Positions 1 to 64,000 of a DNA stretch of 64,000 bases are shown piece by piece; the stretch's first letter is position 1, and each line of letters opens with the position of its first letter. The position numbers and the translations under genes were made by a program. The notes below the pieces were generated by a model, which had not been told where the DNA came from, searched no databases, and saw only the letters and a program-made list of their open reading frames with translations. Source of the DNA: Aquimarina sp. MMG016 (GTDB taxonomy: Bacteria > Bacteroidota > Bacteroidia > Flavobacteriales > Flavobacteriaceae); NCBI RefSeq assembly GCF_018100805.1, contig NZ_JAGJEA010000003.1, positions 496,001-560,000 of the forward strand, in the 5' to 3' direction.

Positions 1-1585
1 AAAAGCTACTATTTCTTCTACTGTTATAAAAACAAAGAAAGAGGGGGAAGAGGCTCAGAAATACCAGCAATATTTTGAATGGGAAGAACCGCTTCATAAA
101 TGTCCATCACATCGCTTATTAGCCATCTTAAGAGCAGAAAACGAAAAAATAGTAAGAGTAAAAATTTCAGTTTCCGAAGATGATGCATTAGACATTATTG
201 ATGATTTAATGATCAAAACTAATGTAGAATCATGCACAGACCATATGTTTTTGGCGATAGCTGATGCTTATAAGAGATTATTAACCCCTGCAATTTCAAC
301 TGAAGTATTAAATCAAGCCAAAGAAAAAGCAGATGATAGCGCTATTACTGTATTTGCTCAAAACCTGAAACAGTTATTATTGGCTTCCCCGTTAGGGCAA
401 AAGAGAATTCTGGCATTAGATCCTGGATTTAAATCTGGATGTAAGGTAGTTTGTTTGGCAGAACAAGGTGATTTATTGCATAATGAAAACATTTATCCAC
501 ATCCACCTCAGAGAGAAACTACAAATGCAATCAAAAAAATCAAGTCATTGGTTAATGCATATAAAGTAGAAGCAATTGCTATTGGTAATGGTACTGCGGC
601 TAGAGAAACAGAAGCTTTCATTAAAAAGATTCCTTTTGATAAGGATATACAGGTTTTTATGGTTAATGAAAGCGGAGCTTCAGTTTACTCTGCTTCTAAA
701 ATTGCCCGCGCAGAATTTCCGAATTATGATGTAACGGTTCGTGGAGCCGTTTCTATTGGAAGAAGGTTGGCAGACCCACTAGCAGAACTTGTAAAAATAG
801 ATGCTAAATCTATAGGTGTTGGTCAATATCAACACGATGTAGATCAAACCAAACTTAAAAATGAATTAGACACTGTAGTGATGAGTTGTGTTAACAGCGT
901 AGGGATAAATGTAAATACGGCCAGTGTGCCATTGCTGAGTTATGTTTCTGGTATTGGAGAAAAATTGGCAGAAAATATTGTAGCGTATCGATCAGAAAAT
1001 GGAGCTTTACAATCAAGACAGGAGTTAAAAAAAGTACCAAGATTAGGAGGTAAGGCTTTTGAGCAGGCCGCAGCATTTTTAAGGATTACAGATCCTAAAA
1101 ACCCATTAGATAATTCTGCAGTACACCCTGAGCGATATCAGTTGGTTTCTAAAATGGCGAAAGATGCTGGAGTTCCACTTTCGGAACTAATAGGAAACAA
1201 AGAAAAGATCACTAAAATTGATTTACAGCAGTATGTTTCTGGGGATGTTGGCCTTCCAACATTAACCGATATTGTAAAAGAATTAGAAAAACCTGGTGTT
1301 GATCCTAGAAAAGCTGCTTCAGTTTTCGAATTTGACCCAAATGTAAAAACGATCAATGATCTCAAAACAGGGATGAAATTACCTGGAATTGTCAATAATA
1401 TTACCAATTTTGGATGCTTTGTAGATATTGGAATCAAAGAAAGTGGCTTGATTCATATTTCAAAATTAGCGAACGAATTTATTAGCGATGTTAATGCAGT
1501 AGTACAACTAAACCAGCATGTAATGGTCACAGTGATTAATGTCGATCTTGATCGTAAACGAATACAACTTTCGCTTATCGACTAA
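1..1585 (+). CDS. tex: Tex, S1-domain RNA-binding transcription accessory protein (5' truncated by window)
   Basis: The reading frame is open from base 2, so the true start lies before the window; an ATG at 209 is internal. About 527 residues are visible, against roughly 700-780 in the family. In order they show the PSHR...AILR segment of the Tex N-terminal core, a YqgF/RNase H-like domain opening with ILALDPGFKSG (about base 408), tandem helix-hairpin-helix motifs (VSGIGEKLAENIVAYR, then VPRLGGKAFEQ) and a C-terminal S1 domain (GIVNNITNFGCFVDIG ... SGLIHIS). Tex binds nucleic acids and affects transcription and RNA metabolism; its exact role is known only in part. The gene stands alone, followed by about 200 bp of spacer. 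Confidence 0.96.
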   Translation, partial: KATISSTVIKTKKEGEEAQKYQQYFEWEEPLHKCPSHRLLAILRAENEKIVRVKISVSEDDALDIIDDLMIKTNVESCTDHMFLAIADAYKRLLTPAISTEVLNQAKEKADDSAITVFAQNLKQLLLASPLGQKRILALDPGFKSGCKVVCLAEQGDLLHNENIYPHPPQRETTNAIKKIKSLVNAYKVEAIAIGNGTAARETEAFIKKIPFDKDIQVFMVNESGASVYSASKIARAEFPNYDVTVRGAVSIGRRLADPLAELVKIDAKSIGVGQYQHDVDQTKLKNELDTVVMSCVNSVGINVNTASVPLLSYVSGIGEKLAENIVAYRSENGALQSRQELKKVPRLGGKAFEQAAAFLRITDPKNPLDNSAVHPERYQLVSKMAKDAGVPLSELIGNKEKITKIDLQQYVSGDVGLPTLTDIVKELEKPGVDPRKAASVFEFDPNVKTINDLKTGMKLPGIVNNITNFGCFVDIGIKESGLIHISKLANEFISDVNAVVQLNQHVMVTVINVDLDRKRIQLSLID

Positions 1586-1668
1586 CTTTTATTTTTAGTA
1601 AGTACTATTATTTTGTGATTCGTAATATAAGTATATTACTTCTTCTCGGAGAGAAGTTAGAGCCTGTG

Positions 1669-1683
1669 CTGAACTTGATTCAG
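1669..1683. repeat. short hairpin resembling a flavobacterial intergenic repeat
   Basis: The sequence CTGAACTTGATTCAG forms a 5-bp stem around a 5-nt loop in the spacer between the convergent genes tex and tatA. From memory, similar CTGAACTTG(A/T)TTCAG elements recur between genes in Flavobacteriaceae genomes. This single copy may be a decayed remnant. Confidence 0.35.
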
Positions 1684-1743
1684 TAATGATGGGTTTTCAT
1701 AAAAAAATCACATTATACAAGGCATAGAAGATAGAGAGACAAC

Positions 1744-1774
1744 AAAAAACCCATCTAAACGTAGATGGGTTTGT
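1744..1774 (-). terminator. rho-independent terminator, probably bidirectional
   Basis: An 11-bp perfect stem (1747-1757 with 1762-1772) closes on a 4-nt AACG loop. On the - strand the stem runs into a T-rich tail (complement of the A run at 1744-1749), as expected for the end of tatA. On the + strand it is followed by TTTGT and could also stop transcription coming from tex. Confidence 0.85.
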
Positions 1775-1794
1775 ATAATTATTGAATATAGAAA

Positions 1795-1983
1795 TTATTT
1801 CTTTTCATCAATTTTAGGGTCTTCCTCTTCTTTAGATGCATCCTTAAATTCCTTAATTCCGCTTCCAAGTCCTCGCATCAATTCAGGAATTTTTTTCCCT
1901 CCAAATAAAAGTAGAACGATTACAACGATCAGGGCTATCTGCCAAGGACCAATCATTCCTAAAAATATACTTAATGATATCAT
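1795..1983 (-). CDS. tatA: TatA/E-type twin-arginine translocase subunit
   Basis: This 62-residue protein has the full TatA pattern: a short N-terminal transmembrane helix (about residues 12-27), the hinge and amphipathic start FGGKKIPEL, and a charged Lys/Glu/Asp tail. TatA oligomers form the membrane passage for folded proteins delivered by TatBC. The gene is single on the - strand, with a terminator just after its stop and a TAACTTTG -7 element 20 nt before its start. No TatC is nearby. TatA and TatE cannot be told apart from the sequence alone. Confidence 0.93.
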
Positions 1984-2002
1984 GATCTGTAAAATTAGAA
2001 TA

Positions 2003-2010
2003 CAAAGTTA
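2003..2010 (-). promoter_or_regulatory. -7 promoter element TAACTTTG for tatA
   Basis: On the - strand this matches the Bacteroidota TAnnTTTG -7 consensus exactly and lies 20 nt upstream of the tatA start. I did not find a convincing TTTG -33 box at the usual distance. Confidence 0.5.
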
Positions 2011-2132
2011 ATAAGAATAATATTAAAACTGTTTTTAAAGTGTTAAAAACAGTGATTCAGAACATTATTTTTTAAATATTTTCAGACGATATATTAATAG
2101 ATAACGTTATATTCAGAAATTACGAGAATATG

Positions 2133-2140
2133 TATATTTG
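2133..2140 (+). promoter_or_regulatory. -7 promoter element TATATTTG for the M23 peptidase gene
   Basis: This is an exact match to TAnnTTTG, 13 nt upstream of the ATG at 2154, which implies a very short leader. No clear -33 box is seen. Confidence 0.55.
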
Positions 2141-2153
2141 CGATTAGAATATC

Positions 2154-3023
2154 ATGGCAAAAAAGAAAAAAGAACAAAAAAAATTTACCAAAAAGCTGCT
2201 GAATAAGTATCGCTTGGTTATCCTTAATGAGGATACTTTTGAAGAAAGAATTTCTTTTAAACTTAATAGGCTTAATGTCTTTGTTTTGGTTACTATTACA
2301 GGAATCTTCTTAGTTGCTTTTACTACTGTATTAATTGCATTTACACCATTACGTGAATATATACCGGGATATTCTTCAACTTCTTTAAACCTAAAAGCTG
2401 CCAGACTAGAAACCACTACAGATTCTCTAGAATCAATAATTAGCGTGAATCAGAAATATTATAATTCTATCAGAAAAGTATTGACAGGAGATGTAAAAAC
2501 AGTAGAATTTGATATCGATTCTGCTATACAATCACAAAAATTAGATCCTGAAGAAGTGGATCTAAGTCCATCTCAAGAAGATATCAAACTTAGGGAAGAG
2601 GTTTCTAAAGAAGATAAATATAGTTTGTTTGAGAGCGAAAAATCAAATGTATCATTTTCTTTGTTCCCTCCTGTAGAAGGTAATATTACATCAGAATATA
2701 ATGTAAATGAAAAGCATTTTGGGATAGATGTTGCTGTTCCTAAAGACGCTCCCATCAAAGCAGCGGCTTCGGGTACCGTAATTTTAGCTGAATGGACGGC
2801 AGAAACAGGTCATGTGATTATTGTAGAACATGGTAATAAACTACTTACGGTATATAAACACAACGCATCTTTGACAAAACAACAAGGGGATCAGGTCAAA
2901 GCTGGAGAAGTAATAGCTACGGCAGGGTCTACAGGAGAGCTTTCTACAGGACCGCATTTACATTTTGAGTTATGGAGAGATGGATATCCTACAGATCCGT
3001 CAAAATTTATTGATTTTGAATAA
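2154..3023 (+). CDS. M23 family (LytM) murein peptidase, membrane anchored
   Basis: The 289-residue protein starts with a lysine-rich stretch and has one transmembrane helix at about 42-63. A spacer follows, then a C-terminal LytM/lysostaphin-type domain. The zinc and catalytic signature is complete: H188 and D192 (HFGID) and the H268-x-H270 pair (PHLHFELW). Such enzymes cut peptidoglycan cross-links in the periplasm, or act as regulators of amidases when residues are missing; here they are present, so it is probably active. The start is set by the ATG 13 nt after a -7 element. The stop is 2 nt before the GH3-like gene, so the two probably share a transcript. Confidence 0.93.
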   Translation: MAKKKKEQKKFTKKLLNKYRLVILNEDTFEERISFKLNRLNVFVLVTITGIFLVAFTTVLIAFTPLREYIPGYSSTSLNLKAARLETTTDSLESIISVNQKYYNSIRKVLTGDVKTVEFDIDSAIQSQKLDPEEVDLSPSQEDIKLREEVSKEDKYSLFESEKSNVSFSLFPPVEGNITSEYNVNEKHFGIDVAVPKDAPIKAAASGTVILAEWTAETGHVIIVEHGNKLLTVYKHNASLTKQQGDQVKAGEVIATAGSTGELSTGPHLHFELWRDGYPTDPSKFIDFE

Positions 3024-3025
3024 AT

Positions 3026-4525
3026 ATGTCTATTAAAGCGTTAGGGGCAAAAATTTTTGCAAAAAGAATTCAGAAGAAAATTAATAAATGGGCCAGTAAT
3101 CCAGTGAAAACCCAAGATCGGGTTTTTAAAAACTTAATAAACTCAGCTCGTAAGACAGCTTTTGGAAAAGATCACGGTTTTCAAAATATAAAAACGCATT
3201 CAGATTTTGTAAAACAGGTACCTATTCGGGACTATGAACAATTAAGGTCTTATGTGGATAGAGTGGTTAAGGGAGAAAGCGATGTGCTTTGGCCGGGAAA
3301 ACCCATGTATTTTGCAAAAACCTCTGGAACGACAAGTGGTGTAAAATATATCCCCTTAACGAAGGAATCTATGCCCACTCATATACGAGCAGCGCGTAAT
3401 GCAATTTTGTGTTATGTTGCTGAAAGCGGAAAGGCAGGTTTTGTAGATGGTAAAATGATATTTTTACAGGGGAGCCCAGAATTAAATGAAAAGAACGGAG
3501 TCAATTTAGGAAGGCTTTCAGGTATTGTAGCACACTACGTACCTAAGTACCTTCAGAAAAATAGATTGCCTAGCTGGGACACTAATTGTATCGAAGACTG
3601 GGAAGAAAAGGTAGATGCCATTGTAGAGGAGACAGTCAATGAAAATATGACTATTATTAGTGGTATTCCACCCTGGGTACAAATGTATTTTGAAAGACTT
3701 CAGAAAAAGACTGGTAAATCTATCGGAGAACTTTTTAAAAACTTTGAACTGTTTATTTATGGTGGAGTAAATTTTGAGCCCTACAGGTCAACTTTCGAAA
3801 AATTAATAGGAAGAAAAGTTGCAAGTATAGAACTATATCCTGCTTCTGAAGGTTTTTTCGCTTTTCAGGATAAACAAAACGAAAAGGGAATGCTTCTTCA
3901 GCTAGATTCAGGAATGTTTTATGAGTTTGTTAAAGCAGATGAATTTTTCGAAGAAAACCCCAAACGATTAACTATTGGCGAAGTAGAAGTAGGCATCAAT
4001 TATGTGATGTTAATTTCTTCTAATGCAGGATTATGGGCATATAATATTGGAGATACTGTTATGTTTACCAGTACCTCTCCCTGTAGAGTTGTCGTTTCAG
4101 GAAGAATAAAGCATTTTATTTCTGCTTTTGGAGAACATGTCATTGGTAAAGAGGTAGAACAAGCCCTTAAAGAAGGAGCAGAGGCTACAGGAGCTATGAT
4201 AAATGAATTCACTGTAGCCCCGCAAATAAACCCTGATGAATCCGATTTGCCTTATCACGAATGGTTTATAGAATTCAAAGAAGAACCAAAAGACCTGAAA
4301 CTTTTAGAGCAAAAAATAGATGAAGCATTATGTGGTCAAAACTCGTATTATAAAGACTTGATAGAAGGCAATATCCTGAGAACTCTTAGAATTACCTCAG
4401 TCCCTAAAAATGGATTCAATGACTATATGAAGTCTATAGGTAAACTCGGAGGTCAAAATAAATTACCGAGACTTTCTAATGATAGAAAGATAGCTGACGC
4501 TCTTGTAGAGATGTTTAAAAAGTAA
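3026..4525 (+). CDS. GH3 auxin-responsive promoter family protein (acyl-adenylating enzyme-like)
   Basis: At 499 residues it is a little shorter than the plant GH3 enzymes that conjugate amino acids to hormone acids. The ATP/AMP-binding P-loop-like motif KTSGTTSG is seen at 98-105, and the region TIISGIPPWV near 210-220 is typical of the family. GH3 proteins belong to the ANL adenylation superfamily: they activate a carboxylate with ATP and transfer the acyl group. The bacterial members have no firmly assigned substrate, and I cannot name one. It follows the M23 peptidase by 2 nt, a pairing that suggests joint expression but does not show a shared role. Confidence 0.88.
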   Translation: MSIKALGAKIFAKRIQKKINKWASNPVKTQDRVFKNLINSARKTAFGKDHGFQNIKTHSDFVKQVPIRDYEQLRSYVDRVVKGESDVLWPGKPMYFAKTSGTTSGVKYIPLTKESMPTHIRAARNAILCYVAESGKAGFVDGKMIFLQGSPELNEKNGVNLGRLSGIVAHYVPKYLQKNRLPSWDTNCIEDWEEKVDAIVEETVNENMTIISGIPPWVQMYFERLQKKTGKSIGELFKNFELFIYGGVNFEPYRSTFEKLIGRKVASIELYPASEGFFAFQDKQNEKGMLLQLDSGMFYEFVKADEFFEENPKRLTIGEVEVGINYVMLISSNAGLWAYNIGDTVMFTSTSPCRVVVSGRIKHFISAFGEHVIGKEVEQALKEGAEATGAMINEFTVAPQINPDESDLPYHEWFIEFKEEPKDLKLLEQKIDEALCGQNSYYKDLIEGNILRTLRITSVPKNGFNDYMKSIGKLGGQNKLPRLSNDRKIADALVEMFKK

Positions 4526-4619
4526 TGTTTATTTCTCTCAAAACATTTCCCCGTTGAAAAATTAATAGAAGCCTTATTCCTGCTATAAAAACAATAGAGG
4601 ATTGTGATGCTTTTTTATA

Positions 4620-4627
4620 TATCTTTG
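4620..4627 (+). promoter_or_regulatory. -7 promoter element TATCTTTG upstream of the DUF6909-like gene
   Basis: This exact TAnnTTTG match sits 13 nt before the ATG at 4641, in the 115-bp spacer after the GH3 gene. It has the same geometry as the element before the M23 gene. Confidence 0.5.
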
Positions 4628-4640
4628 CCAGGAAAAAATT

Positions 4641-6341
4641 ATGATAAATCTCAAACTACAAGGAAGAACAAGAGCCCAGGAAAGTTCTAGCGCAATAGAA
4701 CGTATGTATATCACTATGCGCCATTTATTCAACAGAGGTTTTTATAAGCCTATGGGAGTTTCTGGAGACACATTGCGTGAAGGTTTATTGACACTTCGTC
4801 CTGAGATTTATGGTTCTGTTGCAGAAGAAGAAAAGGTGGAATTAGATGGGTTACTTTATGTAATAGATCGTTTGCCTTATGGAATTGAAGAATGTCAATA
4901 TATTAACCTGACAAGTGAGGAGGGATATAAAAACTCTCACTTTAAAGCTATAGTTCCCCCAAAAAGAAGAAGAAACTGTTATCGTATTGATGAAGAACAG
5001 ATGAATATCGAGATTACCAGAGGACGTTCTGAGATTTATGATATTCTTACTCACCTTACCTTTCTTTTTATTGAGTCACATAAGGTGATGAAACAAGTAG
5101 TCATTAACGAACAAGGAAATGTTACTAGGGATTGGCAAAAACTGGAGAAAGCAGTTTTGTCGAAAAAAGAGTTGACACAAGCTGATCGTGAGGTCGCATT
5201 AACACATACTGCCAATATTTTAGGCCGGACCTTTGAAGAGGTTACTTCTATTTATGGAAGCTTCTCATGTCCTGAAAACAAAGAACGTTTTCTACATATT
5301 ATCTATTGGCTTGGTAAACTTGCTATTGAAGAGTATATCAATGATAATAAACGCATTGTAACGTTCAGTCCTGTTTTAAGAGAACGTCTGGGTCATCACA
5401 TCCATGGAGAGATCTGGGCGAATACTATCAAGATAAAATTGCAAGAACTGGGGTTGTTGGAACGACCGATTCATATCATTAGCGCTAATATGCATAGTGT
5501 TATGAATACACTGTATACACCTATTGCGTTAAAAACCGAGCTTAAAAATAAAAGTACCTTTGATATATATGAATTACTAAGTGATGATTCAAACGGAAGG
5601 TTGAGGGCAAAAGTAGAGAAAGCTGCTTTGCAAAAAGGAATGACTTATATCGAAGATCAAAGTGGCGCTAATATCAATGTTCAGATTTTTGACACATCAA
5701 AATATACTGAAGGGAATTTTGCAGCTCAGATTTCTGATCTTAATAACAAAAATAAGCCGATAATTATAGTAATGGATTATGCTTTTGGTGAACAAGCATA
5801 TGAAACGATGGACGAACTTTTAAAACCTTTTGTTCAAAAAGATGGTGTTAAGAAATATTTAAATGTTAAATCTGTTTCTATTATGGGTAAAGCTGGAATT
5901 CTTGAAGGAGGAAAGGGTGATATCATGATTCCTTCTGCTCATGTTTTTGAAGGAACAGCAGATAATTATCCATTTAGAAATCAGTTGAAGAAAAAGGATT
6001 TAGAAGGAAATGGAATAGATATTTTTGATGGTTCCATGATTACCGTATTAGGAACTTCATTGCAGAATAGAGATATCCTAAAGTTTTTCCACGATTCTAC
6101 CTGGAACGTCATAGGCTTAGAGATGGAAGGAGCTCATTATCAAAAGGCTATTCAGGCAGCCTCAAAACTAAGAGGAAGTATAAGTGATGAGGTGAAAGTG
6201 AGATATGCATACTATGCTTCTGATAATCCATTAGAAACAGGAAGTACACTAGCCTCTGGAGGATTAGGAACCACTGGAGTAAAGCCTACGTATTTGATAA
6301 CCGAAAAAATCATTGAACAGATAATGAATGAAAAACTATGA
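4641..6341 (+). CDS. DUF6909-like conserved Bacteroidota protein
   Basis: This is a 566-residue soluble protein with no signal peptide or membrane helix. I recognise it as the family recalled as DUF6909, whose function is unknown. The C-terminal third contains IGLEMEGAHYQKA (about 492-504), which resembles the EMEGAA loop that binds ribose in nucleoside phosphorylases and MTA/SAH nucleosidases, and is followed by a glycine-rich TLASGGLGTTG stretch. A distant link to nucleoside or nucleotide handling is therefore possible, but it rests on one motif. Its stop overlaps the next gene by 4 nt (ATGA), so translation into the polysaccharide locus may be coupled. Confidence 0.8.
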   Translation: MINLKLQGRTRAQESSSAIERMYITMRHLFNRGFYKPMGVSGDTLREGLLTLRPEIYGSVAEEEKVELDGLLYVIDRLPYGIEECQYINLTSEEGYKNSHFKAIVPPKRRRNCYRIDEEQMNIEITRGRSEIYDILTHLTFLFIESHKVMKQVVINEQGNVTRDWQKLEKAVLSKKELTQADREVALTHTANILGRTFEEVTSIYGSFSCPENKERFLHIIYWLGKLAIEEYINDNKRIVTFSPVLRERLGHHIHGEIWANTIKIKLQELGLLERPIHIISANMHSVMNTLYTPIALKTELKNKSTFDIYELLSDDSNGRLRAKVEKAALQKGMTYIEDQSGANINVQIFDTSKYTEGNFAAQISDLNNKNKPIIIVMDYAFGEQAYETMDELLKPFVQKDGVKKYLNVKSVSIMGKAGILEGGKGDIMIPSAHVFEGTADNYPFRNQLKKKDLEGNGIDIFDGSMITVLGTSLQNRDILKFFHDSTWNVIGLEMEGAHYQKAIQAASKLRGSISDEVKVRYAYYASDNPLETGSTLASGGLGTTGVKPTYLITEKIIEQIMNEKL

Positions 6342-7330
6342 GTCAACTTGATCAAAACGATGAAGAAGTTTATCTAAAACAAGTTTTTGGACCGATTAGG
6401 GAGTTTTTTAAATCTGTTTTAAGACTTTTTTACTTGTCTATTCTGTTTTTAAGAAAAAAAGCTTTTTTATTTATTGGATTGGTTGTTGTAGGTGTAATTT
6501 TAGGATATTTTCTAGACCGACATTTTGAAACAAATACTATTAAGCAAGAAATTACCATTGAACCCAGGCATAATTCTACCAGTTATCTATATAATTTTGT
6601 AGACAATCTATCCTCAATACATAATAGTGAAGAGTATTTTCAATCCTTAGGATTACGCTCAGAATGGATTGAAAATATTAAATCAATTAAAATAAAACCT
6701 ATAGTAGCTATTGAAGATATTTTTGATCATTTACATACTAATTATGAAGATTATCAATTTCAATATACTATCCGGGATTATTCTGAAAAAGAAATAGAAA
6801 GCAATAAATACACCTTTTTTTATCGGTACCACAAGCTTACTATTTCATTTATAGCTGAAAAGGAATATAACAAAAGGATTACTGATACGTTTTTACAATA
6901 TATTTATTCTAATGAACACTTTAAAAAACAAACTGATCTTTCGGTTAATCAGGCTAGAGAATCATTAGAAAAAAATAAAACGTCCTTACAATTTATTGAT
7001 CAATATCTATCGAAGCTCACAAAAGAAAAAACAGATGATACTCTGGATGTTGTAATTGTTGCCGATGATTCTCAAACCTCAACAGTAGCCTCTCTGTTAA
7101 AAGAAAAAGCTGCGATAGTTAAGTCAATTAATAAAAGTGAAAAGGTAATTAATTTACATAATGAATTTTTCTCAGTCATTGAAAAAACCAATATTATTAT
7201 TGAGAAAAAAAAGTTATATTATAGAATGATCGCTTTAGTTCCATTAACACTATGCTTTAGCATATTATTTTTTTATATAAGTATATTTCTTTATAGGAGT
7301 ATGGAAAATTTTATCACAAAAGTTAAATAA
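6338..7330 (+). CDS. Wzz-like two-helix membrane protein (polysaccharide chain-length type)
   Basis: This 330-residue protein has transmembrane helices at about 39-60 and 294-318, enclosing a roughly 230-residue region rich in charged helical stretches. That is the topology of Wzz/PCP chain-length regulators. A GYFLDRHF segment ends the first helix, much like GWYLDNK in the paralogue at 9859. The C terminus is short and has no Walker motifs, so it is not a tyrosine-kinase co-polymerase. Overlap with the upstream gene and a 1-nt gap to rfbB put it in the rhamnose operon. Sequence similarity to classical Wzz is weak, so the role is inferred from topology and context. Confidence 0.6.
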   Translation: MSQLDQNDEEVYLKQVFGPIREFFKSVLRLFYLSILFLRKKAFLFIGLVVVGVILGYFLDRHFETNTIKQEITIEPRHNSTSYLYNFVDNLSSIHNSEEYFQSLGLRSEWIENIKSIKIKPIVAIEDIFDHLHTNYEDYQFQYTIRDYSEKEIESNKYTFFYRYHKLTISFIAEKEYNKRITDTFLQYIYSNEHFKKQTDLSVNQARESLEKNKTSLQFIDQYLSKLTKEKTDDTLDVVIVADDSQTSTVASLLKEKAAIVKSINKSEKVINLHNEFFSVIEKTNIIIEKKKLYYRMIALVPLTLCFSILFFYISIFLYRSMENFITKVK

Positions 7331-7331
7331 T

Positions 7332-8342
7332 TTGAAAAAAACAGTTTTAATAACAGGAGGAGCAGGGTTTATAGGATCAAACTATTTGAATTATAAATCT
7401 GAATTAGGAGAAGCAAAACTAATTAATCTTGATAGCTTAACATATGCAGCAAACCTTTATAATATAGAGGTCGATCAGGATGAGAATTATCTTTTTATTG
7501 AAGGAGATATTTGTAATTATGATTTGGTAGAACAGATTTTTTCAGAACACAAAATAGATAAGGTAGTTCATTTTGCTGCAGAATCTCATGTGGATAATTC
7601 TATTAGCGGTCCTAAAGCTTTTGTAGACACAAATATCACGGGAACTTTTAACTTACTTCAGGCAGCATATAAAACTTGGATGAGTGAACCCAATAAAATA
7701 AACAAAGGGTATGAAAATGCTCGTTTTCTGCACGTTTCTACGGATGAAGTATATGGAACATTGGGAGAAACAGGGCTTTTTACAGAAGAAACTCCTTATG
7801 CACCTAATAGTCCGTATAGCGCTTCTAAAGCATCTTCAGACATGTTGGTCCGTAGCTACTTCCACACGTATGGATTACCGGTCGTAACCACTAATTGTTC
7901 TAATAATTATGGTCCGAGACAACACGACGAAAAATTAATACCTACCATCATTAGAAAAGCCATTAATGAAGAGAACATCCCTATTTATGGCGACGGAAAG
8001 AATATAAGAGATTGGTTATATGTTTTAGATCACTGTAAAGGAATTGATATTGTGTTAGAATCAGGAAGGCTTGGTGAAACATATAATATTGGCGGAAAGA
8101 ATGAAAGAGAGAATATTTATATAGCCAAAACTATTTGCGATATTTTGGATAAAAAACATCCAAGAAAAGAAGGGTCATATCAGGATTTGATTTCTTTTGT
8201 TACAGACAGGCCAGGTCATGATTTTAGATATGCTATAGATGCTTCTAAAATTGAAAGTGAATTAAGCTGGAAAGCCGATGAAAATTTTGAATCTGGAATT
8301 GAAAAAACAATAGATTGGTATTTAAAAAAATATAAAAATTAA
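7332..8342 (+). CDS. rfbB: dTDP-glucose 4,6-dehydratase
   Basis: This enzyme makes dTDP-4-keto-6-deoxyglucose from dTDP-glucose, the second step to dTDP-L-rhamnose. The 336-residue extended SDR shows the NAD motif GGAGFIG at 9-15, the family-specific TDE at 137-139 that carries out dehydration, and the catalytic Y162-x3-K166 (YSASK). The start is TTG, one base after the previous stop; no other start fits the N-terminal beta-strand KTVLITGG. All four rhamnose genes are present nearby, in the order B, A, C, D. Confidence 0.97.
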   Translation: MKKTVLITGGAGFIGSNYLNYKSELGEAKLINLDSLTYAANLYNIEVDQDENYLFIEGDICNYDLVEQIFSEHKIDKVVHFAAESHVDNSISGPKAFVDTNITGTFNLLQAAYKTWMSEPNKINKGYENARFLHVSTDEVYGTLGETGLFTEETPYAPNSPYSASKASSDMLVRSYFHTYGLPVVTTNCSNNYGPRQHDEKLIPTIIRKAINEENIPIYGDGKNIRDWLYVLDHCKGIDIVLESGRLGETYNIGGKNERENIYIAKTICDILDKKHPRKEGSYQDLISFVTDRPGHDFRYAIDASKIESELSWKADENFESGIEKTIDWYLKKYKN

Positions 8343-8400
8343 TTATTCCTCCTTTTAAGGGGGTGAGGGGATGTTTTTTCCTCAAAAATACTTTTAGAAT

Positions 8401-9258
8401 ATGAAAGGAATTATACTCGCTGGAGGATCAGGAACACGTTTACATCCGCTAACATTGGCCGTAAGTAAGCAATTAATGCCGGTATATGACAAGCCCATGA
8501 TTTATTACCCACTTTCTACTTTAATGTCAGCGGGAATTCGTGAGGTACTGATAATTTCTACACCAAAAGATCTACCCTTATTCGAACAGCTATTGGGAGA
8601 TGGTAAAAAATATGGATGTCGTTTTGAATATGCTATACAGGATCAACCTAACGGATTAGCTGAAGCATTTATCATAGGAGAAGAATTTATTGGTAAAGAT
8701 AAAGTGGCTTTGATCCTGGGTGATAATATCTTTTATGGTTCTGGCTTAAAGAATCTTTTAAAGAGTAATAATAACCCGGATGGAGGCATTATATATGCAT
8801 ATCATGTTCAAGATCCTGAACGCTATGGAGTGGTAGACTTTGATAAAGACGGTAAGGTAATTTCAATTGAAGAGAAGCCAGAACACCCCAAATCTAATTA
8901 TGCTGTGCCTGGAATTTATTTTTATGATAATGAGGTTGTGGAAATAGCTAAAAATATAAAACCGAGTGACCGAGGAGAGCTCGAAATTACAGATGTCAAT
9001 AATGCATATCTCCAAAAAGGGAATTTAAAAGTTAGTATTTTGGATAAAGGTACTGCTTGGCTAGACACAGGAACTTTTAATTCCTTAATGCAGGCATCGC
9101 AGTTTGTACAAGTGATAGAAGAACGACAAGGACTTAGGATTGGAGCAATAGAGGAAGTAGCATATGCAAATGGTTTTATAGATAAGAATCAACTTCAAGA
9201 ATTAGCTAAACCATTATTGAAGAGTGGTTACGGAAAGTATTTATTACAATTAGATTAA
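8401..9258 (+). CDS. rfbA: glucose-1-phosphate thymidylyltransferase
   Basis: The enzyme joins glucose-1-phosphate and dTTP to dTDP-glucose, the first step of dTDP-L-rhamnose synthesis. The 285-residue protein begins with the nucleotidyltransferase signature GGSGTRL (8-14) and has KPMIYYPLS at 31-39. Length and motifs match RmlA closely. The 58-bp gap before it contains a GC-richer stretch with CCTCC and GGGGG tracts that resembles a degenerate intergenic repeat. Its stop abuts rfbC directly. Confidence 0.97.
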
Positions 9259-9813
9259 ATGGAAATCGAAAACACATATTTAGAAGGATGTTTTGTTCTT
9301 AAACCTAGGGTCTTTAAAGATGAGCGTGGGTCGTTTTTTGAAAGTTTTAATCAAAAGACATTTCAGGAATTAACAGGTCTACAAACTAATTTTGTACAAG
9401 ATAATCAATCTATCTCTTCAAGAGGAGTGCTTAGAGGATTACATATGCAAGTGGGAGAGTACGCTCAAGCCAAACTTGTTAGAGTTATTGAAGGTGAAGT
9501 ATTAGATGTTGCTGTTGATGTAAGAAAAGAGTCTAAAACTTATGGTAATTACTTTTCAATAGTGTTAAATGATCAAAATAACTATCAACTTTTCGTACCA
9601 AGAGGGTTTGCGCATGGATTTGTTACCTTAAGTGAAAGAGCCGTTTTTGCCTATAAATGTGATAATTATTACCATAAAGCGTCTGAATCCGGAATTATTT
9701 ATAACGATCCTGACCTCGATATAGATTGGAAATTAGATGCTTCGGAAGTACTTCTGTCAGAAAAAGATATGGAACTATTATCCTTAAAGGACTTAGGAGT
9801 TTTTACGCCGTAA
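9259..9813 (+). CDS. rfbC: dTDP-4-dehydrorhamnose 3,5-epimerase
   Basis: This cupin-fold enzyme epimerises C3 and C5 of dTDP-4-keto-6-deoxyglucose, the third step to dTDP-L-rhamnose. At 184 residues it has the usual length. The catalytic histidine is H62 in GVLRGLHMQ, and the RGFAHGF segment is conserved. The gene starts at the base after the rfbA stop. Confidence 0.97.
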   Translation: MEIENTYLEGCFVLKPRVFKDERGSFFESFNQKTFQELTGLQTNFVQDNQSISSRGVLRGLHMQVGEYAQAKLVRVIEGEVLDVAVDVRKESKTYGNYFSIVLNDQNNYQLFVPRGFAHGFVTLSERAVFAYKCDNYYHKASESGIIYNDPDLDIDWKLDASEVLLSEKDMELLSLKDLGVFTP

Positions 9814-9858
9814 TTATTCAGTAAAAGGAATTACATTTGCACAAATTATTTATAGAGA

Positions 9859-10917
9859 ATGAGTACTAATAAAGAAAACATATCAGAAGAAATAGATCTA
9901 GGACATTTGTTTAAGTTAATTGGAGATGCTTTTAATAAACTATTTCAATTCGTCGGAAATATTTTTAAAGGATTATTTCACTTATTAATACAATTTTTAC
10001 AATTTATTAGAATTCACTTTTTAAAATTTGTTATTGCCGGAGTAGTGGGTATAGCTATTGGATGGTATTTAGATAACAAAGCTGTACCAATATATATATC
10101 TTCTATGATAGTTGAGCCTAATTTTAATAGTGTTCAGCAATTATATAATAATATTGATTTTTATAACGAGTTGGCTAAAGAGGGTGCCAATAGACCATTA
10201 GCTGGAGCATTAAAAATTTCTGACAGCTTAGCAAGAACCATACACGGAGTTCGAATTGAATCTTTTTCTGATAATACTCAAAAAATAAGACAGTTTAGTG
10301 AGTTTATTCAAGAATTAGATACGGTCTCAAGAAAGCTGGTAGATTACAATGATTATCTGGAGAATTTTAATGATATAAATTCGAGGTTTCATAAAATTGA
10401 AATTGTAGCAACAGATTCGGGTGTAGCTAAAGAATGTCAGAATGCCATAGTAAGATCTATTGAGAATAATGAATATTTTAGGTCACAAAAAAGAACCAAT
10501 GAATTAAATCTTAGGATAAATGACTCAGTAGTCCGTAAACAATTGGTAGAAGTAGACTCGTTATTATTTTTCTATCAAAACTTGAAAATGCTCGAAATTC
10601 AAAAACCAGAAGGTACATCGGGAACTAGTATAAATTTAGCAGCAAAAAATCAGGATCTGGATCGTTCGGAAATTACTTTACTTAAAGAATCAAAAGCGCT
10701 GAACAATGAAATTATGGTGTTAAACCAACGTAAAGCTAATACTGAAAATATTATTAACGTTATTTCTGATTTTCCGGATAAAGGCGTGTTGGCCAATAGT
10801 TTTTTTAATCAAAAGAAGGTGTTATTACCAATTTTATGTATTGGTTTGGTTTTTATAAGTTTAGTTTTGCTATCACTGAATAAGTATTTAAAAAATTATA
10901 ATGAAACAAGTTTCTAG
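9859..10917 (+). CDS. second Wzz-like two-helix membrane protein
   Basis: The 352-residue protein has transmembrane helices at about 53-72 and 323-344, with a periplasmic-type helical region between, as in Wzz/PCP proteins. The end of helix 1 (GWYLDNK) and the IEP/VEP strand after it resemble the product of 6338, so the two are probably paralogues. An amphipathic hydrophobic stretch lies at about 18-48. It sits between rfbC and rfbD. Having two such proteins suggests two glycan chains or a hetero-oligomer. No kinase domain is present. Confidence 0.6.
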   Translation: MSTNKENISEEIDLGHLFKLIGDAFNKLFQFVGNIFKGLFHLLIQFLQFIRIHFLKFVIAGVVGIAIGWYLDNKAVPIYISSMIVEPNFNSVQQLYNNIDFYNELAKEGANRPLAGALKISDSLARTIHGVRIESFSDNTQKIRQFSEFIQELDTVSRKLVDYNDYLENFNDINSRFHKIEIVATDSGVAKECQNAIVRSIENNEYFRSQKRTNELNLRINDSVVRKQLVEVDSLLFFYQNLKMLEIQKPEGTSGTSINLAAKNQDLDRSEITLLKESKALNNEIMVLNQRKANTENIINVISDFPDKGVLANSFFNQKKVLLPILCIGLVFISLVLLSLNKYLKNYNETSF

Positions 10918-10973
10918 AGTTTATTAGGCTGAGCTTGTTGAAATCCTTATCAAAATTAACCAAATATAGTAGC

Positions 10974-11819
10974 ATGAAAATCCTTATCACAGGTAGTAAT
11001 GGGCAATTAGGCCAATGTATTAAAAGAATCGAAAGTGAGTATGCTAGTTTAAGTTTCTTTTTTACTGACTCTAAAGAATTAGATATTACTGAAAAGGATA
11101 GTTTAGAACATCATTTCAGAAAAGAATCTTTTGATTATGTTATTAATTGTGCCGCTTATACTAATGTAGAACAATCGGAAAAAGAGCCAGAGAAAGCTTC
11201 TTTAGTCAATGCTAATGGAGTCAAAAACCTGACTCAAGTTTGTAAAGAAAACAATACTATTTTAATTCATATTTCGACGGATTATGTATTTGATGGAAAG
11301 AAAAGTAGCCCATATGTTGAGGAAGATCTTCCCAATCCTATTAACAAATATGGAGAGTCTAAACTTTTAGGCGAAAAATATATTCAAGAAATTTTAGAAA
11401 AATATTTTATTATTAGAACCTCTTGGCTTTATTCTCAATACGGTAAGAATTTTTATAAAACCATTCTTGAAAGGTCAAATACTCAAACCAATTTTACCAT
11501 AACAACTTCTGAAACAGGTACCCCAACAAATGCAAATGATTTAGCTAGATTTTTACTTCAAATTGTAGAAACCAAAAGTGAAAATTATGGAATTTATCAT
11601 TTCAGTAATCTTGGAAACGTTACCTGGTATGATTTTGCAAAGGAAATTTTAAAAATTTCAGGTAAACTAGAGGGAATAAAGCTGGAAAAAACAGATAATT
11701 ATCCTACTTTTGCAAAACGTCCGAAACATAGCGTGTTAAGTAAAGAAAAGGTTGAAAAGAATTTTGATTTAAAGATTTTGAATTGGAAAGAATCTTTAGA
11801 AAAAATAATGAAGAATTAG
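10974..11819 (+). CDS. rfbD: dTDP-4-dehydrorhamnose reductase
   Basis: The final enzyme of dTDP-L-rhamnose synthesis, a 281-residue short-chain reductase. It shows the nucleotide motif ITGSNGQLG close to the N terminus, STDYVFDG, and the catalytic YGESK. I chose the ATG at 10974 over a TTG at 10935: the extra 13 residues precede the conserved first beta-strand, and their DNA (GGCTGAGCTTGTTGAA) looks like an intergenic repeat remnant rather than coding sequence. The next gene begins 4 nt after its stop. Confidence 0.95.
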   Translation: MKILITGSNGQLGQCIKRIESEYASLSFFFTDSKELDITEKDSLEHHFRKESFDYVINCAAYTNVEQSEKEPEKASLVNANGVKNLTQVCKENNTILIHISTDYVFDGKKSSPYVEEDLPNPINKYGESKLLGEKYIQEILEKYFIIRTSWLYSQYGKNFYKTILERSNTQTNFTITTSETGTPTNANDLARFLLQIVETKSENYGIYHFSNLGNVTWYDFAKEILKISGKLEGIKLEKTDNYPTFAKRPKHSVLSKEKVEKNFDLKILNWKESLEKIMKN

Positions 11820-11823
11820 AATA

Positions 11824-12789
11824 ATGCTATACCCATTAAAATTTCACCCAATTTTAAAAGAAAAAATCTGGGGAGGAAATAAATTTAAAATTTTACTCAA
11901 CAAACCTTTTTTGGAAGGTAATATTGGTGAAAGTTGGGAAATTTCGACTGTTGGAGAAGACATCTCTGTAGTATCTAACGGAGAATTAGTCGGTGGAAAT
12001 TTGGTAGAACTCATAAAGGAATATAAGGGAAACTTGATCGGCAAGAAAACTTATGAGGAATTTGGAAATCAATTCCCATTGCTAATAAAATTTATTGATG
12101 CTAAAGAAGAGTTGTCGGTTCAGTTGCATCCCAATGATGAATTAGCAAAAGAAAGGCATAATTCTTTCGGGAAAACCGAAATGTGGTACGTGGTACAGGC
12201 AGACAAGGAGACTAAATTGATCGTTGGATTTAATAGGAAAACCAGCAAAGAAGAGTACCAGAAGTATTTGGAAGAAGGTAAAATAGAAGAGCTGCTGAAT
12301 TTTGAGAATATAGTTGCTGGAGATAGTTATTTCATTAATGCTGGAAAAATTCATGCTATTGGAGCGGGGTCATTGATTGCCGAGATACAACAAACTTCTG
12401 ATATCACTTATAGAGTTTATGATTGGGAGCGAAAAGACAGTAAGGGAAATCAGAGAGAATTACATACCGAACTAGCTTTGGAAGCTTTGGATTTTAGTTT
12501 TAAAAAAGATTATAAAATAGAGTATTCTCAAACTACCAATCGTGTTAATCCCCACGTAAACAGCACTTATTTCAACACCAATTTTCTAAATGTAAATGGA
12601 AAATTAAAGAGAAATTATAGTAGTATTGATTCTTTTGTAACTTTGATTTGCGTTGAGGGAATCACTGAAATCATGTGTAAAAACCAAAAATACGATCTGG
12701 TAATGGGAGAAACAATTTTACTGCCTGCCTGTATCCAAGAAGTAGAATTAATATGTGATGCTTCAAAAATTATTGAAGTATTTATTTAA
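11824..12789 (+). CDS. manA: type I phosphomannose isomerase
   Basis: The enzyme interconverts fructose-6-phosphate and mannose-6-phosphate. The short (321-residue) bacterial type I form is seen, with likely zinc ligands Q100 and H102 (QLHPND), E119 and H177 (NAGKIHAIGAG). No phosphomannomutase or GDP-mannose pyrophosphorylase is in the window, so those steps must be encoded elsewhere if it feeds GDP-mannose. It lies between rfbD and pseB, within the sugar-nucleotide block. Confidence 0.92.
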   Translation: MLYPLKFHPILKEKIWGGNKFKILLNKPFLEGNIGESWEISTVGEDISVVSNGELVGGNLVELIKEYKGNLIGKKTYEEFGNQFPLLIKFIDAKEELSVQLHPNDELAKERHNSFGKTEMWYVVQADKETKLIVGFNRKTSKEEYQKYLEEGKIEELLNFENIVAGDSYFINAGKIHAIGAGSLIAEIQQTSDITYRVYDWERKDSKGNQRELHTELALEALDFSFKKDYKIEYSQTTNRVNPHVNSTYFNTNFLNVNGKLKRNYSSIDSFVTLICVEGITEIMCKNQKYDLVMGETILLPACIQEVELICDASKIIEVFI

Positions 12790-12814
12790 ACATTGCAATA
12801 AAAACAAAGTAAAC

Positions 12815-13834
12815 ATGTTTGATCTTAAAGGAAAATCAATACTTATTACTGGTGGTACTGGGTCATTAGGAAAAGCTTTAACGAAACATATTTTATCTAA
12901 ATATCCAGAGATAAAAAGATTAATAATTTTTTCAAGGGATGAGCAGAAACAATTTCAAATGGCTCAAGAGTTTCCCAATGAAAAATATCCACAACTTAGG
13001 TATTTCATAGGGGATGTTAGAGACAAGGATAGATTGGTTCGGGCTTTCCAAAATGTTAATTATGTAATACATGCTGCAGCCATGAAGCACGTGCATATTG
13101 CCGAATATAATCCTGATGAATGTATTAAAACAAATATTGGAGGAGCAGAGAATATCGTAGAAGCTTGTTTTAAAACCAATATAGAAAGGGTTGTTGCACT
13201 GTCAACCGACAAAGCTTGTGCCCCTATTAATCTTTATGGAGCTACCAAATTAACTTCTGACAAACTTTTTGTCGCTGCCAATAATATTAAAGGAGAAAAC
13301 CCTATTAGATTTTCTGTAGTGAGATATGGAAATGTTATGGGGTCTAATGGTTCGGTTATTCCGTTTTTTATTAAAAAGAAAAAACAAGAAGGTAAGTTAC
13401 CAATTACAGATCCAGGCATGACACGTTTTAATATTTCTTTAGAAGGAGGTGTAGAAATGGTAATGCATGCCTTAGAAAATGCCTGGGGAGGTGAGCTTTT
13501 TGTGCCTAAAATACCTTCATATAAAATTATGGATGTAGCTGAGGCTATTGGACCGGAATGTGAAAAACCAATAGTAGGAATAAGACCCGGTGAAAAAGTA
13601 CACGAGGAAATGATTACTCCTTCGGATTCATTTTATACATATGATTTAGGAAAGTATTATACGATCCTTCCTGCAACACATCAATGGAGTTTAGATGATT
13701 TTATCAAAACTTTCAATGCCAAAAAGGTACCACAAGGTTTTAGCTATAACTCAGGAAAAAATAATGAATGGGAAACAGTAGAAAGCTTAAGATCACTTAT
13801 AAAAACTCACGTAGATTCAACTTTTGAGGTATAA
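12815..13834 (+). CDS. pseB: UDP-N-acetylglucosamine 4,6-dehydratase (5-inverting)
   Basis: PseB begins pseudaminic acid synthesis by converting UDP-GlcNAc to UDP-2-acetamido-2,6-dideoxy-L-arabino-4-hexulose. The SDR signature TGGTGSLG is at 12-19, and the family-specific STDKA...PINLYGATK block is present. The ATG at 12815 (339 residues) is preferred to one at 12755, which would overlap manA and add a non-conserved leader. The stop overlaps the pseC start by one base, so the two are likely coupled. Confidence 0.95.
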   Translation: MFDLKGKSILITGGTGSLGKALTKHILSKYPEIKRLIIFSRDEQKQFQMAQEFPNEKYPQLRYFIGDVRDKDRLVRAFQNVNYVIHAAAMKHVHIAEYNPDECIKTNIGGAENIVEACFKTNIERVVALSTDKACAPINLYGATKLTSDKLFVAANNIKGENPIRFSVVRYGNVMGSNGSVIPFFIKKKKQEGKLPITDPGMTRFNISLEGGVEMVMHALENAWGGELFVPKIPSYKIMDVAEAIGPECEKPIVGIRPGEKVHEEMITPSDSFYTYDLGKYYTILPATHQWSLDDFIKTFNAKKVPQGFSYNSGKNNEWETVESLRSLIKTHVDSTFEV

Positions 13835-14982
13835 TGAAAATGAATATTCCATACGGAAGACAAAATATCGATCAAAAAGATATCGATATGGTTGTTAAAA
13901 CGCTACAATCAGATTTTTTGACACAAGGGCCTGTAGTAAAGAGCTTTGAAGACAAGTTTTCTGAATATGTGGGGTGCAAATATTCTATAGCGGTCAGTAA
14001 CGCTACAGCTGGTTTACATTTGGCAGTTTTAGCATTAGGACTTAAACCTGGCGATAGAGTAATTACGACTCCTATAACTTTTGCTGCGTCTGCAAACTGT
14101 ATCCGATATGCTGGAGGTGAAGTTTGGTTTGCGGATATAGACCCAGACACTTATTTGCTTTCTTTTGAAGAAACTAGAAAATTAATTGAAAGCAAACCTA
14201 AAGGTTTTTTTAAAGGAATAATACCCGTAGATTTTGCGGGATTGCCTGTTAACCTTGAGAATTTTAGAAAGCTTGCACTTGAACATGACTTGTGGATTAT
14301 AGAAGATGCTTGTCATGCACCGGGAGGATATTTTGCTGATTCTAATAACATCAAGCAAATGTCTGGTAATTCAAATTATGCGGATATAGGCATTTTTTCT
14401 TTTCATCCAGTGAAACATATTGCTTGTGGTGAGGGAGGTATGATTACTACTAATAATGAAGATTTATATAAAAAGCTTTTATTATTAAGGACCCATGGTA
14501 TTACTAAAGAAAATATGTCTGAAAATCATGGAGGTTGGTATTATGAGATGCAAGAATTAGGGTTCAATTATAGGCTAACAGATATCCAATCTTCATTGGG
14601 GATAACTCAATTAGCTAAAAATGCTACAGGAGTTGCAAAAAGAAATACAATCGCTAAAAGATATCGTCAAGCCTTTGAAAATAAAATAAAATTTCAATCA
14701 CTTCCTCAAAACAGGTATAATGCGCACCACCTATTTGTAATTGAATCGGACAATAGAAAAGAACTTTATGATTATTTGAGGGAAAATGGAATTTATGCAC
14801 AAATACATTATATTCCAATACATACCCTCCCTTATTATAGAAAAATTGGATATAAAGAGGCAGATCTGAAGAACTCAGAAAATTATTATTCTCGTTGTTT
14901 AAGCTTGCCCATGTACCCTACTTTAACAGATGAAGAACAAGATTTTGTGATTTCTAAAGTTTTGGATTTTATAAATGAGTAA
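13834..14982 (+). CDS. pseC: UDP-4-keto-6-deoxy-sugar aminotransferase
   Basis: PseC is a PLP-dependent DegT/DnrJ/EryC1 aminotransferase that installs the C4 amino group with glutamate as donor. The 382-residue protein has the sugar-aminotransferase block EDACHAPGG near 158-165 and the likely PLP-binding lysine K194 in FSFHPVKHIACGEGG. The free 4-amino group it makes is normally acetylated by PseH, which is missing from this cluster. Confidence 0.95.
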   Translation: MKMNIPYGRQNIDQKDIDMVVKTLQSDFLTQGPVVKSFEDKFSEYVGCKYSIAVSNATAGLHLAVLALGLKPGDRVITTPITFAASANCIRYAGGEVWFADIDPDTYLLSFEETRKLIESKPKGFFKGIIPVDFAGLPVNLENFRKLALEHDLWIIEDACHAPGGYFADSNNIKQMSGNSNYADIGIFSFHPVKHIACGEGGMITTNNEDLYKKLLLLRTHGITKENMSENHGGWYYEMQELGFNYRLTDIQSSLGITQLAKNATGVAKRNTIAKRYRQAFENKIKFQSLPQNRYNAHHLFVIESDNRKELYDYLRENGIYAQIHYIPIHTLPYYRKIGYKEADLKNSENYYSRCLSLPMYPTLTDEEQDFVISKVLDFINE

Positions 14983-15667
14983 TGTAGTTATTATACCAGC
15001 TAGAGGAGGAAGTAAACGCATTCCAAGAAAAAACTTAAAATTTTTTCTTGGAAAACCGATTATAGCCTATTCTATCAAAGCTGCATTGGAGGCTAATATT
15101 TTTGATGAGGTAATGGTTTCTACAGATGATGTTGAGATAGCAGAAATAGCCAAAAAATATGGGGCGTCAGTTCCTTTTTTAAGAAGCACAAAAAACTCAG
15201 ATGATTATGCTACAACATATGATGTAATTAATGAAGTGATTAACTGTTATAAAGAAAGACAAAGAGAGTTTGACTATACTTGTTGCCTTTATCCGACAGC
15301 ACCGTTTGTAAGTCCTGAACAACTTATTAAAGCGTTTAACCTATTGAAAAAGGATAATACTGATGGAGTATTAACCGTAACTCCTTATTCGTATCCAATT
15401 CAAAGATCGTTAAGCCTAGACGAAACCAATTTTATAAAAATGAATTCACAAGAACATCTAAAGACACGTTCTCAGGATTTAAAAGAAAGTTACCACGATG
15501 TGGGTCAGTTTTATTTTTATAAAACAAAGCGTTATTTAGAAAAGAAGTCGATATTTAATATGCGTTGTAAACCAATTATCTTGTCAGAAATGGAAGCTCA
15601 AGACATTGATAATGAAGTAGATTGGCAACTTGCGGAATTAAAATATAAGTTAATTAAATCAAATTAG
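14975..15667 (+). CDS. pseF: pseudaminic acid cytidylyltransferase
   Basis: PseF activates the finished nonulosonic acid as its CMP-sugar. The 230-residue protein starts with the CMP-sugar synthetase signature IPARGGSKRIPRKN at 6-19, and later has QDIDNEVDW near 207-215, typical of NeuA-like enzymes. It overlaps pseC by 8 nt. Confidence 0.94.
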   Translation: MSNVVIIPARGGSKRIPRKNLKFFLGKPIIAYSIKAALEANIFDEVMVSTDDVEIAEIAKKYGASVPFLRSTKNSDDYATTYDVINEVINCYKERQREFDYTCCLYPTAPFVSPEQLIKAFNLLKKDNTDGVLTVTPYSYPIQRSLSLDETNFIKMNSQEHLKTRSQDLKESYHDVGQFYFYKTKRYLEKKSIFNMRCKPIILSEMEAQDIDNEVDWQLAELKYKLIKSN

Positions 15668-15675
15668 ATTAAATC

Positions 15676-16725
15676 ATGTCTAATTATAGACTTAAGAAGA
15701 TTTATTTCATAGTAAACGCAAATTCCAGAATAGGTTTTGGGCATTTAAAAAGGTGTTTGTTATTAGCAAAGGAGTTTAATTCGAAAGGTATTGAGACTGT
15801 TTTTTTAAGTGACAATATCTCAAAACATATGATCAATGAGGTTCAAGAAAAACATGAATTAGAACTTTTTGACACTAAAAAATCCTTATTAGAAACATCA
15901 TTTCACTTCATTAACAAAGAGCAAAGTTTGTTAATTATTGACACAGACGACCAAGAATTTTATGAGTCTAATTATCAAAAATCAATATATGAAAGAGGTA
16001 TTAGGTTTATGTATATTACTATAAAGAATAACATTTCCTATTACTCACATTTTCTTTTAAATCCGAATATAATTGCATTAGCAACAAATTATGAAACACA
16101 ATCGTATACAAGACTAATGCTTGGTCCAAAATATTTTATTTTGGATGATAATTTCAAAGAAATAAAACCGAATTTAAGGCAAGAATCAAAAACAAAAAAT
16201 ATTTTATTGACATTTGGAAGCGCTGACCCAAACAATTTGACATATAAATTACTTTCGATTTTAGAAAGATATGAACATTTCTTTAATAAGCTTAGAGTGG
16301 TCGCGGGGGGACTAAACACAAATGTCGATAATATAAAAAAACACAAACTCTTATCGAAGAATAATGTAGAAATTTATATCGATACTAAAGAAATGTATAA
16401 ACTTATGTCGGATACTGATTTGGCTATAACATCTATGGGACTCACTTTTTGGGAGTTGACATTGCATAAAGTTCCCTGTATAGCGATTTCCGGTTCAGAA
16501 AGAGAAAAACCGGTGTTGAAGTATATAGGCAAAGAAAATTATTGTTATAATCTCGGGGACTATGATGATAAAGATTGGGAGAAAAAATGGCAAACGGGAT
16601 TGGATAAATATATTGATAACATGAACCAATATAGATCAGGGTTGGATAAATTATACGATCATATAAATATTAACGGGAAAACCGATTTAATAAACCAAGT
16701 TATTACAGAATATGAAAAATTATAA
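15676..16725 (+). CDS. pseG: UDP-2,4-diacylamido-sugar hydrolase
   Basis: PseG is a GT-B fold hydrolase that removes UDP to give the free 2,4-diacylamido-2,4,6-trideoxy-L-altrose. Over 349 residues it has the catalytic G-x-GH-x2-R motif (IGFGHLKR, H23) and a C-terminal nucleotide-binding region around TSMGLTFWELT. The GT-B inter-domain segment LLTFGSADPNN is also present. Sequence after the first third is fairly divergent from textbook PseG, which could reflect a bulkier acyl group on its substrate; that is speculation. Confidence 0.85.
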   Translation: MSNYRLKKIYFIVNANSRIGFGHLKRCLLLAKEFNSKGIETVFLSDNISKHMINEVQEKHELELFDTKKSLLETSFHFINKEQSLLIIDTDDQEFYESNYQKSIYERGIRFMYITIKNNISYYSHFLLNPNIIALATNYETQSYTRLMLGPKYFILDDNFKEIKPNLRQESKTKNILLTFGSADPNNLTYKLLSILERYEHFFNKLRVVAGGLNTNVDNIKKHKLLSKNNVEIYIDTKEMYKLMSDTDLAITSMGLTFWELTLHKVPCIAISGSEREKPVLKYIGKENYCYNLGDYDDKDWEKKWQTGLDKYIDNMNQYRSGLDKLYDHININGKTDLINQVITEYEKL

Positions 16726-17344
16726 CACCATAATTTTAGAAAAGGATTTGGAAATTTCCTTTAAAGGAGACAGGGATTATATTTATGCATCAGATATGTT
16801 TATCCTAATTGCAAAGGAATTAATAGCAAAAGATTTTACCAACATAAAAAATATTGATTTTTCTGTACATAGTATATCTAACAAAGAAATTAAATTATTA
16901 CTTTTTCAAAGTGATGTTTTAGAAACCAATGAAGATAATTTGGCGCAAATAAAATTTGAATCCAATGATACAACTTACTTTGGTGTGATTAGAAAAGGCT
17001 CGTCAGAAATTTTAAAGCGAACTGAGTATAATGAAAAAGAAGTTTTTTCAAATGCTGAAATAGATAAAGTGAAGCAAAGAATAGAATTGTCAAATGACTA
17101 TAAAAAATATTCTAACCTTGATGTATTAACCGCAATGAATAAGAGATTACTCTATGAGGTTAGGCCGGATATTGAAGGGAAATGGCTTTCAGTTAGATTG
17201 CAATTAGATGACCTTGAGGATTTACTCAAAGAAAGGTCAAATTATGCGGTTGAGTTAATTAAGGTTTTTTCAAATAAATATTCAAAAAGCATACTGCTCA
17301 GCAATAATAAAAAAATAGGAAATTTATTTTTCTCATTAATCTAA
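16712..17344 (+). CDS. unknown 210-aa protein in the pse acyl cassette
   Basis: I do not recognise this protein. It is soluble, has no signal peptide, and overlaps pseG by 14 nt; the KAS III gene starts 11 nt after it. The first 95 residues alternate strand-like and one long helix-like stretch (roughly 25-38), with a GDRDYI turn that loosely recalls a hot-dog fold. The second half is charged and helical. Its place in an ACP/KAS III/acyltransferase set suggests a step in acyl-group formation, for example on an acyl-ACP, but there is no catalytic motif I can name. Confidence 0.75.
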   Translation: MKNYNTIILEKDLEISFKGDRDYIYASDMFILIAKELIAKDFTNIKNIDFSVHSISNKEIKLLLFQSDVLETNEDNLAQIKFESNDTTYFGVIRKGSSEILKRTEYNEKEVFSNAEIDKVKQRIELSNDYKKYSNLDVLTAMNKRLLYEVRPDIEGKWLSVRLQLDDLEDLLKERSNYAVELIKVFSNKYSKSILLSNNKKIGNLFFSLI

Positions 17345-17355
17345 AGAAAAATGAA

Positions 17356-18285
17356 ATGATCGGAATAAAAAACGTTGGTGTATACATACCTAATAAGAAA
17401 GTTTCAAATTTAGATAAGTTATCCAAGTTTGAAACAACAGAAGATTTTGTAATCAACAAAATTGGTATAGAAAAGGTAGCTGTAAAAGAAGAGACCGAGG
17501 ATGTTTCGGATATGTGTGTTAAGGCATTCGAAGATTTAAAAAAATTAGGGGAAATTGATTTAGACACAATTAAGATATGTATTCTAATTACACAAAACCC
17601 AGAAAGCAATATTCCTCATTCATCTGCTTTAATCCATGATAAGTTAAATTTACCAAATGATTGTGCTTGTTTTGATATTTCATTGGGATGTTCAGGATAT
17701 GTTTATGGATTATCCGTTGTTAAATCCTTAATGGAATCCAACAATATAGATGATGCTCTTTTATTTACCTGTGACCCATATTCTAAAATTATGGATTATG
17801 ATGACAAGAATACTTCACTGTTATTTGGTGATGCGGCAACGGCTACTTATATTACTAGAAATGAACCAATTCTCACATTAGGGAAATTTACTTTTGGGAC
17901 GGTCGGTAAAGAAAGTCATAATTTAACTGCCGGGATTGATGGAAGTAAATTGTATATGAACGGTAGAGGAATTTATAATTTTGTAATAAGAAATATACCG
18001 AAAGATCTTGAAAAGTTATATGCTTTAAATGAAATTGACAAAAGCAGTATTGATTTGTTTTTGTTTCATCAGGGCAGTAAATATATGATCGACGTTCTTA
18101 CAAAAAGGATGAAACTAGACCCTGACAAAGTTATATTTTCGGCAAAGAATTATGGTAATACAGTTTCAAGCTCCATCCCAATTTTAGTTAAAGATCGATT
18201 GGCTTCTGATGCAGATAAAATAGCAATAAGTGGATTTGGAGTAGGACTTTCTTGGTCAAGCACAATATTGAAAAGAAATAAATAG
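17356..18285 (+). CDS. 3-oxoacyl-ACP synthase III (KAS III) family protein
   Basis: The 309-residue thiolase-fold enzyme retains the full KAS III triad: C112 (SLGCSGYVYGL), H238 (FLFHQG) and N268 (NYGNTVSSSIP). KAS III enzymes condense an acyl-CoA starter with malonyl-ACP. A dedicated copy directly next to an ACP and an LpxD-like acyltransferase, inside the pseudaminic acid cluster, suggests it builds a short acyl group for the sugar rather than serving bulk fatty acid synthesis. The chain length and any later reduction cannot be read from the sequence. Other KAS III-fold enzymes, such as acyl transferases, remain possible. Confidence 0.92.
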   Translation: MIGIKNVGVYIPNKKVSNLDKLSKFETTEDFVINKIGIEKVAVKEETEDVSDMCVKAFEDLKKLGEIDLDTIKICILITQNPESNIPHSSALIHDKLNLPNDCACFDISLGCSGYVYGLSVVKSLMESNNIDDALLFTCDPYSKIMDYDDKNTSLLFGDAATATYITRNEPILTLGKFTFGTVGKESHNLTAGIDGSKLYMNGRGIYNFVIRNIPKDLEKLYALNEIDKSSIDLFLFHQGSKYMIDVLTKRMKLDPDKVIFSAKNYGNTVSSSIPILVKDRLASDADKIAISGFGVGLSWSSTILKRNK

Positions 18286-18289
18286 AAAA

Positions 18290-18520
18290 ATGGAAATAAC
18301 AGAAAAAAACTTAAAAGAAATATTAAAAAAATCTTATCATGGAGACTTGGATGAGATTGAGATGACAAGTGAATTAAGTCAGATTGTCGACTCTTTGGAT
18401 ATGTTGGATTTTTATATGCACCTGGAGGAAACGTATGAAATTCAAATTCCGGATGAAGATGTAGATAAACTTAAAACGTTTCAAGACGTTAAGCAATATA
18501 TCGAAGAAAAGTTAAATTAA
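18290..18520 (+). CDS. dedicated acyl carrier protein
   Basis: This 76-residue acidic protein has the carrier-protein motif D34-S35-L36, where S35 would take the phosphopantetheine arm, and the usual four-helix length. The surrounding sequence (DSLDMLDFYMHLEE) differs from the very conserved DSLDTVELVM of housekeeping AcpP, in keeping with a specialised carrier. It lies 4 nt after the KAS III gene and its stop abuts the LpxD-like gene, so the three are surely co-expressed. Confidence 0.93.
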   Translation: MEITEKNLKEILKKSYHGDLDEIEMTSELSQIVDSLDMLDFYMHLEETYEIQIPDEDVDKLKTFQDVKQYIEEKLN

Positions 18521-19387
18521 ATGAAGCACCCTATTAGACCGATATCGGTATCTTCTTTAGAACAGGAGTTCTTGGGAAATTCAGATTTTCAGGTAAAATA
18601 TATTACCTCTTTAGCCTATAGTGATGATACAACGATCACTTTTTACAAGGGAGATGATTTGGATCGTATTGCCAAAACTTCGGCCGGAATTTTAATTGTC
18701 AAAGAAGAACTCAAGGGCAAAATCAAAGACTATATAGCATCAGCAATTTTATTTACAGATAATCCAATGTTGTTTTTTGCAAAATTGCTAGCTAAAAATT
18801 TTGAAAATACTTTTACAGATCAAAAAAAAATAGTTAACGATGAATCGAAGATATCTTCAGATGCATATATAGAGGACGAGGTTCATATAGGAAACGAAAC
18901 GAAAGTATATCCTAATGTCACCATTCTGAATTCTACTTCTATAGGAAGTAATTGTGTCATACAATCAGGAAGTGTATTAGGAGGAATTGGGATGTCTTAT
19001 GTTAAAGATGATTTAGGAAACTTCAATAAGATTGTTCAATTAGGAATACTAGAGATTTGTGATAATGTGGATATTGGATCTAACGTGAGTGTTTTAAGAG
19101 GTATTTTTGAAAAAACGTATATTGGCGAAGGAACCAAAATAGGGAACAACGTCAATATTGGACATAATGTCGTTATAGGAAAGAATTGCTACATTTCTTC
19201 TGGAGTAATTATTGGAGGTGCTTGTAACATAGGAGATAACTGTTGGATTTCTCCGGGAGTTTCTATAGTTGATCATATCAAAGTAGGTGATGGAGCCAAG
19301 ATTGGAACAGGAGCTGTGGTAATCAAAGACGTATTAGAGAATAGTTTTTATTTAGGAAATCCTGCAAGAAAAATAAAAGACTTATAG
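18521..19387 (+). CDS. LpxD-like ACP-dependent N-acyltransferase (left-handed beta-helix)
   Basis: The 288-residue protein matches the architecture of LpxD: an N-terminal mixed domain ending in LFTDNPMLFFAKLL, then hexapeptide repeats (about 107-270) and a short C-terminal tail. LpxD transfers 3-hydroxyacyl chains from ACP to an amino sugar on UDP. The catalytic histidine is kept as H215 (NIGHNVVIG). Its position next to a dedicated ACP suggests that it acylates the 4-amino group made by PseC, taking the place of PseH. A nine-A tract lies at 18822-18830. The homologous lipid A enzyme would normally sit in an lpx operon, which this is not. Confidence 0.85.
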   Translation: MKHPIRPISVSSLEQEFLGNSDFQVKYITSLAYSDDTTITFYKGDDLDRIAKTSAGILIVKEELKGKIKDYIASAILFTDNPMLFFAKLLAKNFENTFTDQKKIVNDESKISSDAYIEDEVHIGNETKVYPNVTILNSTSIGSNCVIQSGSVLGGIGMSYVKDDLGNFNKIVQLGILEICDNVDIGSNVSVLRGIFEKTYIGEGTKIGNNVNIGHNVVIGKNCYISSGVIIGGACNIGDNCWISPGVSIVDHIKVGDGAKIGTGAVVIKDVLENSFYLGNPARKIKDL

Positions 19388-19390
19388 AAA

Positions 19391-20404
19391 GTGGAAAATA
19401 AGACATTTATTATTGCCGAATTATCTGCCAATCACAACAATGATCTTCAATTGGCTAAAGATACGATTTACGCAATGAAAGAATCAGGAGCGGATGCGGT
19501 TAAGTTTCAAACTTTTACGGCAGACTCTATGACCTTGAATATAGATGGGAAGGATTTTGAAGCTAATCCAAAAGGAGCGTGGGCCGGAAGAAAACTGTAC
19601 GATTTATACCAAGAAACTTCCTTACGTTATGATTGGCAGATAGAATTATCAAATTATGCCCTTTCTTTGGGTATACAATGGTTCTCATCTCCTTTTGATT
19701 TTAAAGCAGTAGACTTCTTAGAATCTATAAATTGTCCGATTTATAAAATCGCATCATTCGAGATTCTGGATATACCTCTTATAGAATATGCTGCTTCTAA
19801 AGGAAAACCAATGATCATATCTACCGGAATTGCTATAGAAGAAGATATAAAACTTGCAATAGAAACCTGTAAAAAGGTTGGAAATAATGACATTACTATC
19901 CTTAAGTGCACATCTGCATACCCTGCACCTTATAATGAGATTAACCTTAACGTCATACCGGCTTTGAAAGAAAAATTTAATGTTAAAGTAGGTTTGTCGG
20001 ATCATACTATGGGGAGTATTGTGCCCTTGGGAGCAGTATCTTTGGGAGCCAGAGTAGTAGAAAAGCATTTCATTTTGGATAGAAAACTAGGAGGAGCAGA
20101 TTCATCTTTCTCTATGAATCCTGAAGAGTTTACCTTCATGGTAAAAGGTATTCGTCAACTAGAACAGGCACTCGGAACGTCTTCTCTTGAGATATCTGAT
20201 GAGTCAAAGATTGCAAGAGAGAGAGGGAGATCATTATATGTATCCCAAGACGTTAAGAAGGGAGATTTTATTACTAAAGAGAATATTCGTTCTATTAGAC
20301 CTGCCTATGGCTTACATCCTAAATATTATCAAGAAGTGTTAAATAAAACTTTTAAAAAGGATATTAAAAAGGGAACACCATTAAGTTTTGAATTGATAAA
20401 TTAG
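19391..20404 (+). CDS. pseI: pseudaminic acid synthase
   Basis: PseI condenses the 6-deoxy-diacylamido-altrose with phosphoenolpyruvate to give pseudaminic acid. The 337-residue protein has the NeuB-type TIM barrel (AELSANHNND at 9-18, GADAVKFQTFT, KIASFE, LSDHT) and a C-terminal antifreeze-like SAF domain (RSLYVSQDVKKGDFIT onward). The start is GTG, 3 nt after the LpxD-like stop. Its presence closes the pathway and confirms that the four genes before it lie inside, not beside, the pse operon. Confidence 0.95.
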   Translation: MENKTFIIAELSANHNNDLQLAKDTIYAMKESGADAVKFQTFTADSMTLNIDGKDFEANPKGAWAGRKLYDLYQETSLRYDWQIELSNYALSLGIQWFSSPFDFKAVDFLESINCPIYKIASFEILDIPLIEYAASKGKPMIISTGIAIEEDIKLAIETCKKVGNNDITILKCTSAYPAPYNEINLNVIPALKEKFNVKVGLSDHTMGSIVPLGAVSLGARVVEKHFILDRKLGGADSSFSMNPEEFTFMVKGIRQLEQALGTSSLEISDESKIARERGRSLYVSQDVKKGDFITKENIRSIRPAYGLHPKYYQEVLNKTFKKDIKKGTPLSFELIN

Positions 20405-20408
20405 TTAG

Positions 20409-21734
20409 ATGAACATTTTATTCATAGAGAACCGATATAAAACATTTACCTATGAGGCCATAGGAAATCTCTTTATAAAAGATGGGTTCCAAGTTTCTTT
20501 TTTGATTCAAAACAATTATTATGCCCCAAAAAAAGAAGACTTCAATTGTCACATTATTCCATTTCCAGATTCAAAAGAATTAAACAAAGAATATAAGGCT
20601 GATTCAGAAATAATAAATATTATTAATTCTGATCGAATGCAAAATTTTTTTCATAAAAAAGGAACTAGTTACTTTTACTATTACAATGAAAAAATAGAAG
20701 AAATATTAGATTTAGTTAAACCTGATGTAGTTTTTGGAGAATCGACAGCATTTCACGAATTAATCACAATAAAAAACTGTAAAAAAAGAAACATTTTATA
20801 TCTAAATCCTTCTACCTGCAGATATCCAAAAAACCGCTTTTCTTTTTATAAATACGACACCTTAGAACCTTATAAAGGAAGTAATGAAGAACTAACATAT
20901 TCTCAGGCATTAGAAATAATAAATGGGATAGTTAATAGATCTACTAAACCTGATTATATGAAAGTTGTTAAGAAATCTAGATCTAAAAATACTAAAGATA
21001 AATTTTCTAAAACAGTTTCGTTCATAAAAGGAGATACGTATAATACTCCAAGTCCTTTGGTCAAATTTAAGATAGAAAAAACAAAAAAGAAAAATATAAA
21101 GCGTTGGGATTTGCTAGCGAATGAAAAAATTGATAAAAGTAAAGGTGAACTTATTATGTTGTATCCTTTGCAGATGCAACCCGAAGCTAACTTGGATGTC
21201 TGGGGGCGCAAGCATAGAGATCAACTCAAATTGATTCAAGAAATCAGTAAAAATTTACTTAACAAAAAAACAAAGCTTGTAGTTAAACCGAATCCCAAAT
21301 CAAAGTACGAATTGTCAGAAGCATTGTTGGATTATGCTCAAACCACTGATAATATAACAATGCTAAAGCATGAGGTCAAAATGGATGATATATTGGCAGA
21401 TATCGACTTGGTAATAACGGTAACAGGTACCATCGCCATTGAATGCATATTATCTAATATTCCTGTGGTTACTCTAGTAAACACAATTAATAACGAACAA
21501 GGAAACTGTTTATATCTCAATGATTTAAATGATATCCCAGTTGTTTTAGAAAAAGTAAAAAATAATACATTTCCCAAAATATCTGATAATGAGAAAATTA
21601 ACTTCCTAAATAAGCTTAATAAATTAAGTTATGAAGGAAGAATATCTGATCCATTTAGTTATAACAGGTGTCTTGAAGAAGAGAACCTGGAAAAAATTTA
21701 CTACGCATTCAAAGATATTCTTAAAACGGATTAA
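20409..21734 (+). CDS. capsule-type glycosyltransferase (KpsC/KpsS-like GT-B)
   Basis: This 441-residue soluble protein has a C-terminal half resembling capsule polysaccharide synthesis proteins: MLYPLQMQPEAN near 248-259, the KPNPKSK strand-loop near 293, and a nucleotide-site-like VTVTGTIAIE near 336-345. KpsC/KpsS proteins transfer Kdo from CMP-Kdo, and related proteins handle other CMP-nonulosonates. Lying 4 nt after pseI, it is the best candidate for the pseudaminyltransferase of the locus. The N-terminal half is not recognisable. Confidence 0.65.
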   Translation: MNILFIENRYKTFTYEAIGNLFIKDGFQVSFLIQNNYYAPKKEDFNCHIIPFPDSKELNKEYKADSEIINIINSDRMQNFFHKKGTSYFYYYNEKIEEILDLVKPDVVFGESTAFHELITIKNCKKRNILYLNPSTCRYPKNRFSFYKYDTLEPYKGSNEELTYSQALEIINGIVNRSTKPDYMKVVKKSRSKNTKDKFSKTVSFIKGDTYNTPSPLVKFKIEKTKKKNIKRWDLLANEKIDKSKGELIMLYPLQMQPEANLDVWGRKHRDQLKLIQEISKNLLNKKTKLVVKPNPKSKYELSEALLDYAQTTDNITMLKHEVKMDDILADIDLVITVTGTIAIECILSNIPVVTLVNTINNEQGNCLYLNDLNDIPVVLEKVKNNTFPKISDNEKINFLNKLNKLSYEGRISDPFSYNRCLEEENLEKIYYAFKDILKTD

Positions 21735-21741
21735 ATAAATT

Positions 21742-22497
21742 ATGAAAAGAACAATAACAGCTTGTATTGCTTTTTTTTTTCCTAGTGTTATTTCTGTTCA
21801 ATTATTAAGATTATTAGGATATAAAATCGGAAAGAATGTTAGAATTGGATTTTCAATACTAAAAGTTTCATCTTTAACTATTCAAGATAATGTTAGAATT
21901 GGGCACTTCAACATTTTTTTAAACCAAAATATAAGCTTAGCTCAGAATGCCAAAATCGGATATTTGAATTTTTTTAAGGGACCAGTTCAATTGATTTTGG
22001 ATCAAAAGGCTGCGATAGGAAACAGGAATTATATTACCCGTGCAAGAATAGGAGTAACCTATGGCGAATCAATCTTAAAACTAGGTATATTAACCAAAAT
22101 AACAACAGGACATCACTTAGACCTAACTTGCAGTATTAGCTTTGGGAATTATTCGATACTTGCTGGAATAAGATCTCAGATGTGGACCCATGGTTATTAC
22201 CATTCGGACCAGGGAAAAGAGAGGATACGTATTGATGGTGAAATAAAAATCGGAAATAATGTTTATGTGGGATCTGGATGTATATTTAATCCAGGAGTTA
22301 AAGTTGCTGATGCCGCGCATATCGGTGGAGGTTCTGTAATTTCTAAGAATTTGGAAAAACCTGGCATGTATGTAAGTCAAGGGTTAAGATTTATCGAAAA
22401 TGACATCAAAAAGGTAAAATCAAAACTTCAAAATATCAATGACGAATACAACCTAGTGGAAGCGGTTTATGTAAAAAAAATTAATGAAGATATTTAG
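21742..22497 (+). CDS. hexapeptide-repeat O-acyltransferase (WbbJ/CysE type)
   Basis: The 251-residue protein has irregular left-handed beta-helix repeats from about 30 to 215, with the C-terminal IKIGNNVYVGSGCIFNPGV block typical of sugar O-acetyltransferases. An RSQMWTHGYYHSD loop near 145-157 holds the likely catalytic histidine. It probably adds an acetyl group to a sugar of the glycan. A run of ten T bases (21771-21780) covers codons 10-13, and a slip there would end translation early. The stop overlaps the next gene by 14 nt. Confidence 0.8.
   Translation: MKRTITACIAFFFPSVISVQLLRLLGYKIGKNVRIGFSILKVSSLTIQDNVRIGHFNIFLNQNISLAQNAKIGYLNFFKGPVQLILDQKAAIGNRNYITRARIGVTYGESILKLGILTKITTGHHLDLTCSISFGNYSILAGIRSQMWTHGYYHSDQGKERIRIDGEIKIGNNVYVGSGCIFNPGVKVADAAHIGGGSVISKNLEKPGMYVSQGLRFIENDIKKVKSKLQNINDEYNLVEAVYVKKINEDI
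21771..21780 (+). repeat. ten-T homopolymer near the start of the acyltransferase gene
   Basis: This is the longest mononucleotide run I found in the window. It lies in codons 10-13 of a predicted soluble enzyme, where slipped-strand mispairing would shift the frame. Runs of eight or nine T occur in several Phe-rich membrane protein genes here, so background is high. Confidence 0.6.
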
Positions 22498-23821
22498 TCC
22501 TATAAAGTTACTTTTATTATCATTTTTAGTATGGTTGCTTTTTTATTTTTCCATACCTGCCAACTACATCTACAAAGGCTCAGCCTTGTTCTCTATTAGT
22601 TTGTTACTGTTATACATTGTTTTTTTTATTTTTGGTATTCTTTCGATAAAAAAAAGTAATAAATCACTCTTAAAAAAGTCGTATCCTTTAAAAAAAGTCA
22701 AACAGATCACCTATTTTCTTTTTTTTGTAGGTTTAACTGGGGTTTTGATTAAGTTATTTACAGGGATATTCGTTACAAAAATATTTATTCCGGGAGAAAT
22801 TTTCTCCAAAAGACTAGAGCTTATTGGCTCTGAATTTAATAGTGGAATTTTTGGTGTAATATCAGCGATTTTGTTTCCTTTTTCGGTGATTACAATGTTA
22901 ATTGTGATTTATCATTTCAGAAATTTTAGTAAAACATTTATTGTTTTTGCAATTCTTTTTGGGCTTTATCCATTTTTAGAGACATTTTATTTAGGTGGAA
23001 GAACGATCATTGTTTTACTAGGCACGACTATCATTTTTACACTTTTGGCTAGTATTGAAAAGAACGTAAACTATAAAAAAACAATAATAAAGCTTGCAAC
23101 TTTCAAATTAATTACACTGCCAAGTTTCTTTTTAAGAAAGAAGGTTTTAATAATTTCATCAATAATACTAATTGCTTTTGTTTCGTATTCGATTAAGGTA
23201 ATAAATGATAGACTTAGCAGGTTTAATTATAAGGACACCCTCTCTGTTTGGGAAGTTTATCATAGGGTAAAAGTAGATGACGAATTTAAAAAGGAGGTGC
23301 GTATAAGTTCTATTGAAGATAAAAACTATAAAATAGGAATATATAGTCTAAAGCATTATTTCGTTCATGGAGTTTTTGAGTACATCAGATTAGTAAATCA
23401 TTTGGATAAAACCACAGGGTATTATTATGGCCTTTATGAATTTTATGTTTTTGCCAAGTTTTTTAAAGTTTTTGGGGTTCAAATACCTAGTTTTTACGAT
23501 TTGAATTCTATATCTCATAAAAGAGCTGTTTATACCACTTTTTGGGGCCCCTTTTATATTGATTTTGGGATTTTCGGAATAATAATTATGTTTCTTTGGG
23601 GTCGATTTGTTAGAAAAGTACATATAAGAGCACTTCAAGGGAATGTTCAATATGTTATACTGTTTTCTTTTTTGGCAACAATAATTCTAGCATCTTTTTA
23701 TATTAATTTCCTTTTGGGGACCGCTTCTTATTATCTTTTTGCTTTTTTGGTTGCTATAATTTTGTTTAAAATTTGGCCAAATAATTTGACTTTTGTGTTA
23801 CATAAAACCAATAATGTATAG
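22484..23821 (+). CDS. wzy: oligosaccharide repeat unit polymerase (Wzy-like), first copy
   Basis: This is a 445-residue polytopic membrane protein with roughly ten to twelve hydrophobic helices and a large loop at about 250-330. The loop and the segment after it (RAVYTTFWGPFYIDFGIFG near 347-365) closely match the protein at 27355 (YVYTTFFGALFIDFGWFA), which identifies both as one polymerase family. Wzy proteins join lipid-linked repeat units in the periplasm. It overlaps the acyltransferase before it and the lipoprotein after it. Confidence 0.78.
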   Translation: MKIFSPIKLLLLSFLVWLLFYFSIPANYIYKGSALFSISLLLLYIVFFIFGILSIKKSNKSLLKKSYPLKKVKQITYFLFFVGLTGVLIKLFTGIFVTKIFIPGEIFSKRLELIGSEFNSGIFGVISAILFPFSVITMLIVIYHFRNFSKTFIVFAILFGLYPFLETFYLGGRTIIVLLGTTIIFTLLASIEKNVNYKKTIIKLATFKLITLPSFFLRKKVLIISSIILIAFVSYSIKVINDRLSRFNYKDTLSVWEVYHRVKVDDEFKKEVRISSIEDKNYKIGIYSLKHYFVHGVFEYIRLVNHLDKTTGYYYGLYEFYVFAKFFKVFGVQIPSFYDLNSISHKRAVYTTFWGPFYIDFGIFGIIIMFLWGRFVRKVHIRALQGNVQYVILFSFLATIILASFYINFLLGTASYYLFAFLVAIILFKIWPNNLTFVLHKTNNV

Positions 23822-24833
23822 AATAACAATCATAATATTGATTTTAGGGATTTTGGGAAGTTGTAGAAAAGATAAACCAGCGACCCAAGAAATTTTGGAT
23901 CCAATAACTAATCCCGATATTGATGATACCTTTTTGGTTTCAGACTCAAGATATAAGAAAGGAGACATAAGAAGATATGGAATCTATCCTAATCAAAAAA
24001 ACGAACCTAAAGTTGTTCAGCAGGTAATAACTTTGGCAGAAAGTGGCTTGCCTATTTTTTTTCCTAAAGGGTATTATCCTATGTCATTAGTTATAAAAGG
24101 TCAATCAAACATACAACTTCATTTTGATGATGTAATAATTGGAGGAGGATTACAAATAATTGATTTTAAAAAGAAGCCATCAACTAAAATTGCAATCAAA
24201 GGTAAATTGACTGTTTTAGACAAGATTTTTATTAAACGATCAAATAATATTTCTTTTGATACGCTAGTTGTAATGACAGATACATTAAAAAATATTAACA
24301 GACGAAGTAATAGAGGTGTTAGCATTTATTCTGGTTCGGAGATCCTGAAATTTGAACATTTAGAAATAAAAGATACAGGAGGGAAAGAAGATAGCTATTA
24401 TAAACATACAGCATCTGCCTTGCAGATACATGGTTGGAATCATAATCCAAAACATATTTATATAAAAAACTTGCATATTGATAATGCCGATCGAACAGCC
24501 CTTTATATTACAGGGAGTAATCATAAATTAGAAAGAGTGAATATCGAAAACTTTGGTTTAGGGACCAATAGAAATATGTTTCAGCTAGAGGATGCCGCAC
24601 CTGGTGAAGAAATGGAATTCGCAGGCGTATGGATAAATCGTTGCAATAATTGCGAATTTGATTTTGTAACTATAAATGATCAATATAAAAGAGCACGTTA
24701 TAGCTTGAAATTGGATGAAGGAAAATATGCTGAACCCACATTTATATATAATTTGGAGATAAAAGGAATGGCGAAAGAACTATCTATTTTAGACGATGAA
24801 CTCACCAACATTTTAGTAAAAAAAGCAAATTGA
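23814..24833 (+). CDS. lipoprotein with predicted right-handed beta-helix domain
   Basis: Starting from the ATG at 23814 the protein has 339 residues and a clear lipoprotein signal (hydrophobic stretch followed by LGSC). An ATG seven codons earlier lacks any conserved feature. The body contains repeated short strand-turn units such as FDTLVVMTDT, FEHLEIKDTGG, IYIKNLHIDNADRTALYITGSN and LERVNIENFG, the pattern of pectate-lyase-like beta-helices. It lies between a polymerase and a ligase gene with 8-nt and 4-nt overlaps, so it is part of the polysaccharide operon. It may bind, trim or modify the glycan at the outer membrane or periplasm. Confidence 0.75.
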   Translation: MYRITIIILILGILGSCRKDKPATQEILDPITNPDIDDTFLVSDSRYKKGDIRRYGIYPNQKNEPKVVQQVITLAESGLPIFFPKGYYPMSLVIKGQSNIQLHFDDVIIGGGLQIIDFKKKPSTKIAIKGKLTVLDKIFIKRSNNISFDTLVVMTDTLKNINRRSNRGVSIYSGSEILKFEHLEIKDTGGKEDSYYKHTASALQIHGWNHNPKHIYIKNLHIDNADRTALYITGSNHKLERVNIENFGLGTNRNMFQLEDAAPGEEMEFAGVWINRCNNCEFDFVTINDQYKRARYSLKLDEGKYAEPTFIYNLEIKGMAKELSILDDELTNILVKKAN

Positions 24834-26071
24834 TACAACAAATAAGATACATAATTAAAAAAAGAGAAACTATTTATCTGTGGATTCTATCCTTGGCCGT
24901 TCTTTCGTTTTGTTTTTCTTATGCCATTAATTCTATTATGACCTTTCTATTAATAGGTTTCTTTTTTTTGGATACCAGAGAAAATCTTAATAGAAAAATT
25001 CAAATTTTACGACAAAATAAATTAGTCTATCTGTACATATTATTTTTTTTTGTACAAATTATAGGACTAGCCTACTCAGATAATGTATCGTTTGGAATTA
25101 AAAAAACAATTTTGCTTATTCCCTGTCTTTTTCTACCTGGGATTGTTTTGTCAGAAAAATTATCTAAACCTAATTATAACCATCTTTTTAATATAGTTAA
25201 ATGGGGGATAGTAATAGTTTTTATAAGCTATCTATTTATTCATTTGGTATTAGATCAAAGGAATATTAGAACTTTTGTTTATTTCACTGTCCAGAAAAGA
25301 ATAGGAATCAGTCAATTTTATTTATCATTTATCTTTTTATTCGGGATATATGAATGTCTCAGAAAAATTTTCTCAGAAAAATCAAACATCGTTATAAATG
25401 CTTTTTTGTTTCTTTTCTTTATGAGTCTCCTGGCTTTAATGGGGAATCGAACAATTTTGGGGATTACAGGGTTATTCCTATTGTTCTATTTATTGAATGA
25501 ATTTAGTGATAAAGGACTAATAATTCGCTTAGGAATTATATTAATTACTATTTTGTCAGGTATTGGTCTAAGTCAAATGGATATTGTAAATAGAAAGATG
25601 AACGTTTTTGTAAAAACCACTGACTTAGATCTAGAAGTCATAAAAACTAAAAACAGGTTTACAATTACAAAAAACACTTTTGAACACAGAGTTTTAATTA
25701 ATTATTTATCCTCTAAAGAAATTTTCGATTCTTTTCCTTTAGGAGTAGGGACAGGAGATTATAAAGATGTAATGTTAGAAAGGTATAAAGAAATTAAGTT
25801 TAAAGCAGGAATAGCTAATGAGTATAATTTACATAATCAGTATTTTTCGGAGTTCTTAAAAACTGGAATTTTAGGTGGAATTTTGTTTATGATTATTATC
25901 TTCAATTTATTAATGGAAGTAAAGAGGAGTCAAAAAATTTACAGTTATCTAGCTATAACATTTTGTATTGCTTGTACCGTAGAGTCCTATCTAGATAGGC
26001 AACATGGAGTTTTTATATTTACTTTACTACTACCTTTTTTTATAAAATACGAAAACTACTTAAATAAATGA
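24830..26071 (+). CDS. O-antigen ligase/polymerase family membrane protein (Wzy_C type), copy 1
   Basis: This 413-residue membrane protein has about ten helices and the Wzy_C-type periplasmic loop with GVGTGDYKDV near 305 and the histidine-containing YNLHNQYFSEFLKTG near 335-350. Members either ligate glycan to lipid A core (WaaL) or polymerise repeats; sequence alone does not separate the two. The start is TTG, overlapping the lipoprotein stop by 4 nt. Runs of eight and nine T occur within it. Confidence 0.78.
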   Translation: MIQQIRYIIKKRETIYLWILSLAVLSFCFSYAINSIMTFLLIGFFFLDTRENLNRKIQILRQNKLVYLYILFFFVQIIGLAYSDNVSFGIKKTILLIPCLFLPGIVLSEKLSKPNYNHLFNIVKWGIVIVFISYLFIHLVLDQRNIRTFVYFTVQKRIGISQFYLSFIFLFGIYECLRKIFSEKSNIVINAFLFLFFMSLLALMGNRTILGITGLFLLFYLLNEFSDKGLIIRLGIILITILSGIGLSQMDIVNRKMNVFVKTTDLDLEVIKTKNRFTITKNTFEHRVLINYLSSKEIFDSFPLGVGTGDYKDVMLERYKEIKFKAGIANEYNLHNQYFSEFLKTGILGGILFMIIIFNLLMEVKRSQKIYSYLAITFCIACTVESYLDRQHGVFIFTLLLPFFIKYENYLNK

Positions 26072-26102
26072 AAGTATTATTAAACGTATCTAAGCTTTTC
26101 GG

Positions 26103-27380
26103 ATGGATTTGATAAAAAGAACTATTAGAGATAAAGCACCTTTTTTATTTTCCTTTGTGTTTTCTAAGGCATCAGTATTCTTGATTCCTTTATTGATGGC
26201 CGAGATTTTGACAAAGGAAAATTTCGGTATACTAGAATACGCACTAGCGGGTTTGGGAATGGTACTCAAGTCTACACTTAATCTTGGAGTTCCAGGAGCT
26301 TATCCTTTCTTTAAATTGCGTAAAAAGAATTTGAAAATTCTAAACGGTTTTACTATTCACTATTTATGGTTATTAGTATTTTTTATAGGAAACCAACTGG
26401 CATATTATTTCTTCAATCTTTCTGTTGAGTACTATATGGCTTTAAACGTTTCCTATATTATTGCTAATCAGGTTTTCATTTCCACACAGTTAAAAACCGT
26501 TGGGGCTATATCTAAAGCAGTACTTTTTGATTCAGGAATTTATTTGACATTACTTGTTTTTATCGTTCTAAACGCTAGTGGTTTTGTAGATAGCACTTTA
26601 GGTAATATTAATTTTTGTATTCAATTTTATGCTATAATATACGCTATTAACGCCCTAACAAAACTCACAAAAGTCAAAAGAAGCATGTTTTTGAAGTATA
26701 TCGAAATAATTAAGTTTAGCTACCATCTTTTGTTTGCTTCAATTTTGATTTTTTTTATAACGGTTTCCGGCAGGCTTTTAATAGAGTATTTTTTTAATGA
26801 TTTTGAAATAGTAGGAATATATGCGTTCTATTTTCGTTTGGCGGCTTTGGTGGTAATGATATACCAGGTGATTAGTATAGCTTTTTTCAAAGACATCTAT
26901 ACGCTGGATCCAAAAATATTAGATAAGTATTTTAGTTACTTTTTTGTGGGTTTATATGTGATTTCTACTGTTGCATTTATCCTTAGTAAAAGCATAGTTC
27001 CTTATTTTTCAGATTTTTATGTTAGCACAATCGACAACTACGATGGTGTGTATTTCATACTTTCTTCTCAGGTGGTCTTTTGGATATCAAGCGCCTTAAT
27101 GTCAAATATTACAGACCGGGAAGAGTTAGCCAAAAGGATTACTCCCTTGTTTTTGGTTTTGATACTTCTATTTTTACTAGTTTTATATTTGATTCAGGAC
27201 TTTTTGACGTTGCGGGTATATACTATGATACATTTTGTAGTTTTTTTAATTGCTACATTACTGCAAATATTGGTTTTATATAGAAAAAAAATAGTATTTA
27301 AAAGATCTGCCATTTCTTTATCCCTGATTTTCTCTATAACATTAATGATATATTTTGTTAAATATTCTGTTGGCACATAA
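26103..27380 (+). CDS. wzx: polysaccharide flippase (Wzx-like), first copy
   Basis: This is a 425-residue polytopic protein with about twelve hydrophobic segments. The N-terminal part (SKASVFLIPLLMAEILTKENFGILEYA) is typical of Wzx/MATE-type polysaccharide transporters, where helix 1 is followed by an E/G/Y-rich turn. It would move lipid-linked repeat units across the inner membrane. It overlaps the following polymerase gene by 26 nt. Confidence 0.8.
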   Translation: MDLIKRTIRDKAPFLFSFVFSKASVFLIPLLMAEILTKENFGILEYALAGLGMVLKSTLNLGVPGAYPFFKLRKKNLKILNGFTIHYLWLLVFFIGNQLAYYFFNLSVEYYMALNVSYIIANQVFISTQLKTVGAISKAVLFDSGIYLTLLVFIVLNASGFVDSTLGNINFCIQFYAIIYAINALTKLTKVKRSMFLKYIEIIKFSYHLLFASILIFFITVSGRLLIEYFFNDFEIVGIYAFYFRLAALVVMIYQVISIAFFKDIYTLDPKILDKYFSYFFVGLYVISTVAFILSKSIVPYFSDFYVSTIDNYDGVYFILSSQVVFWISSALMSNITDREELAKRITPLFLVLILLFLLVLYLIQDFLTLRVYTMIHFVVFLIATLLQILVLYRKKIVFKRSAISLSLIFSITLMIYFVKYSVGT

Positions 27381-28641
27381 GCAATTTCTATATAGTTTGC
27401 TCTCTGGGGTTTTAATATGGATATTCACCTATATCTTAATTCCTGTGGAGCCAATAAAGGAGTTGAGTTGGCAACTGTTATTTTTTTTAGGTATTAATTA
27501 TCTAATGATCCTGTTAGGGTACTTTTTTTGTCAAACCACATTTTTAAACAAAAAGAGGAAAATAAATATTGATATTACTAAGATTTTCATGGTTATTGTA
27601 GGATTAACTATACTTGGATTTATTGCCAGATATTCAGATCTTTTTTGTTATCGCAAACTATCATTTTATAACCAATTTTATATAAACAAACAGTTAGGGG
27701 TACAAAATGCTAATAAATCCCCATTACTCATCTCTTTATTCTCCATCTTTAGAAGTGTTTATTTTTTTCCTATAGTAATAACTATAATTACAAGAACAAA
27801 AAGTAAATGGTTTTTAATATTATCAATATTATCAATATTATTTATAATTCCTGAAAGTCTAATTTTTGGCACCAGGAAGGACTATTTTATTCTTTTTATA
27901 GTTATTTTAATTTCATTTCTTATCACAAAAAACACAACTATACTTTTAAAAAGAAGTTTTCTTATTAAAGCAGTCATAGGCTTATTCGGAATAATGATTA
28001 TTTCTTTTATCATTATCAATATAAGAGTAAAAGAAAATAATCCTGAAAACGAGGTTTGGACACAATATTTGGCAAATTCTAGGTATAACGATTTTGTTCC
28101 TGTTAAAAGAGAAATTAGAGAAAGATATTTTGATAGAAATAGTAATTCTGTGTATAGCAATGCTATCGTTCTTATGACTCATACAGGACAGTATATTATT
28201 CATGGGTTGTATGAGTTGGATTATATAATGCACTTACAAAAAAGAGAAAAAGCATATGGTACTTATACATTTTATCCACTGATAAAATTTACTAATAAAT
28301 TAGGTATTACCAATATTTGTTGGGAGGATACCTCTAAAATTCATCCTCGACAATATGTGTACACTACATTTTTTGGTGCTCTTTTTATTGATTTTGGTTG
28401 GTTTGCAATCCTCTTTTGTTTTCTTTTTGGGTGCTTTTATGGATTGATAGCAACCAAAGCAAACAAATCTATTTTTTTTAGAGCAATCTGGGTGTATCTG
28501 TTAGTGATAAATGTATCTTTGCCGGTGATGAGTTTAATAAGAGGTGGAGGTATGTATCCGTTCGTATGTTTTTTAGGAATCCTTATTTTTTTCCGTTTTA
28601 TTAACCTAAAAAAGAATGATGAAAAAAGCTTTAGTTCATGA
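27355..28641 (+). CDS. wzy: oligosaccharide repeat unit polymerase (Wzy-like), second copy
   Basis: This 428-residue membrane protein is related to the product of 22484, sharing the large loop pattern YGTYTFYPLIKF ... YVYTTFFGALFIDFGWFA. The chosen start is TTG at 27355, overlapping the flippase by 26 nt; no ATG fits before the first helix. The pairing of wzx and wzy suggests that these two, with the GT4 and sugar transferase after them, form one assembly unit. Confidence 0.75.
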   Translation: MLNILLAHKQFLYSLLSGVLIWIFTYILIPVEPIKELSWQLLFFLGINYLMILLGYFFCQTTFLNKKRKINIDITKIFMVIVGLTILGFIARYSDLFCYRKLSFYNQFYINKQLGVQNANKSPLLISLFSIFRSVYFFPIVITIITRTKSKWFLILSILSILFIIPESLIFGTRKDYFILFIVILISFLITKNTTILLKRSFLIKAVIGLFGIMIISFIIINIRVKENNPENEVWTQYLANSRYNDFVPVKREIRERYFDRNSNSVYSNAIVLMTHTGQYIIHGLYELDYIMHLQKREKAYGTYTFYPLIKFTNKLGITNICWEDTSKIHPRQYVYTTFFGALFIDFGWFAILFCFLFGCFYGLIATKANKSIFFRAIWVYLLVINVSLPVMSLIRGGGMYPFVCFLGILIFFRFINLKKNDEKSFSS

Positions 28642-29734
28642 TTGGTATTATGTAAACGGCGGAGCCGAAAAGGTAATACATTCAATAAACAACATATGGA
28701 ATGATCTTGAACATTACGCTTTAATCGACTTCCTTACAAAAAAAGATCGCGAATTTATTCTTAATAATAAAAAGGTACATACCAGCTTTATTCAAAAGCT
28801 TCCGACTGCAAAAAACAATCACAGAAAATTCCTTCAATTTTTTCCTTATGCAGTGGAGCAATTTGATCTAAATGAGTATGATCTGATATTAAGTTCTTCA
28901 GCATCAATAGCAAAAGGGGTGATTACTAATCACGACCAATTGCATATATGCTATTGTCATTCTCCTATGAGATATGCTTGGGATTTTTATCATCAGTATC
29001 TAGAAGAAGCCAACCTGAAAAAAGGACTCAAAAGTTTATACGCAAAGTATGTATTACATAAAACACGAATTTGGGATATAATTAATAGTAATCGGGTAGA
29101 TCATTTTATTGCAAACTCTGAGTATATCGCCAAAAGGATTAAAAAAGTATATAATAGAGATTCTAATGTAATATACCCTCCAGTTAACATTGATAAGTTT
29201 CCCCTCAAAAAAGATAAAGACGATTTCTTTTTTACAGCATCAAGAATGGTTTCTTATAAAAAAATTGACCTAATAGTTCAAGCATTTAATGAAATGCCAA
29301 ACAAAAAGCTTGTAGTTGCAGGAAGCGGACCTGATTTTAATAAAATCAAAAAAATGGCTAAATCAAATATTGTACTAAAAGGATTTGTCGAAGAAAATGA
29401 GCTTATAAGTTTGATGCAAAATGCCAAGGCCTTTGTTTTTGCGGCTGAAGAAGATTTTGGTATAATTCCAGTCGAAGCACAAGCCTGCGGTACGCCAGTG
29501 ATAGGGTTTAATAAAGGAGGGCTAAAAGAGACTGTGCTCGACAAAAAAACCGGAATACTTTTTAGAAGACAACGAATCAACGATGTCGTTGAAGCCGTTA
29601 AACAATTTGAAAAAGAAAGTTTTGACCCAGATTTCATTAGGAATCACGCATCAAGGTTTTCTAAAGAAAGATTTGAAAAGGAAATGAAGGCATTTGTAGA
29701 AGAAAAATACGATAACTTTATAAAAAGAGCTTAA
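28616..29734 (+). CDS. GT4 glycosyltransferase (WbaZ-like), copy A
   Basis: This 372-residue GT-B enzyme has the N-terminal motif ALVHDWYYVNGGAEKV that binds acceptor-side elements, the YCHSPMRYAWDFYHQY block, and the C-terminal GT4 signature EDFGIIPVEAQACGTPV containing the E-x7-E donor motif. Such enzymes commonly use GDP-mannose or related donors; the true donor is not evident. It overlaps the polymerase gene by 26 nt. It is a clear paralogue of 37670-38836, and each copy is followed by a polyprenyl sugar transferase. Confidence 0.92.
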   Translation: MMKKALVHDWYYVNGGAEKVIHSINNIWNDLEHYALIDFLTKKDREFILNNKKVHTSFIQKLPTAKNNHRKFLQFFPYAVEQFDLNEYDLILSSSASIAKGVITNHDQLHICYCHSPMRYAWDFYHQYLEEANLKKGLKSLYAKYVLHKTRIWDIINSNRVDHFIANSEYIAKRIKKVYNRDSNVIYPPVNIDKFPLKKDKDDFFFTASRMVSYKKIDLIVQAFNEMPNKKLVVAGSGPDFNKIKKMAKSNIVLKGFVEENELISLMQNAKAFVFAAEEDFGIIPVEAQACGTPVIGFNKGGLKETVLDKKTGILFRRQRINDVVEAVKQFEKESFDPDFIRNHASRFSKERFEKEMKAFVEEKYDNFIKRA

Positions 29735-29741
29735 CGGAAAT

Positions 29742-29761
29742 ATTCTTTATAAGTAAAGAAT
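29742..29761 (+). repeat. AT-rich hairpin after the first GT4 gene
   Basis: An 8-bp perfect stem (29742-29749 with 29754-29761) closes on a TAAG loop, 8 nt after the GT4 stop. There is no U-run behind it, so it is at best a weak terminator or an RNA-stabilising hairpin. The rest of this 192-bp gap shows nothing I can name. Confidence 0.35.
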
Positions 29762-29926
29762 TCATTGATTTAGGGGGTATAAGAATAGATTAGTTTATTC
29801 GAAATTTATATATAAATATGTGTACAAAAGAGGATTAGTGAAGTAGATAGTTATAATTTATAAATCAGGTTCAAGTGTATTTCTCGAAACAAATTAAGTT
29901 CTAAAATAGATCAACAGATTAATTAA

Positions 29927-31273
29927 ATGAATTCTAAAAATAGAGGCTATTCAGTTTTCATTAAACCAATATTTCTATTGGTAGACATAGGTATACTAAA
30001 TATTCTTATTTTTTTGCTGGATATTAAATCAAACCCTACATTATTATTTCACGTTTACATTTCTTTAAGTTGGATAATTGTGTCATTTGCAACAGGGTTT
30101 TACGAAACCAAAAGATTTTCAAAGATGATTCAAACCTTAGCATCTTTACTAAGGCAATTTGTGATTTTTGCCTTGATTCTTTATGCTTTTGTTGGATTTT
30201 TCAAACAACCTCAGTTGAGTAGACTTGATTTGGCGAAGTATTTTTTTACTTGTTTTTTGCTGATTTCATTTGCTAAGTACCTGTTATTGTTTTTATTAAA
30301 TAAATACAGAAAAGTGCTTGGTGGAAACTATAGAAATGTTGTGGTTGTTGGGGATAATCAAAAAACAAATCAACTCATAGAAACTTTTAAGGAAAGAAGT
30401 GATTTTGGCTACAAGTTTCAAAAGAAATTTAGTGTTAAAAGAGAAGGTTTTGATCTACAAAATTGCTTTAACTATATTCTTGACAACGATGTTGATGAGA
30501 TATATTGTTCGGTTGCAGAGCTTACAAACGAACAATTACACAAAATTGTAAACTTCACTGATAATAACTTAAAAGTGTTAAAGTTTATTCCCGATAATAA
30601 AGACATTTTTACTAAGAAATTAAGATTTGATTACTATGGATATATTCCTGTGCTCTCGTTTAGAGACATTCCCTTAGATGATTCTATTAATAAGTTTGTA
30701 AAAAGAAGTTTTGATATTGTTTTGGCATCTTTAGTCTTGATATGTATTCTTTCGTGGTTAACACCTTTGATATTTTTATTAATTCAATTAGAGTCCAGAG
30801 GCACTGTGTTTTTTATGCAAAAAAGGAACGGGTTGGATTACCGAGAATTTTATTGCTATAAATACAGGTCGATGAAACCAGATACTAGTGGTAAACAAAC
30901 TACCAAAGGGGATGCGAGGGTTACCAAAGTGGGTAAGTTTATAAGAAAAACCAGTATTGACGAATTACCTCAATTTATCAACGTATTAAAAGGCGATATG
31001 TCTGTAGTAGGCCCAAGACCTCATATGGTAAAACATAATGAAGACTTCGCACAAAAAGTAGATAAGTTTATGGTGCGTCATTTTGTAAAACCTGGGATAA
31101 CAGGTTTAGCACAGGTTAGCGGTTTTAGAGGTGAAATAGAAACCAATAAAGATATTGTTAATAGGGTTAAATATGATATTTTTTATATTGAAAACTGGTC
31201 TGTGTTGTTAGATATTAAAATCATTTTCCTAACCGTATTTAACGCAATTAAAGGTGAAGAAAAAGCTTATTGA
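29927..31273 (+). CDS. polyprenyl-phosphate sugar-1-phosphate transferase (PHPT), copy A
   Basis: The 448-residue protein has the WbaP/WcaJ layout: four or five N-terminal helices (about 10-125), a Rossmann-like central domain (about 135-245), a reentrant helix near 255-280, and a catalytic Bac_transf domain with TSIDELPQFINVLKGDMSVVGPRP (shown here as two parts: TSIDELPQFINVL and GDMSVVGPRP) and KPGITGLAQVSGFRGE. It starts a repeat unit by moving sugar-1-phosphate to undecaprenyl phosphate. Two paralogues lie at 38941 and 42628. Its ending GEEKAY is shared with copy B. Confidence 0.93.
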   Translation: MNSKNRGYSVFIKPIFLLVDIGILNILIFLLDIKSNPTLLFHVYISLSWIIVSFATGFYETKRFSKMIQTLASLLRQFVIFALILYAFVGFFKQPQLSRLDLAKYFFTCFLLISFAKYLLLFLLNKYRKVLGGNYRNVVVVGDNQKTNQLIETFKERSDFGYKFQKKFSVKREGFDLQNCFNYILDNDVDEIYCSVAELTNEQLHKIVNFTDNNLKVLKFIPDNKDIFTKKLRFDYYGYIPVLSFRDIPLDDSINKFVKRSFDIVLASLVLICILSWLTPLIFLLIQLESRGTVFFMQKRNGLDYREFYCYKYRSMKPDTSGKQTTKGDARVTKVGKFIRKTSIDELPQFINVLKGDMSVVGPRPHMVKHNEDFAQKVDKFMVRHFVKPGITGLAQVSGFRGEIETNKDIVNRVKYDIFYIENWSVLLDIKIIFLTVFNAIKGEEKAY

Positions 31274-31620
31274 TAAGTTTTTACGTAAATTTCTACCTAA
31301 ACGAAATCCTTACCCAAAGACCTAAAATATTTCTTTTCGGGATCTAATTTCTAGAGGTTAATAGTTTATACTCCTTGTTTGCCAGTAACTATTATTCCTT
31401 TAGCATCTGTTTTTAATCTAAATTGAGCTCTGCAAGACCTTCAAATGATTAAACTGTTAAGCGCGATAACGATAATAAATAAAATATCTGGTTATAATCT
31501 TTTCGTTTGTACAAAACATCGTAGACTATATTTATATCAACTTTATATTTAGAACAGGAATATTGGTAGCCGAGCTTTCTTCTTTTTTTAATTAAATAGA
31601 GCGGTGCATTATACTAAGTA
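31274..31620. other. gene-free spacer before the second flippase
   Basis: No intact gene is seen in this 347-bp stretch. On the - strand a short frame around 31371-31440 reads FRLKTDAKGIIVTGKQGV before a stop, with further broken frames upstream, so it may hold a decayed gene, but I could not identify the source. The adjoining 97 bp carry the inverted repeat and promoter-like sequence described separately. Confidence 0.5.
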
Positions 31621-31704
31621 AAAATTATTTCACTGATTTTTTATTTGATATTAAAAAAAGTACGCATTACTTTGTTTCAGGTGAAAAATCAGTGAAATAA
31701 TTTT
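31621..31704. repeat. perfect 21-bp inverted repeat flanking a 42-bp spacer
   Basis: The left arm is 31621-31641 and the right arm 31684-31704; they are exact reverse complements containing TTTCACTGATTTTT and its complement. The spacer is 42 bp and contains a promoter-like sequence reading toward the flippase gene that starts 14 nt after the right arm. The arrangement resembles the invertible promoters of Bacteroidota capsule loci, although the spacer is much shorter. A long RNA or cruciform hairpin is the alternative. Confidence 0.75.
31644..31674 (+). promoter_or_regulatory. promoter-like TTTG-N19-TTACTTTG inside the inverted repeat
   Basis: A -33-like TTTG (31644-31647) and a -7-like TTACTTTG (31667-31674, one mismatch to TAnnTTTG) are separated by 19 bp, the distance known for Bacteroidota sigma factor promoters. 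Transcription would begin near the right repeat arm and run into the flippase gene. Confidence 0.45.
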
Positions 31705-31717
31705 AAAATATGGATAA

Positions 31718-32944
31718 TTGCTAAAAGATATTATTTACAATAATCTGGCGCAAGGTTTGCAATTTGGATCAAGGTGGGTTTTAAATCTTTCTCTTATATC
31801 ATTAATGGATATAAAATTATATGCAGTTTTTTCATTTATTTATTCTTTGTCAAATATTTTATATAGCATTTTACCATTTGGAAGTCCAGATTATATGATT
31901 TCAGAGTCAGACAAACCAACAGAAATGCTAAAAAAACTGGCAAATTCCATAGTAGTAGTTTCAGTTTTTTTTATCTGTATTATATTATTTTATTTCATTT
32001 TAACACCGTTTTTAAATAATTTAAAAGGATGGCCTTCCTACTTGTACGGAATCATACTGGGTTTCGTACTCTCCTTAAATTTAGTTTTGTTTTCTTATTT
32101 TAAAGCAATTGGAAATTTTAAGAAGGAACTCTACGCGTATTCATTTTTTTGTTTCATATTATTGTTTTTTACGGCATATTATTATTTCATTACTAAATCA
32201 ATTATGGATTTCATATTCATTTTTGAATTTTTGATAGTACTAAATAGTTTGATGACTTTATATGTGGTTTCTTCTTCTGGTCTTAAATCAGCACTTATAT
32301 CGGAATTTAGAAATCTAAAAATAAACAGAAATCAATTTAAAGAGTTTCTAAACCTACGTTTATACTTTGGACTCCAGGAGATTGTAACTGCTCTTTATAC
32401 GCAAGCTGGTTTACTTATACTTTTCTATTTTCTTGATAAAGAAACGTATGGTTATTATAGAGCTCTTTTTGTAATTATAGCTCCAATAATGATGGTCTCT
32501 GTTGCAATTTCTCAGGTAGTTCTTAAGTATCTGAAATCTATACCCAAGCATAAAATAGTATATCTTTTCAGAAAAACGATTCTATACACCATCGGGTTTG
32601 GCGTTTTAATTTCAATTTCGCTTAGTTTATTAAAAGAGTATTTGTTTGATTTCATAAAAATTGAAACTAATGAAACTACCCAAGTGGCTTTTATAATTAT
32701 TATTGTAGTGATACTATTGCGATTTTTATTTTTTAATTATGAAGTATTATTAGTGGTTTTTGATAAACAAAAAGAAAGGTTTCTTATAACCCTTACAGCA
32801 GTAGCTATAAGTTCATTATCTATATTTTTTTTATTACCAGAATATGGACTTATAGGAGCAGTTTCCACTAATTTGATATCTAATGCAATCGTTGCAATAG
32901 GTCTGATTACTATAAGTGAAAGCTATTTAAAAAACAAAGCATGA
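31718..32944 (+). CDS. wzx: polysaccharide flippase (Wzx-like), second copy
   Basis: This is a 408-residue polytopic protein with about twelve helices. The opening LKDIIYNNLAQGLQFGSRWVLNLSL is cut here to its pattern: an N-terminal amphipathic start followed by a G-Q-x3-Q helix, as in Wzx proteins. The start is TTG at 31718; an ATG at 31710 is in another frame and closes after four codons. A second flippase indicates a second repeat-unit export line. It is the first gene after the 444-bp gap, so it probably has its own promoter. Confidence 0.78.
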   Translation: MLKDIIYNNLAQGLQFGSRWVLNLSLISLMDIKLYAVFSFIYSLSNILYSILPFGSPDYMISESDKPTEMLKKLANSIVVVSVFFICIILFYFILTPFLNNLKGWPSYLYGIILGFVLSLNLVLFSYFKAIGNFKKELYAYSFFCFILLFFTAYYYFITKSIMDFIFIFEFLIVLNSLMTLYVVSSSGLKSALISEFRNLKINRNQFKEFLNLRLYFGLQEIVTALYTQAGLLILFYFLDKETYGYYRALFVIIAPIMMVSVAISQVVLKYLKSIPKHKIVYLFRKTILYTIGFGVLISISLSLLKEYLFDFIKIETNETTQVAFIIIIVVILLRFLFFNYEVLLVVFDKQKERFLITLTAVAISSLSIFFLLPEYGLIGAVSTNLISNAIVAIGLITISESYLKNKA

Positions 32945-33017
32945 TAAAATCTACAGGATTATCATAAATATGTGAGGTAATGAATAAAGATGATTCTTGA
33001 AGCAATAAAACAAACGC

Positions 33018-33869
33018 ATGAAAAATAGAGTAAAGTTTATTATTCTTAAAATGTTGGTTAGGTTAAGAAAAATGATATTGGGTCCTCATGCCATTGGAGT
33101 GCAGTATGAGACAAAAAACGGAATCATTAATGCCCCTATTGAGGATTTAACTGTAGGAAGACACCTGGGTTTCAAAGGCAATTGGGATATTGCTGAAATA
33201 GAAGAGCTGTTAAAATTCATAAATCAAAAAGATGTTGTCTATTTTTTAGGAACCCATATAGGCACTTTGCTAATTCCAATGTCAAAAAAATGCAATAAAG
33301 TAGTAGGTTATGAGGCAAACCCAGATAATTTAAAATTTCTTAACTGGAACATTAACGCTAACAATGTAAGTAATGTAATTGCCTTTAACTATGCAATTGG
33401 CGATACCGAAAAGAATATAACTTTTTATAAGAATAAAATTAATAGTGGTGGTAGTAAGATAAAACCTTTAAAGGAAAGTTTTTTATACAATTATGATAAT
33501 CCGGAAGTTATTGAAATACCTATGGTAAGCCTGGATCATCATATTGAATCAAAAAAACTTCCGGCACCGAGTTGCATTGTAGTTGATATTGAAGGCGCTG
33601 AATATTTTGCGTTACAAGGTATGCAAGAAACCCTAGCAAAAACAAGGGTATTATACATAGAGTATGTACCCCATCATCTTAAAAATGTCGCAAATGTTTC
33701 TAATAAAAATTTTATAGATTTAATTTTTCCGTATTTTGATAAAGTAAAGCTTATAAGGACACAAGAAGAAATAAAAATTGAAGATTCTTCTGAAGAATTA
33801 CTACAATTTCTGGATGGCTTAGCTTCTAAAAATAAATCCGACGATTTACTTTTTACTAAGAACTCTTAA
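33018..33869 (+). CDS. FkbM family SAM-dependent methyltransferase
   Basis: The 283-residue protein shows the SAM-binding fold of FkbM enzymes: VVYFLGTHIGTLLIP (motif I, near 75-89), VVGYEANPDN (acidic loop, near 95-104), and the later VVDIEGAEYFALQGM near 190-204, which is the hallmark of the family. These proteins O-methylate sugars in polysaccharide loci, among other substrates. In motif I the usual DxGAxxG is replaced by FLGTHIG, so the first acidic residue is missing and activity should be tested rather than assumed. Confidence 0.85.
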   Translation: MKNRVKFIILKMLVRLRKMILGPHAIGVQYETKNGIINAPIEDLTVGRHLGFKGNWDIAEIEELLKFINQKDVVYFLGTHIGTLLIPMSKKCNKVVGYEANPDNLKFLNWNINANNVSNVIAFNYAIGDTEKNITFYKNKINSGGSKIKPLKESFLYNYDNPEVIEIPMVSLDHHIESKKLPAPSCIVVDIEGAEYFALQGMQETLAKTRVLYIEYVPHHLKNVANVSNKNFIDLIFPYFDKVKLIRTQEEIKIEDSSEELLQFLDGLASKNKSDDLLFTKNS

Positions 33870-33984
33870 AATAGTGTAAATGTATTATATTCAATTATAG
33901 AAAATAACTGGATTAAGAATAATAATTTCTTGTACTTTTAATCATTAACCTATAATTATCTATAAAAGTTAGATATCAAAAAGA

Positions 33985-35247
33985 TTGAAGAGAAAAAATA
34001 TTATATTCAACATGTTGGTTCTTTTGTTCTTGACCTTTTGTGTTCAGTTCACGGATCTTAAGATAGGCTTTGTTAAAATCACAGAAATACTATTGCTGGT
34101 TGCTGCTCCATTTGTTTTGTTAGGAAAGTTGAACAAATACGTAGTGCATTTTTTATTATTTTTTACGGTAATGGGTGTTTTATCATTTTGGACAACATCT
34201 CGTTTAGATTTTGCTTATATAGAACCATCATTTTTCAAAAGACCATATTGGATTACCATTAGTCGATATTTAGAAATTGTTACCTGTTTAATCCTTTGCA
34301 ATATTGCTTTCTTATATTTTAGATCACTGAAAAAAAGTAATCAATTTGATCGTTATATCAACATATTTATTGATTTAAATATTGTTTTAACCGCTGTATT
34401 TGTATTTGTTTATCTATTGGTTGTTTTTGAAGTAATTTCTATTAATGACACTCGATTAGTTTACAGTTATGCCACAAGATTAAGAGGATACTTTGCAGAA
34501 GGAGGTCCCTTTGGGCTAATGTTAAGCTTCTTTTTCATGCTTACCTATTGGGTAAAAAGCAAAAAAGGCAGATATATCAGAAGGATATTTTTATTTGTAG
34601 TTATCTTTTTTATGGCACAATCCAAAGCGGGTACTTTATGTTGTGTGGTATGGTTAGGTATAGAGAATTTTGAATTTGTAAGGAGAAAACTAAAACCCTT
34701 ACTGTTTCCGATTATAACAATATCGCTGATTGGCTTTATTTATTTGTTTATTAATATTAATGACATGTATGTAAAGGAGATCCAAAGGGTGAAACAATCC
34801 GTATTAGAAAGACCTACTGATCGTAATTTAATTTTGGGTAGAGTGTCCGGCTTTTTTATTACCCCAAAAATCATTACCAAACATACACTTTTGGGAATTG
34901 GCACTGGTAACTACCCATTGTTACGTAATAATAAGGAATATCGAGGTTTTTTTCCATTGCCCCCTAAAAACATAAGAAATATAGATGCACATGGGTATGG
35001 AGGTATTATGGATATTTTAATAGATAATGGTTTACTAGGGATCATATTTTTCTTTTGGATTTTATTGAAGATTTTTGAAAGAGTAAGAAAAGAAAGAGGA
35101 AAAATAGAATTTCTACTAGGCTTTGTGATATTATTCTCTTTTGGGGTGCAAATTCATTTTATGTACCCTTGGATTTTATTAGCACTAATATTGGTGAAAA
35201 AGTATAAAGATAATGAAGCTAGTAATAGACTTAAGATTAATCCATAA
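33985..35247 (+). CDS. O-antigen polymerase/ligase-like membrane protein, copy 2
   Basis: This 420-residue polytopic protein has about ten helices and a periplasmic loop with RGYFAEGGPFGLML near 170, LLGIGTGNYP near 305 and DAHGYGGIMDILIDNGLLG near 333-351, the histidine loop of the Wzy_C group. It is the most divergent of the four such proteins. The start is TTG at 33985. The end overlaps the next GT4 gene by 35 nt. Confidence 0.72.
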   Translation: MKRKNIIFNMLVLLFLTFCVQFTDLKIGFVKITEILLLVAAPFVLLGKLNKYVVHFLLFFTVMGVLSFWTTSRLDFAYIEPSFFKRPYWITISRYLEIVTCLILCNIAFLYFRSLKKSNQFDRYINIFIDLNIVLTAVFVFVYLLVVFEVISINDTRLVYSYATRLRGYFAEGGPFGLMLSFFFMLTYWVKSKKGRYIRRIFLFVVIFFMAQSKAGTLCCVVWLGIENFEFVRRKLKPLLFPIITISLIGFIYLFININDMYVKEIQRVKQSVLERPTDRNLILGRVSGFFITPKIITKHTLLGIGTGNYPLLRNNKEYRGFFPLPPKNIRNIDAHGYGGIMDILIDNGLLGIIFFFWILLKIFERVRKERGKIEFLLGFVILFSFGVQIHFMYPWILLALILVKKYKDNEASNRLKINP

Positions 35248-36301
35248 TTCTGGGATCGGAACTTATATCAAAAATGTAATTCCTTTAATTATAAGTGGTT
35301 TTGGAGAGGTATTAGTCCTAGGTGATCCGGTTATTATTAAAAAATTTGAATGGAGTAAAAAGTTAGAAATCATCCCTTTCCGATATAAAGTCTATTCTTT
35401 TAAAGAGCAGCTTATGCTTCCGGTGTATATACCCAAGTGTGATGTGTTTTGGACACCTCATTTTAATGCTCCCTTATTACCTATCAAAGCTACTAAAAGA
35501 ATGGTGACGATACACGATGTCAATCATCTATCAAATCCTGCATATTTTTCTTATATCAAAAGACTCTGGGCTAAGGTACTTTATAAAAATGCTGTAAAAC
35601 GAAGTGACACTATATGCACAGTGTCAAAGTTTTCTAAATCCGAAATCCTCAAGTTTTTTACTGTAGATCCTCATAAAATAAATGTTGTTTATTGCGGAGT
35701 AGATCAAAATTTTGTAAAAAATGTAATGGTAGATAGTGGTTTAGAATTACCAACAAATTACTTTTTATTTGTTGGTAATGTTAAACCTCATAAGAACCTA
35801 ATTACACTATTAAAAGCTTATAATCAATTAACAACTGAAATTAAAGAAAAATATAAACTTGTCGTTTTGGGCAGAAAAGAAGGTTTCATAACTCAAGAAA
35901 CAGCAATTTTTAGATATATAGAAGATAACAATTTAAGTAAAAACATCTATTTTACAGGGTATGTGTCGGATAACCTGGTATCTGATGTATACAAAAATGC
36001 TACGCTGTTTATTTTTCCATCTTTATATGAAGGTTTTGGATTGCCTCTTTTAGAAGCTATGTCCTGTGGAGTTCCTGTTTTGTCTTCTGATATGGCAAGC
36101 TTGATTGAGGTTGGAGGTGAGGCGGTTGTATATTTTAACCCAAAAGAGGCCAATGATCTAAAAGAAAATATTGTTCAACTATTAGATAATCAGGAGCTAA
36201 GAATCAAATGTGTTGAAAAAGGTTTCGAACAAATTAAAAAATTTAGTTGGCAAAGATCAGCTGATAAACATATAATTGTACTAAACAACTTATATGAGTA
36301 A
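35213..36301 (+). CDS. GT4 family glycosyltransferase
   Basis: This 362-residue GT-B enzyme has the N-terminal IHNSGIGTYIKN glycine loop, the VTIHDVNHL strand, the FVGNVKPHKNL segment at the start of the C-terminal domain, and the donor-site motif FPSLYEGFGLPLLEAMSCGVPV with its E-x7-E pair (here ending EAMSCGVPV). It resembles WbaZ/mannosyltransferase B types but differs from the 28616/37670 pair. Overlaps of 35 and 8 nt with its neighbours indicate one transcript. Confidence 0.9.
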   Translation: MKLVIDLRLIHNSGIGTYIKNVIPLIISGFGEVLVLGDPVIIKKFEWSKKLEIIPFRYKVYSFKEQLMLPVYIPKCDVFWTPHFNAPLLPIKATKRMVTIHDVNHLSNPAYFSYIKRLWAKVLYKNAVKRSDTICTVSKFSKSEILKFFTVDPHKINVVYCGVDQNFVKNVMVDSGLELPTNYFLFVGNVKPHKNLITLLKAYNQLTTEIKEKYKLVVLGRKEGFITQETAIFRYIEDNNLSKNIYFTGYVSDNLVSDVYKNATLFIFPSLYEGFGLPLLEAMSCGVPVLSSDMASLIEVGGEAVVYFNPKEANDLKENIVQLLDNQELRIKCVEKGFEQIKKFSWQRSADKHIIVLNNLYE

Positions 36302-37541
36302 TAAGATCATACAATATTACCAAAAGACACATTTCTTTCTGATATGTTGTCTTGTGCTCTTTCCCTTGACTCCTAGAGGAGTACATAGTAGTATAATTAT
36401 CACAATAGGTGCAATAGCTATTATTTATTTTGCTATAAGAGGAAGAAAAGATTGGACTGGTAAAAAAACAAAACACTTATTTGCTCTAGGATCTATTTTT
36501 GTTATCTATTGTTTTAGTTTACTAAACATGGGGGATGTTGATATAGGGATGAAATTTATTATACGTACTGCTCCCACTTTTCTAATACCATTTGCATTTT
36601 TAAATCAAAAAAATGCAGAATGGAATATAAAACAATTGCAAATCATATTGTTTATATATTTTTTAGCTATAAGTTGTGTGCTATTTTTTTTGCATTACTC
36701 TTTTTTTGAAGAAATTCACTACCTTCAAATAACCTCTTGGGAAAAGCGATGTAGGATTGAAGAATCCTTAAAAATGCACGGTACATACCTTTCCATGTGG
36801 ATTGGTATGGGGGTTTTAAGTGTTATATGGCTCCTATTTCAAAACAAAATATATAAAAAGATACTTTTTGTTTTTGGAGTTTTGATCATAGGTTATTTTC
36901 TTTTTTGGCAATATTTTCTAGGGGCAAGAATGCCTCTTTTTAGCACTTTGGTAGCATCTTCCTTTTTGTTGCTGACCTCCCTGAGAATATCGCTTAGAAC
37001 TATTGTAGGGTTATATTTATTATCGTTCACAATAGGATTGATTGTATTTTGGAACCCTATTCAGCACAAAATACAAGAATTAGGTAGTCATAAAAAGGCC
37101 ATTCCCGAAGGGAAATATGAAAACACTAATCCCAATATATCTAACGAAAACATAAGAAGTGCTATTTATTATTGTGCTTTAATAAATATTAAAGAAAAAC
37201 CATTGCTGGGTTATGGAGTGGGTAATACTGACAGGGTAATGCAATATTGCTACAATCAGAAATTTGATCATACGGATCTTTTTACGACATTCCGTTTTAA
37301 TGCTCATAGTCAATATTTTCAAATAGTATTAGCCGCCGGAATACTGGGGTTGTTGATATTTTTGACATCGATTATTTTATGGATTAGATGGTCTTCAGGA
37401 TTCTTATATATAGCTTTTTTAACGCTTATACTTCTTTGTTTTACTTTTGAAAATATACTAAGCAGACATGATGGGATTGTTTTTTTTAGTGTGTTTAATA
37501 CCATTTTATTAAATGTAAAAACTAGATTAGATCGTATATAA
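36294..37541 (+). CDS. O-antigen ligase family membrane protein, copy 3
   Basis: This 415-residue protein has about eleven helices, the Wzy_C loop with LLGYGVGNTDRV near 302-313, and the histidine loop NAHSQYFQIVLAAGILG near 336-352. It resembles copies 1 and 4 (24830 and 43985). It overlaps the GT4 gene by 8 nt. Whether it is the ligase or a polymerase cannot be decided here. Confidence 0.78.
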   Translation: MSNKIIQYYQKTHFFLICCLVLFPLTPRGVHSSIIITIGAIAIIYFAIRGRKDWTGKKTKHLFALGSIFVIYCFSLLNMGDVDIGMKFIIRTAPTFLIPFAFLNQKNAEWNIKQLQIILFIYFLAISCVLFFLHYSFFEEIHYLQITSWEKRCRIEESLKMHGTYLSMWIGMGVLSVIWLLFQNKIYKKILFVFGVLIIGYFLFWQYFLGARMPLFSTLVASSFLLLTSLRISLRTIVGLYLLSFTIGLIVFWNPIQHKIQELGSHKKAIPEGKYENTNPNISNENIRSAIYYCALINIKEKPLLGYGVGNTDRVMQYCYNQKFDHTDLFTTFRFNAHSQYFQIVLAAGILGLLIFLTSIILWIRWSSGFLYIAFLTLILLCFTFENILSRHDGIVFFSVFNTILLNVKTRLDRI

Positions 37542-37669
37542 AAATAAAATAGGTAAACAATAAAGAAGTAAAAAAAGAGGTTTTTCAAAAATAATTGAAT
37601 AAAATATCAAAAACCACAGTATTTTTAGCATTTAAAATAAATTTAAGGTAAACCCAAATATACCAATAC

Positions 37670-38836
37670 ATGCTTGATATTATTAGAAAGGCACTAGTAC
37701 ATGACTGGTTTACACAATACAGAGGGGGAGAACGATGTGTAGAGAGTATGTCTAACATTTGGAACGACTTTGACTTCTATACCTTAGTCAATACATTAAA
37801 TAAAGAAGATCAAGAAAAAATATTTAAGGAAAAAAAACCAAAAACTTCTTTTATTGAACGGCTTCCATTTGGAAAAAGAAAATACCGGTCTTATTTACCA
37901 CTTTTTCCTATGGCTATTGAGCAATTCGACTTAACGGATTATGAATTGATTATATCTTCTTCGTCTTGTGTGGCAAAAGGAGTGCTTACTCGTCAGGATC
38001 AATTACATATTACATACATCCATTCACCTGCGAGATATGCGTGGGATTTATATCATCAATATGTAAAAGAAAGTGGTCTGCAAAAAGGACTCAAAGGCTT
38101 TATTGCCAAATATTTCCTTCATAAACTAAGGATTTGGGATGTTTCTACTATAAACAGACCTGATTTTTACATTGCCAACTCCAAATATATAGCCAAAAGA
38201 GTTAAAAAAATTTATGGTAAAGAAGCTAAGGTAATCTACCCACCAGTAGATTTAGGTTCCTTCGAGGCTTTTGATGAGACTTCTGATTATTATATTACTT
38301 GTTCTTCGATGGTCCCCTATAAAAAGGTAGATTTGATTGTAAAGGCATTTGCTAAAACCAATAAAAGATTAATAGTAATAGGAGATGGACCTGATTATAA
38401 GAAAATAAAAAGAATAAGCTCTAAGAACATAGAATTAAAAGGTTATTTAGAGGCAGAAGAAAAAAACTCTCTTTTAAGGAAAGCCAAAGCCTTTGTTTTC
38501 GCAGCCGAAGAAGATTTTGGTATTGCTCCGGTTGAGGCTCAAGGCTATGGAATCCCAGTCATTGCATATGGTAAGGGAGGGGTTTTGGAGACAATAAAAG
38601 GAGTTTTTAGTATAGAAAGAATAATGAGTGATGAGACGACAGGTGTTTTTTATAAAGAACAAACTACAGAATCACTTCTCGAAGCGATTGGATTTTTTGA
38701 AACTCACCAAAATCAATTTGATAAGGGAATCATTCGAAAAAATGCAGAATCTTTTAGCAGAGAGAGGTTTGAAAGAGAGTTTAAGGAAACTGTTGAACAG
38801 CTATATTTTGAGTGGAAGAATGAAAATAATTTTTAA
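37670..38836 (+). CDS. GT4 glycosyltransferase (WbaZ-like), copy B
   Basis: This 388-residue paralogue of 28616-29734 has ALVHDWFTQYRGGERCVE near 8-25, the HSPARYAWDLYHQY block and the donor motif EDFGIAPVEAQGYGIPV. It differs by a short insertion near 310-325 (GVFSIERIMSDE), between two conserved segments. The second copy also stands directly before a polyprenyl sugar transferase, so the GT4-PHPT pair has been duplicated or acquired twice. Confidence 0.92.
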   Translation: MLDIIRKALVHDWFTQYRGGERCVESMSNIWNDFDFYTLVNTLNKEDQEKIFKEKKPKTSFIERLPFGKRKYRSYLPLFPMAIEQFDLTDYELIISSSSCVAKGVLTRQDQLHITYIHSPARYAWDLYHQYVKESGLQKGLKGFIAKYFLHKLRIWDVSTINRPDFYIANSKYIAKRVKKIYGKEAKVIYPPVDLGSFEAFDETSDYYITCSSMVPYKKVDLIVKAFAKTNKRLIVIGDGPDYKKIKRISSKNIELKGYLEAEEKNSLLRKAKAFVFAAEEDFGIAPVEAQGYGIPVIAYGKGGVLETIKGVFSIERIMSDETTGVFYKEQTTESLLEAIGFFETHQNQFDKGIIRKNAESFSRERFEREFKETVEQLYFEWKNENNF

Positions 38837-38837
38837 C

Positions 38838-38889
38838 AATATCGTTATATCTAATGAGTTTAAGGTTAGAGCAACTACATAACGATATT
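38838..38889 (+). repeat. 11-bp inverted repeat after the second GT4 gene
   Basis: AATATCGTTAT (38838-38848) pairs perfectly with ATAACGATATT (38879-38889) across a 30-nt loop, just after the GT4 stop and before the next transferase gene. A short T-run follows the right arm. It may be a weak terminator or an attenuating hairpin. Confidence 0.4.
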
Positions 38890-38940
38890 TTGAAAAAGAA
38901 TTTATGGCATTTGATTTTTTGAATATTAATTTTAATCTAT

Positions 38941-40284
38941 ATGTATAAGGGACGGTATTCTAAATATATCAGACCACTGCTTTACATGATAGATATTTCT
39001 ATTATTACCACACTATGTTACTTTTTTCTTTCTAAGAGTTTATTAGATATTGGTTTTGTACTTTTATTTTGGGTTTGCCTTTCTGTCTTAACTTCAGCTT
39101 ATGCTGTTTACCGTTTTACCAAAATTGTAAAAATTATATCATTATTCTCTAAGCAAGTTACATTATTGGTCTTATTAATGTTTACTTATTATTTTATTAC
39201 TGAAAATCATATACCTAAAGAAAAAATTCTGTGGTTTTTCATTATTCTCCTATTGGCAATAAATACATGGAGGATATTATTATTTGAGGTTTTTAAAAGA
39301 TATAGGTTAATTACAGGAAGTAATAATAAATATGTTGTAATTGTTGGGATTAATAATTCTACAAAGAGGTTACAAGAGTTTTTTAGTAATTCTCCGGAGT
39401 ATGGTTATAGATTTGAAGGCTTTTTTAGTGACAAAGATCAATCAGATAAGCGTGGTACCATAGAAGAAAGCTTCAGTTTTGTTTTGGAAAATAATATAAA
39501 TGAAGTTTATTGCTCAGTAAAAGAGTTAACCAATGATCAAATAAAGAAATTTGTGGAGTTTTGTGACGTTAATTTAAAGACTTTAAAATTCATTGCAGAT
39601 GACAAAGAGTTATTTTCTAAAAACCTTCAGTTAGACTATTATGACCTTACTCCAATTATTTCTTTACGTAAAATTCCATTGGATGAGTATGTTAATGGCT
39701 GGCTTAAACGTTGTTTTGATATTACTTTCTCTTTGCTAGTGATTTTTCTGGTGCTCTCATGGGTATTGCCAATAATAAGTTTATTAATAAAACTAGAAAA
39801 CAGAGGCCCTATTTTTTTTAAGCAATATCGATATGGTGCTGATTTTGATCTCTTTTTGTGCTATAAGTTTCGTTCGATGACTATTAATAAAGAATCCGAC
39901 AAGGTTCAAGCATCAAAAGATGATGTAAGAATCACCAGAATAGGGAAATTTATTAGGAGAACAAGTATTGATGAACTTCCACAATTTTTTAATGTCCTGC
40001 TTGGCGAAATGTCAGTTGTTGGTCCACGACCATTATTAAGAAGTCATACGGAGGATTATAAAAATAAGATTAATAAATTTATGTTGAGACATAATGTTAA
40101 ACCAGGTATAACTGGTTTGGCTCAAGTAAGTGGATATAGAGGGAATATAGAGAAGGATTCAGACATGCAAAATAGAGTAAGATATGATATATTTTATGTG
40201 GAAAATTGGTCATTATTGCTTGATTTTAATATAATTATGAAAACTATAATTAATGTATTCAAAGGCGAAGAGAAAGCGTATTAG
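38941..40284 (+). CDS. polyprenyl-phosphate sugar-1-phosphate transferase (PHPT), copy B
   Basis: This 447-residue protein has the same domain order as copy A: N-terminal helices, a Rossmann-like domain with VVIVGINNST near 137-146, and the catalytic domain with RRTSIDELPQFFNVL, GEMSVVGPRP and KPGITGLAQVSGYRGN. It lacks the histidine found after GPRP in copies A and C (GPRPLL instead of GPRPHM), which may reflect a different sugar. It is followed by ugd and uxs. Confidence 0.93.
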   Translation: MYKGRYSKYIRPLLYMIDISIITTLCYFFLSKSLLDIGFVLLFWVCLSVLTSAYAVYRFTKIVKIISLFSKQVTLLVLLMFTYYFITENHIPKEKILWFFIILLLAINTWRILLFEVFKRYRLITGSNNKYVVIVGINNSTKRLQEFFSNSPEYGYRFEGFFSDKDQSDKRGTIEESFSFVLENNINEVYCSVKELTNDQIKKFVEFCDVNLKTLKFIADDKELFSKNLQLDYYDLTPIISLRKIPLDEYVNGWLKRCFDITFSLLVIFLVLSWVLPIISLLIKLENRGPIFFKQYRYGADFDLFLCYKFRSMTINKESDKVQASKDDVRITRIGKFIRRTSIDELPQFFNVLLGEMSVVGPRPLLRSHTEDYKNKINKFMLRHNVKPGITGLAQVSGYRGNIEKDSDMQNRVRYDIFYVENWSLLLDFNIIMKTIINVFKGEEKAY

Positions 40285-40325
40285 TATCAACAGTTGGGAA
40301 ACCGCAATAAATAATTAACTAACAA

Positions 40326-41639
40326 ATGAAAATATCAGTTATAGGCACTGGCTATGTAGGATTAGTGACAGGAACCTGTTTGGCAGAAACAGGTAATGAG
40401 GTAATTTGTGTTGATATAGATGAGAAAAAAGTTCAAAAAATGCAAAAAGGGGAAGTTCCTATTTATGAACCTCATTTGGATGTCTTGTTTGAACGAAATA
40501 TTAAAGCAAACCGTTTAAAATTTACAACTTCATTAGAAGAAGGGTTGAAACATGGAGAAATTGTTTTCTTAGCACTACCTACTCCGGAGAACGGCGATGG
40601 TTCAGCTGATCTCAAGTATGTGTTGGGAGTTTCAGAAGAAATAGGTAAAATCATAAAAGATTACAAAGTAATTGTTGACAAAAGTACTGTTCCTGTAGGG
40701 ACAGCAGAGAAAGTACAGGAAGTAATTGCTAAGAATGCTAAATGTGATTTTGATGTGGTGTCTAATCCAGAATTCTTAAGAGAGGGTTTTGCAGTGGATG
40801 ACTTTTTAAAACCTGAGAGAATTGTTATTGGTTCTTCTTCGGAGCGAGCTACTGAATTAATGAAAAAGTTATATAAGCCTTTTGTAAGGTCAGGAAACCC
40901 AATTATCATCATGGATGAAAAATCTGCAGAGCTAACTAAATATGCAGCAAACTCATTCTTAGCTACTAAGATTACTTTTATGAATGAGATTGCAAACTAT
41001 TGCGAAAAAGTTGGGGCAGATGTGGATAAAGTGCGTATTGGTATGGGTACTGATTCCAGGATAGGAAAACGTTTTTTGTTTCCAGGTATAGGATATGGCG
41101 GATCTTGTTTTCCAAAAGATGTTAAAGCACTTCATAAATCAGGAAAAGATGATAATTATGTTTTCCAAATTTTGGAATCGGTTATTAAGGTGAATAAGGA
41201 TCAAAAAGTAGCTCTGATTCCTAAGATCAAGAAATTTTTTAATAATGACCTTAAAGGAAAGACTTTTGCTATCTGGGGATTGGCTTTTAAACCGGAAACA
41301 GATGATATTAGAGAAGCGCCATCATTAGATATAATAGATGTGTTATTAGACGAGGGGGCTAGTATAAAAGCTTTTGATCCTGAAGCCATGAACAACGTTT
41401 CAAGAAAATATGGAGATAAAATAAATTTTTCTAAGACAATGTATGAAGCAATTGAAAATACAGATGCACTGGTAATTTGTACAGAATGGAGTATATTTAG
41501 AACCCCTGATTTCGACAAGATCAGACAATCGCTTAAGAATAATGTAATTTTTGATGGAAGAAACCTCTATGATATTCAGGACATAGAGAAGGAAAGAGTT
41601 TCTTATTTTTCCATAGGTAGAAAAGATGTAAAATATTAA
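40326..41639 (+). CDS. ugd: UDP-glucose 6-dehydrogenase
   Basis: The enzyme oxidises UDP-glucose twice to UDP-glucuronate. The 437-residue protein has the NAD motif [10 protein letters not shown] at 7-16, the conserved K205 in LTKYAAN and the catalytic C261 in [10 protein letters not shown]. The neighbouring uxs gene, 1 nt after its stop, uses its product, so the pair supplies UDP-glucuronate and UDP-xylose. Confidence 0.96.
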
Positions 41640-41640
41640 T

Positions 41641-42621
41641 ATGAAAAAAGTTTTAATTACTGGAGCGGCAGGATTCTTAGGATCTCATTTATGTGATCGA
41701 TTTATTAATGAAGGGCTTCACGTGATTGGTATGGATAATCTGATTACTGGTGATCTTAAAAATATTGAGCATCTATTTAAGTTAAAAAACTTTGAATTTT
41801 ATCATCACGATGTATCAAAGTTCGTTCATGTACCTGGAAAATTAGATTATATCTTGCACTTTGCTTCACCAGCGAGTCCTATTGATTATCTTAAAATTCC
41901 AATACAAACATTAAAAGTAGGATCTTTAGGAACTCATAACCTTTTGGGATTAGCCAAAGAAAAAAATGCCAGAATTTTAATAGCTTCTACTAGTGAGGTA
42001 TATGGAGATCCATTAATTCACCCACAAACCGAAGATTATTATGGAAATGTGAACACCATTGGTCCTCGTGGAGTATATGATGAGGCCAAACGATTTCAAG
42101 AATCCATTACTATGGCGTATCATACCTATCACGGAATAGAAACTAGAATTGTTCGTATTTTTAACACATATGGTCCACGTATGAGACTGAATGATGGTCG
42201 TGTCGTTCCAGCATTTATTGGGCAAGCATTAAGAGGAGAAGATCTTACTGTCTTTGGAGATGGTTCGCAAACTCGTTCTTTTTGTTATGTGGACGATCTA
42301 ATTGAAGGAATTTATAGATTACTATTTAGTGATTATGTAAATCCAGTAAATATTGGTAACCCTAATGAAATTACGATCGCTGATTTTGCTGAAGAAATTA
42401 TTAAACTTACGGGGACTGACCAGAAAGTGATTTATAAGCCATTGCCAGTAAATGATCCATTACAGAGACAGCCTGATATAACAAGAGCAAAGGAAATTTT
42501 AAACTGGGAGCCAAAAATTGGTAGGTCTGAAGGAATGAAAAAAACCTTGGATTATTTTAAAAGCCTTACTAAAGAAGAATTATATAAAAGCGAGCATAAG
42601 GATTTTTCATCTTATTCATAA
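41641..42621 (+). CDS. uxs: UDP-glucuronate decarboxylase (UDP-xylose synthase)
   Basis: This extended SDR converts UDP-glucuronate to UDP-xylose. The 326-residue protein has the NAD motif GAAGFLGSH at 8-16, [10 protein letters not shown] near 115-124 and the catalytic Y146-x3-K150 (YDEAK). The [11 protein letters not shown] segment (73-83) is typical of UXS and separates it from UDP-glucose epimerases. It is 1 nt after ugd and 6 nt before PHPT copy C. Confidence 0.95.
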
Positions 42622-42627
42622 TGCAAA

Positions 42628-43980
42628 ATGCATCACAAAAGAGGAGGATATTCATATTTAATAAGACCAATACTTGTTGTTGTCGATCTTATCATTGTGT
42701 TGGTTTCATCACATTATTTTTTAGTGGATGTTCAGTCTAAAGAGCTTTATGTTTTTTTACCAATAGTCTGGCTGATATCGGCATATATGCTTAATTTTTA
42801 TGAAGTATATCGCTTTACTAAAGTTATTAAGATTATTTCTCTTTTGGTTAATCAAGCGTTGCTGATTTTAATTTTGCTATATGCTTATTTTGGGATTTTA
42901 AAAATAAGTAATTTTAGTTCGTTAAGCATATTTCAATTTATAGGAATAACAATCTCTTCTGTTAGTGTTTTTAAAATTATAAGCTATTATGCACTAAAAA
43001 AATATCGTTCTTACCTGGGAGGAAATAACAGACGAGTTATTATCATTGGCAATAATAGAAGTGCACAGCAATTAAAAGCTTTTTTTGATAAGCGAAAAGA
43101 TCTAGGCTATCAGGTCTTAGAGATATTTAGTAACGATCTTTCAAAAACCATAAAAGATAGTTTTGAATTTCTTAAAAATGAAGATGTTGATGAAATTTAT
43201 TGCTCGGTGGATGAGGTTTCGGATGATGATGTCAATGAGTATGTGAAATATGCAGATCAAAGCTTTAGCGTTTTGAAATTTATACCAAAGTCACAATATA
43301 TATATTCTAAGCGTTTGAAGACTGATTATTACGAATACCTGCCAGTATTATCAATTCCTGAGGTTTCACTAAACAGTTCTACAAATAGAGCAATCAAAAG
43401 AGGCTTTGATATCTTCTTTTCCTTATTAGTGGTTGTTTTCATTCTTTCGTGGTTGATACCATTATTATATATTCTAATAAAACTAGAATCTCCGGGACCG
43501 TTAATTTACAGTCATAAACGCAATGGAATTAATTACAAGGAATTTGTTTGTTATAAATTTAGATCAATGCGGCATGATACCCATACGGATCTTGAGCAAG
43601 TAAAAAAAGAGGATGAAAGAGTGACCAAGATCGGACGGTTTATGCGTAGAACAAGTATTGATGAACTCCCTCAGTTTTTTAATGTGCTTTTTGGAGATAT
43701 GTCTGTAGTAGGTCCAAGACCACATATGATTTCGTATACCAAGGATTATAGCAAGAAAATTGATAAATATAACTATGTATTTAGACACTCGGTAAAACCA
43801 GGTATTACAGGTTATGCTCAGGTAAATGGTTTTAGAGGAGAGATAAAGAATGATGTAGATATTGTAAATCGTATTAAATATGATATCTTTTATATTGAAA
43901 ACTGGTCCTTGTTACTAGACCTAAAAATTATATTTGAAACCATATTCAATATTATTAAAGGAGAGGATAAAGCCTACTAA
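42628..43980 (+). CDS. polyprenyl-phosphate sugar-1-phosphate transferase (PHPT), copy C
   Basis: This 450-residue protein has the same layout as copies A and B. The catalytic domain shows RRTSIDELPQFFNVL, GDMSVVGPRPHM and KPGITGYAQVNGFRGE. The N terminus (KRGGYSYLIRPILVVVDLI) matches the openings of the paralogues. It lies 6 nt after uxs, so it belongs to the same operon as the UDP-xylose genes. Confidence 0.93.
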   Translation: MHHKRGGYSYLIRPILVVVDLIIVLVSSHYFLVDVQSKELYVFLPIVWLISAYMLNFYEVYRFTKVIKIISLLVNQALLILILLYAYFGILKISNFSSLSIFQFIGITISSVSVFKIISYYALKKYRSYLGGNNRRVIIIGNNRSAQQLKAFFDKRKDLGYQVLEIFSNDLSKTIKDSFEFLKNEDVDEIYCSVDEVSDDDVNEYVKYADQSFSVLKFIPKSQYIYSKRLKTDYYEYLPVLSIPEVSLNSSTNRAIKRGFDIFFSLLVVVFILSWLIPLLYILIKLESPGPLIYSHKRNGINYKEFVCYKFRSMRHDTHTDLEQVKKEDERVTKIGRFMRRTSIDELPQFFNVLFGDMSVVGPRPHMISYTKDYSKKIDKYNYVFRHSVKPGITGYAQVNGFRGEIKNDVDIVNRIKYDIFYIENWSLLLDLKIIFETIFNIIKGEDKAY

Positions 43981-43984
43981 AATT

Positions 43985-45298
43985 GTGAATATAAGAGGAA
44001 AAATAGTAGAAATTTCGGATTTCTTTTATAAGGATGAAAGTGATCTTGTTCTAACCATTTTCTGGAATAGCCTTTATATAGCTTTTTTTCTACTTCCTCT
44101 AGGAATCAATCTTCCAACACCTTTTTTTATAGCTGCAATTATTTTTGGAGGGATTAATATCTTTAAATCTCCTAAGAATTTTGTTCCCAGCAATAAAGTT
44201 TTGTTACTTTTTCCGGTATATTTTTTACTTATTGCACTCAGTCTGATATATACAGAAAATATCTCTGATGGATTTAAGATATTTCAGAGATCATTGACCT
44301 TGTTTTTGTTTCCGGTAATTTTTCTTTTCGTGAAAGAAGATGCTTCTTCGGTTAGAAAACTGTTTGATTTCTTATTGGTAGGGCTTATAGTTTCTTTTTT
44401 TATCAACTTTTATTTTACTATTTATGATTTTACAATGGTTGAAAAAAGTGATTTTGTTTTTAATGATTGGGAGGAAGGAGTTTCAAGCGTAATAGAGAGA
44501 ATATCCTTGGGAACACAATATATATTTGAAACCGATTTTTCCAAATTAGTTAACCCTAACTATGTTTCTTTATATATCTTATTGGTATTAAGTTTTTATC
44601 TCAAAAAGAAGTTGAAATCAAGAATTCAGCTATTGGTTTTGACTATTTTGTTCTTGTATCTTTTTTTAATGGCCTCTCCGGCAGCATATCTGATCCTTTT
44701 TATAATGTCACTTATATTAGTATTTAATATTAAGGATAGAAGCCAAAAATACATTGTGTGTATGTTGTTGATTTTAGGAACCGTTGTTTTTCTAAAAAAT
44801 CCCAGAATAGCAGATTTTTATGCAAGCGCAGAAGAGCTTGAAAATAATTCAGGAATTCATAGAGTAACGGTCGAAAAATCAAGATTGTTAACCTGGAATG
44901 CTAGCATACAATTAATCAAAGAAGCTCCCATATTTGGCTATGGAATAGGAGATGCTAATGATGTTCTTATAGAAAAATATAAAGAACTAGATTATTTTAG
45001 CAATTATCAAAATAAATATAATGCACATAACCAGTTTCTTCAGACTTGGTTACAGACCGGGATTTTTGGCTTTGGAATTTTAATAAGTGTTTTCATTTTA
45101 TTAGCACTTAGAATGAAACGAAGTAGAAATGAATTTTCAGTATTCTTGATTCTTTTTATCTCGTTATTGTTTGAGTCCATGCTGGTTCGATTTAACGGGA
45201 TTGTGTTTTTTTCCATAATTGTTCCTTTATTACTTAAGAAGCGAAGTATTTTGAGCAGTAGAATAATTCGCAATCACCCTACAACTATCGATTCCTAA
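43985..45298 (+). CDS. O-antigen ligase family membrane protein, copy 4
   Basis: From the GTG at 43985 the protein has 437 residues; a TTG at 43934 would overlap the transferase by 47 nt and add a non-hydrophobic leader, so GTG is preferred. It has about ten helices and the Wzy_C loop FGYGIGDANDVLIEKY near 310-325, followed by NAHNQFLQTWLQTG. It is the last gene of the polysaccharide region and precedes purD. Confidence 0.76.
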   Translation: MNIRGKIVEISDFFYKDESDLVLTIFWNSLYIAFFLLPLGINLPTPFFIAAIIFGGINIFKSPKNFVPSNKVLLLFPVYFLLIALSLIYTENISDGFKIFQRSLTLFLFPVIFLFVKEDASSVRKLFDFLLVGLIVSFFINFYFTIYDFTMVEKSDFVFNDWEEGVSSVIERISLGTQYIFETDFSKLVNPNYVSLYILLVLSFYLKKKLKSRIQLLVLTILFLYLFLMASPAAYLILFIMSLILVFNIKDRSQKYIVCMLLILGTVVFLKNPRIADFYASAEELENNSGIHRVTVEKSRLLTWNASIQLIKEAPIFGYGIGDANDVLIEKYKELDYFSNYQNKYNAHNQFLQTWLQTGIFGFGILISVFILLALRMKRSRNEFSVFLILFISLLFESMLVRFNGIVFFSIIVPLLLKKRSILSSRIIRNHPTTIDS

Positions 45299-45326
45299 AT
45301 AGTAAACAGAATCATTTTAAATTGAT

Positions 45327-45386
45327 TTAAAATAATTAGCAATAAAACTGCTAAACAACTATTTTTGATGGCTTAAAATAATTAGC
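45327..45386. repeat. direct repeat upstream of purD
   Basis: TTAAAATAATTAGC occurs at 45327-45340 and again at 45373-45386, 46 bp apart; allowing one inserted C, the match extends into the following AATAA. Both copies lie within 80 bp of the purD start. They could bind a regulator, or be a local duplication in AT-rich DNA. Confidence 0.5.
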
Positions 45387-45406
45387 CAATAACAAACTAT
45401 AACCCT

Positions 45407-46678
45407 ATGAACATTTTAGTACTAGGATCTGGAGGAAGAGAACATACATTTGCTTATAAGATTGCTCAAAGTGAATTATGCGATAAGCTGTTTGTAGCAC
45501 CCGGTAATGCAGGAACGGCAAATATTGCTACCAATGTTCCGATTTCCGTAACTGATTTTCCTGCTATCAAAGAATTTGTACTAAAAGAAAATATAGAAAT
45601 GGTTGTAGTCGGACCAGAAGATCCTTTGGTACAGGGTATTAGTGATTTCTTTGCTGAAGATTCAGATTTAAAAGAAATAACTGTTATTGGTCCATCAAAA
45701 GAAGGAGCACGACTTGAAGGAAGCAAAGAATATGCTAAAGAATTCCTTTTCAGGCATAACATTCCTACAGCGGCGTATCAAAGTTTTACAGCTGAAACGG
45801 TAAAAGAAGGGAAGAATTTTCTGGAGACATTAAATGCACCGTATGTACTAAAAGCTGATGGATTGGCTGCGGGAAAAGGAGTATTGATCCTTCAAAACAT
45901 AGATGAAGCCAAAGCGGAGCTCGAGAATATGCTTACCAATAAAAAGTTTGGGACAGCAAGTGAAAAAGTGGTGATCGAAGAATTCCTTGATGGAATTGAG
46001 CTTAGTGTTTTTGTGTTAACCGATGGTAAAAATTATCTGACTTTACCAACAGCCAAAGATTATAAACGTATTGGAGAAGGTGATACAGGTCTTAATACTG
46101 GGGGAATGGGAGCAATCTCACCTGTTCCTTTTGCGGATGATGTTTTTATGACTAAAATCGAGAACCAAATTCTTAAACCTACAGTAGATGGTTTAGCAAA
46201 GGAAAATATCGATTATAAAGGCTTTATTTTTATTGGACTCATCAAAGTAGGAGATGAACCTAAAGTCATAGAATATAATGTTCGTATGGGTGATCCTGAG
46301 ACAGAAGCTGTATTACCTAGAGTTAAAACAGATTTAGTAAAATTATTTAAACATGTAGGAAACCAGACACTTGATGAGGTCAAAATAGAGCTAGATGAAC
46401 GAAGTGCAACCACAGTAATGACAGTTTCAGGGGGGTATCCCGAAGCTTATGAAAAAGGAAAAGAAATTACAGGAATCGACGACATCACTGATTCCATTGT
46501 TTTTCAGGCGGGTACCAAGCTTGAAGATGGAAAAATAGTAACTAACGGAGGAAGAGTAATAGCAGTTACTTCTTTTGATGATGATTTTAGAGAAGCTTTA
46601 AAAAAATCTTATAAAAACATAGAAAAACTACAGTTTGATAAGATGTATTATAGAAAAGACCTTGGTTTTGATCTGTAA
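45407..46678 (+). CDS. purD: phosphoribosylamine-glycine ligase
   Basis: PurD joins phosphoribosylamine and glycine with ATP, the second step of purine synthesis. The 423-residue ATP-grasp protein starts with the family motif LVLGSGGREHTFAYKIA and carries the nucleotide-binding VLKADGLAAGKGV near 145-157 and the metal-binding EYNVRMGDPETEA near 284-296. It is single, with a strong terminator 24 nt after the stop, so it is a unit separate from the polysaccharide genes. Confidence 0.97.
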   Translation: MNILVLGSGGREHTFAYKIAQSELCDKLFVAPGNAGTANIATNVPISVTDFPAIKEFVLKENIEMVVVGPEDPLVQGISDFFAEDSDLKEITVIGPSKEGARLEGSKEYAKEFLFRHNIPTAAYQSFTAETVKEGKNFLETLNAPYVLKADGLAAGKGVLILQNIDEAKAELENMLTNKKFGTASEKVVIEEFLDGIELSVFVLTDGKNYLTLPTAKDYKRIGEGDTGLNTGGMGAISPVPFADDVFMTKIENQILKPTVDGLAKENIDYKGFIFIGLIKVGDEPKVIEYNVRMGDPETEAVLPRVKTDLVKLFKHVGNQTLDEVKIELDERSATTVMTVSGGYPEAYEKGKEITGIDDITDSIVFQAGTKLEDGKIVTNGGRVIAVTSFDDDFREALKKSYKNIEKLQFDKMYYRKDLGFDL

Positions 46679-46701
46679 GTTTCTAAATAAGTAATAATAA
46701 G

Positions 46702-46739
46702 AAAAGCGTATAGTTTATATTAAAACTATACGCTTTTTT
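46702..46739 (+). terminator. strong rho-independent terminator after purD
   Basis: A 15-bp perfect stem (46702-46716 with 46723-46737) with a 6-nt loop runs into a six-T tract (46734-46739). The A run on the left side means it can also end the convergent DUF6341-like gene. Confidence 0.93.
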
Positions 46740-46788
46740 ATAAGTTAAACCCCAGACTTTCTCAAATCCAGAGAAAGGTGGAATTTTT

Positions 46789-47022
46789 TTAATTTAAGAA
46801 AGAATGAGCTTTAGGATCTCTATCTTCTTCATTATTATCATTAAACCTTTTAAGCTCTTTCATCCAGTAAAAGAAAGCCACAAAGCCAATAAGCATAAAC
46901 AACCAGTTTACTACATTAGCTGCAGTCCAGCTTTCTAATTCTAATGCTCTTAAAGCATCTAAAGGAATAAAAAGTACATCTACAAATAGATATTCGATAC
47001 CTTCAAAAAAATCTTTCCACAT
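46789..47022 (-). CDS. small membrane protein, DUF6341-like
   Basis: This 77-residue protein has a membrane segment at about 34-52 (VVNWLFMLIGFVAFFYWM) and an acidic tail. I recognise the sequence as a small family conserved in Flavobacteriia, recalled as DUF6341 and sometimes mislabelled uracil phosphoribosyltransferase in databases. No function is known. It is divergent from the DUF6427-like gene, with a 111-bp shared upstream region that holds AT-rich dyads but no clear promoter. Confidence 0.75.
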   Translation of the reverse strand: MWKDFFEGIEYLFVDVLFIPLDALRALELESWTAANVVNWLFMLIGFVAFFYWMKELKRFNDNNEEDRDPKAHSFLN

Positions 47023-47133
47023 ATGATTTTCATTTTCGTTATAAAAAACTAACTAAAAAGTTTTTATACATTCGTTCTACAATACACAAAAAACAATATT
47101 ATATTGTCTGTGACAAAAATATAAAAAATAGTA

Positions 47134-48054
47134 GTGTTATCAAGCTTTTTTAGTAAATCAAAACCAATTAACTTCATAATAATAGCATTGTATATGCTAG
47201 TTTTTTTTGTGATAGCTCATAACAAGATAGGTTTTGAGTTTAATAGGAGCTATGTTTTGCTGTTTTCAGGAGGGTTAGTAGTATATGTTTTATCCATGTT
47301 GTTACTGAACTATATTACTCAGAGGAATGATTTAACACAAAAAAGCACGCATACAGTACTTTTATTTGCTTTTTTGACAACACTTATCCCTAACGCATTA
47401 ACTGATTTTTGGATTGTGTTGTCTAATATATTTGTGCTTTTGGCTGTAATGCGCATTTTGGGTTTAAGAAATGGAAAACAGGTAAAGTCAAAAATTTTAG
47501 ATGCATCGATCTGTGTTGGGATAGCTTCTTTAGCATACTTCTGGAGTATAGGCTTTTTGGTATTTGTTTTTTTAGGTGTGTTATTTTTTGAGCCGAAAAA
47601 CTACAGAAACTGGATCATTCCAATTATTGGGTTATTGATTGTTTTTCTTTTTTCGAATTGCTTTACATTATTATTTTATGATTCCTTTTTTTCTATTCCA
47701 GAGTACACAGATCCGATATCTTTTTCGTTTGATAATTATATAGAAAATCAACAACTATTTTCTTTTGGGACTTTGAGTATTTGTATAGTATTCTTTTTTT
47801 CTATTTACCTGATTACGTTCAAGCGTCATTCTGCAAAGGTAAAACCTGTTTTAAACCTTATCATTGCCCAACTACTAATTGCGGCTGCAATAGTTATAAT
47901 TTCACCAGCGAAAAACACATCAGAGTTATTTTTTGTTACCAGTCCTTTAGCAATAATTGGAACCACTTATTTAGAATTAGAATATAGTAAGTTAGTAAAG
48001 GAGTTTAACATCTGGGTGTTTTTATTACTTCCGTTTACGATATTATTATTTTGA
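47134..48054 (+). CDS. polytopic membrane protein, DUF6427-like
   Basis: This 306-residue protein has about eight to ten hydrophobic helices and little else. It matches my memory of the DUF6427 family, found next to the DUF6341 gene in Flavobacteriia; function unknown. The start is GTG at 47134. The stop overlaps the next start by 4 nt, so it is probably translated together with the nuclease-like gene. Confidence 0.78.
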   Translation: MLSSFFSKSKPINFIIIALYMLVFFVIAHNKIGFEFNRSYVLLFSGGLVVYVLSMLLLNYITQRNDLTQKSTHTVLLFAFLTTLIPNALTDFWIVLSNIFVLLAVMRILGLRNGKQVKSKILDASICVGIASLAYFWSIGFLVFVFLGVLFFEPKNYRNWIIPIIGLLIVFLFSNCFTLLFYDSFFSIPEYTDPISFSFDNYIENQQLFSFGTLSICIVFFFSIYLITFKRHSAKVKPVLNLIIAQLLIAAAIVIISPAKNTSELFFVTSPLAIIGTTYLELEYSKLVKEFNIWVFLLLPFTILLF

Positions 48055-48695
48055 TCAAACCACATTTAGATACGATAGAATCAGAGCTTCAACATCGATT
48101 GCAGTATAAATATGTGTGGTATAGAAAGCAAAATGATCAATGGGATACCTACAGTAATTTTATGTATTCGACTGTGGAGTGGGAGAGTTTGATTCCTAAA
48201 ATAGCTAAGGCTGTTGAAGAGTATAAACTAAACAAAGAAGAATTCTTTTATTACACTATTAATCGATGGTATAATTACTGGAGTGCTTTGGCTATAGAGC
48301 TTATTTTTTCTGAGATGGAAGGAGTTATCCCTGCTAAAAATGAAAAGGATAAGCTAGTGGATTTTTCTTTCTTTGGAAAAAATTTTGATCATAAAACCAG
48401 TGTTTTTCCTAAAGGATTTGGAAAATCAATTGAGTACGCACAACAGCATCCTAAAGAACTATTACTTTGGTTATATCGCAATCAAAGCCAGCAAGGACGC
48501 AAGCATCTAGAAAATAGAATGTTTTTGATTGTGTACTCAGAGGATGGAGAGCACTGGAAATTAAAAGCGCAAATCAGTTGGTTAAAAAATATAATTTCGG
48601 CTTACGTTGCTACTTTTAATGATACAAAATTACATAGATTGCAATTACAACCCTATAAAACGACAACGGCTGGATTGATTTGGGCTCGAAAGTGA
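48051..48695 (+). CDS. 214-aa protein with PD-(D/E)XK nuclease-like motif
   Basis: I do not recognise the family. The sequence shows E83 in a helix (SALAIELIF), D104 in a strand (KLVDFSFFG) and D113-H-K115 (NFDHKTS), followed by a strand (MFLIVYS). This spacing is that of the PD-(D/E)XK nuclease core. The protein is soluble and starts with TTG, overlapping the DUF6427-like gene. It might cut or bind DNA or RNA, but many members of this fold have lost activity or gained other roles. Confidence 0.7.
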   Translation: MIKPHLDTIESELQHRLQYKYVWYRKQNDQWDTYSNFMYSTVEWESLIPKIAKAVEEYKLNKEEFFYYTINRWYNYWSALAIELIFSEMEGVIPAKNEKDKLVDFSFFGKNFDHKTSVFPKGFGKSIEYAQQHPKELLLWLYRNQSQQGRKHLENRMFLIVYSEDGEHWKLKAQISWLKNIISAYVATFNDTKLHRLQLQPYKTTTAGLIWARK

Positions 48696-48921
48696 ACATT
48701 TGGTCTTTGAACTTTTGACAGTATTGGCAAGTTTTTAATTTCCTTTTGTAACAGAAAAACAATTTTTTGTACTTATATAATAAAGGGAAGCTTTTCAAAA
48801 ATAAATAACAACAATTGGTAGGAGTAATGTGGTTAAAATTTTAACTTTTAATTCATTAAATTTACCGTAATTGTCTATGTATAGAAACTTTGTTCAACCA
48901 TTATAAAAACACTAACCGAAT

Positions 48922-50268
48922 ATGTCTGATGATTTTGATTTATTAGAAACAAGTTCTTCTTCTGAACAAGAAAAAGTAGATGTCAACTGGGGCAAAACGA
49001 TTGACCAAATGAAATCTAAGCTATCTCAGGAAGAAAGTCCAGAGATGCGTCAAAAAATATTGAATGCAACATTAGATGATGTTGTAAAAATGGCAGAAAC
49101 TGATAGAAAAACACTATTAGATGCTATTAAAGATTTAACAGACTATCAGGATGAGGTAGGAATTATTTTTGAGAAATTTTCTACGCTTAATGCCAAAGAA
49201 CAAAAAGTTATTGATGATGCTCAGGCTCGTTTAGAAAGAGCAAAAGTAGAATTAGCTTCTGCGGAAGCGGTAAAAGATAACTGGTGGAATAACCTTTTCG
49301 GGAGAAAAAGTAGAATCAAAAAGAAACAAGTAGAATTAGAAGCTGCGCAGAAAGAAAGAGATTTTGCTGATTCTAAAGCTAAAGCTATGTTTCAGGAGCG
49401 TATCGAAAGCGCTGATATACAAACATTACTCAGTGAATTATCTTTTAAAAGTCAGGCAGCAGTAAATCGATTAAAGAATAGAGAGGTTGAAATCAAAGAG
49501 GTAGAAGATAAACTTCAGGTTGCCATTGTTGAAGCCAGCAATAATCATATGAAAGCCTTAGAAAAAAAGGCAGAGACCGAAGAGAAGTTAGAAGAACAAT
49601 ATGCATTGCTTAAACAAGCTCGCCAAGAATTGGAAGAGGTAGTGGATAAGCAATCAACAGAATATTCCGAAGCTATTAGTAAAGTAACAACACTAGAACA
49701 AAAGGTGGAAGAGCTCGAAGGTCTGAAAAATGCATATATTACTTTGGCGGCAAGTAAGGATAGCTTTGTTCATAAACATAATCTTACGATCAAAGTGTTA
49801 ACTTCACTTAGAAGTAATCTACAAACGCATAGAGCCAAACTAAAATCTGATACCGAAGAACGTGTTAAATATTATGATGGCTATGTAGTAGCGCTTAAAG
49901 CTAGAACAGATCAGGAGTTTGCAGCTATTTTAGAACATCTTGGTGTAAAGACTGATGAACATATTGGAGAAACACTGGCTTCTATGCATACTGCTAGTTC
50001 TAAAGCACGTCAGGATATGATGGAAAATATACCTGTTCACGAAAAAGTGATGAAAGGTATTTATAGTAGTTATGCAGAATCATTACAAGAAATAAGAGCT
50101 AAAGATTCTGAAATACGTAAGGATTTTGCGAATCGTTATGGAATCGATATGAAGGAGTTGTTCGAAGAATATTATAGTTCTGATAACACTACTCCATCTG
50201 ATGATGGTGAAGAAAGTGTAGAAAAAACTGCTCCTGAGCCAGATTCAGGTGATGATCTATTATCATAA
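48922..50268 (+). CDS. long coiled-coil protein, first gene of AAA+ operon
   Basis: This 448-residue acidic, soluble protein is dominated by heptad-like helices, best seen at about 100-145 and 185-285 (LEEQYALLKQARQELEEV and neighbours). A short basic-aromatic stretch DNWWNNLFGRKSRIKK near 117-132 interrupts the first coil and could touch membrane. The C terminus is Asp/Glu/Ser-rich. The overall look recalls TelA-like proteins and proteins labelled microtubule-binding in flavobacterial genomes, but no enzymatic motif is present. It begins the operon after a 226-bp gap. The gap holds a GTTAAAATTTTAAC palindrome (48832-48845). Confidence 0.85.
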   Translation: MSDDFDLLETSSSSEQEKVDVNWGKTIDQMKSKLSQEESPEMRQKILNATLDDVVKMAETDRKTLLDAIKDLTDYQDEVGIIFEKFSTLNAKEQKVIDDAQARLERAKVELASAEAVKDNWWNNLFGRKSRIKKKQVELEAAQKERDFADSKAKAMFQERIESADIQTLLSELSFKSQAAVNRLKNREVEIKEVEDKLQVAIVEASNNHMKALEKKAETEEKLEEQYALLKQARQELEEVVDKQSTEYSEAISKVTTLEQKVEELEGLKNAYITLAASKDSFVHKHNLTIKVLTSLRSNLQTHRAKLKSDTEERVKYYDGYVVALKARTDQEFAAILEHLGVKTDEHIGETLASMHTASSKARQDMMENIPVHEKVMKGIYSSYAESLQEIRAKDSEIRKDFANRYGIDMKELFEEYYSSDNTTPSDDGEESVEKTAPEPDSGDDLLS

Positions 50269-50340
50269 TATAAAAATGCTTTCCTGAGGATAGTGTGGAA
50301 AGCTTTGAGGTGATTCTTTTATTTTAGAAAACCAATCAAC

Positions 50341-51390
50341 ATGCCTGTTAATCAAATAGTAACTCCATTAGATTCAGCCGTTTTAGATTCTAAGGAGCAG
50401 TATTCCTTATACTTTAAAATTGTCGACCATGCTTTAAAAGAACTGGTTAGTTCGATTAAGAAGTATTACATCTTTTCGGATCAGGAATCTGTATTTATTA
50501 AACAGTATTGTGAACTATTGATCTATTCTATTGAGGCAATGCGTATAAAATATCTATACGATAAAGAAGCGCTGCTAAAGATTGACTTAACAGAGTCCGG
50601 ATTCCCTAATTATTTAGAATTAAGGTATTTGTATAATGATTTGTTGCTAAGAAATGAATATGTAGAAAAATTACCAAATATTGAGGAATTGAGAAATGAT
50701 TTCCTGGATCAATTATTAAGAGATAAAAAACATATTTCTGACGAAAAGTTGCATCAAGCCTCTTCTATTATTTATTATACGACTATTGATCAAAATTATA
50801 TTTTTAAGCGCTTTATTCAAGGTAAGATTATAAAGACCACGGATCACGAATCAGAATATGTAGTAAGCTGGTGTTTTTATGATATTTCTTTAAATCGCCC
50901 TTTTATATGTTTTATGTATTTCAACTATAGCGGAAAGAGGATAGAGGAATATACCAAAGAAATATATGAGGTTTTAAAGAATAATGCAGATAGGAATATG
51001 AATTTGGATGCTATGGCTTTTGGGATAGATAAAAAATTATCAAAAGTAAAGCCAAGAAAAATTCGAAGAATTGATCTTGGCCCAATACATTCAGTTTTTG
51101 CTAAGGACGAAAATGTGATTACACATGCAGTAATGACAAGTATTGTAGCAAAGGAAACAGATCTTTCATCTTTTGTATTATCCCTTAATGTAGATCAGGT
51201 ACATACCAAAGGATCTTTTAAAGAAGGAAAATTTTTGTCAAGCCAGGAACTGCAAATATGGAATGCTGAAAAATCAGAAAACTATCTATTTGCATCTCAT
51301 AGAACAATACAAATGTTATATGATAAATTACCAATGCTAATGGACACTTTGACTACAAAGCCGTTCGAAGTAAATGAATTAACAAACTAA
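50341..51390 (+). CDS. unknown soluble protein of the AAA+ operon
   Basis: This 349-residue protein has no signal peptide, membrane helix or known motif that I recognise. It has a mostly helical N-terminal half (about 1-150) and a mixed alpha/beta C-terminal half with YVVSWCFYDISLNRPFICFM near 179-198. It lies 72 nt after the coiled-coil gene and 24 nt before the ATPase gene. The context points to a partner or adaptor of the ATPase. Confidence 0.8.
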   Translation: MPVNQIVTPLDSAVLDSKEQYSLYFKIVDHALKELVSSIKKYYIFSDQESVFIKQYCELLIYSIEAMRIKYLYDKEALLKIDLTESGFPNYLELRYLYNDLLLRNEYVEKLPNIEELRNDFLDQLLRDKKHISDEKLHQASSIIYYTTIDQNYIFKRFIQGKIIKTTDHESEYVVSWCFYDISLNRPFICFMYFNYSGKRIEEYTKEIYEVLKNNADRNMNLDAMAFGIDKKLSKVKPRKIRRIDLGPIHSVFAKDENVITHAVMTSIVAKETDLSSFVLSLNVDQVHTKGSFKEGKFLSSQELQIWNAEKSENYLFASHRTIQMLYDKLPMLMDTLTTKPFEVNELTN

Positions 51391-51414
51391 ACAGCCAATA
51401 GACCAACAAATACT

Positions 51415-53379
51415 ATGGAACATAATGCTACTTTTCCCATAAAAAATTCAGAATTAGCTATTCTCAGAGAAGAAGCATCTTCATACCTAAAAGGAATACA
51501 GTGGGAGCAAGGATATAAAGCTAAAAACAGAGATAAAACTTCTGGAAAGGAAGATAATATCCTTTTGTATTTATCCAAAGCAACATCAGGAACAGATGCT
51601 ACTGCTGTAGCTTCGGTTTCCAAAACTATTTTGGCACTTAAAAAGAGACTATTACCTAATTCTACAGCAATTCCTATACACTTAAACCAAACTCTTTTTT
51701 CGGTTCAGGAAGGAATAACAATTGGGATATGGTTAAAAGACAGCTATTATGATGCTTCTGGTTTATCAGTGCTGAATGAAGGTAAATCTAACCTAAGTTC
51801 AGATCAAAAACGAGAATTTGAATCTAAGCAAAACACTGCCACTGCATTTATGCTCTTTGGTTCGGCTTATTTCATTTTACATCAGCTTAAGGATTTGGCT
51901 TCAGATGATTTGAGTGTAATGAAAAATAAGTTTTCCGGCATACCAGAACTTTCACTACAATCACCGCTTAAGGGAATTTCGTGCGCGCTGTTTTATTATG
52001 AAAAATATTTAAGCCATCCTGAAATCATTACCTCAGATAAAGATGTGATTGATTTTACAGTAGTTTATTTTGAAGCACTAATTGATGAAATTGAACTTAG
52101 GAAAAATTCTTTAGATCATACAGAAGTAATAACAGATCGAACTTATAAACTCGAAGATTCTGAATTTGCAGTTTCCGGCTGGGAAAATGTATTTACTGGT
52201 GCTGCAAAAAGTGTAGAGTTTAATAAAATAAGATTCGAAGAAATTGTCGGTAACCGAGATGCAAAGCATTTTGCCAGAAGACTAACAGAGCGTATCCTTA
52301 GTTATGACTTTAATGCAAAGAAAAACCCGTTTCAGGAACTTGGTGGTTTTATGCCGGTATTTATGGGATACGGAATTCCAGGGACTGGAAAAAGTATGTT
52401 AATCGCTGCGATCGCAACGATGTTAAAGGAGAGATGCGACCATTTGGACATTCCATTCCTGTTTCACCCTATGCCAGATACATTGATTTCTACCTTTCAG
52501 GGAGGATCAGCAGAAAAAATGGTGCAATGGATGAAGCCCATGCAAGATCCTAATAAGATTATTTTTGCGCCAATTGATGATGCAGAGAATAATTTACAAG
52601 AACGAACGGCACAAGGTGTTTCTGCTGGAGTTAAAGAAGTAATAGGTGTTTTTCTAAGATATACAGAAGGTGCTTATGCTGTGAATTATGGTAACTGTTC
52701 GGTGGGACTGTTTACTAATTTGCCTGAACAATTAGATAAAGCCGTAATTTCCAGAATCCAAGGGAGATTTAAAATTGATGGAGCTAGAACGATTCCGGAT
52801 TTTCTAGATCAGGATTACTTATGGTGGAACAAATTGAACAACACCTTGCCAGATTTTGTGAATATGAAAACACCGAAGTATCAGTTTTTAAGCGAACAAG
52901 GATTGGCAGCCAATATGGGAGAGATTTTAGATAAAGTAGAAAAACCAACAGAAGAACGTATTGCAGAAATATATGAAAGGGTAGAGAAAAAGCATAAAAC
53001 TTCAGAACATATGTTTTTTGCTGATTTCTATAAAGAGATTCAAAAAGAATTCCCATTCTTTTCATCTAGGGATATCAGAAATATTCAAAGTGCAATTTCT
53101 TTAAGATTAACGGATTTTGATCTTCCTTCAGAATGGTTTGAGAATCCTAAACTGTACTTTCAGAAAGATTATGAAACCAAATTTAGCTCGTTACAGGGAC
53201 TAATGAAGGATAATATGGGCAATCTGAACTTTTCTGATATCAGAAGACAAGAGGTGATCAGATATATCGATAATATGGCCATAATAGCTGATACAGACTT
53301 TAAACGAAAAGTAGAGCAACAAGTAACGCATATGAATATTAATCAGGAAGCCAGAAAAGTATTCGAAAACGGTAAATGA
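51415..53379 (+). CDS. AAA+ ATPase with novel N-terminal domain
   Basis: This 654-residue protein has an unrecognised helical N-terminal domain (about 1-270), a AAA+ core (about 275-470) and a C-terminal helical region. Visible motifs are Walker A GIPGTGKS (320-327), a Walker B-like strand IIFAPIDDAE (382-391), a sensor-1-like TN (434-435) and likely arginine fingers in SRIQGRF (446-452). The Walker B carries DD-x-E in place of the usual DE, so the catalytic glutamate may be E391 or replaced by D389. The family resembles CDC48/spastin-type remodellers more than helicase loaders. Its substrate is probably encoded next to it. Confidence 0.88.
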   Translation: MEHNATFPIKNSELAILREEASSYLKGIQWEQGYKAKNRDKTSGKEDNILLYLSKATSGTDATAVASVSKTILALKKRLLPNSTAIPIHLNQTLFSVQEGITIGIWLKDSYYDASGLSVLNEGKSNLSSDQKREFESKQNTATAFMLFGSAYFILHQLKDLASDDLSVMKNKFSGIPELSLQSPLKGISCALFYYEKYLSHPEIITSDKDVIDFTVVYFEALIDEIELRKNSLDHTEVITDRTYKLEDSEFAVSGWENVFTGAAKSVEFNKIRFEEIVGNRDAKHFARRLTERILSYDFNAKKNPFQELGGFMPVFMGYGIPGTGKSMLIAAIATMLKERCDHLDIPFLFHPMPDTLISTFQGGSAEKMVQWMKPMQDPNKIIFAPIDDAENNLQERTAQGVSAGVKEVIGVFLRYTEGAYAVNYGNCSVGLFTNLPEQLDKAVISRIQGRFKIDGARTIPDFLDQDYLWWNKLNNTLPDFVNMKTPKYQFLSEQGLAANMGEILDKVEKPTEERIAEIYERVEKKHKTSEHMFFADFYKEIQKEFPFFSSRDIRNIQSAISLRLTDFDLPSEWFENPKLYFQKDYETKFSSLQGLMKDNMGNLNFSDIRRQEVIRYIDNMAIIADTDFKRKVEQQVTHMNINQEARKVFENGK

Positions 53380-53382
53380 TAA

Positions 53383-54633
53383 ATGGATAAATTAAGAAAG
53401 GAAAATCTATTTGGGGCCGAATTGGTTCCTGTTAAAGGTTCTTTGGTAGAACGCTATAACCAATGTCTTAAGATGATTGGTAAGACTCCTACTGAGCTTT
53501 CTGAATTTTCTATTGATGGTATCGGGTGGAGTCCTGAAGTTGCAGAGGAGAAAAACGATGCATACTACTTAAATAATGGCGAAGCTAATCCTAATGCTAT
53601 TATTATAACTCCATACCAAAAGGATAGTCCGGTATATGTACCTTTTCATAGTTTTGATAAAAATATCATGAGTTTGATATTCGAAACCTACCCAGGAATC
53701 ATCAATGACATTACCAAAGATGGTGGGATTTGTGTAGATATGGATCAGTTTATCGATGCTTTTTATGAACCCTTTGATTTGTTGAAATATCAAAACATTT
53801 CCGTAGGTTTCAAACTGGTTAATGATTTGGATAAAGTTCAAAAAGAACAACTAAAACTTATCGAACATTTTAATGAAGGAAATAATCTCATTGATGAAGA
53901 AATTCATTTGCAATTATTGGCTTCTGCCAGAAAATATGGAGATTTAAGAAAACGAAAGCTTACCTTAAAGCCTCTTACCTATAAAACAGCTTCTTTTTAT
54001 ACCAAAGCATTTGGAGGTGTTTTTGTAATAAAAGATTATATAAAACCAATCTTAATCTTTGAATCCGAGAAATGGTACAAAGAAGCTATAGAGGATACAA
54101 CACTAGATGTAATTATCTATCGAATAGATGAAAAAGATTTGGTTCAGCAGTTGATTGGACACAGGATTCTTAGATACAATTTGCTAAATATTAACCAATC
54201 AGATCGTTACAAAAGGATAAAGAATTTCATGTTTGTAGAGCAACTGGAAGATGTAGAACATGACATAAAAGAGATTTTGGACAATCAGATTCTTTTTAAG
54301 AGTTATCTTAATAAGATGGATATCGAAAAAAGAAAGATTGTAATGGGTGTAGAACTATTTAACGAAAAACAAAGAGTCAATCAACAAACAGAGATGTCAA
54401 GATACATTGACCCTAATTTTTTTAATGCATTATGCGAACCAAATATCTTATACTCTGAAGAAGAAAAAGAGCTTATCTGGAAACTGTTAACAAAAATCTC
54501 CCCAAAGGATCCTTTACACCTATATTGGTTTGATAAAGAAAAGTTCTATGTACATTATAAAACCTGGGATGAATCTTATCAAGAATGGGTGATAGAATAT
54601 ATTAAAATACAGCATCAAAAAATAGAATTATGA
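53383..54633 (+). CDS. unknown soluble protein of the AAA+ operon (possibly DUF6638)
   Basis: This 416-residue protein starts 3 nt after the ATPase stop. It has no membrane segment or catalytic motif that I recognise. The sequence is mixed alpha/beta with a charged helical stretch at about 285-340. From memory it may correspond to DUF6638, a Bacteroidota family without function; I could not check this. The close spacing suggests tight co-expression with the ATPase. Confidence 0.78.
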   Translation: MDKLRKENLFGAELVPVKGSLVERYNQCLKMIGKTPTELSEFSIDGIGWSPEVAEEKNDAYYLNNGEANPNAIIITPYQKDSPVYVPFHSFDKNIMSLIFETYPGIINDITKDGGICVDMDQFIDAFYEPFDLLKYQNISVGFKLVNDLDKVQKEQLKLIEHFNEGNNLIDEEIHLQLLASARKYGDLRKRKLTLKPLTYKTASFYTKAFGGVFVIKDYIKPILIFESEKWYKEAIEDTTLDVIIYRIDEKDLVQQLIGHRILRYNLLNINQSDRYKRIKNFMFVEQLEDVEHDIKEILDNQILFKSYLNKMDIEKRKIVMGVELFNEKQRVNQQTEMSRYIDPNFFNALCEPNILYSEEEKELIWKLLTKISPKDPLHLYWFDKEKFYVHYKTWDESYQEWVIEYIKIQHQKIEL

Positions 54634-55145
54634 CTTTAGAAATCATTGTATTTATCGGAGCTATTCTCTTGGGGATATTAATGTATTGGAGAGAATCAAG
54701 AAATAATGCGTTGTATCGCTTTTTTAATAAGTTATTAAATACCAAAAAGTTGCAAATGAAAGCTTCTGATCGTAAGGGGTTTTTATTTCAGCAAAACTTC
54801 ATTTTCAGGCTGGTTTATATGACGCTGTTATGTGGATTGGTGTATGGTGGGGTGAGTGCGTTAACACCATTGAATATTTTTAGTTTTGAGCTGTTTACAG
54901 CTTCGGTTGTAGGAATGCTAGGGGGAAGTTATCTGGCATCCGCAATTCTTTTTGCTAATTCTAAAATTGAAGATAATAAGGATATCGTAGAAGAGACTAT
55001 TAGTAAGGGAAAAGATTTTATTGATGATATAGTCGATAACAAACCCGAGGAGTCTTCTCGTGAAGCCCCGAAAACTGAAGAAACACCAAAAGAAGAGAAA
55101 AAAAGTGCCAGAGAACGGCTAAAAGACAAAGGGTTGTTAAAGTAA
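54630..55145 (+). CDS. small membrane protein of the AAA+ operon
   Basis: This 171-residue protein has an N-terminal helix (about 3-20) and two closely spaced helices (about 58-78 and 85-108), followed by a highly charged, Glu/Lys/Pro-rich cytoplasmic tail ending in ARERLKDKGLLK. It overlaps the preceding gene by 4 nt. The tail could be a docking site for the coiled-coil protein or the ATPase. I do not recognise the family. Confidence 0.8.
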   Translation: MTLEIIVFIGAILLGILMYWRESRNNALYRFFNKLLNTKKLQMKASDRKGFLFQQNFIFRLVYMTLLCGLVYGGVSALTPLNIFSFELFTASVVGMLGGSYLASAILFANSKIEDNKDIVEETISKGKDFIDDIVDNKPEESSREAPKTEETPKEEKKSARERLKDKGLLK

Positions 55146-55156
55146 TTCAGGAAGAG

Positions 55157-56857
55157 ATGATAAAAAGAATTTGGCAAAAAGGTAGAAAGCAAAAAATAAT
55201 ACTAATATTCATTGGACTTACAGTGTTATTGCTTCTATTTATTCTTAGGGATGATTATCAACCAGCTTTACTATTTTTAAGGAAAAATGTTTTTGTCATT
55301 CTTCTTAGTACGATTGTTCTGTTTTTTAGTGTTTATAAATTCAGAAGAACAGAAGGAGGTGGAAAGCGAGCATTGATATTTGGGATGTTAGTTATATTTT
55401 TTGGTGGAGGATATTATGTAGGTTGGAAAGTAGGTATGTATGACTATATGCAGCAATATAATATTTTTCAAAACCTTAATCTAAAAGAAATAAATGAATT
55501 GCCTTTAACTCAAAACGAACGTATTCAGCCATATAACAATATAGTTACGATGGCCTATGAATCAATTTCAGAAACACAAGAAGTTTCTCCACCACAACTG
55601 GTAAGAGTTGATAATAGTAATCAATGGACCATGGCGGTTCAGCCAGCTAAAGAATATCGTTGGCAACGTATTAATGATAATACTGAAGAGGTTTTTAACG
55701 TTTCCAGCACCACACCTTTTCCTCGTTTTGCAGGAGAAAATAGAGTTCCTGTTACGTTTTCTATAGGAGAATCACTTGCTTTTAGCAGGAATACCTATAA
55801 TGCGGTTGTACAGAAATTTAACTTGTTTCAAATGTTTACCCTGGAACCTGATCAGGTGTATTATATGAAGAATGATAATGGTAATTGGGTTCAGGTTGTA
55901 AGTTTAATTCGATGGAAAGGCTTCTTTTTTCCATACCCATCATTTGGAGGGGTTATGATTATAGAATCAGGTATGCATAATTTTAAAGATTATCTGGAAC
56001 GAATCTTTTTAGGAAAAGGTACTTATGTAAGTCCCTATGAAATGAAGGATTATCCTTTTTTACAAAGACAGAATACATTGTCAGAAAAAGTGTCTAGGTT
56101 ACAAGCAGAATCCCTTATGTTTTTAGGTGGTTTTACCGATCCTTTACCCTGGAATATGGAAACGGCGGTTAAGATTCCTGATTTAGAAGAAGATCAAAAT
56201 CAACAACCATTTGTGACGGATTTTGATTTTACAGGAATGAATGAACAGGCTTACAATGGATTATATCATTGGTTCGGATTAGAACCGATAGGAGATGAGC
56301 GTACAAGTTTAGCGTTTAGTGTTTTTATTCCGGCAGATGGTACCGATAAGATGTGGTATTATAATCATTCAAAAAAGAAAGAAGGATTGGCTGGAGTTTC
56401 GGCGATGCCTTTGAAGGTGATGGAATCCAAAAAAGAATACGATTGGAACGTAAATACACCGGTAGAGTTCAGACCGTATATCAAGGATATTGCAGGCAGA
56501 AAAAGGATGTTTATGCTTTCTACTATTGCGGCAAAGCGAGATAAGAATAAAAAATTTGATGGTTCTGCAACACCTGATTTGGCATTGGTGGATGTAGAAT
56601 ATAGAGATGTGATATGGATGGATGCCAAGCATCCTTTAGGGTGGGATAAAATCATTTATGATCAATTTCACGAAGTTTGGCGTTCCTCAGAAAATATTGG
56701 GCATTTTTATCAAGATCAGATACCTGAAGATGCAGATACAAAATTAGAAACAGATAGTATTCCAGTAAATGTTCTTCCTATCGGTAAAGAAAAGGACAGT
56801 ATTATCCTAGTAAAAAAAGAAGTTGATAGTATTATTCCGGATACCATATCGAATTAG
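55157..56857 (+). CDS. large membrane protein of the AAA+ operon
   Basis: This 566-residue protein has three N-terminal helices (about 14-31, 40-57 and 73-91) followed by a soluble domain of about 470 residues rich in aromatic and Pro residues, which the odd helix number would place outside the cytoplasm. Segments such as RWKGFFFPYPSFGGVMIIESG near 255 suggest a beta-rich fold. The C terminus has Asp-Ser-Ile repeats (KDSIILVKKEVDSIIPD). No family is recognised. It ends the co-directional set, 60 nt before the methyltransferase gene. Confidence 0.8.
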   Translation: MIKRIWQKGRKQKIILIFIGLTVLLLLFILRDDYQPALLFLRKNVFVILLSTIVLFFSVYKFRRTEGGGKRALIFGMLVIFFGGGYYVGWKVGMYDYMQQYNIFQNLNLKEINELPLTQNERIQPYNNIVTMAYESISETQEVSPPQLVRVDNSNQWTMAVQPAKEYRWQRINDNTEEVFNVSSTTPFPRFAGENRVPVTFSIGESLAFSRNTYNAVVQKFNLFQMFTLEPDQVYYMKNDNGNWVQVVSLIRWKGFFFPYPSFGGVMIIESGMHNFKDYLERIFLGKGTYVSPYEMKDYPFLQRQNTLSEKVSRLQAESLMFLGGFTDPLPWNMETAVKIPDLEEDQNQQPFVTDFDFTGMNEQAYNGLYHWFGLEPIGDERTSLAFSVFIPADGTDKMWYYNHSKKKEGLAGVSAMPLKVMESKKEYDWNVNTPVEFRPYIKDIAGRKRMFMLSTIAAKRDKNKKFDGSATPDLALVDVEYRDVIWMDAKHPLGWDKIIYDQFHEVWRSSENIGHFYQDQIPEDADTKLETDSIPVNVLPIGKEKDSIILVKKEVDSIIPDTISN

Positions 56858-56917
56858 TAAGATCAGAGAGATGCTATTTCAAGTTATGTTATTACATTTG
56901 AACCTGCAAAAATCTGA

Positions 56918-57916
56918 ATGAATTACATAGGTTCAAAATATAAACTTTCAGACTTCATTAAAACCGCTGTTGAGGGTGTTGCTGGCTATAATCTCAGTGA
57001 TAAGGTTTTCTGTGACCTTTTTGCTGGAACGGGGATTGTTGGTCGAACGTTTAAAACTTCAGTAAAAAAGGTAATTTCTAATGATTTAGAGTACTATAGT
57101 TATGTTTTAAACCAAAATTATATAGGAAATCATACTAAGCTCAATGCAGAAGACTATCTTTCTCAGCTAAATGAACTCAAAGGTAAGAAAGGATTTATCT
57201 ATAATAATTATTGTACTGGTGGAGGATCAGAAAGACAATATTTTAGTGATGAAAATGGTTTAAAGATTGACGCCGCACGACTTCAAATCGAGGATTGGAA
57301 AACTTCTGGAGAGATTGACCAAAATACATATTATTTTCTCCTGACCTCGCTGTTAGAAAGTGCAGATAAAGTGGCTAATACGGCCTCGGTGTATGGTGCG
57401 TATCTCAAAAAACTAAAGAAAACAGCTCAGAAAACCCTGCAAATTACTCCGGCAGCATTTGAAGTGACAACCAATTCACATCGGGTATATAATGAAGACA
57501 GTAATGAGCTTATCAAAAAGATCGAAGGAGATATTTTATACTTAGACCCGCCATACAATGCACGGCAATATGGAGCCAATTATCATATGCTGAATACTAT
57601 TGCAAAATATGATACCTTTGTACCTGCCGGAAAAACAGGTTTACGGCCTTATGATCGTTCTGATTATTGCAAAAAAGGAGAAGTATCTGAGGTTTTTGAA
57701 GAGCTAATCAAAAATGCTAAGTTTAAGTACATCTTTTTAAGCTATAATAATGAAGGATTAATGCCGGAAACAGAGATCCGACAAATTTTAGAACGTTATG
57801 GTAAATATGATTTGGTGACAACAGCATATCAAAGATTTAAAGCCGATAAGACCGAAAACCGAAATCATAAAGCAACAGCTACAACAGAATATTTACACAT
57901 CTTAGAAAAACAATAG
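56918..57916 (+). CDS. DNA N6-adenine methyltransferase (D12 class-like)
   Basis: This 332-residue protein begins NYIGSKYKL, the start typical of D12-class Dam-like enzymes, then shows the SAM motif FCDLFAGTGIVG (31-42) and the catalytic D210-P-P-Y213. It therefore should methylate adenine in DNA. No matching restriction gene lies beside it, unless the nuclease-like protein at 48051 is the partner, which is 8 kb away. The recognition site cannot be read from the sequence. Confidence 0.92.
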   Translation: MNYIGSKYKLSDFIKTAVEGVAGYNLSDKVFCDLFAGTGIVGRTFKTSVKKVISNDLEYYSYVLNQNYIGNHTKLNAEDYLSQLNELKGKKGFIYNNYCTGGGSERQYFSDENGLKIDAARLQIEDWKTSGEIDQNTYYFLLTSLLESADKVANTASVYGAYLKKLKKTAQKTLQITPAAFEVTTNSHRVYNEDSNELIKKIEGDILYLDPPYNARQYGANYHMLNTIAKYDTFVPAGKTGLRPYDRSDYCKKGEVSEVFEELIKNAKFKYIFLSYNNEGLMPETEIRQILERYGKYDLVTTAYQRFKADKTENRNHKATATTEYLHILEKQ

Positions 57917-57920
57917 AACT

Positions 57921-58529
57921 ATGTTCACTAATAAAGCAAACAAGATTTTTAAAGAAGTTATAGATAAGTATCACGAAATTGACAGTGTAGATCAACCATT
58001 TTCTAACCCTTATGATAGCAAATCAGAGGTGATAGAACATTTATTGTATCGCAAATGTTGGATCGACACCGTACAATGGCATTATGAAGATATTATTCGT
58101 GATCCGGAAATTGACCCTGTAGCGGCTTTGACTTTAAAGAGACAAATCGATGCTTCGAACCAGGATCGTACAGATATGGTAGAGTATATCGATAGCTATT
58201 TTTTAGAAAAATATAAAGATGTAACTGCTAAACCTGATGCTAGCATCAATACCGAAAGCCCTGCCTGGGGAGTAGATCGATTATCCATTCTAGCACTAAA
58301 GGTATATCACATGCACGAAGAAACTGTGCGTATTGGAGCTTCTGATGCACATAAGGCAGCTTGTCAGGCAAAGCTAGATATTTTATTAGAACAGAGAGTG
58401 GATTTATCTACAGCTATAGACACATTGCTGAGTGATATCGAAAAAGGAGACAAGTACATGAAAGTCTATAAGCAGATGAAAATGTATAATGATGATGAGT
58501 TAAACCCGGTATTACGCGGCGAAAAATAA
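57921..58529 (+). CDS. DUF4254 family protein
   Basis: This 202-residue soluble, mainly helical protein carries the family block DRLSILALKVYHMHEE near 119-134. DUF4254 genes in Bacteroidota commonly sit next to a GT9 glycosyltransferase, as here, which points to lipopolysaccharide or outer glycan synthesis; its molecular role is unknown. It starts 4 nt after the methyltransferase. Confidence 0.88.
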   Translation: MFTNKANKIFKEVIDKYHEIDSVDQPFSNPYDSKSEVIEHLLYRKCWIDTVQWHYEDIIRDPEIDPVAALTLKRQIDASNQDRTDMVEYIDSYFLEKYKDVTAKPDASINTESPAWGVDRLSILALKVYHMHEETVRIGASDAHKAACQAKLDILLEQRVDLSTAIDTLLSDIEKGDKYMKVYKQMKMYNDDELNPVLRGEK

Positions 58530-58692
58530 TCTATTTTAAAGTTCCTTCTCCTTGGACGACATTTTAGTAGCAATGGGCGAGATTATGTAAAGGAGTTAGG
58601 ATGAGGGAATTTTCATATTCAATCATTTTTCATGATAATTACAGTTTTTGAGTAAGAATAGGTCAATATCTAAAAATAGTAAAGTTCCGTCT

Positions 58693-58699
58693 AGGAGGG
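58693..58699 (+). promoter_or_regulatory. ribosome binding site AGGAGGG that fixes the GT9 start
   Basis: This strong Shine-Dalgarno-like AGGAGGG ends 2 nt before the ATG at 58702. Such sites are rare in Bacteroidota, and here the spacing is short, so its use is uncertain, but it supports the ATG over the upstream TTG at 58648. Confidence 0.4.
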
Positions 58700-58701
58700 A
58701 A

Positions 58702-59721
58702 ATGAACGTTCTGGTTATACGCCTTTCTGCAATGGGAGATGTAGCAATGACTGTTCCCGTTCTCAGGGTTTTTAGAGCTAAGTATCCCGACATAAAACTC
58801 ACTGTGCTTACACGAAAGTTCTTCGCACCTATGTTTTCTGATATTGAAAACCTCGAGGTATTTCATGCAGATGTGGATGGAAAGCATAAAGGAATTCTTG
58901 GACTTACCAGATTATCAAAAGAGCTCAAGAAATTGGGAATCGATGCAGTCGCAGATTTGCACAATGTACTTCGCTCAAATGTATTGAAGAAGTTGTTTTC
59001 CTTTAGTAGCATCAAAGTCGTTCAAATTGATAAAGGAAGAGCCGAGAAGAAAGCACTGACCAGATCTCAGAACAAGGTTTTTAAACAGCTCAAAACTACG
59101 CATCAACGTTATGTAGATGTTTTTGATAAGTTAGGATACCCAATTGATCTTGATGATCATGTTTTTCCTGAAAAACAACAACTAACACCAGAAATAGTTG
59201 CATTAACCCAAAATTCAAAAAAGAAATGGCTTGGGATTGCACCTTTTGCACAGTATGAAGGAAAAACATATCCTTTGGAACTCATGGTTGAGGTAATTGA
59301 GCGGTTGGATAAAGAAGATAAGTTCGAAATTTTCCTTTTCGGAGGAGGAAAAAGAGAAAAAGATATCCTGAATAATATCGCAAGCAAATTTAAAAATGCA
59401 ATAAGCATTGTTGGCAAGTTATCTTTTGAAGACGAACTCAAATTAATAGGTAATTTGGATGCAATGTTATCTATGGATAGTGGTAATGCACACCTGGCTG
59501 CGATGTATGGAATACCAACCATTACCCTTTGGGGAGTAACACACCCATATGCGGGCTTTATGCCTTTTGACCAACCTGTCATAAATGCAATTATACCTAA
59601 TTTGACAAAATATGATCAGATCCCAACTTCGATTTATGGTAATAAACTTCCACCGGGATACGAAAAAGTAATGTATACTATTGAACCAGAAATGGTGGTT
59701 GAAGCAATTAATAAATTGTAA
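58702..59721 (+). CDS. GT9 family glycosyltransferase (heptosyltransferase-like)
   Basis: From ATG 58702 the protein has 339 residues and starts with the GT9 opening VLVIRLSAMGDVAMTVPVLR. Later segments WLGIAPFAQYEGKTYP (near 173), LFGGGKRE and SMDSGNAHLAAMYGIPTITLWG match ADP-heptose:LPS heptosyltransferases. It adds a sugar to lipopolysaccharide core. The TTG at 58648 would add 18 non-conserved residues. The 118-bp region before it resembles a degenerate intergenic repeat (CTCCTTGG ... AGGAGTTAGGATGAGGG). Confidence 0.92.
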   Translation: MNVLVIRLSAMGDVAMTVPVLRVFRAKYPDIKLTVLTRKFFAPMFSDIENLEVFHADVDGKHKGILGLTRLSKELKKLGIDAVADLHNVLRSNVLKKLFSFSSIKVVQIDKGRAEKKALTRSQNKVFKQLKTTHQRYVDVFDKLGYPIDLDDHVFPEKQQLTPEIVALTQNSKKKWLGIAPFAQYEGKTYPLELMVEVIERLDKEDKFEIFLFGGGKREKDILNNIASKFKNAISIVGKLSFEDELKLIGNLDAMLSMDSGNAHLAAMYGIPTITLWGVTHPYAGFMPFDQPVINAIIPNLTKYDQIPTSIYGNKLPPGYEKVMYTIEPEMVVEAINKL

Positions 59722-59725
59722 ACAC

Positions 59726-60328
59726 CTATTTGATTTTGAGATAATAACATTGATAATGGTTGTCTTTAGCATCTCGAAATATAAATAGTATTGTACCTGA
59801 ATTATGATGTGCTATTTCAGCAACTAAATTATCATTTAAATCTCTAGTTAACCTTATTTTATTGACTTCTACTCCTCCAAACAAATAAGGAACTCCGCGA
59901 ATAGTGGTTTTTTTGTTTTTCAGATATAAATACCCCTCTCTAAGTTCATATCCAATAATTAGTTCTTCAAAAGGTATATGATTATTTAAGTACTCTATTT
60001 TGATATTTGTATCATTAATTACATTGATTTTAAAAGAATAGTGATCTAAATTATGCTCGGTCAAAGTATCCTTTTTAATATCTCCATCAAGAATTTGAAA
60101 AAAATTATTAAATTTTACATTATAACTATTAGCGGAAGAGTCTTTTGCTCTGGCTATAATGCTATATTCTCCATTTAATTCTTGGATATTTTTCGAGGTA
60201 ATAAAAGCTGGAGTTAAAAAGGTTGGGTTTTGAAATTCATACGAAAAAGACGCACAACCGCTTAGAAATGTAATTATTAAAATGTAAATGAATAATTTAT
60301 AAAACAGAATGACTTTTGTTTTCACCAT
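59726..60328 (-). CDS. predicted lipoprotein of unknown function
   Basis: This 200-residue protein has a hydrophobic signal and a lipobox LSGC with Cys25, so it is likely anchored in a membrane after lipid attachment. The mature part is beta-rich (LNGEYSIIARAKDSS, YSFKINVINDTNIKIEYLN) and resembles small ligand-binding or immunity-like lipoproteins, with no recognised family. It converges on the GT9 gene with a 4-nt gap. Confidence 0.8.
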   Translation of the reverse strand: MVKTKVILFYKLFIYILIITFLSGCASFSYEFQNPTFLTPAFITSKNIQELNGEYSIIARAKDSSANSYNVKFNNFFQILDGDIKKDTLTEHNLDHYSFKINVINDTNIKIEYLNNHIPFEELIIGYELREGYLYLKNKKTTIRGVPYLFGGVEVNKIRLTRDLNDNLVAEIAHHNSGTILFIFRDAKDNHYQCYYLKIK

Positions 60329-60376
60329 CTAATAGTAAATTTGTGAAATAGAGCTCCATATTCGAAGATAAGGGGA

Positions 60377-61429
60377 TTACACATCATCAAAATCAACCTT
60401 CACTTTAGCAGAAGTGGGATGTGCCTGACAAGCTAATACTAATCCCTCTTCGATTTCACCATCGGTTAGAATACTATTCTTCTCCATAATAGCTTCACCT
60501 TCGGTAATTTTACAGATACAAGAACTACAAACACCACCCTGACAAGAATAAGGAGCATCAATATCTTCTTCTAATGCAGCATCTAGAATCGTTTTTTTCT
60601 GATCCATAGTAAAAGTAAACTCTTCGTCATCAACTAATACTGTTATAGAAGTTTTTCCTTCTAGATTAGCATCCATTTCTACTTCTTCTGTGCTGCTGGT
60701 AAATAATTCAAAATGAATAGTGTTTTCTGCAATACCATTTTCCAATAAGGTTGCTTTAGCATCATTGATCATTTCTTCCGGACCGCAAAGGTAAAAACCG
60801 TCAAAAGAAGTATCTTTAAACTTATTCTTTACAATATAATTGACCGTAGACTTCTCAATTCTACCAAATCTAGCACCTTCTACATCGGTTCTACTATAAA
60901 ACGATTCGATAAATAATCTATCAGGATGATTTGATTGAAGATTTGATAACTCATTAAGAAAAATGGTCTCCTCAGGAGTTTGATTTCCGTAGACTAAAAC
61001 AAATGTACTGTTTGATTCTTCTTCCAGAACTGCTTTGATCATACTCATTACCGGAGTAATACCACTTCCTGCAGCAAATGCCGCATATGTATTATTAGAG
61101 TCCGTATTTGTATTTAATAAAAAGTTTCCTTCAGGAGGATGAACTTCTAATAGGTCTCCGGATTTTAGTTTAGTATTGGCAATAACAGAAAAAGTTCCAT
61201 CTTCAACCTCTTTTACTGCAACTTTAAGTATTCCACTTTTAGGTGAGCTACAAATAGAATAGGCTCTGCGGATTTCTTTTCCTGCAACTTCAGTTTTTAT
61301 GGTGATGTATTGTCCTGCTGTAAAAGCATATGTGTTTTTTAAATCCACAGGAACTTCAAATTCTATAGAAACCGCTTTTGGAGTTTCGCGGATGATGTTT
61401 TTGATTGTGAGCTTATGAAAGTCAGCCAT
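60377..61429 (-). CDS. ferredoxin-NAD(P)H reductase-type oxidoreductase (PaaE-like, FAD + 2Fe-2S)
   Basis: This 350-residue flavoprotein has a FAD domain (RAYSICSS at 55-62), a nucleotide domain (AGSGITPVMSM at 120-130, LCGPEEM at 214-220) and a C-terminal plant-type ferredoxin domain with cysteines C296, C301, C304 and C334. That order is the PaaE/phenol hydroxylase reductase layout: electrons pass from NAD(P)H to FAD to the cluster and on to a partner. No oxygenase is nearby. ATG 61429 is chosen because the -7 element at 61445-61452 lies inside the 11 extra codons of the longer form. Confidence 0.93.
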   Translation of the reverse strand: MADFHKLTIKNIIRETPKAVSIEFEVPVDLKNTYAFTAGQYITIKTEVAGKEIRRAYSICSSPKSGILKVAVKEVEDGTFSVIANTKLKSGDLLEVHPPEGNFLLNTNTDSNNTYAAFAAGSGITPVMSMIKAVLEEESNSTFVLVYGNQTPEETIFLNELSNLQSNHPDRLFIESFYSRTDVEGARFGRIEKSTVNYIVKNKFKDTSFDGFYLCGPEEMINDAKATLLENGIAENTIHFELFTSSTEEVEMDANLEGKTSITVLVDDEEFTFTMDQKKTILDAALEEDIDAPYSCQGGVCSSCICKITEGEAIMEKNSILTDGEIEEGLVLACQAHPTSAKVKVDFDDV

Positions 61430-61444
61430 TGCAATAATTTTTGG

Positions 61445-61452
61445 CAAAAATA
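61445..61452 (-). promoter_or_regulatory. -7 promoter element TATTTTTG for the reductase gene
   Basis: On the - strand this is an exact TAnnTTTG match, 16 nt before the ATG at 61429. It supports the shorter start. Confidence 0.5.
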
Positions 61453-61490
61453 GTAAATGCATAATGAGGGCATAGTTTTTTATGAAATTT

Positions 61491-61532
61491 TATATACCTA
61501 AAACTCTTATGCATAAGAGTTTTAGGTATATA
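61491..61532. promoter_or_regulatory. perfect 42-bp palindrome, probable PadR operator
   Basis: The halves 61491-61511 and 61512-61532 are exact reverse complements, centred on ATGCAT with CTCTTATG as the inner left half. It ends 20 nt before the PadR start and covers the first four bases of the TATATTTG -7 element. A dimeric PadR bound here would block its own promoter. Confidence 0.8.
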
Positions 61533-61536
61533 TTTG
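61529..61536 (+). promoter_or_regulatory. -7 promoter element TATATTTG for the padR operon
   Basis: This exact TAnnTTTG match, 16 nt before the ATG at 61553, overlaps the right end of the palindrome. No TTTG -33 box is seen; that position lies within the palindrome. Confidence 0.65.
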
Positions 61537-61552
61537 CTTCAAATAATTTGAT

Positions 61553-61891
61553 ATGGGCAATTCTAAATTATATAAGGGCAGTCTGAATACTATTATTCTA
61601 AAGCTTTTGGAAGAGAGTGATAAGATGTATGGTTATGAAATTACTCAAAAGGTAAAAGAAATAACTAAGGGTGAATTGAATATTACTGAGGGAGCATTAT
61701 ATCCAGCCTTACATAAACTAGAAGCCGAAGGTTTGTTGGATGTAGAGATGCAAAAAGTCGATAATCGATTACGCAAGTATTATAAACTAACCGAAAAAGG
61801 TACCACAGAAACTGCAAATCGATTATCAGAATTAGAAGAATACATTAGAACCATGCAAACGATTATTAACCCTAATTGGAGTATTAACTAA
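61553..61891 (+). CDS. PadR family transcriptional regulator
   Basis: This 112-residue winged-helix protein has the PadR pattern: LNTIILKLLEE, MYGYEITQKV, TEGALYPALHKLEAEGLLDV and RKYYKLTEKG, followed by a short dimerisation helix. It is of the small class and is likely an autorepressor acting at the palindrome just upstream. Its stop abuts the following membrane protein gene. Confidence 0.94.
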   Translation: MGNSKLYKGSLNTIILKLLEESDKMYGYEITQKVKEITKGELNITEGALYPALHKLEAEGLLDVEMQKVDNRLRKYYKLTEKGTTETANRLSELEEYIRTMQTIINPNWSIN

Positions 61892-62515
61892 ATGGAAAAC
61901 AAATTACCTAAAGAAGACATACAGTTTATAGACACGTATTTATCAAATTCTGACATTCATTATGAAGATATCAGAATAGAGATGATAGATCATGTGGCTT
62001 CTGATATTGAACATAAAATGAATGAAGGAGATTCGAGAGGTTTCTATGAGATTTTTAAAGAGTATATGATAGAAAATAAATCTTCACTAGAGAAGCAAGG
62101 AAAACCTTTTCAGTGGAAAGTGTTTAAGAGTACTTTAAAAAAATTTGCTGCTAATCTGGTTTCGTTTAAAGTTATACTAGGTGGAATACTTTTGTTTTTG
62201 GCTCTACGTTTTTTGGATACAATGATTTATCCGTTTGATGATTTTACAGCTATGATTATTCCAATGCTAATGTTATTTGCGATTACATCAGTTCCAATTA
62301 TTAGGTTGAGAGGAAAAAAATACTCTTTTATAGGAAACTTTGCTATTTTCCAATGTGTTTACTTCAATTTATGTGTTCAGTTAACTCTCATAACGGATTT
62401 TAATTCGACTTTTTTCTACGCTATACTTTTTATTTGGGCATTTTTCAGCGCAGCTAGTTTTAAGACTATGCTTGATCTTTCTTCATATTATAATAAGAAT
62501 TTGCAAACAATATGA
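61892..62515 (+). CDS. HAAS-like membrane protein following PadR
   Basis: This 207-residue protein has a soluble N-terminal helical region with YEDIRIEMIDHVASDIEHK (about 25-43) and four transmembrane helices from about 93 on. Small helical signalling domains of the HAAS type, with an acidic E-x2-DH motif, often follow PadR genes. The same motif recurs in the next gene, so the two are related. It overlaps that gene by 4 nt. Confidence 0.72.
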   Translation: MENKLPKEDIQFIDTYLSNSDIHYEDIRIEMIDHVASDIEHKMNEGDSRGFYEIFKEYMIENKSSLEKQGKPFQWKVFKSTLKKFAANLVSFKVILGGILLFLALRFLDTMIYPFDDFTAMIIPMLMLFAITSVPIIRLRGKKYSFIGNFAIFQCVYFNLCVQLTLITDFNSTFFYAILFIWAFFSAASFKTMLDLSSYYNKNLQTI

Positions 62516-63174
62516 AATTAGAAAAAGATCATATCAATAAATTATACCAGATCATTAAGAGTAATGGTGTAAAATATTACGATGTTCAGACCGAATTGGT
62601 TGATCACTTTGCTACTGCATTAGAAGAGGAAAACATGTTGTCTTTCGAAGATAAAATTCAGAATATTATTCAGGATTTTGGAGGGAGACAAGGTCTTAAA
62701 TCAATGGTTTGGGAGAAAAAGAAAATCCTAATTAAGAGGTTTCTGAAAATGTATTTTATGTCACTAAAAGAATATTTTTCGTTACCAAAGATTCTATTAA
62801 CCTTAGCCATTTTTGTCGGTTTAGAATATTCATTTAGAACGATTGCTATGGATAGTGATATTTATTCTGCAATTGCACAATTATTAAATGTATTGGTAAT
62901 TTTTCAGGGAATTTATGGTGGTAATTCTTATTTAAAAAAATTGCATAATAAGGGGTATGAGTTTTTGATGATTAAATCTCAGGATTATATCCACTTGATG
63001 TTATCAATTCCTGTTTTCTTGCTCTTTTTTATTACTATTATGTATAAAAACTTTACTAATTCTATAGTTTTTAGTTTGATTATTACAACTTCTATGATTA
63101 TGCTTTTGGCATATTCGAATATCAAAAAGTATCTTATCAAAAAAGTACTTGAAGAGTATCCTTCAATAGTATAA
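62512..63174 (+). CDS. second HAAS-like membrane protein of the padR operon
   Basis: This 220-residue protein has an N-terminal region KYYDVQTELVDHFATALEE (about 21-39) that aligns with the preceding protein, and about four transmembrane helices from about 88 on. The two are probably an old tandem duplication. Their likely role is to sense or regulate the ABC transporter encoded after them. Confidence 0.72.
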   Translation: MKLEKDHINKLYQIIKSNGVKYYDVQTELVDHFATALEEENMLSFEDKIQNIIQDFGGRQGLKSMVWEKKKILIKRFLKMYFMSLKEYFSLPKILLTLAIFVGLEYSFRTIAMDSDIYSAIAQLLNVLVIFQGIYGGNSYLKKLHNKGYEFLMIKSQDYIHLMLSIPVFLLFFITIMYKNFTNSIVFSLIITTSMIMLLAYSNIKKYLIKKVLEEYPSIV

Positions 63175-63283
63175 ACCTTCTAAATATTTACTTAATTATA
63201 TGTTGTTTTGTAACAAAATCCACATTTTGATTACTAAATATATATGAAGCCATCTTAGCTTCTTATAAATAACATCAACAACT

Positions 63284-64000
63284 ATGTTTAAGCATTTTAT
63301 TAATTTACAGTGGAAATCCTTTTGGCGATCTGCCACATTAAGCTCCAGTCTTTGGATGAAAATTTTTATGGGATTTTGGGCATTATATCTTATTGTAGCG
63401 ATGGTAGGAGGAAGTTTTGGAGCCTATTATTTTATTGAAAAAGAACTATGTCTAGACCCATTGGTAGTAGTAAATAGATTTTTAATATATTGGGTAGTTG
63501 CAGACCTTTTGTTTAGGTATGCATTACAGAAAATGCCAGTAATTAATATTAAACCATTATTGATACTTCCTTTTAACAAAAGAAAGATCGTATCCTTTGC
63601 CTTTGGTAAAACAGTCTTTTCATTTTTTAATATTATTCATGGCTTCTTTTTTATTCCTTTTTCTATATTACTCATAGTAAAAGGAGGACATTCTGCTCTG
63701 AACGTGTTATTATGGAATATAGGGTTGATCGCATTGATTTATGCAAATAACTTTTTGAATATTCTATTAAATAAAAAAGATAACCTGATCTTTTTGGTTG
63801 GAGGGATTTTAGCAATTTTTGGAGGTTTACAGTACTTTGGATATTTTGATATTACCAAGTATACCGCTCCTTTTTTCCAAGGGTTATTCGATACTTCGTA
63901 TATGGTAGTATTTCCAATAATAGTATTGATTATTTTAGTTATAATTTCTTTTAGATCTTTTATAAAGGATTTATATCTGGATGCAGGCTTGGCTTCTAAA
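63284..64000 (+). CDS. ABC transporter permease-type membrane protein, DUF5687-like (3' truncated by window)
   Basis: The reading frame is open from the ATG at 63284 to the last base, giving 239 residues without a stop. It starts FKHFINLQWKSFWRS and has about six transmembrane helices, with the conserved-looking PLLILPFNKRKIV loop near 92-104. I recognise it as the DUF5687 family of ABC-2-type permeases in Bacteroidota; an ATPase subunit would be expected just beyond the window. Its 109-bp upstream gap contains a small TTTTGTAACAAAA dyad (63206-63218). Confidence 0.8.
   Translation, partial: MFKHFINLQWKSFWRSATLSSSLWMKIFMGFWALYLIVAMVGGSFGAYYFIEKELCLDPLVVVNRFLIYWVVADLLFRYALQKMPVINIKPLLILPFNKRKIVSFAFGKTVFSFFNIIHGFFFIPFSILLIVKGGHSALNVLLWNIGLIALIYANNFLNILLNKKDNLIFLVGGILAIFGGLQYFGYFDITKYTAPFFQGLFDTSYMVVFPIIVLIILVIISFRSFIKDLYLDAGLASK

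Follow-up and report, generated by a model that had tools for sequence, protein, structure and literature searches.

Among the closest known systems are the O-antigen R-group genes wfpC-G of Flavobacterium psychrophilum, for which a pair of 3-ketoacyl-ACP synthases is described along with an ACP specific to the O-antigen and an acyltransferase; the latter was predicted to N-acylate the 4-amino sugar UDP-Qui2NAc4NH2 with a 3,5-dihydroxyhexanoyl group (PMC6519341). The psaABCGHF module of Acinetobacter is reported to lead to Pse5Ac7R, where R is (R)-3-hydroxybutanoyl (PMC9676051), and a gene set similar to this GH module has been described for Shigella boydii O7 (PMC3726653). The account of the group II flagellar glycosylation islands of Aeromonas places an ACP, a 3-oxoacyl-ACP reductase and an AMP-dependent synthetase near pse genes (PMC7874193).

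The window analysed here, i.e. the whole stretch of 64,000 nucleotides from Aquimarina sp. MMG016, contains a pseudaminic acid (pse) operon with four cassette genes between pseG and pseI. They probably represent an ACP-dependent N-acylation module that occupies the acyltransferase slot of the pathway and acylates the 4-amine made by PseC, thereby leading to a 7-N-acyl pseudaminic acid. The operon is organized as follows:

12755..13834, plus strand: pseB, UDP-GlcNAc 4,6-dehydratase (inverting); TIGR03589, 502.5 bits (cut-off 407.75)
13834..14982, plus strand: pseC, 4-aminotransferase, whose product is the amine probably acylated by the cassette; TIGR03588, 454.4 bits (cut-off 423.5)
14975..15667, plus strand: pseF, CMP-pseudaminic acid synthetase; TIGR03584, 305.8 bits (cut-off 205.7)
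15676..16725, plus strand: pseG, UDP-sugar hydrolase with no GNAT domain fused to it; TIGR03590, 156.7 bits (barely over the cut-off of 153.55)
16712..17344, plus strand: UNK210, 210 aa; no NCBIfam match
17356..18285, plus strand: dedicated KASIII, 309 aa; PF08545 and PF08541 over cut-off
18290..18520, plus strand: dedicated ACP, 76 aa; PF00550, 25.6 bits (cut-off 20.8)
18521..19387, plus strand: LpxD-like left-handed beta-helix protein, a predicted N-acyltransferase, 288 aa; Hexapep repeats, 98.9 bits
19391..20404, plus strand: pseI, pseudaminic acid synthase, GTG start; TIGR03586, 465.0 bits (cut-off 340.25)
20409..21734, plus strand: candidate pseudaminic acid transferase (predicted function); PF05159, 20.8 bits (cut-off 20)

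All five pse genes named in an earlier, sequence-only reading of this DNA (pseB, C, F, G and I) exceed their NCBIfam cut-offs, and the residues that it had listed (C112/H238/N268 in KASIII, S35 in the ACP, H215 in the LpxD-like protein) are in place. The start of pseB, which was scored as 12788-13834 in the NCBIfam search, likely lies near 12815. The four cassette ORFs (16712-19387) are intact and tightly packed, and neighbouring ORFs of the pseG-pseI stretch either overlap by 14 bases or are 0 to 11 bases apart. Of 88 fetched regions, 11 carry a BLAST homologue of the candidate transferase as the gene that directly follows PseI. The window also harbors a second hexapeptide gene (21742-22497) and, as read by eye, many further polysaccharide-type ORFs.

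The sequence-only reading had used the absence of a PseH as a main argument. In the genome itself, the PseH model (TIGR03585) indeed yields 13 weak matches and none over the cut-off of 93.1 bits, but a PseH match over this cut-off is present in just two of the 37 sampled family genomes whose PseI exceeds its cut-off, and missing from 34 of the 36 others besides our own. This rarity shows that the absence of PseH is not diagnostic, and a fusion of PseG with a GNAT at 35 of the 64 PseG-anchored PseI genes likewise disqualifies it as the main argument. The position of the cassette is the stronger evidence. A GNAT or formyltransferase is located in the PseG-PseI slot, or in PseG itself, at 57 of these 64 genes (this count leaves out 25 PseI genes for which no PseG was recognised), and none was recognised for the other seven. 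The PseG of the window comprises 349 aa versus about 470-530 aa for the PseG-GNAT fusions in the fetched loci; one NCBIfam match (residues 8-273) and no match in Pfam at E 0.01 provided no sign of a fused GNAT. One parallel is found in another genus (L071), where a KASIII and an ACP-like protein share the slot with a PseH-like GNAT (TIGR03585, 73.9 bits, below the cut-off of 93.1). Because of this parallel and the placement of the cassette in the acyltransferase slot, the preferred interpretation is that the PseC product receives an ACP-borne N-acyl group; the earlier proposal of such an acylation is thus retained on these grounds, whereas its arguments from a full-length LpxD and a missing PseH are not. 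At two further loci, PseH over cut-off (107.3 bits), FkbH and a weakly matched ACP lie between PseG and PseI (L110), and PseH over cut-off (98.2 bits), FkbH, two ACPs called by eye and with our own profile, a ligase, SDRs and a KASIII precede a PseI with no PseG recognised nearby (L080). A side result concerns the 7-N-glyceroyl group carried by the pseudaminic acid of Tannerella forsythia, whose gene has been called elusive (PMC6120980).

The set of UNK210, KASIII, ACP and LpxD-like genes recurs on a Pontibrevibacter plasmid (L150) and in a genome from the phylum of the window (L156). Only three complete cassettes were found; their gene orders are cyclic permutations of each other, the UNK210 gene is located directly upstream of KASIII in all three, and both additional loci carry FdtA and DegT aminotransferase genes. 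The cassette is best read as a transferable ACP-dependent N-acylation module. UNK210, previously listed as an unknown protein, found no match among the known families of the libraries searched (no NCBIfam match; best E-values of 0.032 in PHROGs, 0.041 in Pfam and 1.3 in PDB), and it is apparently a member of an undescribed protein family. What had been missed is its membership in the cassette: it is not an orphan, as distant homologues (P0001 and L156:9762-10346) sit by the KASIII, ACP and LpxD-like genes of the two other cassettes. UNK210 was found in one other genome of the phylum (277 phylum genomes) and in no other genome of the genus (66 genus genomes). The family (397 genomes) provided only two further, weak matches, L010 (E 2e-4) and L011 (E 6e-4), which were set aside as chance since their neighbourhoods contain no sugar genes by eye. 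A scan of the genome_contigs collection with UNK210, which detects close relatives only, returned no relative. Among plasmids, neither UNK210 nor the L156 homologue as query gave a match; the plasmid homologue was located via KASIII.

The cassette KASIII has an intact Cys-His-Asn triad and both ACP_syn_III domains, and it falls short of the FabH subfamily models of NCBIfam (208.7 bits for a cut-off of 249, 183.3 for one of 292.1). It shares 50% identity with the KASIII of the L156 cassette and 28% with the closest of the remaining KASIIIs in its genome. The cassette ACP carries Ser35, the phosphopantetheine serine, in a DSL motif and does not reach the NCBIfam thresholds for ACPs, though it exceeds that of PF00550. 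Both are extra copies in the KASIII and ACP complement of the genome, where a further ACP is encoded at G000:C23:193892. According to the KASIII tree, the proteins of the three cassettes fall within one clade of five rows (support 100/100), without forming a clade alone: the Pontibrevibacter KASIII joins those of Azospirillum and P. veronii (91/93, 91/90), whose genes are sited outside recognised sugar loci. The KASIII of Burkholderia glumae pBGF3 groups with that of the pseudaminic acid locus L071 (86/90).

In the proposed pathway, KASIII would join a short acyl-CoA to the malonyl group carried by the dedicated ACP in a condensation that yields a 3-oxoacyl-ACP, which may then be reduced by a housekeeping FabG, assumed to be present, and UNK210 would probably act on the acyl-ACP or together with KASIII. 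The LpxD-like protein would use His215 to move the acyl group onto the 4-amine of UDP-4-amino-4,6-dideoxy-L-AltNAc from PseC, and PseG, PseI and PseF would then convert the product to CMP-Pse5Ac7-acyl. Gene content and order, intact residues, slot position and the recurrence in two amino-sugar loci are the observations from which we infer every reaction, the acyl group and the role of UNK210. The acyl group was put forward in the earlier reading as possibly a 3-hydroxybutyryl-type chain; its processing may involve reduction by bulk FabG or a role of UNK210, or the group may stay unreduced. No ketoreductase was recognised at the three cassette loci, as covered by one SDR query on the window, the annotation of L150 and part of the L156 genes; the classical SDR query matched only PseB, weakly, among the 59 window ORFs, so that no dedicated ketoreductase of the wfp type was recognised there. 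UNK210 was not seen in the modules with an SDR (B. glumae, Parabacteroides), nor was such an SDR recognised in the three that contain UNK210, which is a hint that UNK210 stands in the ketoreductase's place. UNK210 would then found a new enzyme family, and the cassette would decorate pseudaminic acid and 3-amino sugars with an unusual 3-oxoacyl group, possibly left unreduced, via a shortened LpxD with different ACP recognition. We consider this scenario unlikely, and its probability is lowered by L071, which has a KASIII and an ACP and neither an SDR in the slot nor UNK210.

The LpxD-like protein had been called full-length, a description that does not hold. It stops 24 and 28 residues short of the two LpxD-type proteins of the genome and lacks their C-terminal extension, the part of LpxD that binds and recognises ACP. 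Its score against TIGR01853 (197.1 bits) is below the equivalog cut-off of 242.5, in contrast to 257.1 and 351.5 bits for the genome's own two. His215 aligns with the catalytic histidine of LpxD in the IGHN/IAHN motif and is invariant in five aligned rows (the LpxD-like protein, both own LpxDs and two cassette homologues). The N-terminal LpxD domain (PF04613) reaches 28.0 bits (cut-off 30.8) in a poorly modelled region, and the structure model (mean pLDDT 60.0) is poor overall and retrieved no fold match at E 0.001. As a query, the protein found no relative in a scan of the genome_contigs collection that detects close relatives only, and solely itself in 397 family genomes at a strict E of 1e-36; plasmid matches also occur in haloarchaea and Fusobacterium. 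The missing extension and a secondary score of 100 bits against the model for the sugar acetyltransferase NeuD (cut-off 160.8) would also suit a CoA-dependent N-acetyltransferase, i.e. a hexapeptide substitute of PseH yielding Pse5Ac7Ac, with KASIII, ACP and UNK210 serving otherwise. However, the LpxD-like gene accompanies these three in all loci found, and in L071 a KASIII and an ACP-like protein occur even with a PseH-like GNAT in the equivalent slot, which makes such an acetyltransferase quite improbable.

There is a very small chance that the cassette acylates another polysaccharide residue or a lipid, while an unlinked GNAT acetylates the 4-amine. The 13 weak PseH-model matches, the polysaccharide-type ORFs of the window and its second hexapeptide gene would be compatible with this, but the cassette is embedded in the pse operon and occupies its acyltransferase slot. 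The best GNAT match to the PseH model (L001) is flanked by ORFs that we take to be dapF and mltG, and it was set aside as a hidden PseH on this context, its neighbours being read as housekeeping genes. Moreover, PseC as blastp query against the 59 window ORFs (E 0.05) matched only itself, thus no second aminotransferase of the PseC kind was found in the window.

The UNK210 model (mean pLDDT 39.7) shows a strand-helix-strands pattern, and its fold search returned a SciW/Eag protein as top match and thioesterases, presumably of the hot-dog type, with low TM-scores and none at E <= 0.001. A comparison of the UNK210 profile with one MaoC-type protein was negative; a hot-dog fold is possible, a weak lead from a low-confidence model. 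AfsA-type hot-dog enzymes are acyltransferases and UNK210 is conserved in three cassettes, but that UNK210 itself transfers the acyl group, with the LpxD-like protein doing something else, is the least probable explanation, given these fold results, the catalytic histidine kept in the LpxD-like protein of all three loci and its resemblance, in sequence matches, to known sugar N-acyltransferases.

Counting against the preferred module reading are the missing LpxD extension, the lack of a recognised ketoreductase with the cassette, the restriction to three complete cassettes whose KASIIIs do not form an exclusive clade, the seven of 64 anchored PseI genes for which neither a GNAT nor a formyltransferase was recognised, and the poor structure models. 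The N-acyl groups of pseudaminic acid help to set surface antigens and phage recognition. If the module reading is true, this group would be chosen by a swappable module, genes in the PseG-PseI slot would predict its type (acetyl, formyl, glyceroyl or ACP-built chains), and LpxD-type chemistry would gain a role outside lipid A. UNK210, in turn, points to a protein family that is unmatched in the libraries tried.

Among the systems compared, the Aeromonas group II islands share ACP-type acyl genes near pse genes, whereas pseH is present, the genes are described as fatty-acid-synthesis proteins with luxE and luxC, and the description includes no LpxD-like transferase (PMC7874193). The Acinetobacter module belongs to a pseudaminic acid pathway as well, and its DE to GH swap goes with an altered 7-N-acyl group; psaG and psaH were set against the cassette by description only, and "acyl carrier" does not occur in the main text of that paper (PMC9676051). 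On B. glumae pBGF3 (L153), whose annotation lists vioA, KASIII, ACP, SDR and acetyltransferase genes near flagellin, KASIII, ACP and acyltransferase genes also adjoin a 4-amino-sugar aminotransferase; unlike the cassette, an SDR is present, and a search of the fetched stretch with the UNK210 profile gave no match. The wfpC-G genes of F. psychrophilum likewise combine KAS, ACP and an acyltransferase for a 4-amino sugar, but with a PglD-type transferase, a dedicated 3-ketoacyl-ACP reductase and a bacillosamine-type sugar, and this module, SDR-bearing according to its paper, also shows no UNK210-like gene as judged by its description (PMC6519341). Finally, the LpxD-like protein differs from LpxD, the N-acyltransferase of lipid A, in its truncated C-terminus and its score below the LpxD cut-off, and shares with it the left-handed beta-helix repeats, the catalytic histidine, a trace of the N-terminal LpxD domain and, as predicted, acyl transfer to an amino sugar.

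The interval between pseG and pseI harbors a real and intact cassette (16712-19387), and the pse gene set named by the sequence-only reading is confirmed, with PseB, PseC, PseF, PseG and PseI each scoring over the cut-off of its own NCBIfam model. The four genes of the cassette are as follows.

Genes of the PseG-PseI interval of the window
16712-17344, co-directional with the cassette: UNK210, a protein of 210 aa; intact ORF with a 14-base overlap with pseG
17356-18285, co-directional with the cassette: KASIII; C112, H238, N268
18290-18520, co-directional with the cassette: acyl carrier protein (ACP); S35
18521-19387, co-directional with the cassette: LpxD-like hexapeptide protein; H215

The ACP stop codon directly abuts the start of the LpxD-like gene at the next base, and all residues claimed for the KASIII, the ACP and the LpxD-like protein were found in the sequences. 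The KASIII is extra to others encoded in the genome (the nearest is 28% identical), and the ACP is likewise an extra one, with another located at C23:193892. The gene after pseI (20409-21734) is a candidate pseudaminic acid transferase gene; a BLAST homologue directly follows PseI in 11 of the 88 fetched regions.

The earlier idea was that ACP-based acylation stands in for PseH, the usual GNAT acyltransferase of the pathway; its outline is right, though two details are off. In the proposed mechanism, the KASIII would charge the dedicated ACP with a 3-oxoacyl group. Transfer of the acyl chain to the 4-amine made by PseC would then fall to the LpxD-like protein; once PseG and PseI have acted, that amine nitrogen is found at N-7 of the finished sugar.

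The PseH model yielded 13 weak matches in the genome of the window and none above the cut-off; the best (56.1 bits) is flanked by ORFs that we take to be dapF and mltG. The lack of PseH stands as an observation but is weak as an argument by itself. The family sample includes 37 genomes, that of the window among them, in which PseI exceeds its cut-off, and PseH does so in two of these; because most relatives with PseI likewise have none over cut-off, its absence alone says little. To establish what the interval usually contains, the surroundings of PseI genes were compared in 88 regions, of which the family sample supplied 35 and the phylum sample 53 (the short contig L039 was also fetched and excluded from the count). 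They contain 89 counted PseI genes, for 64 of which an upstream PseG was recognised by BLAST, the other 25 being set aside. A GNAT or formyltransferase, identified by BLAST against reference genes taken from the loci themselves (E 1e-4; Pfam or NCBIfam cross-check on a part only), is present in the interval or at the PseG C-terminus of 57 of the 64: 35 PseG-GNAT fusions, 12 formyltransferases without GNAT (two fused to PseG) and 10 GNATs unfused to PseG. The PseG-PseI stretch is therefore mostly the site of an N-acyl or N-formyl transferase, and the cassette fills that site. The seven exceptions are L081, L114, L120, L124, L125, L130 and L132; L114 (genome G557) has a carbamoyltransferase between PseG and PseI (10069-11751), and L124 a gene of similar size in the same place. 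PseG-PseH chimeras have been published for Aeromonas caviae (PMC7874193).

The cassette genes occur together in all three loci compared here, and their orders are cyclic permutations of each other.

Gene order of the three cassette loci
Window: UNK, KASIII, ACP, LpxD-like
Pontibrevibacter plasmid (L150): ACP, LpxD-like, UNK, KASIII, then FdtA, DegT aminotransferase
Genome G439 (L156): FdtA, FdtA, LpxD-like, UNK, KASIII, ACP, then PAPS-reductase-like, epimerase, DegT aminotransferase

Judged by their family names, the genes of FdtA type suggest that 3-amino-3,6-dideoxy sugars are made there, which ties the cassette to amino sugars and not to pseudaminic acid as such. No ketoreductase was detected in the window by one classical SDR query, in the annotation near the Pontibrevibacter cassette, or among the part of the genes scanned near that of G439; the chain may be reduced by bulk FabG or left unreduced, or UNK210 may be involved.

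UNK210 has no NCBIfam match and nothing significant in PHROGs, Pfam or PDB (best E 0.032, 0.041 and 1.3), and searches of 66 genomes of the genus and 397 of the family found it in the window's genome alone, two family matches judged chance aside. The homologue of Pontibrevibacter nitratireducens was reached via KASIII relatives on plasmids: a 203-aa protein, encoded just before a KASIII 42% identical to that of the window, aligns nearly full-length with UNK210 (22% identity, E 1e-9 in a single comparison; 42.0 bits versus 25.4 for the best of 2000 shuffles). A two-row profile added one more member among 277 phylum genomes, G439 (E 1.8e-12), and none in the two other genomes of its genus. Leave-one-out profiles recovered the members at 7e-18, 1.5e-9 and 2e-20 (6452 ORFs), with the next unrelated ORF at 0.1 or above and a slight bias in the members' favour, as the rows came from the joint alignment. 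Neither homologue matches a Pfam or NCBIfam entry. UNK210 represents a previously undescribed family and the most novel part of the cassette. Its low-confidence model has a strand-helix-strands pattern. Hot-dog-type thioesterases are among the structures that the model matches, but a SciW/Eag protein ranks first and none reaches E 0.001, so that a hot-dog fold is a lead only.

The KASIIIs of G439 and Pontibrevibacter are 50% and 42% identical to that of the window. In the tree, all three fall into a single clade (support 100/100) that also includes the Pseudomonas veronii and Azospirillum proteins, and they do not form their own, since the Pontibrevibacter KASIII joins the latter two (91/93 and 91/90). 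As the P. veronii gene adjoins a polyhydroxybutyrate polymerase gene and the Azospirillum gene follows one read as polyketide synthase, a KASIII of this type is not by itself a mark of sugar loci. On the P. veronii plasmid (L151, LT599585.1; 6136-9930) an acetoacetyl-CoA reductase gene is also present, a hint of C4 acyl chemistry.

His215 is shared without exception by the transferases of all three cassettes and by two LpxDs. The description of the window protein as a full-length LpxD does not hold: it is devoid of LpxD's C-terminal extension, the ACP-binding part, which disfavours the ACP as donor. Like the LpxD-like protein of the window, the transferases of the other two cassettes, at 95.8 and 134.3 bits, do not reach the cut-off of the LpxD model. 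LpxD-like proteins are also encoded on Haloprofundus plasmids (L147 and L149, about 10000-10830), among glycosyltransferase genes; they align with 94-99% of the window protein at roughly 30% identity. Haloprofundus is an archaeon, and archaea have no known lipid A synthesis.

An ACP lies near PseI in three of 89 fetched regions, the window not counted, and a profile that combined these ACPs with that of the window and the genome's own retrieved no further one there at E 0.01. One example is L071 with the order PseG, KASIII (276.2 bits to NF006829, cut-off 249), ACP-like protein, GNAT and PseI; the ACP-like protein (73 aa, DSM motif) has one weak NCBIfam match (20 bits) and no Pfam match, and the sole NCBIfam match of the GNAT is PseH (73.9 bits, under the cut-off of 93.1). 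Another is L110 (G740:C88:28767-47750) with PseG, methyltransferase, PseH (107.3 bits, over cut-off), glyoxalase-like protein, FkbH (334.6 bits), ACP (weak match, 29.5 bits) and PseI; PseH, FkbH and the ACP lie within 5171-8948. These three are candidates for making pseudaminic acid with a 7-N-glyceroyl group; the gene responsible for this group in Tannerella forsythia is called elusive in PMC6120980. In L080 (G300:C2:361864-380844), a long acyl-building cluster (1087-8940) precedes PseI: FkbH, ACP, AMP ligase, PseH (98.2 bits, over cut-off), a second ACP-like protein, SDR, hydrolase, KASIII and a MaoC-SDR fusion, the ACPs and the hydrolase being assigned by reading of the sequence; no PseG was recognised near PseI. 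In L084 (G190:C1:2889302-2908269), the stretch that separates PseF from PseI (11026-13686) encodes a NeuD-type transferase along with CitE-like proteins and one resembling MaoC/mesaconyl-hydratase, perhaps another acyl supply for this interval.

In the open-access literature searched, we found no description of an LpxD-like transferase or of this cassette in a pseudaminic pathway. Related systems have been reported: fatty-acid-type genes, including an ACP, are close to pse genes in Aeromonas (PMC7874193) and flank genes of a Campylobacter protein family near pse genes (PMC11878206), and fatty-acid-type genes are present in enterobacterial flagellin glycosylation islands (PMC4875605). The psa modules of Acinetobacter are associated with pseudaminic acid that carries acetyl or 3-hydroxybutanoyl on N-7 (PMC9676051), and wfpC-G of Flavobacterium psychrophilum are proposed to make an ACP-borne acyl group and attach it to a 4-amino sugar (PMC6519341).
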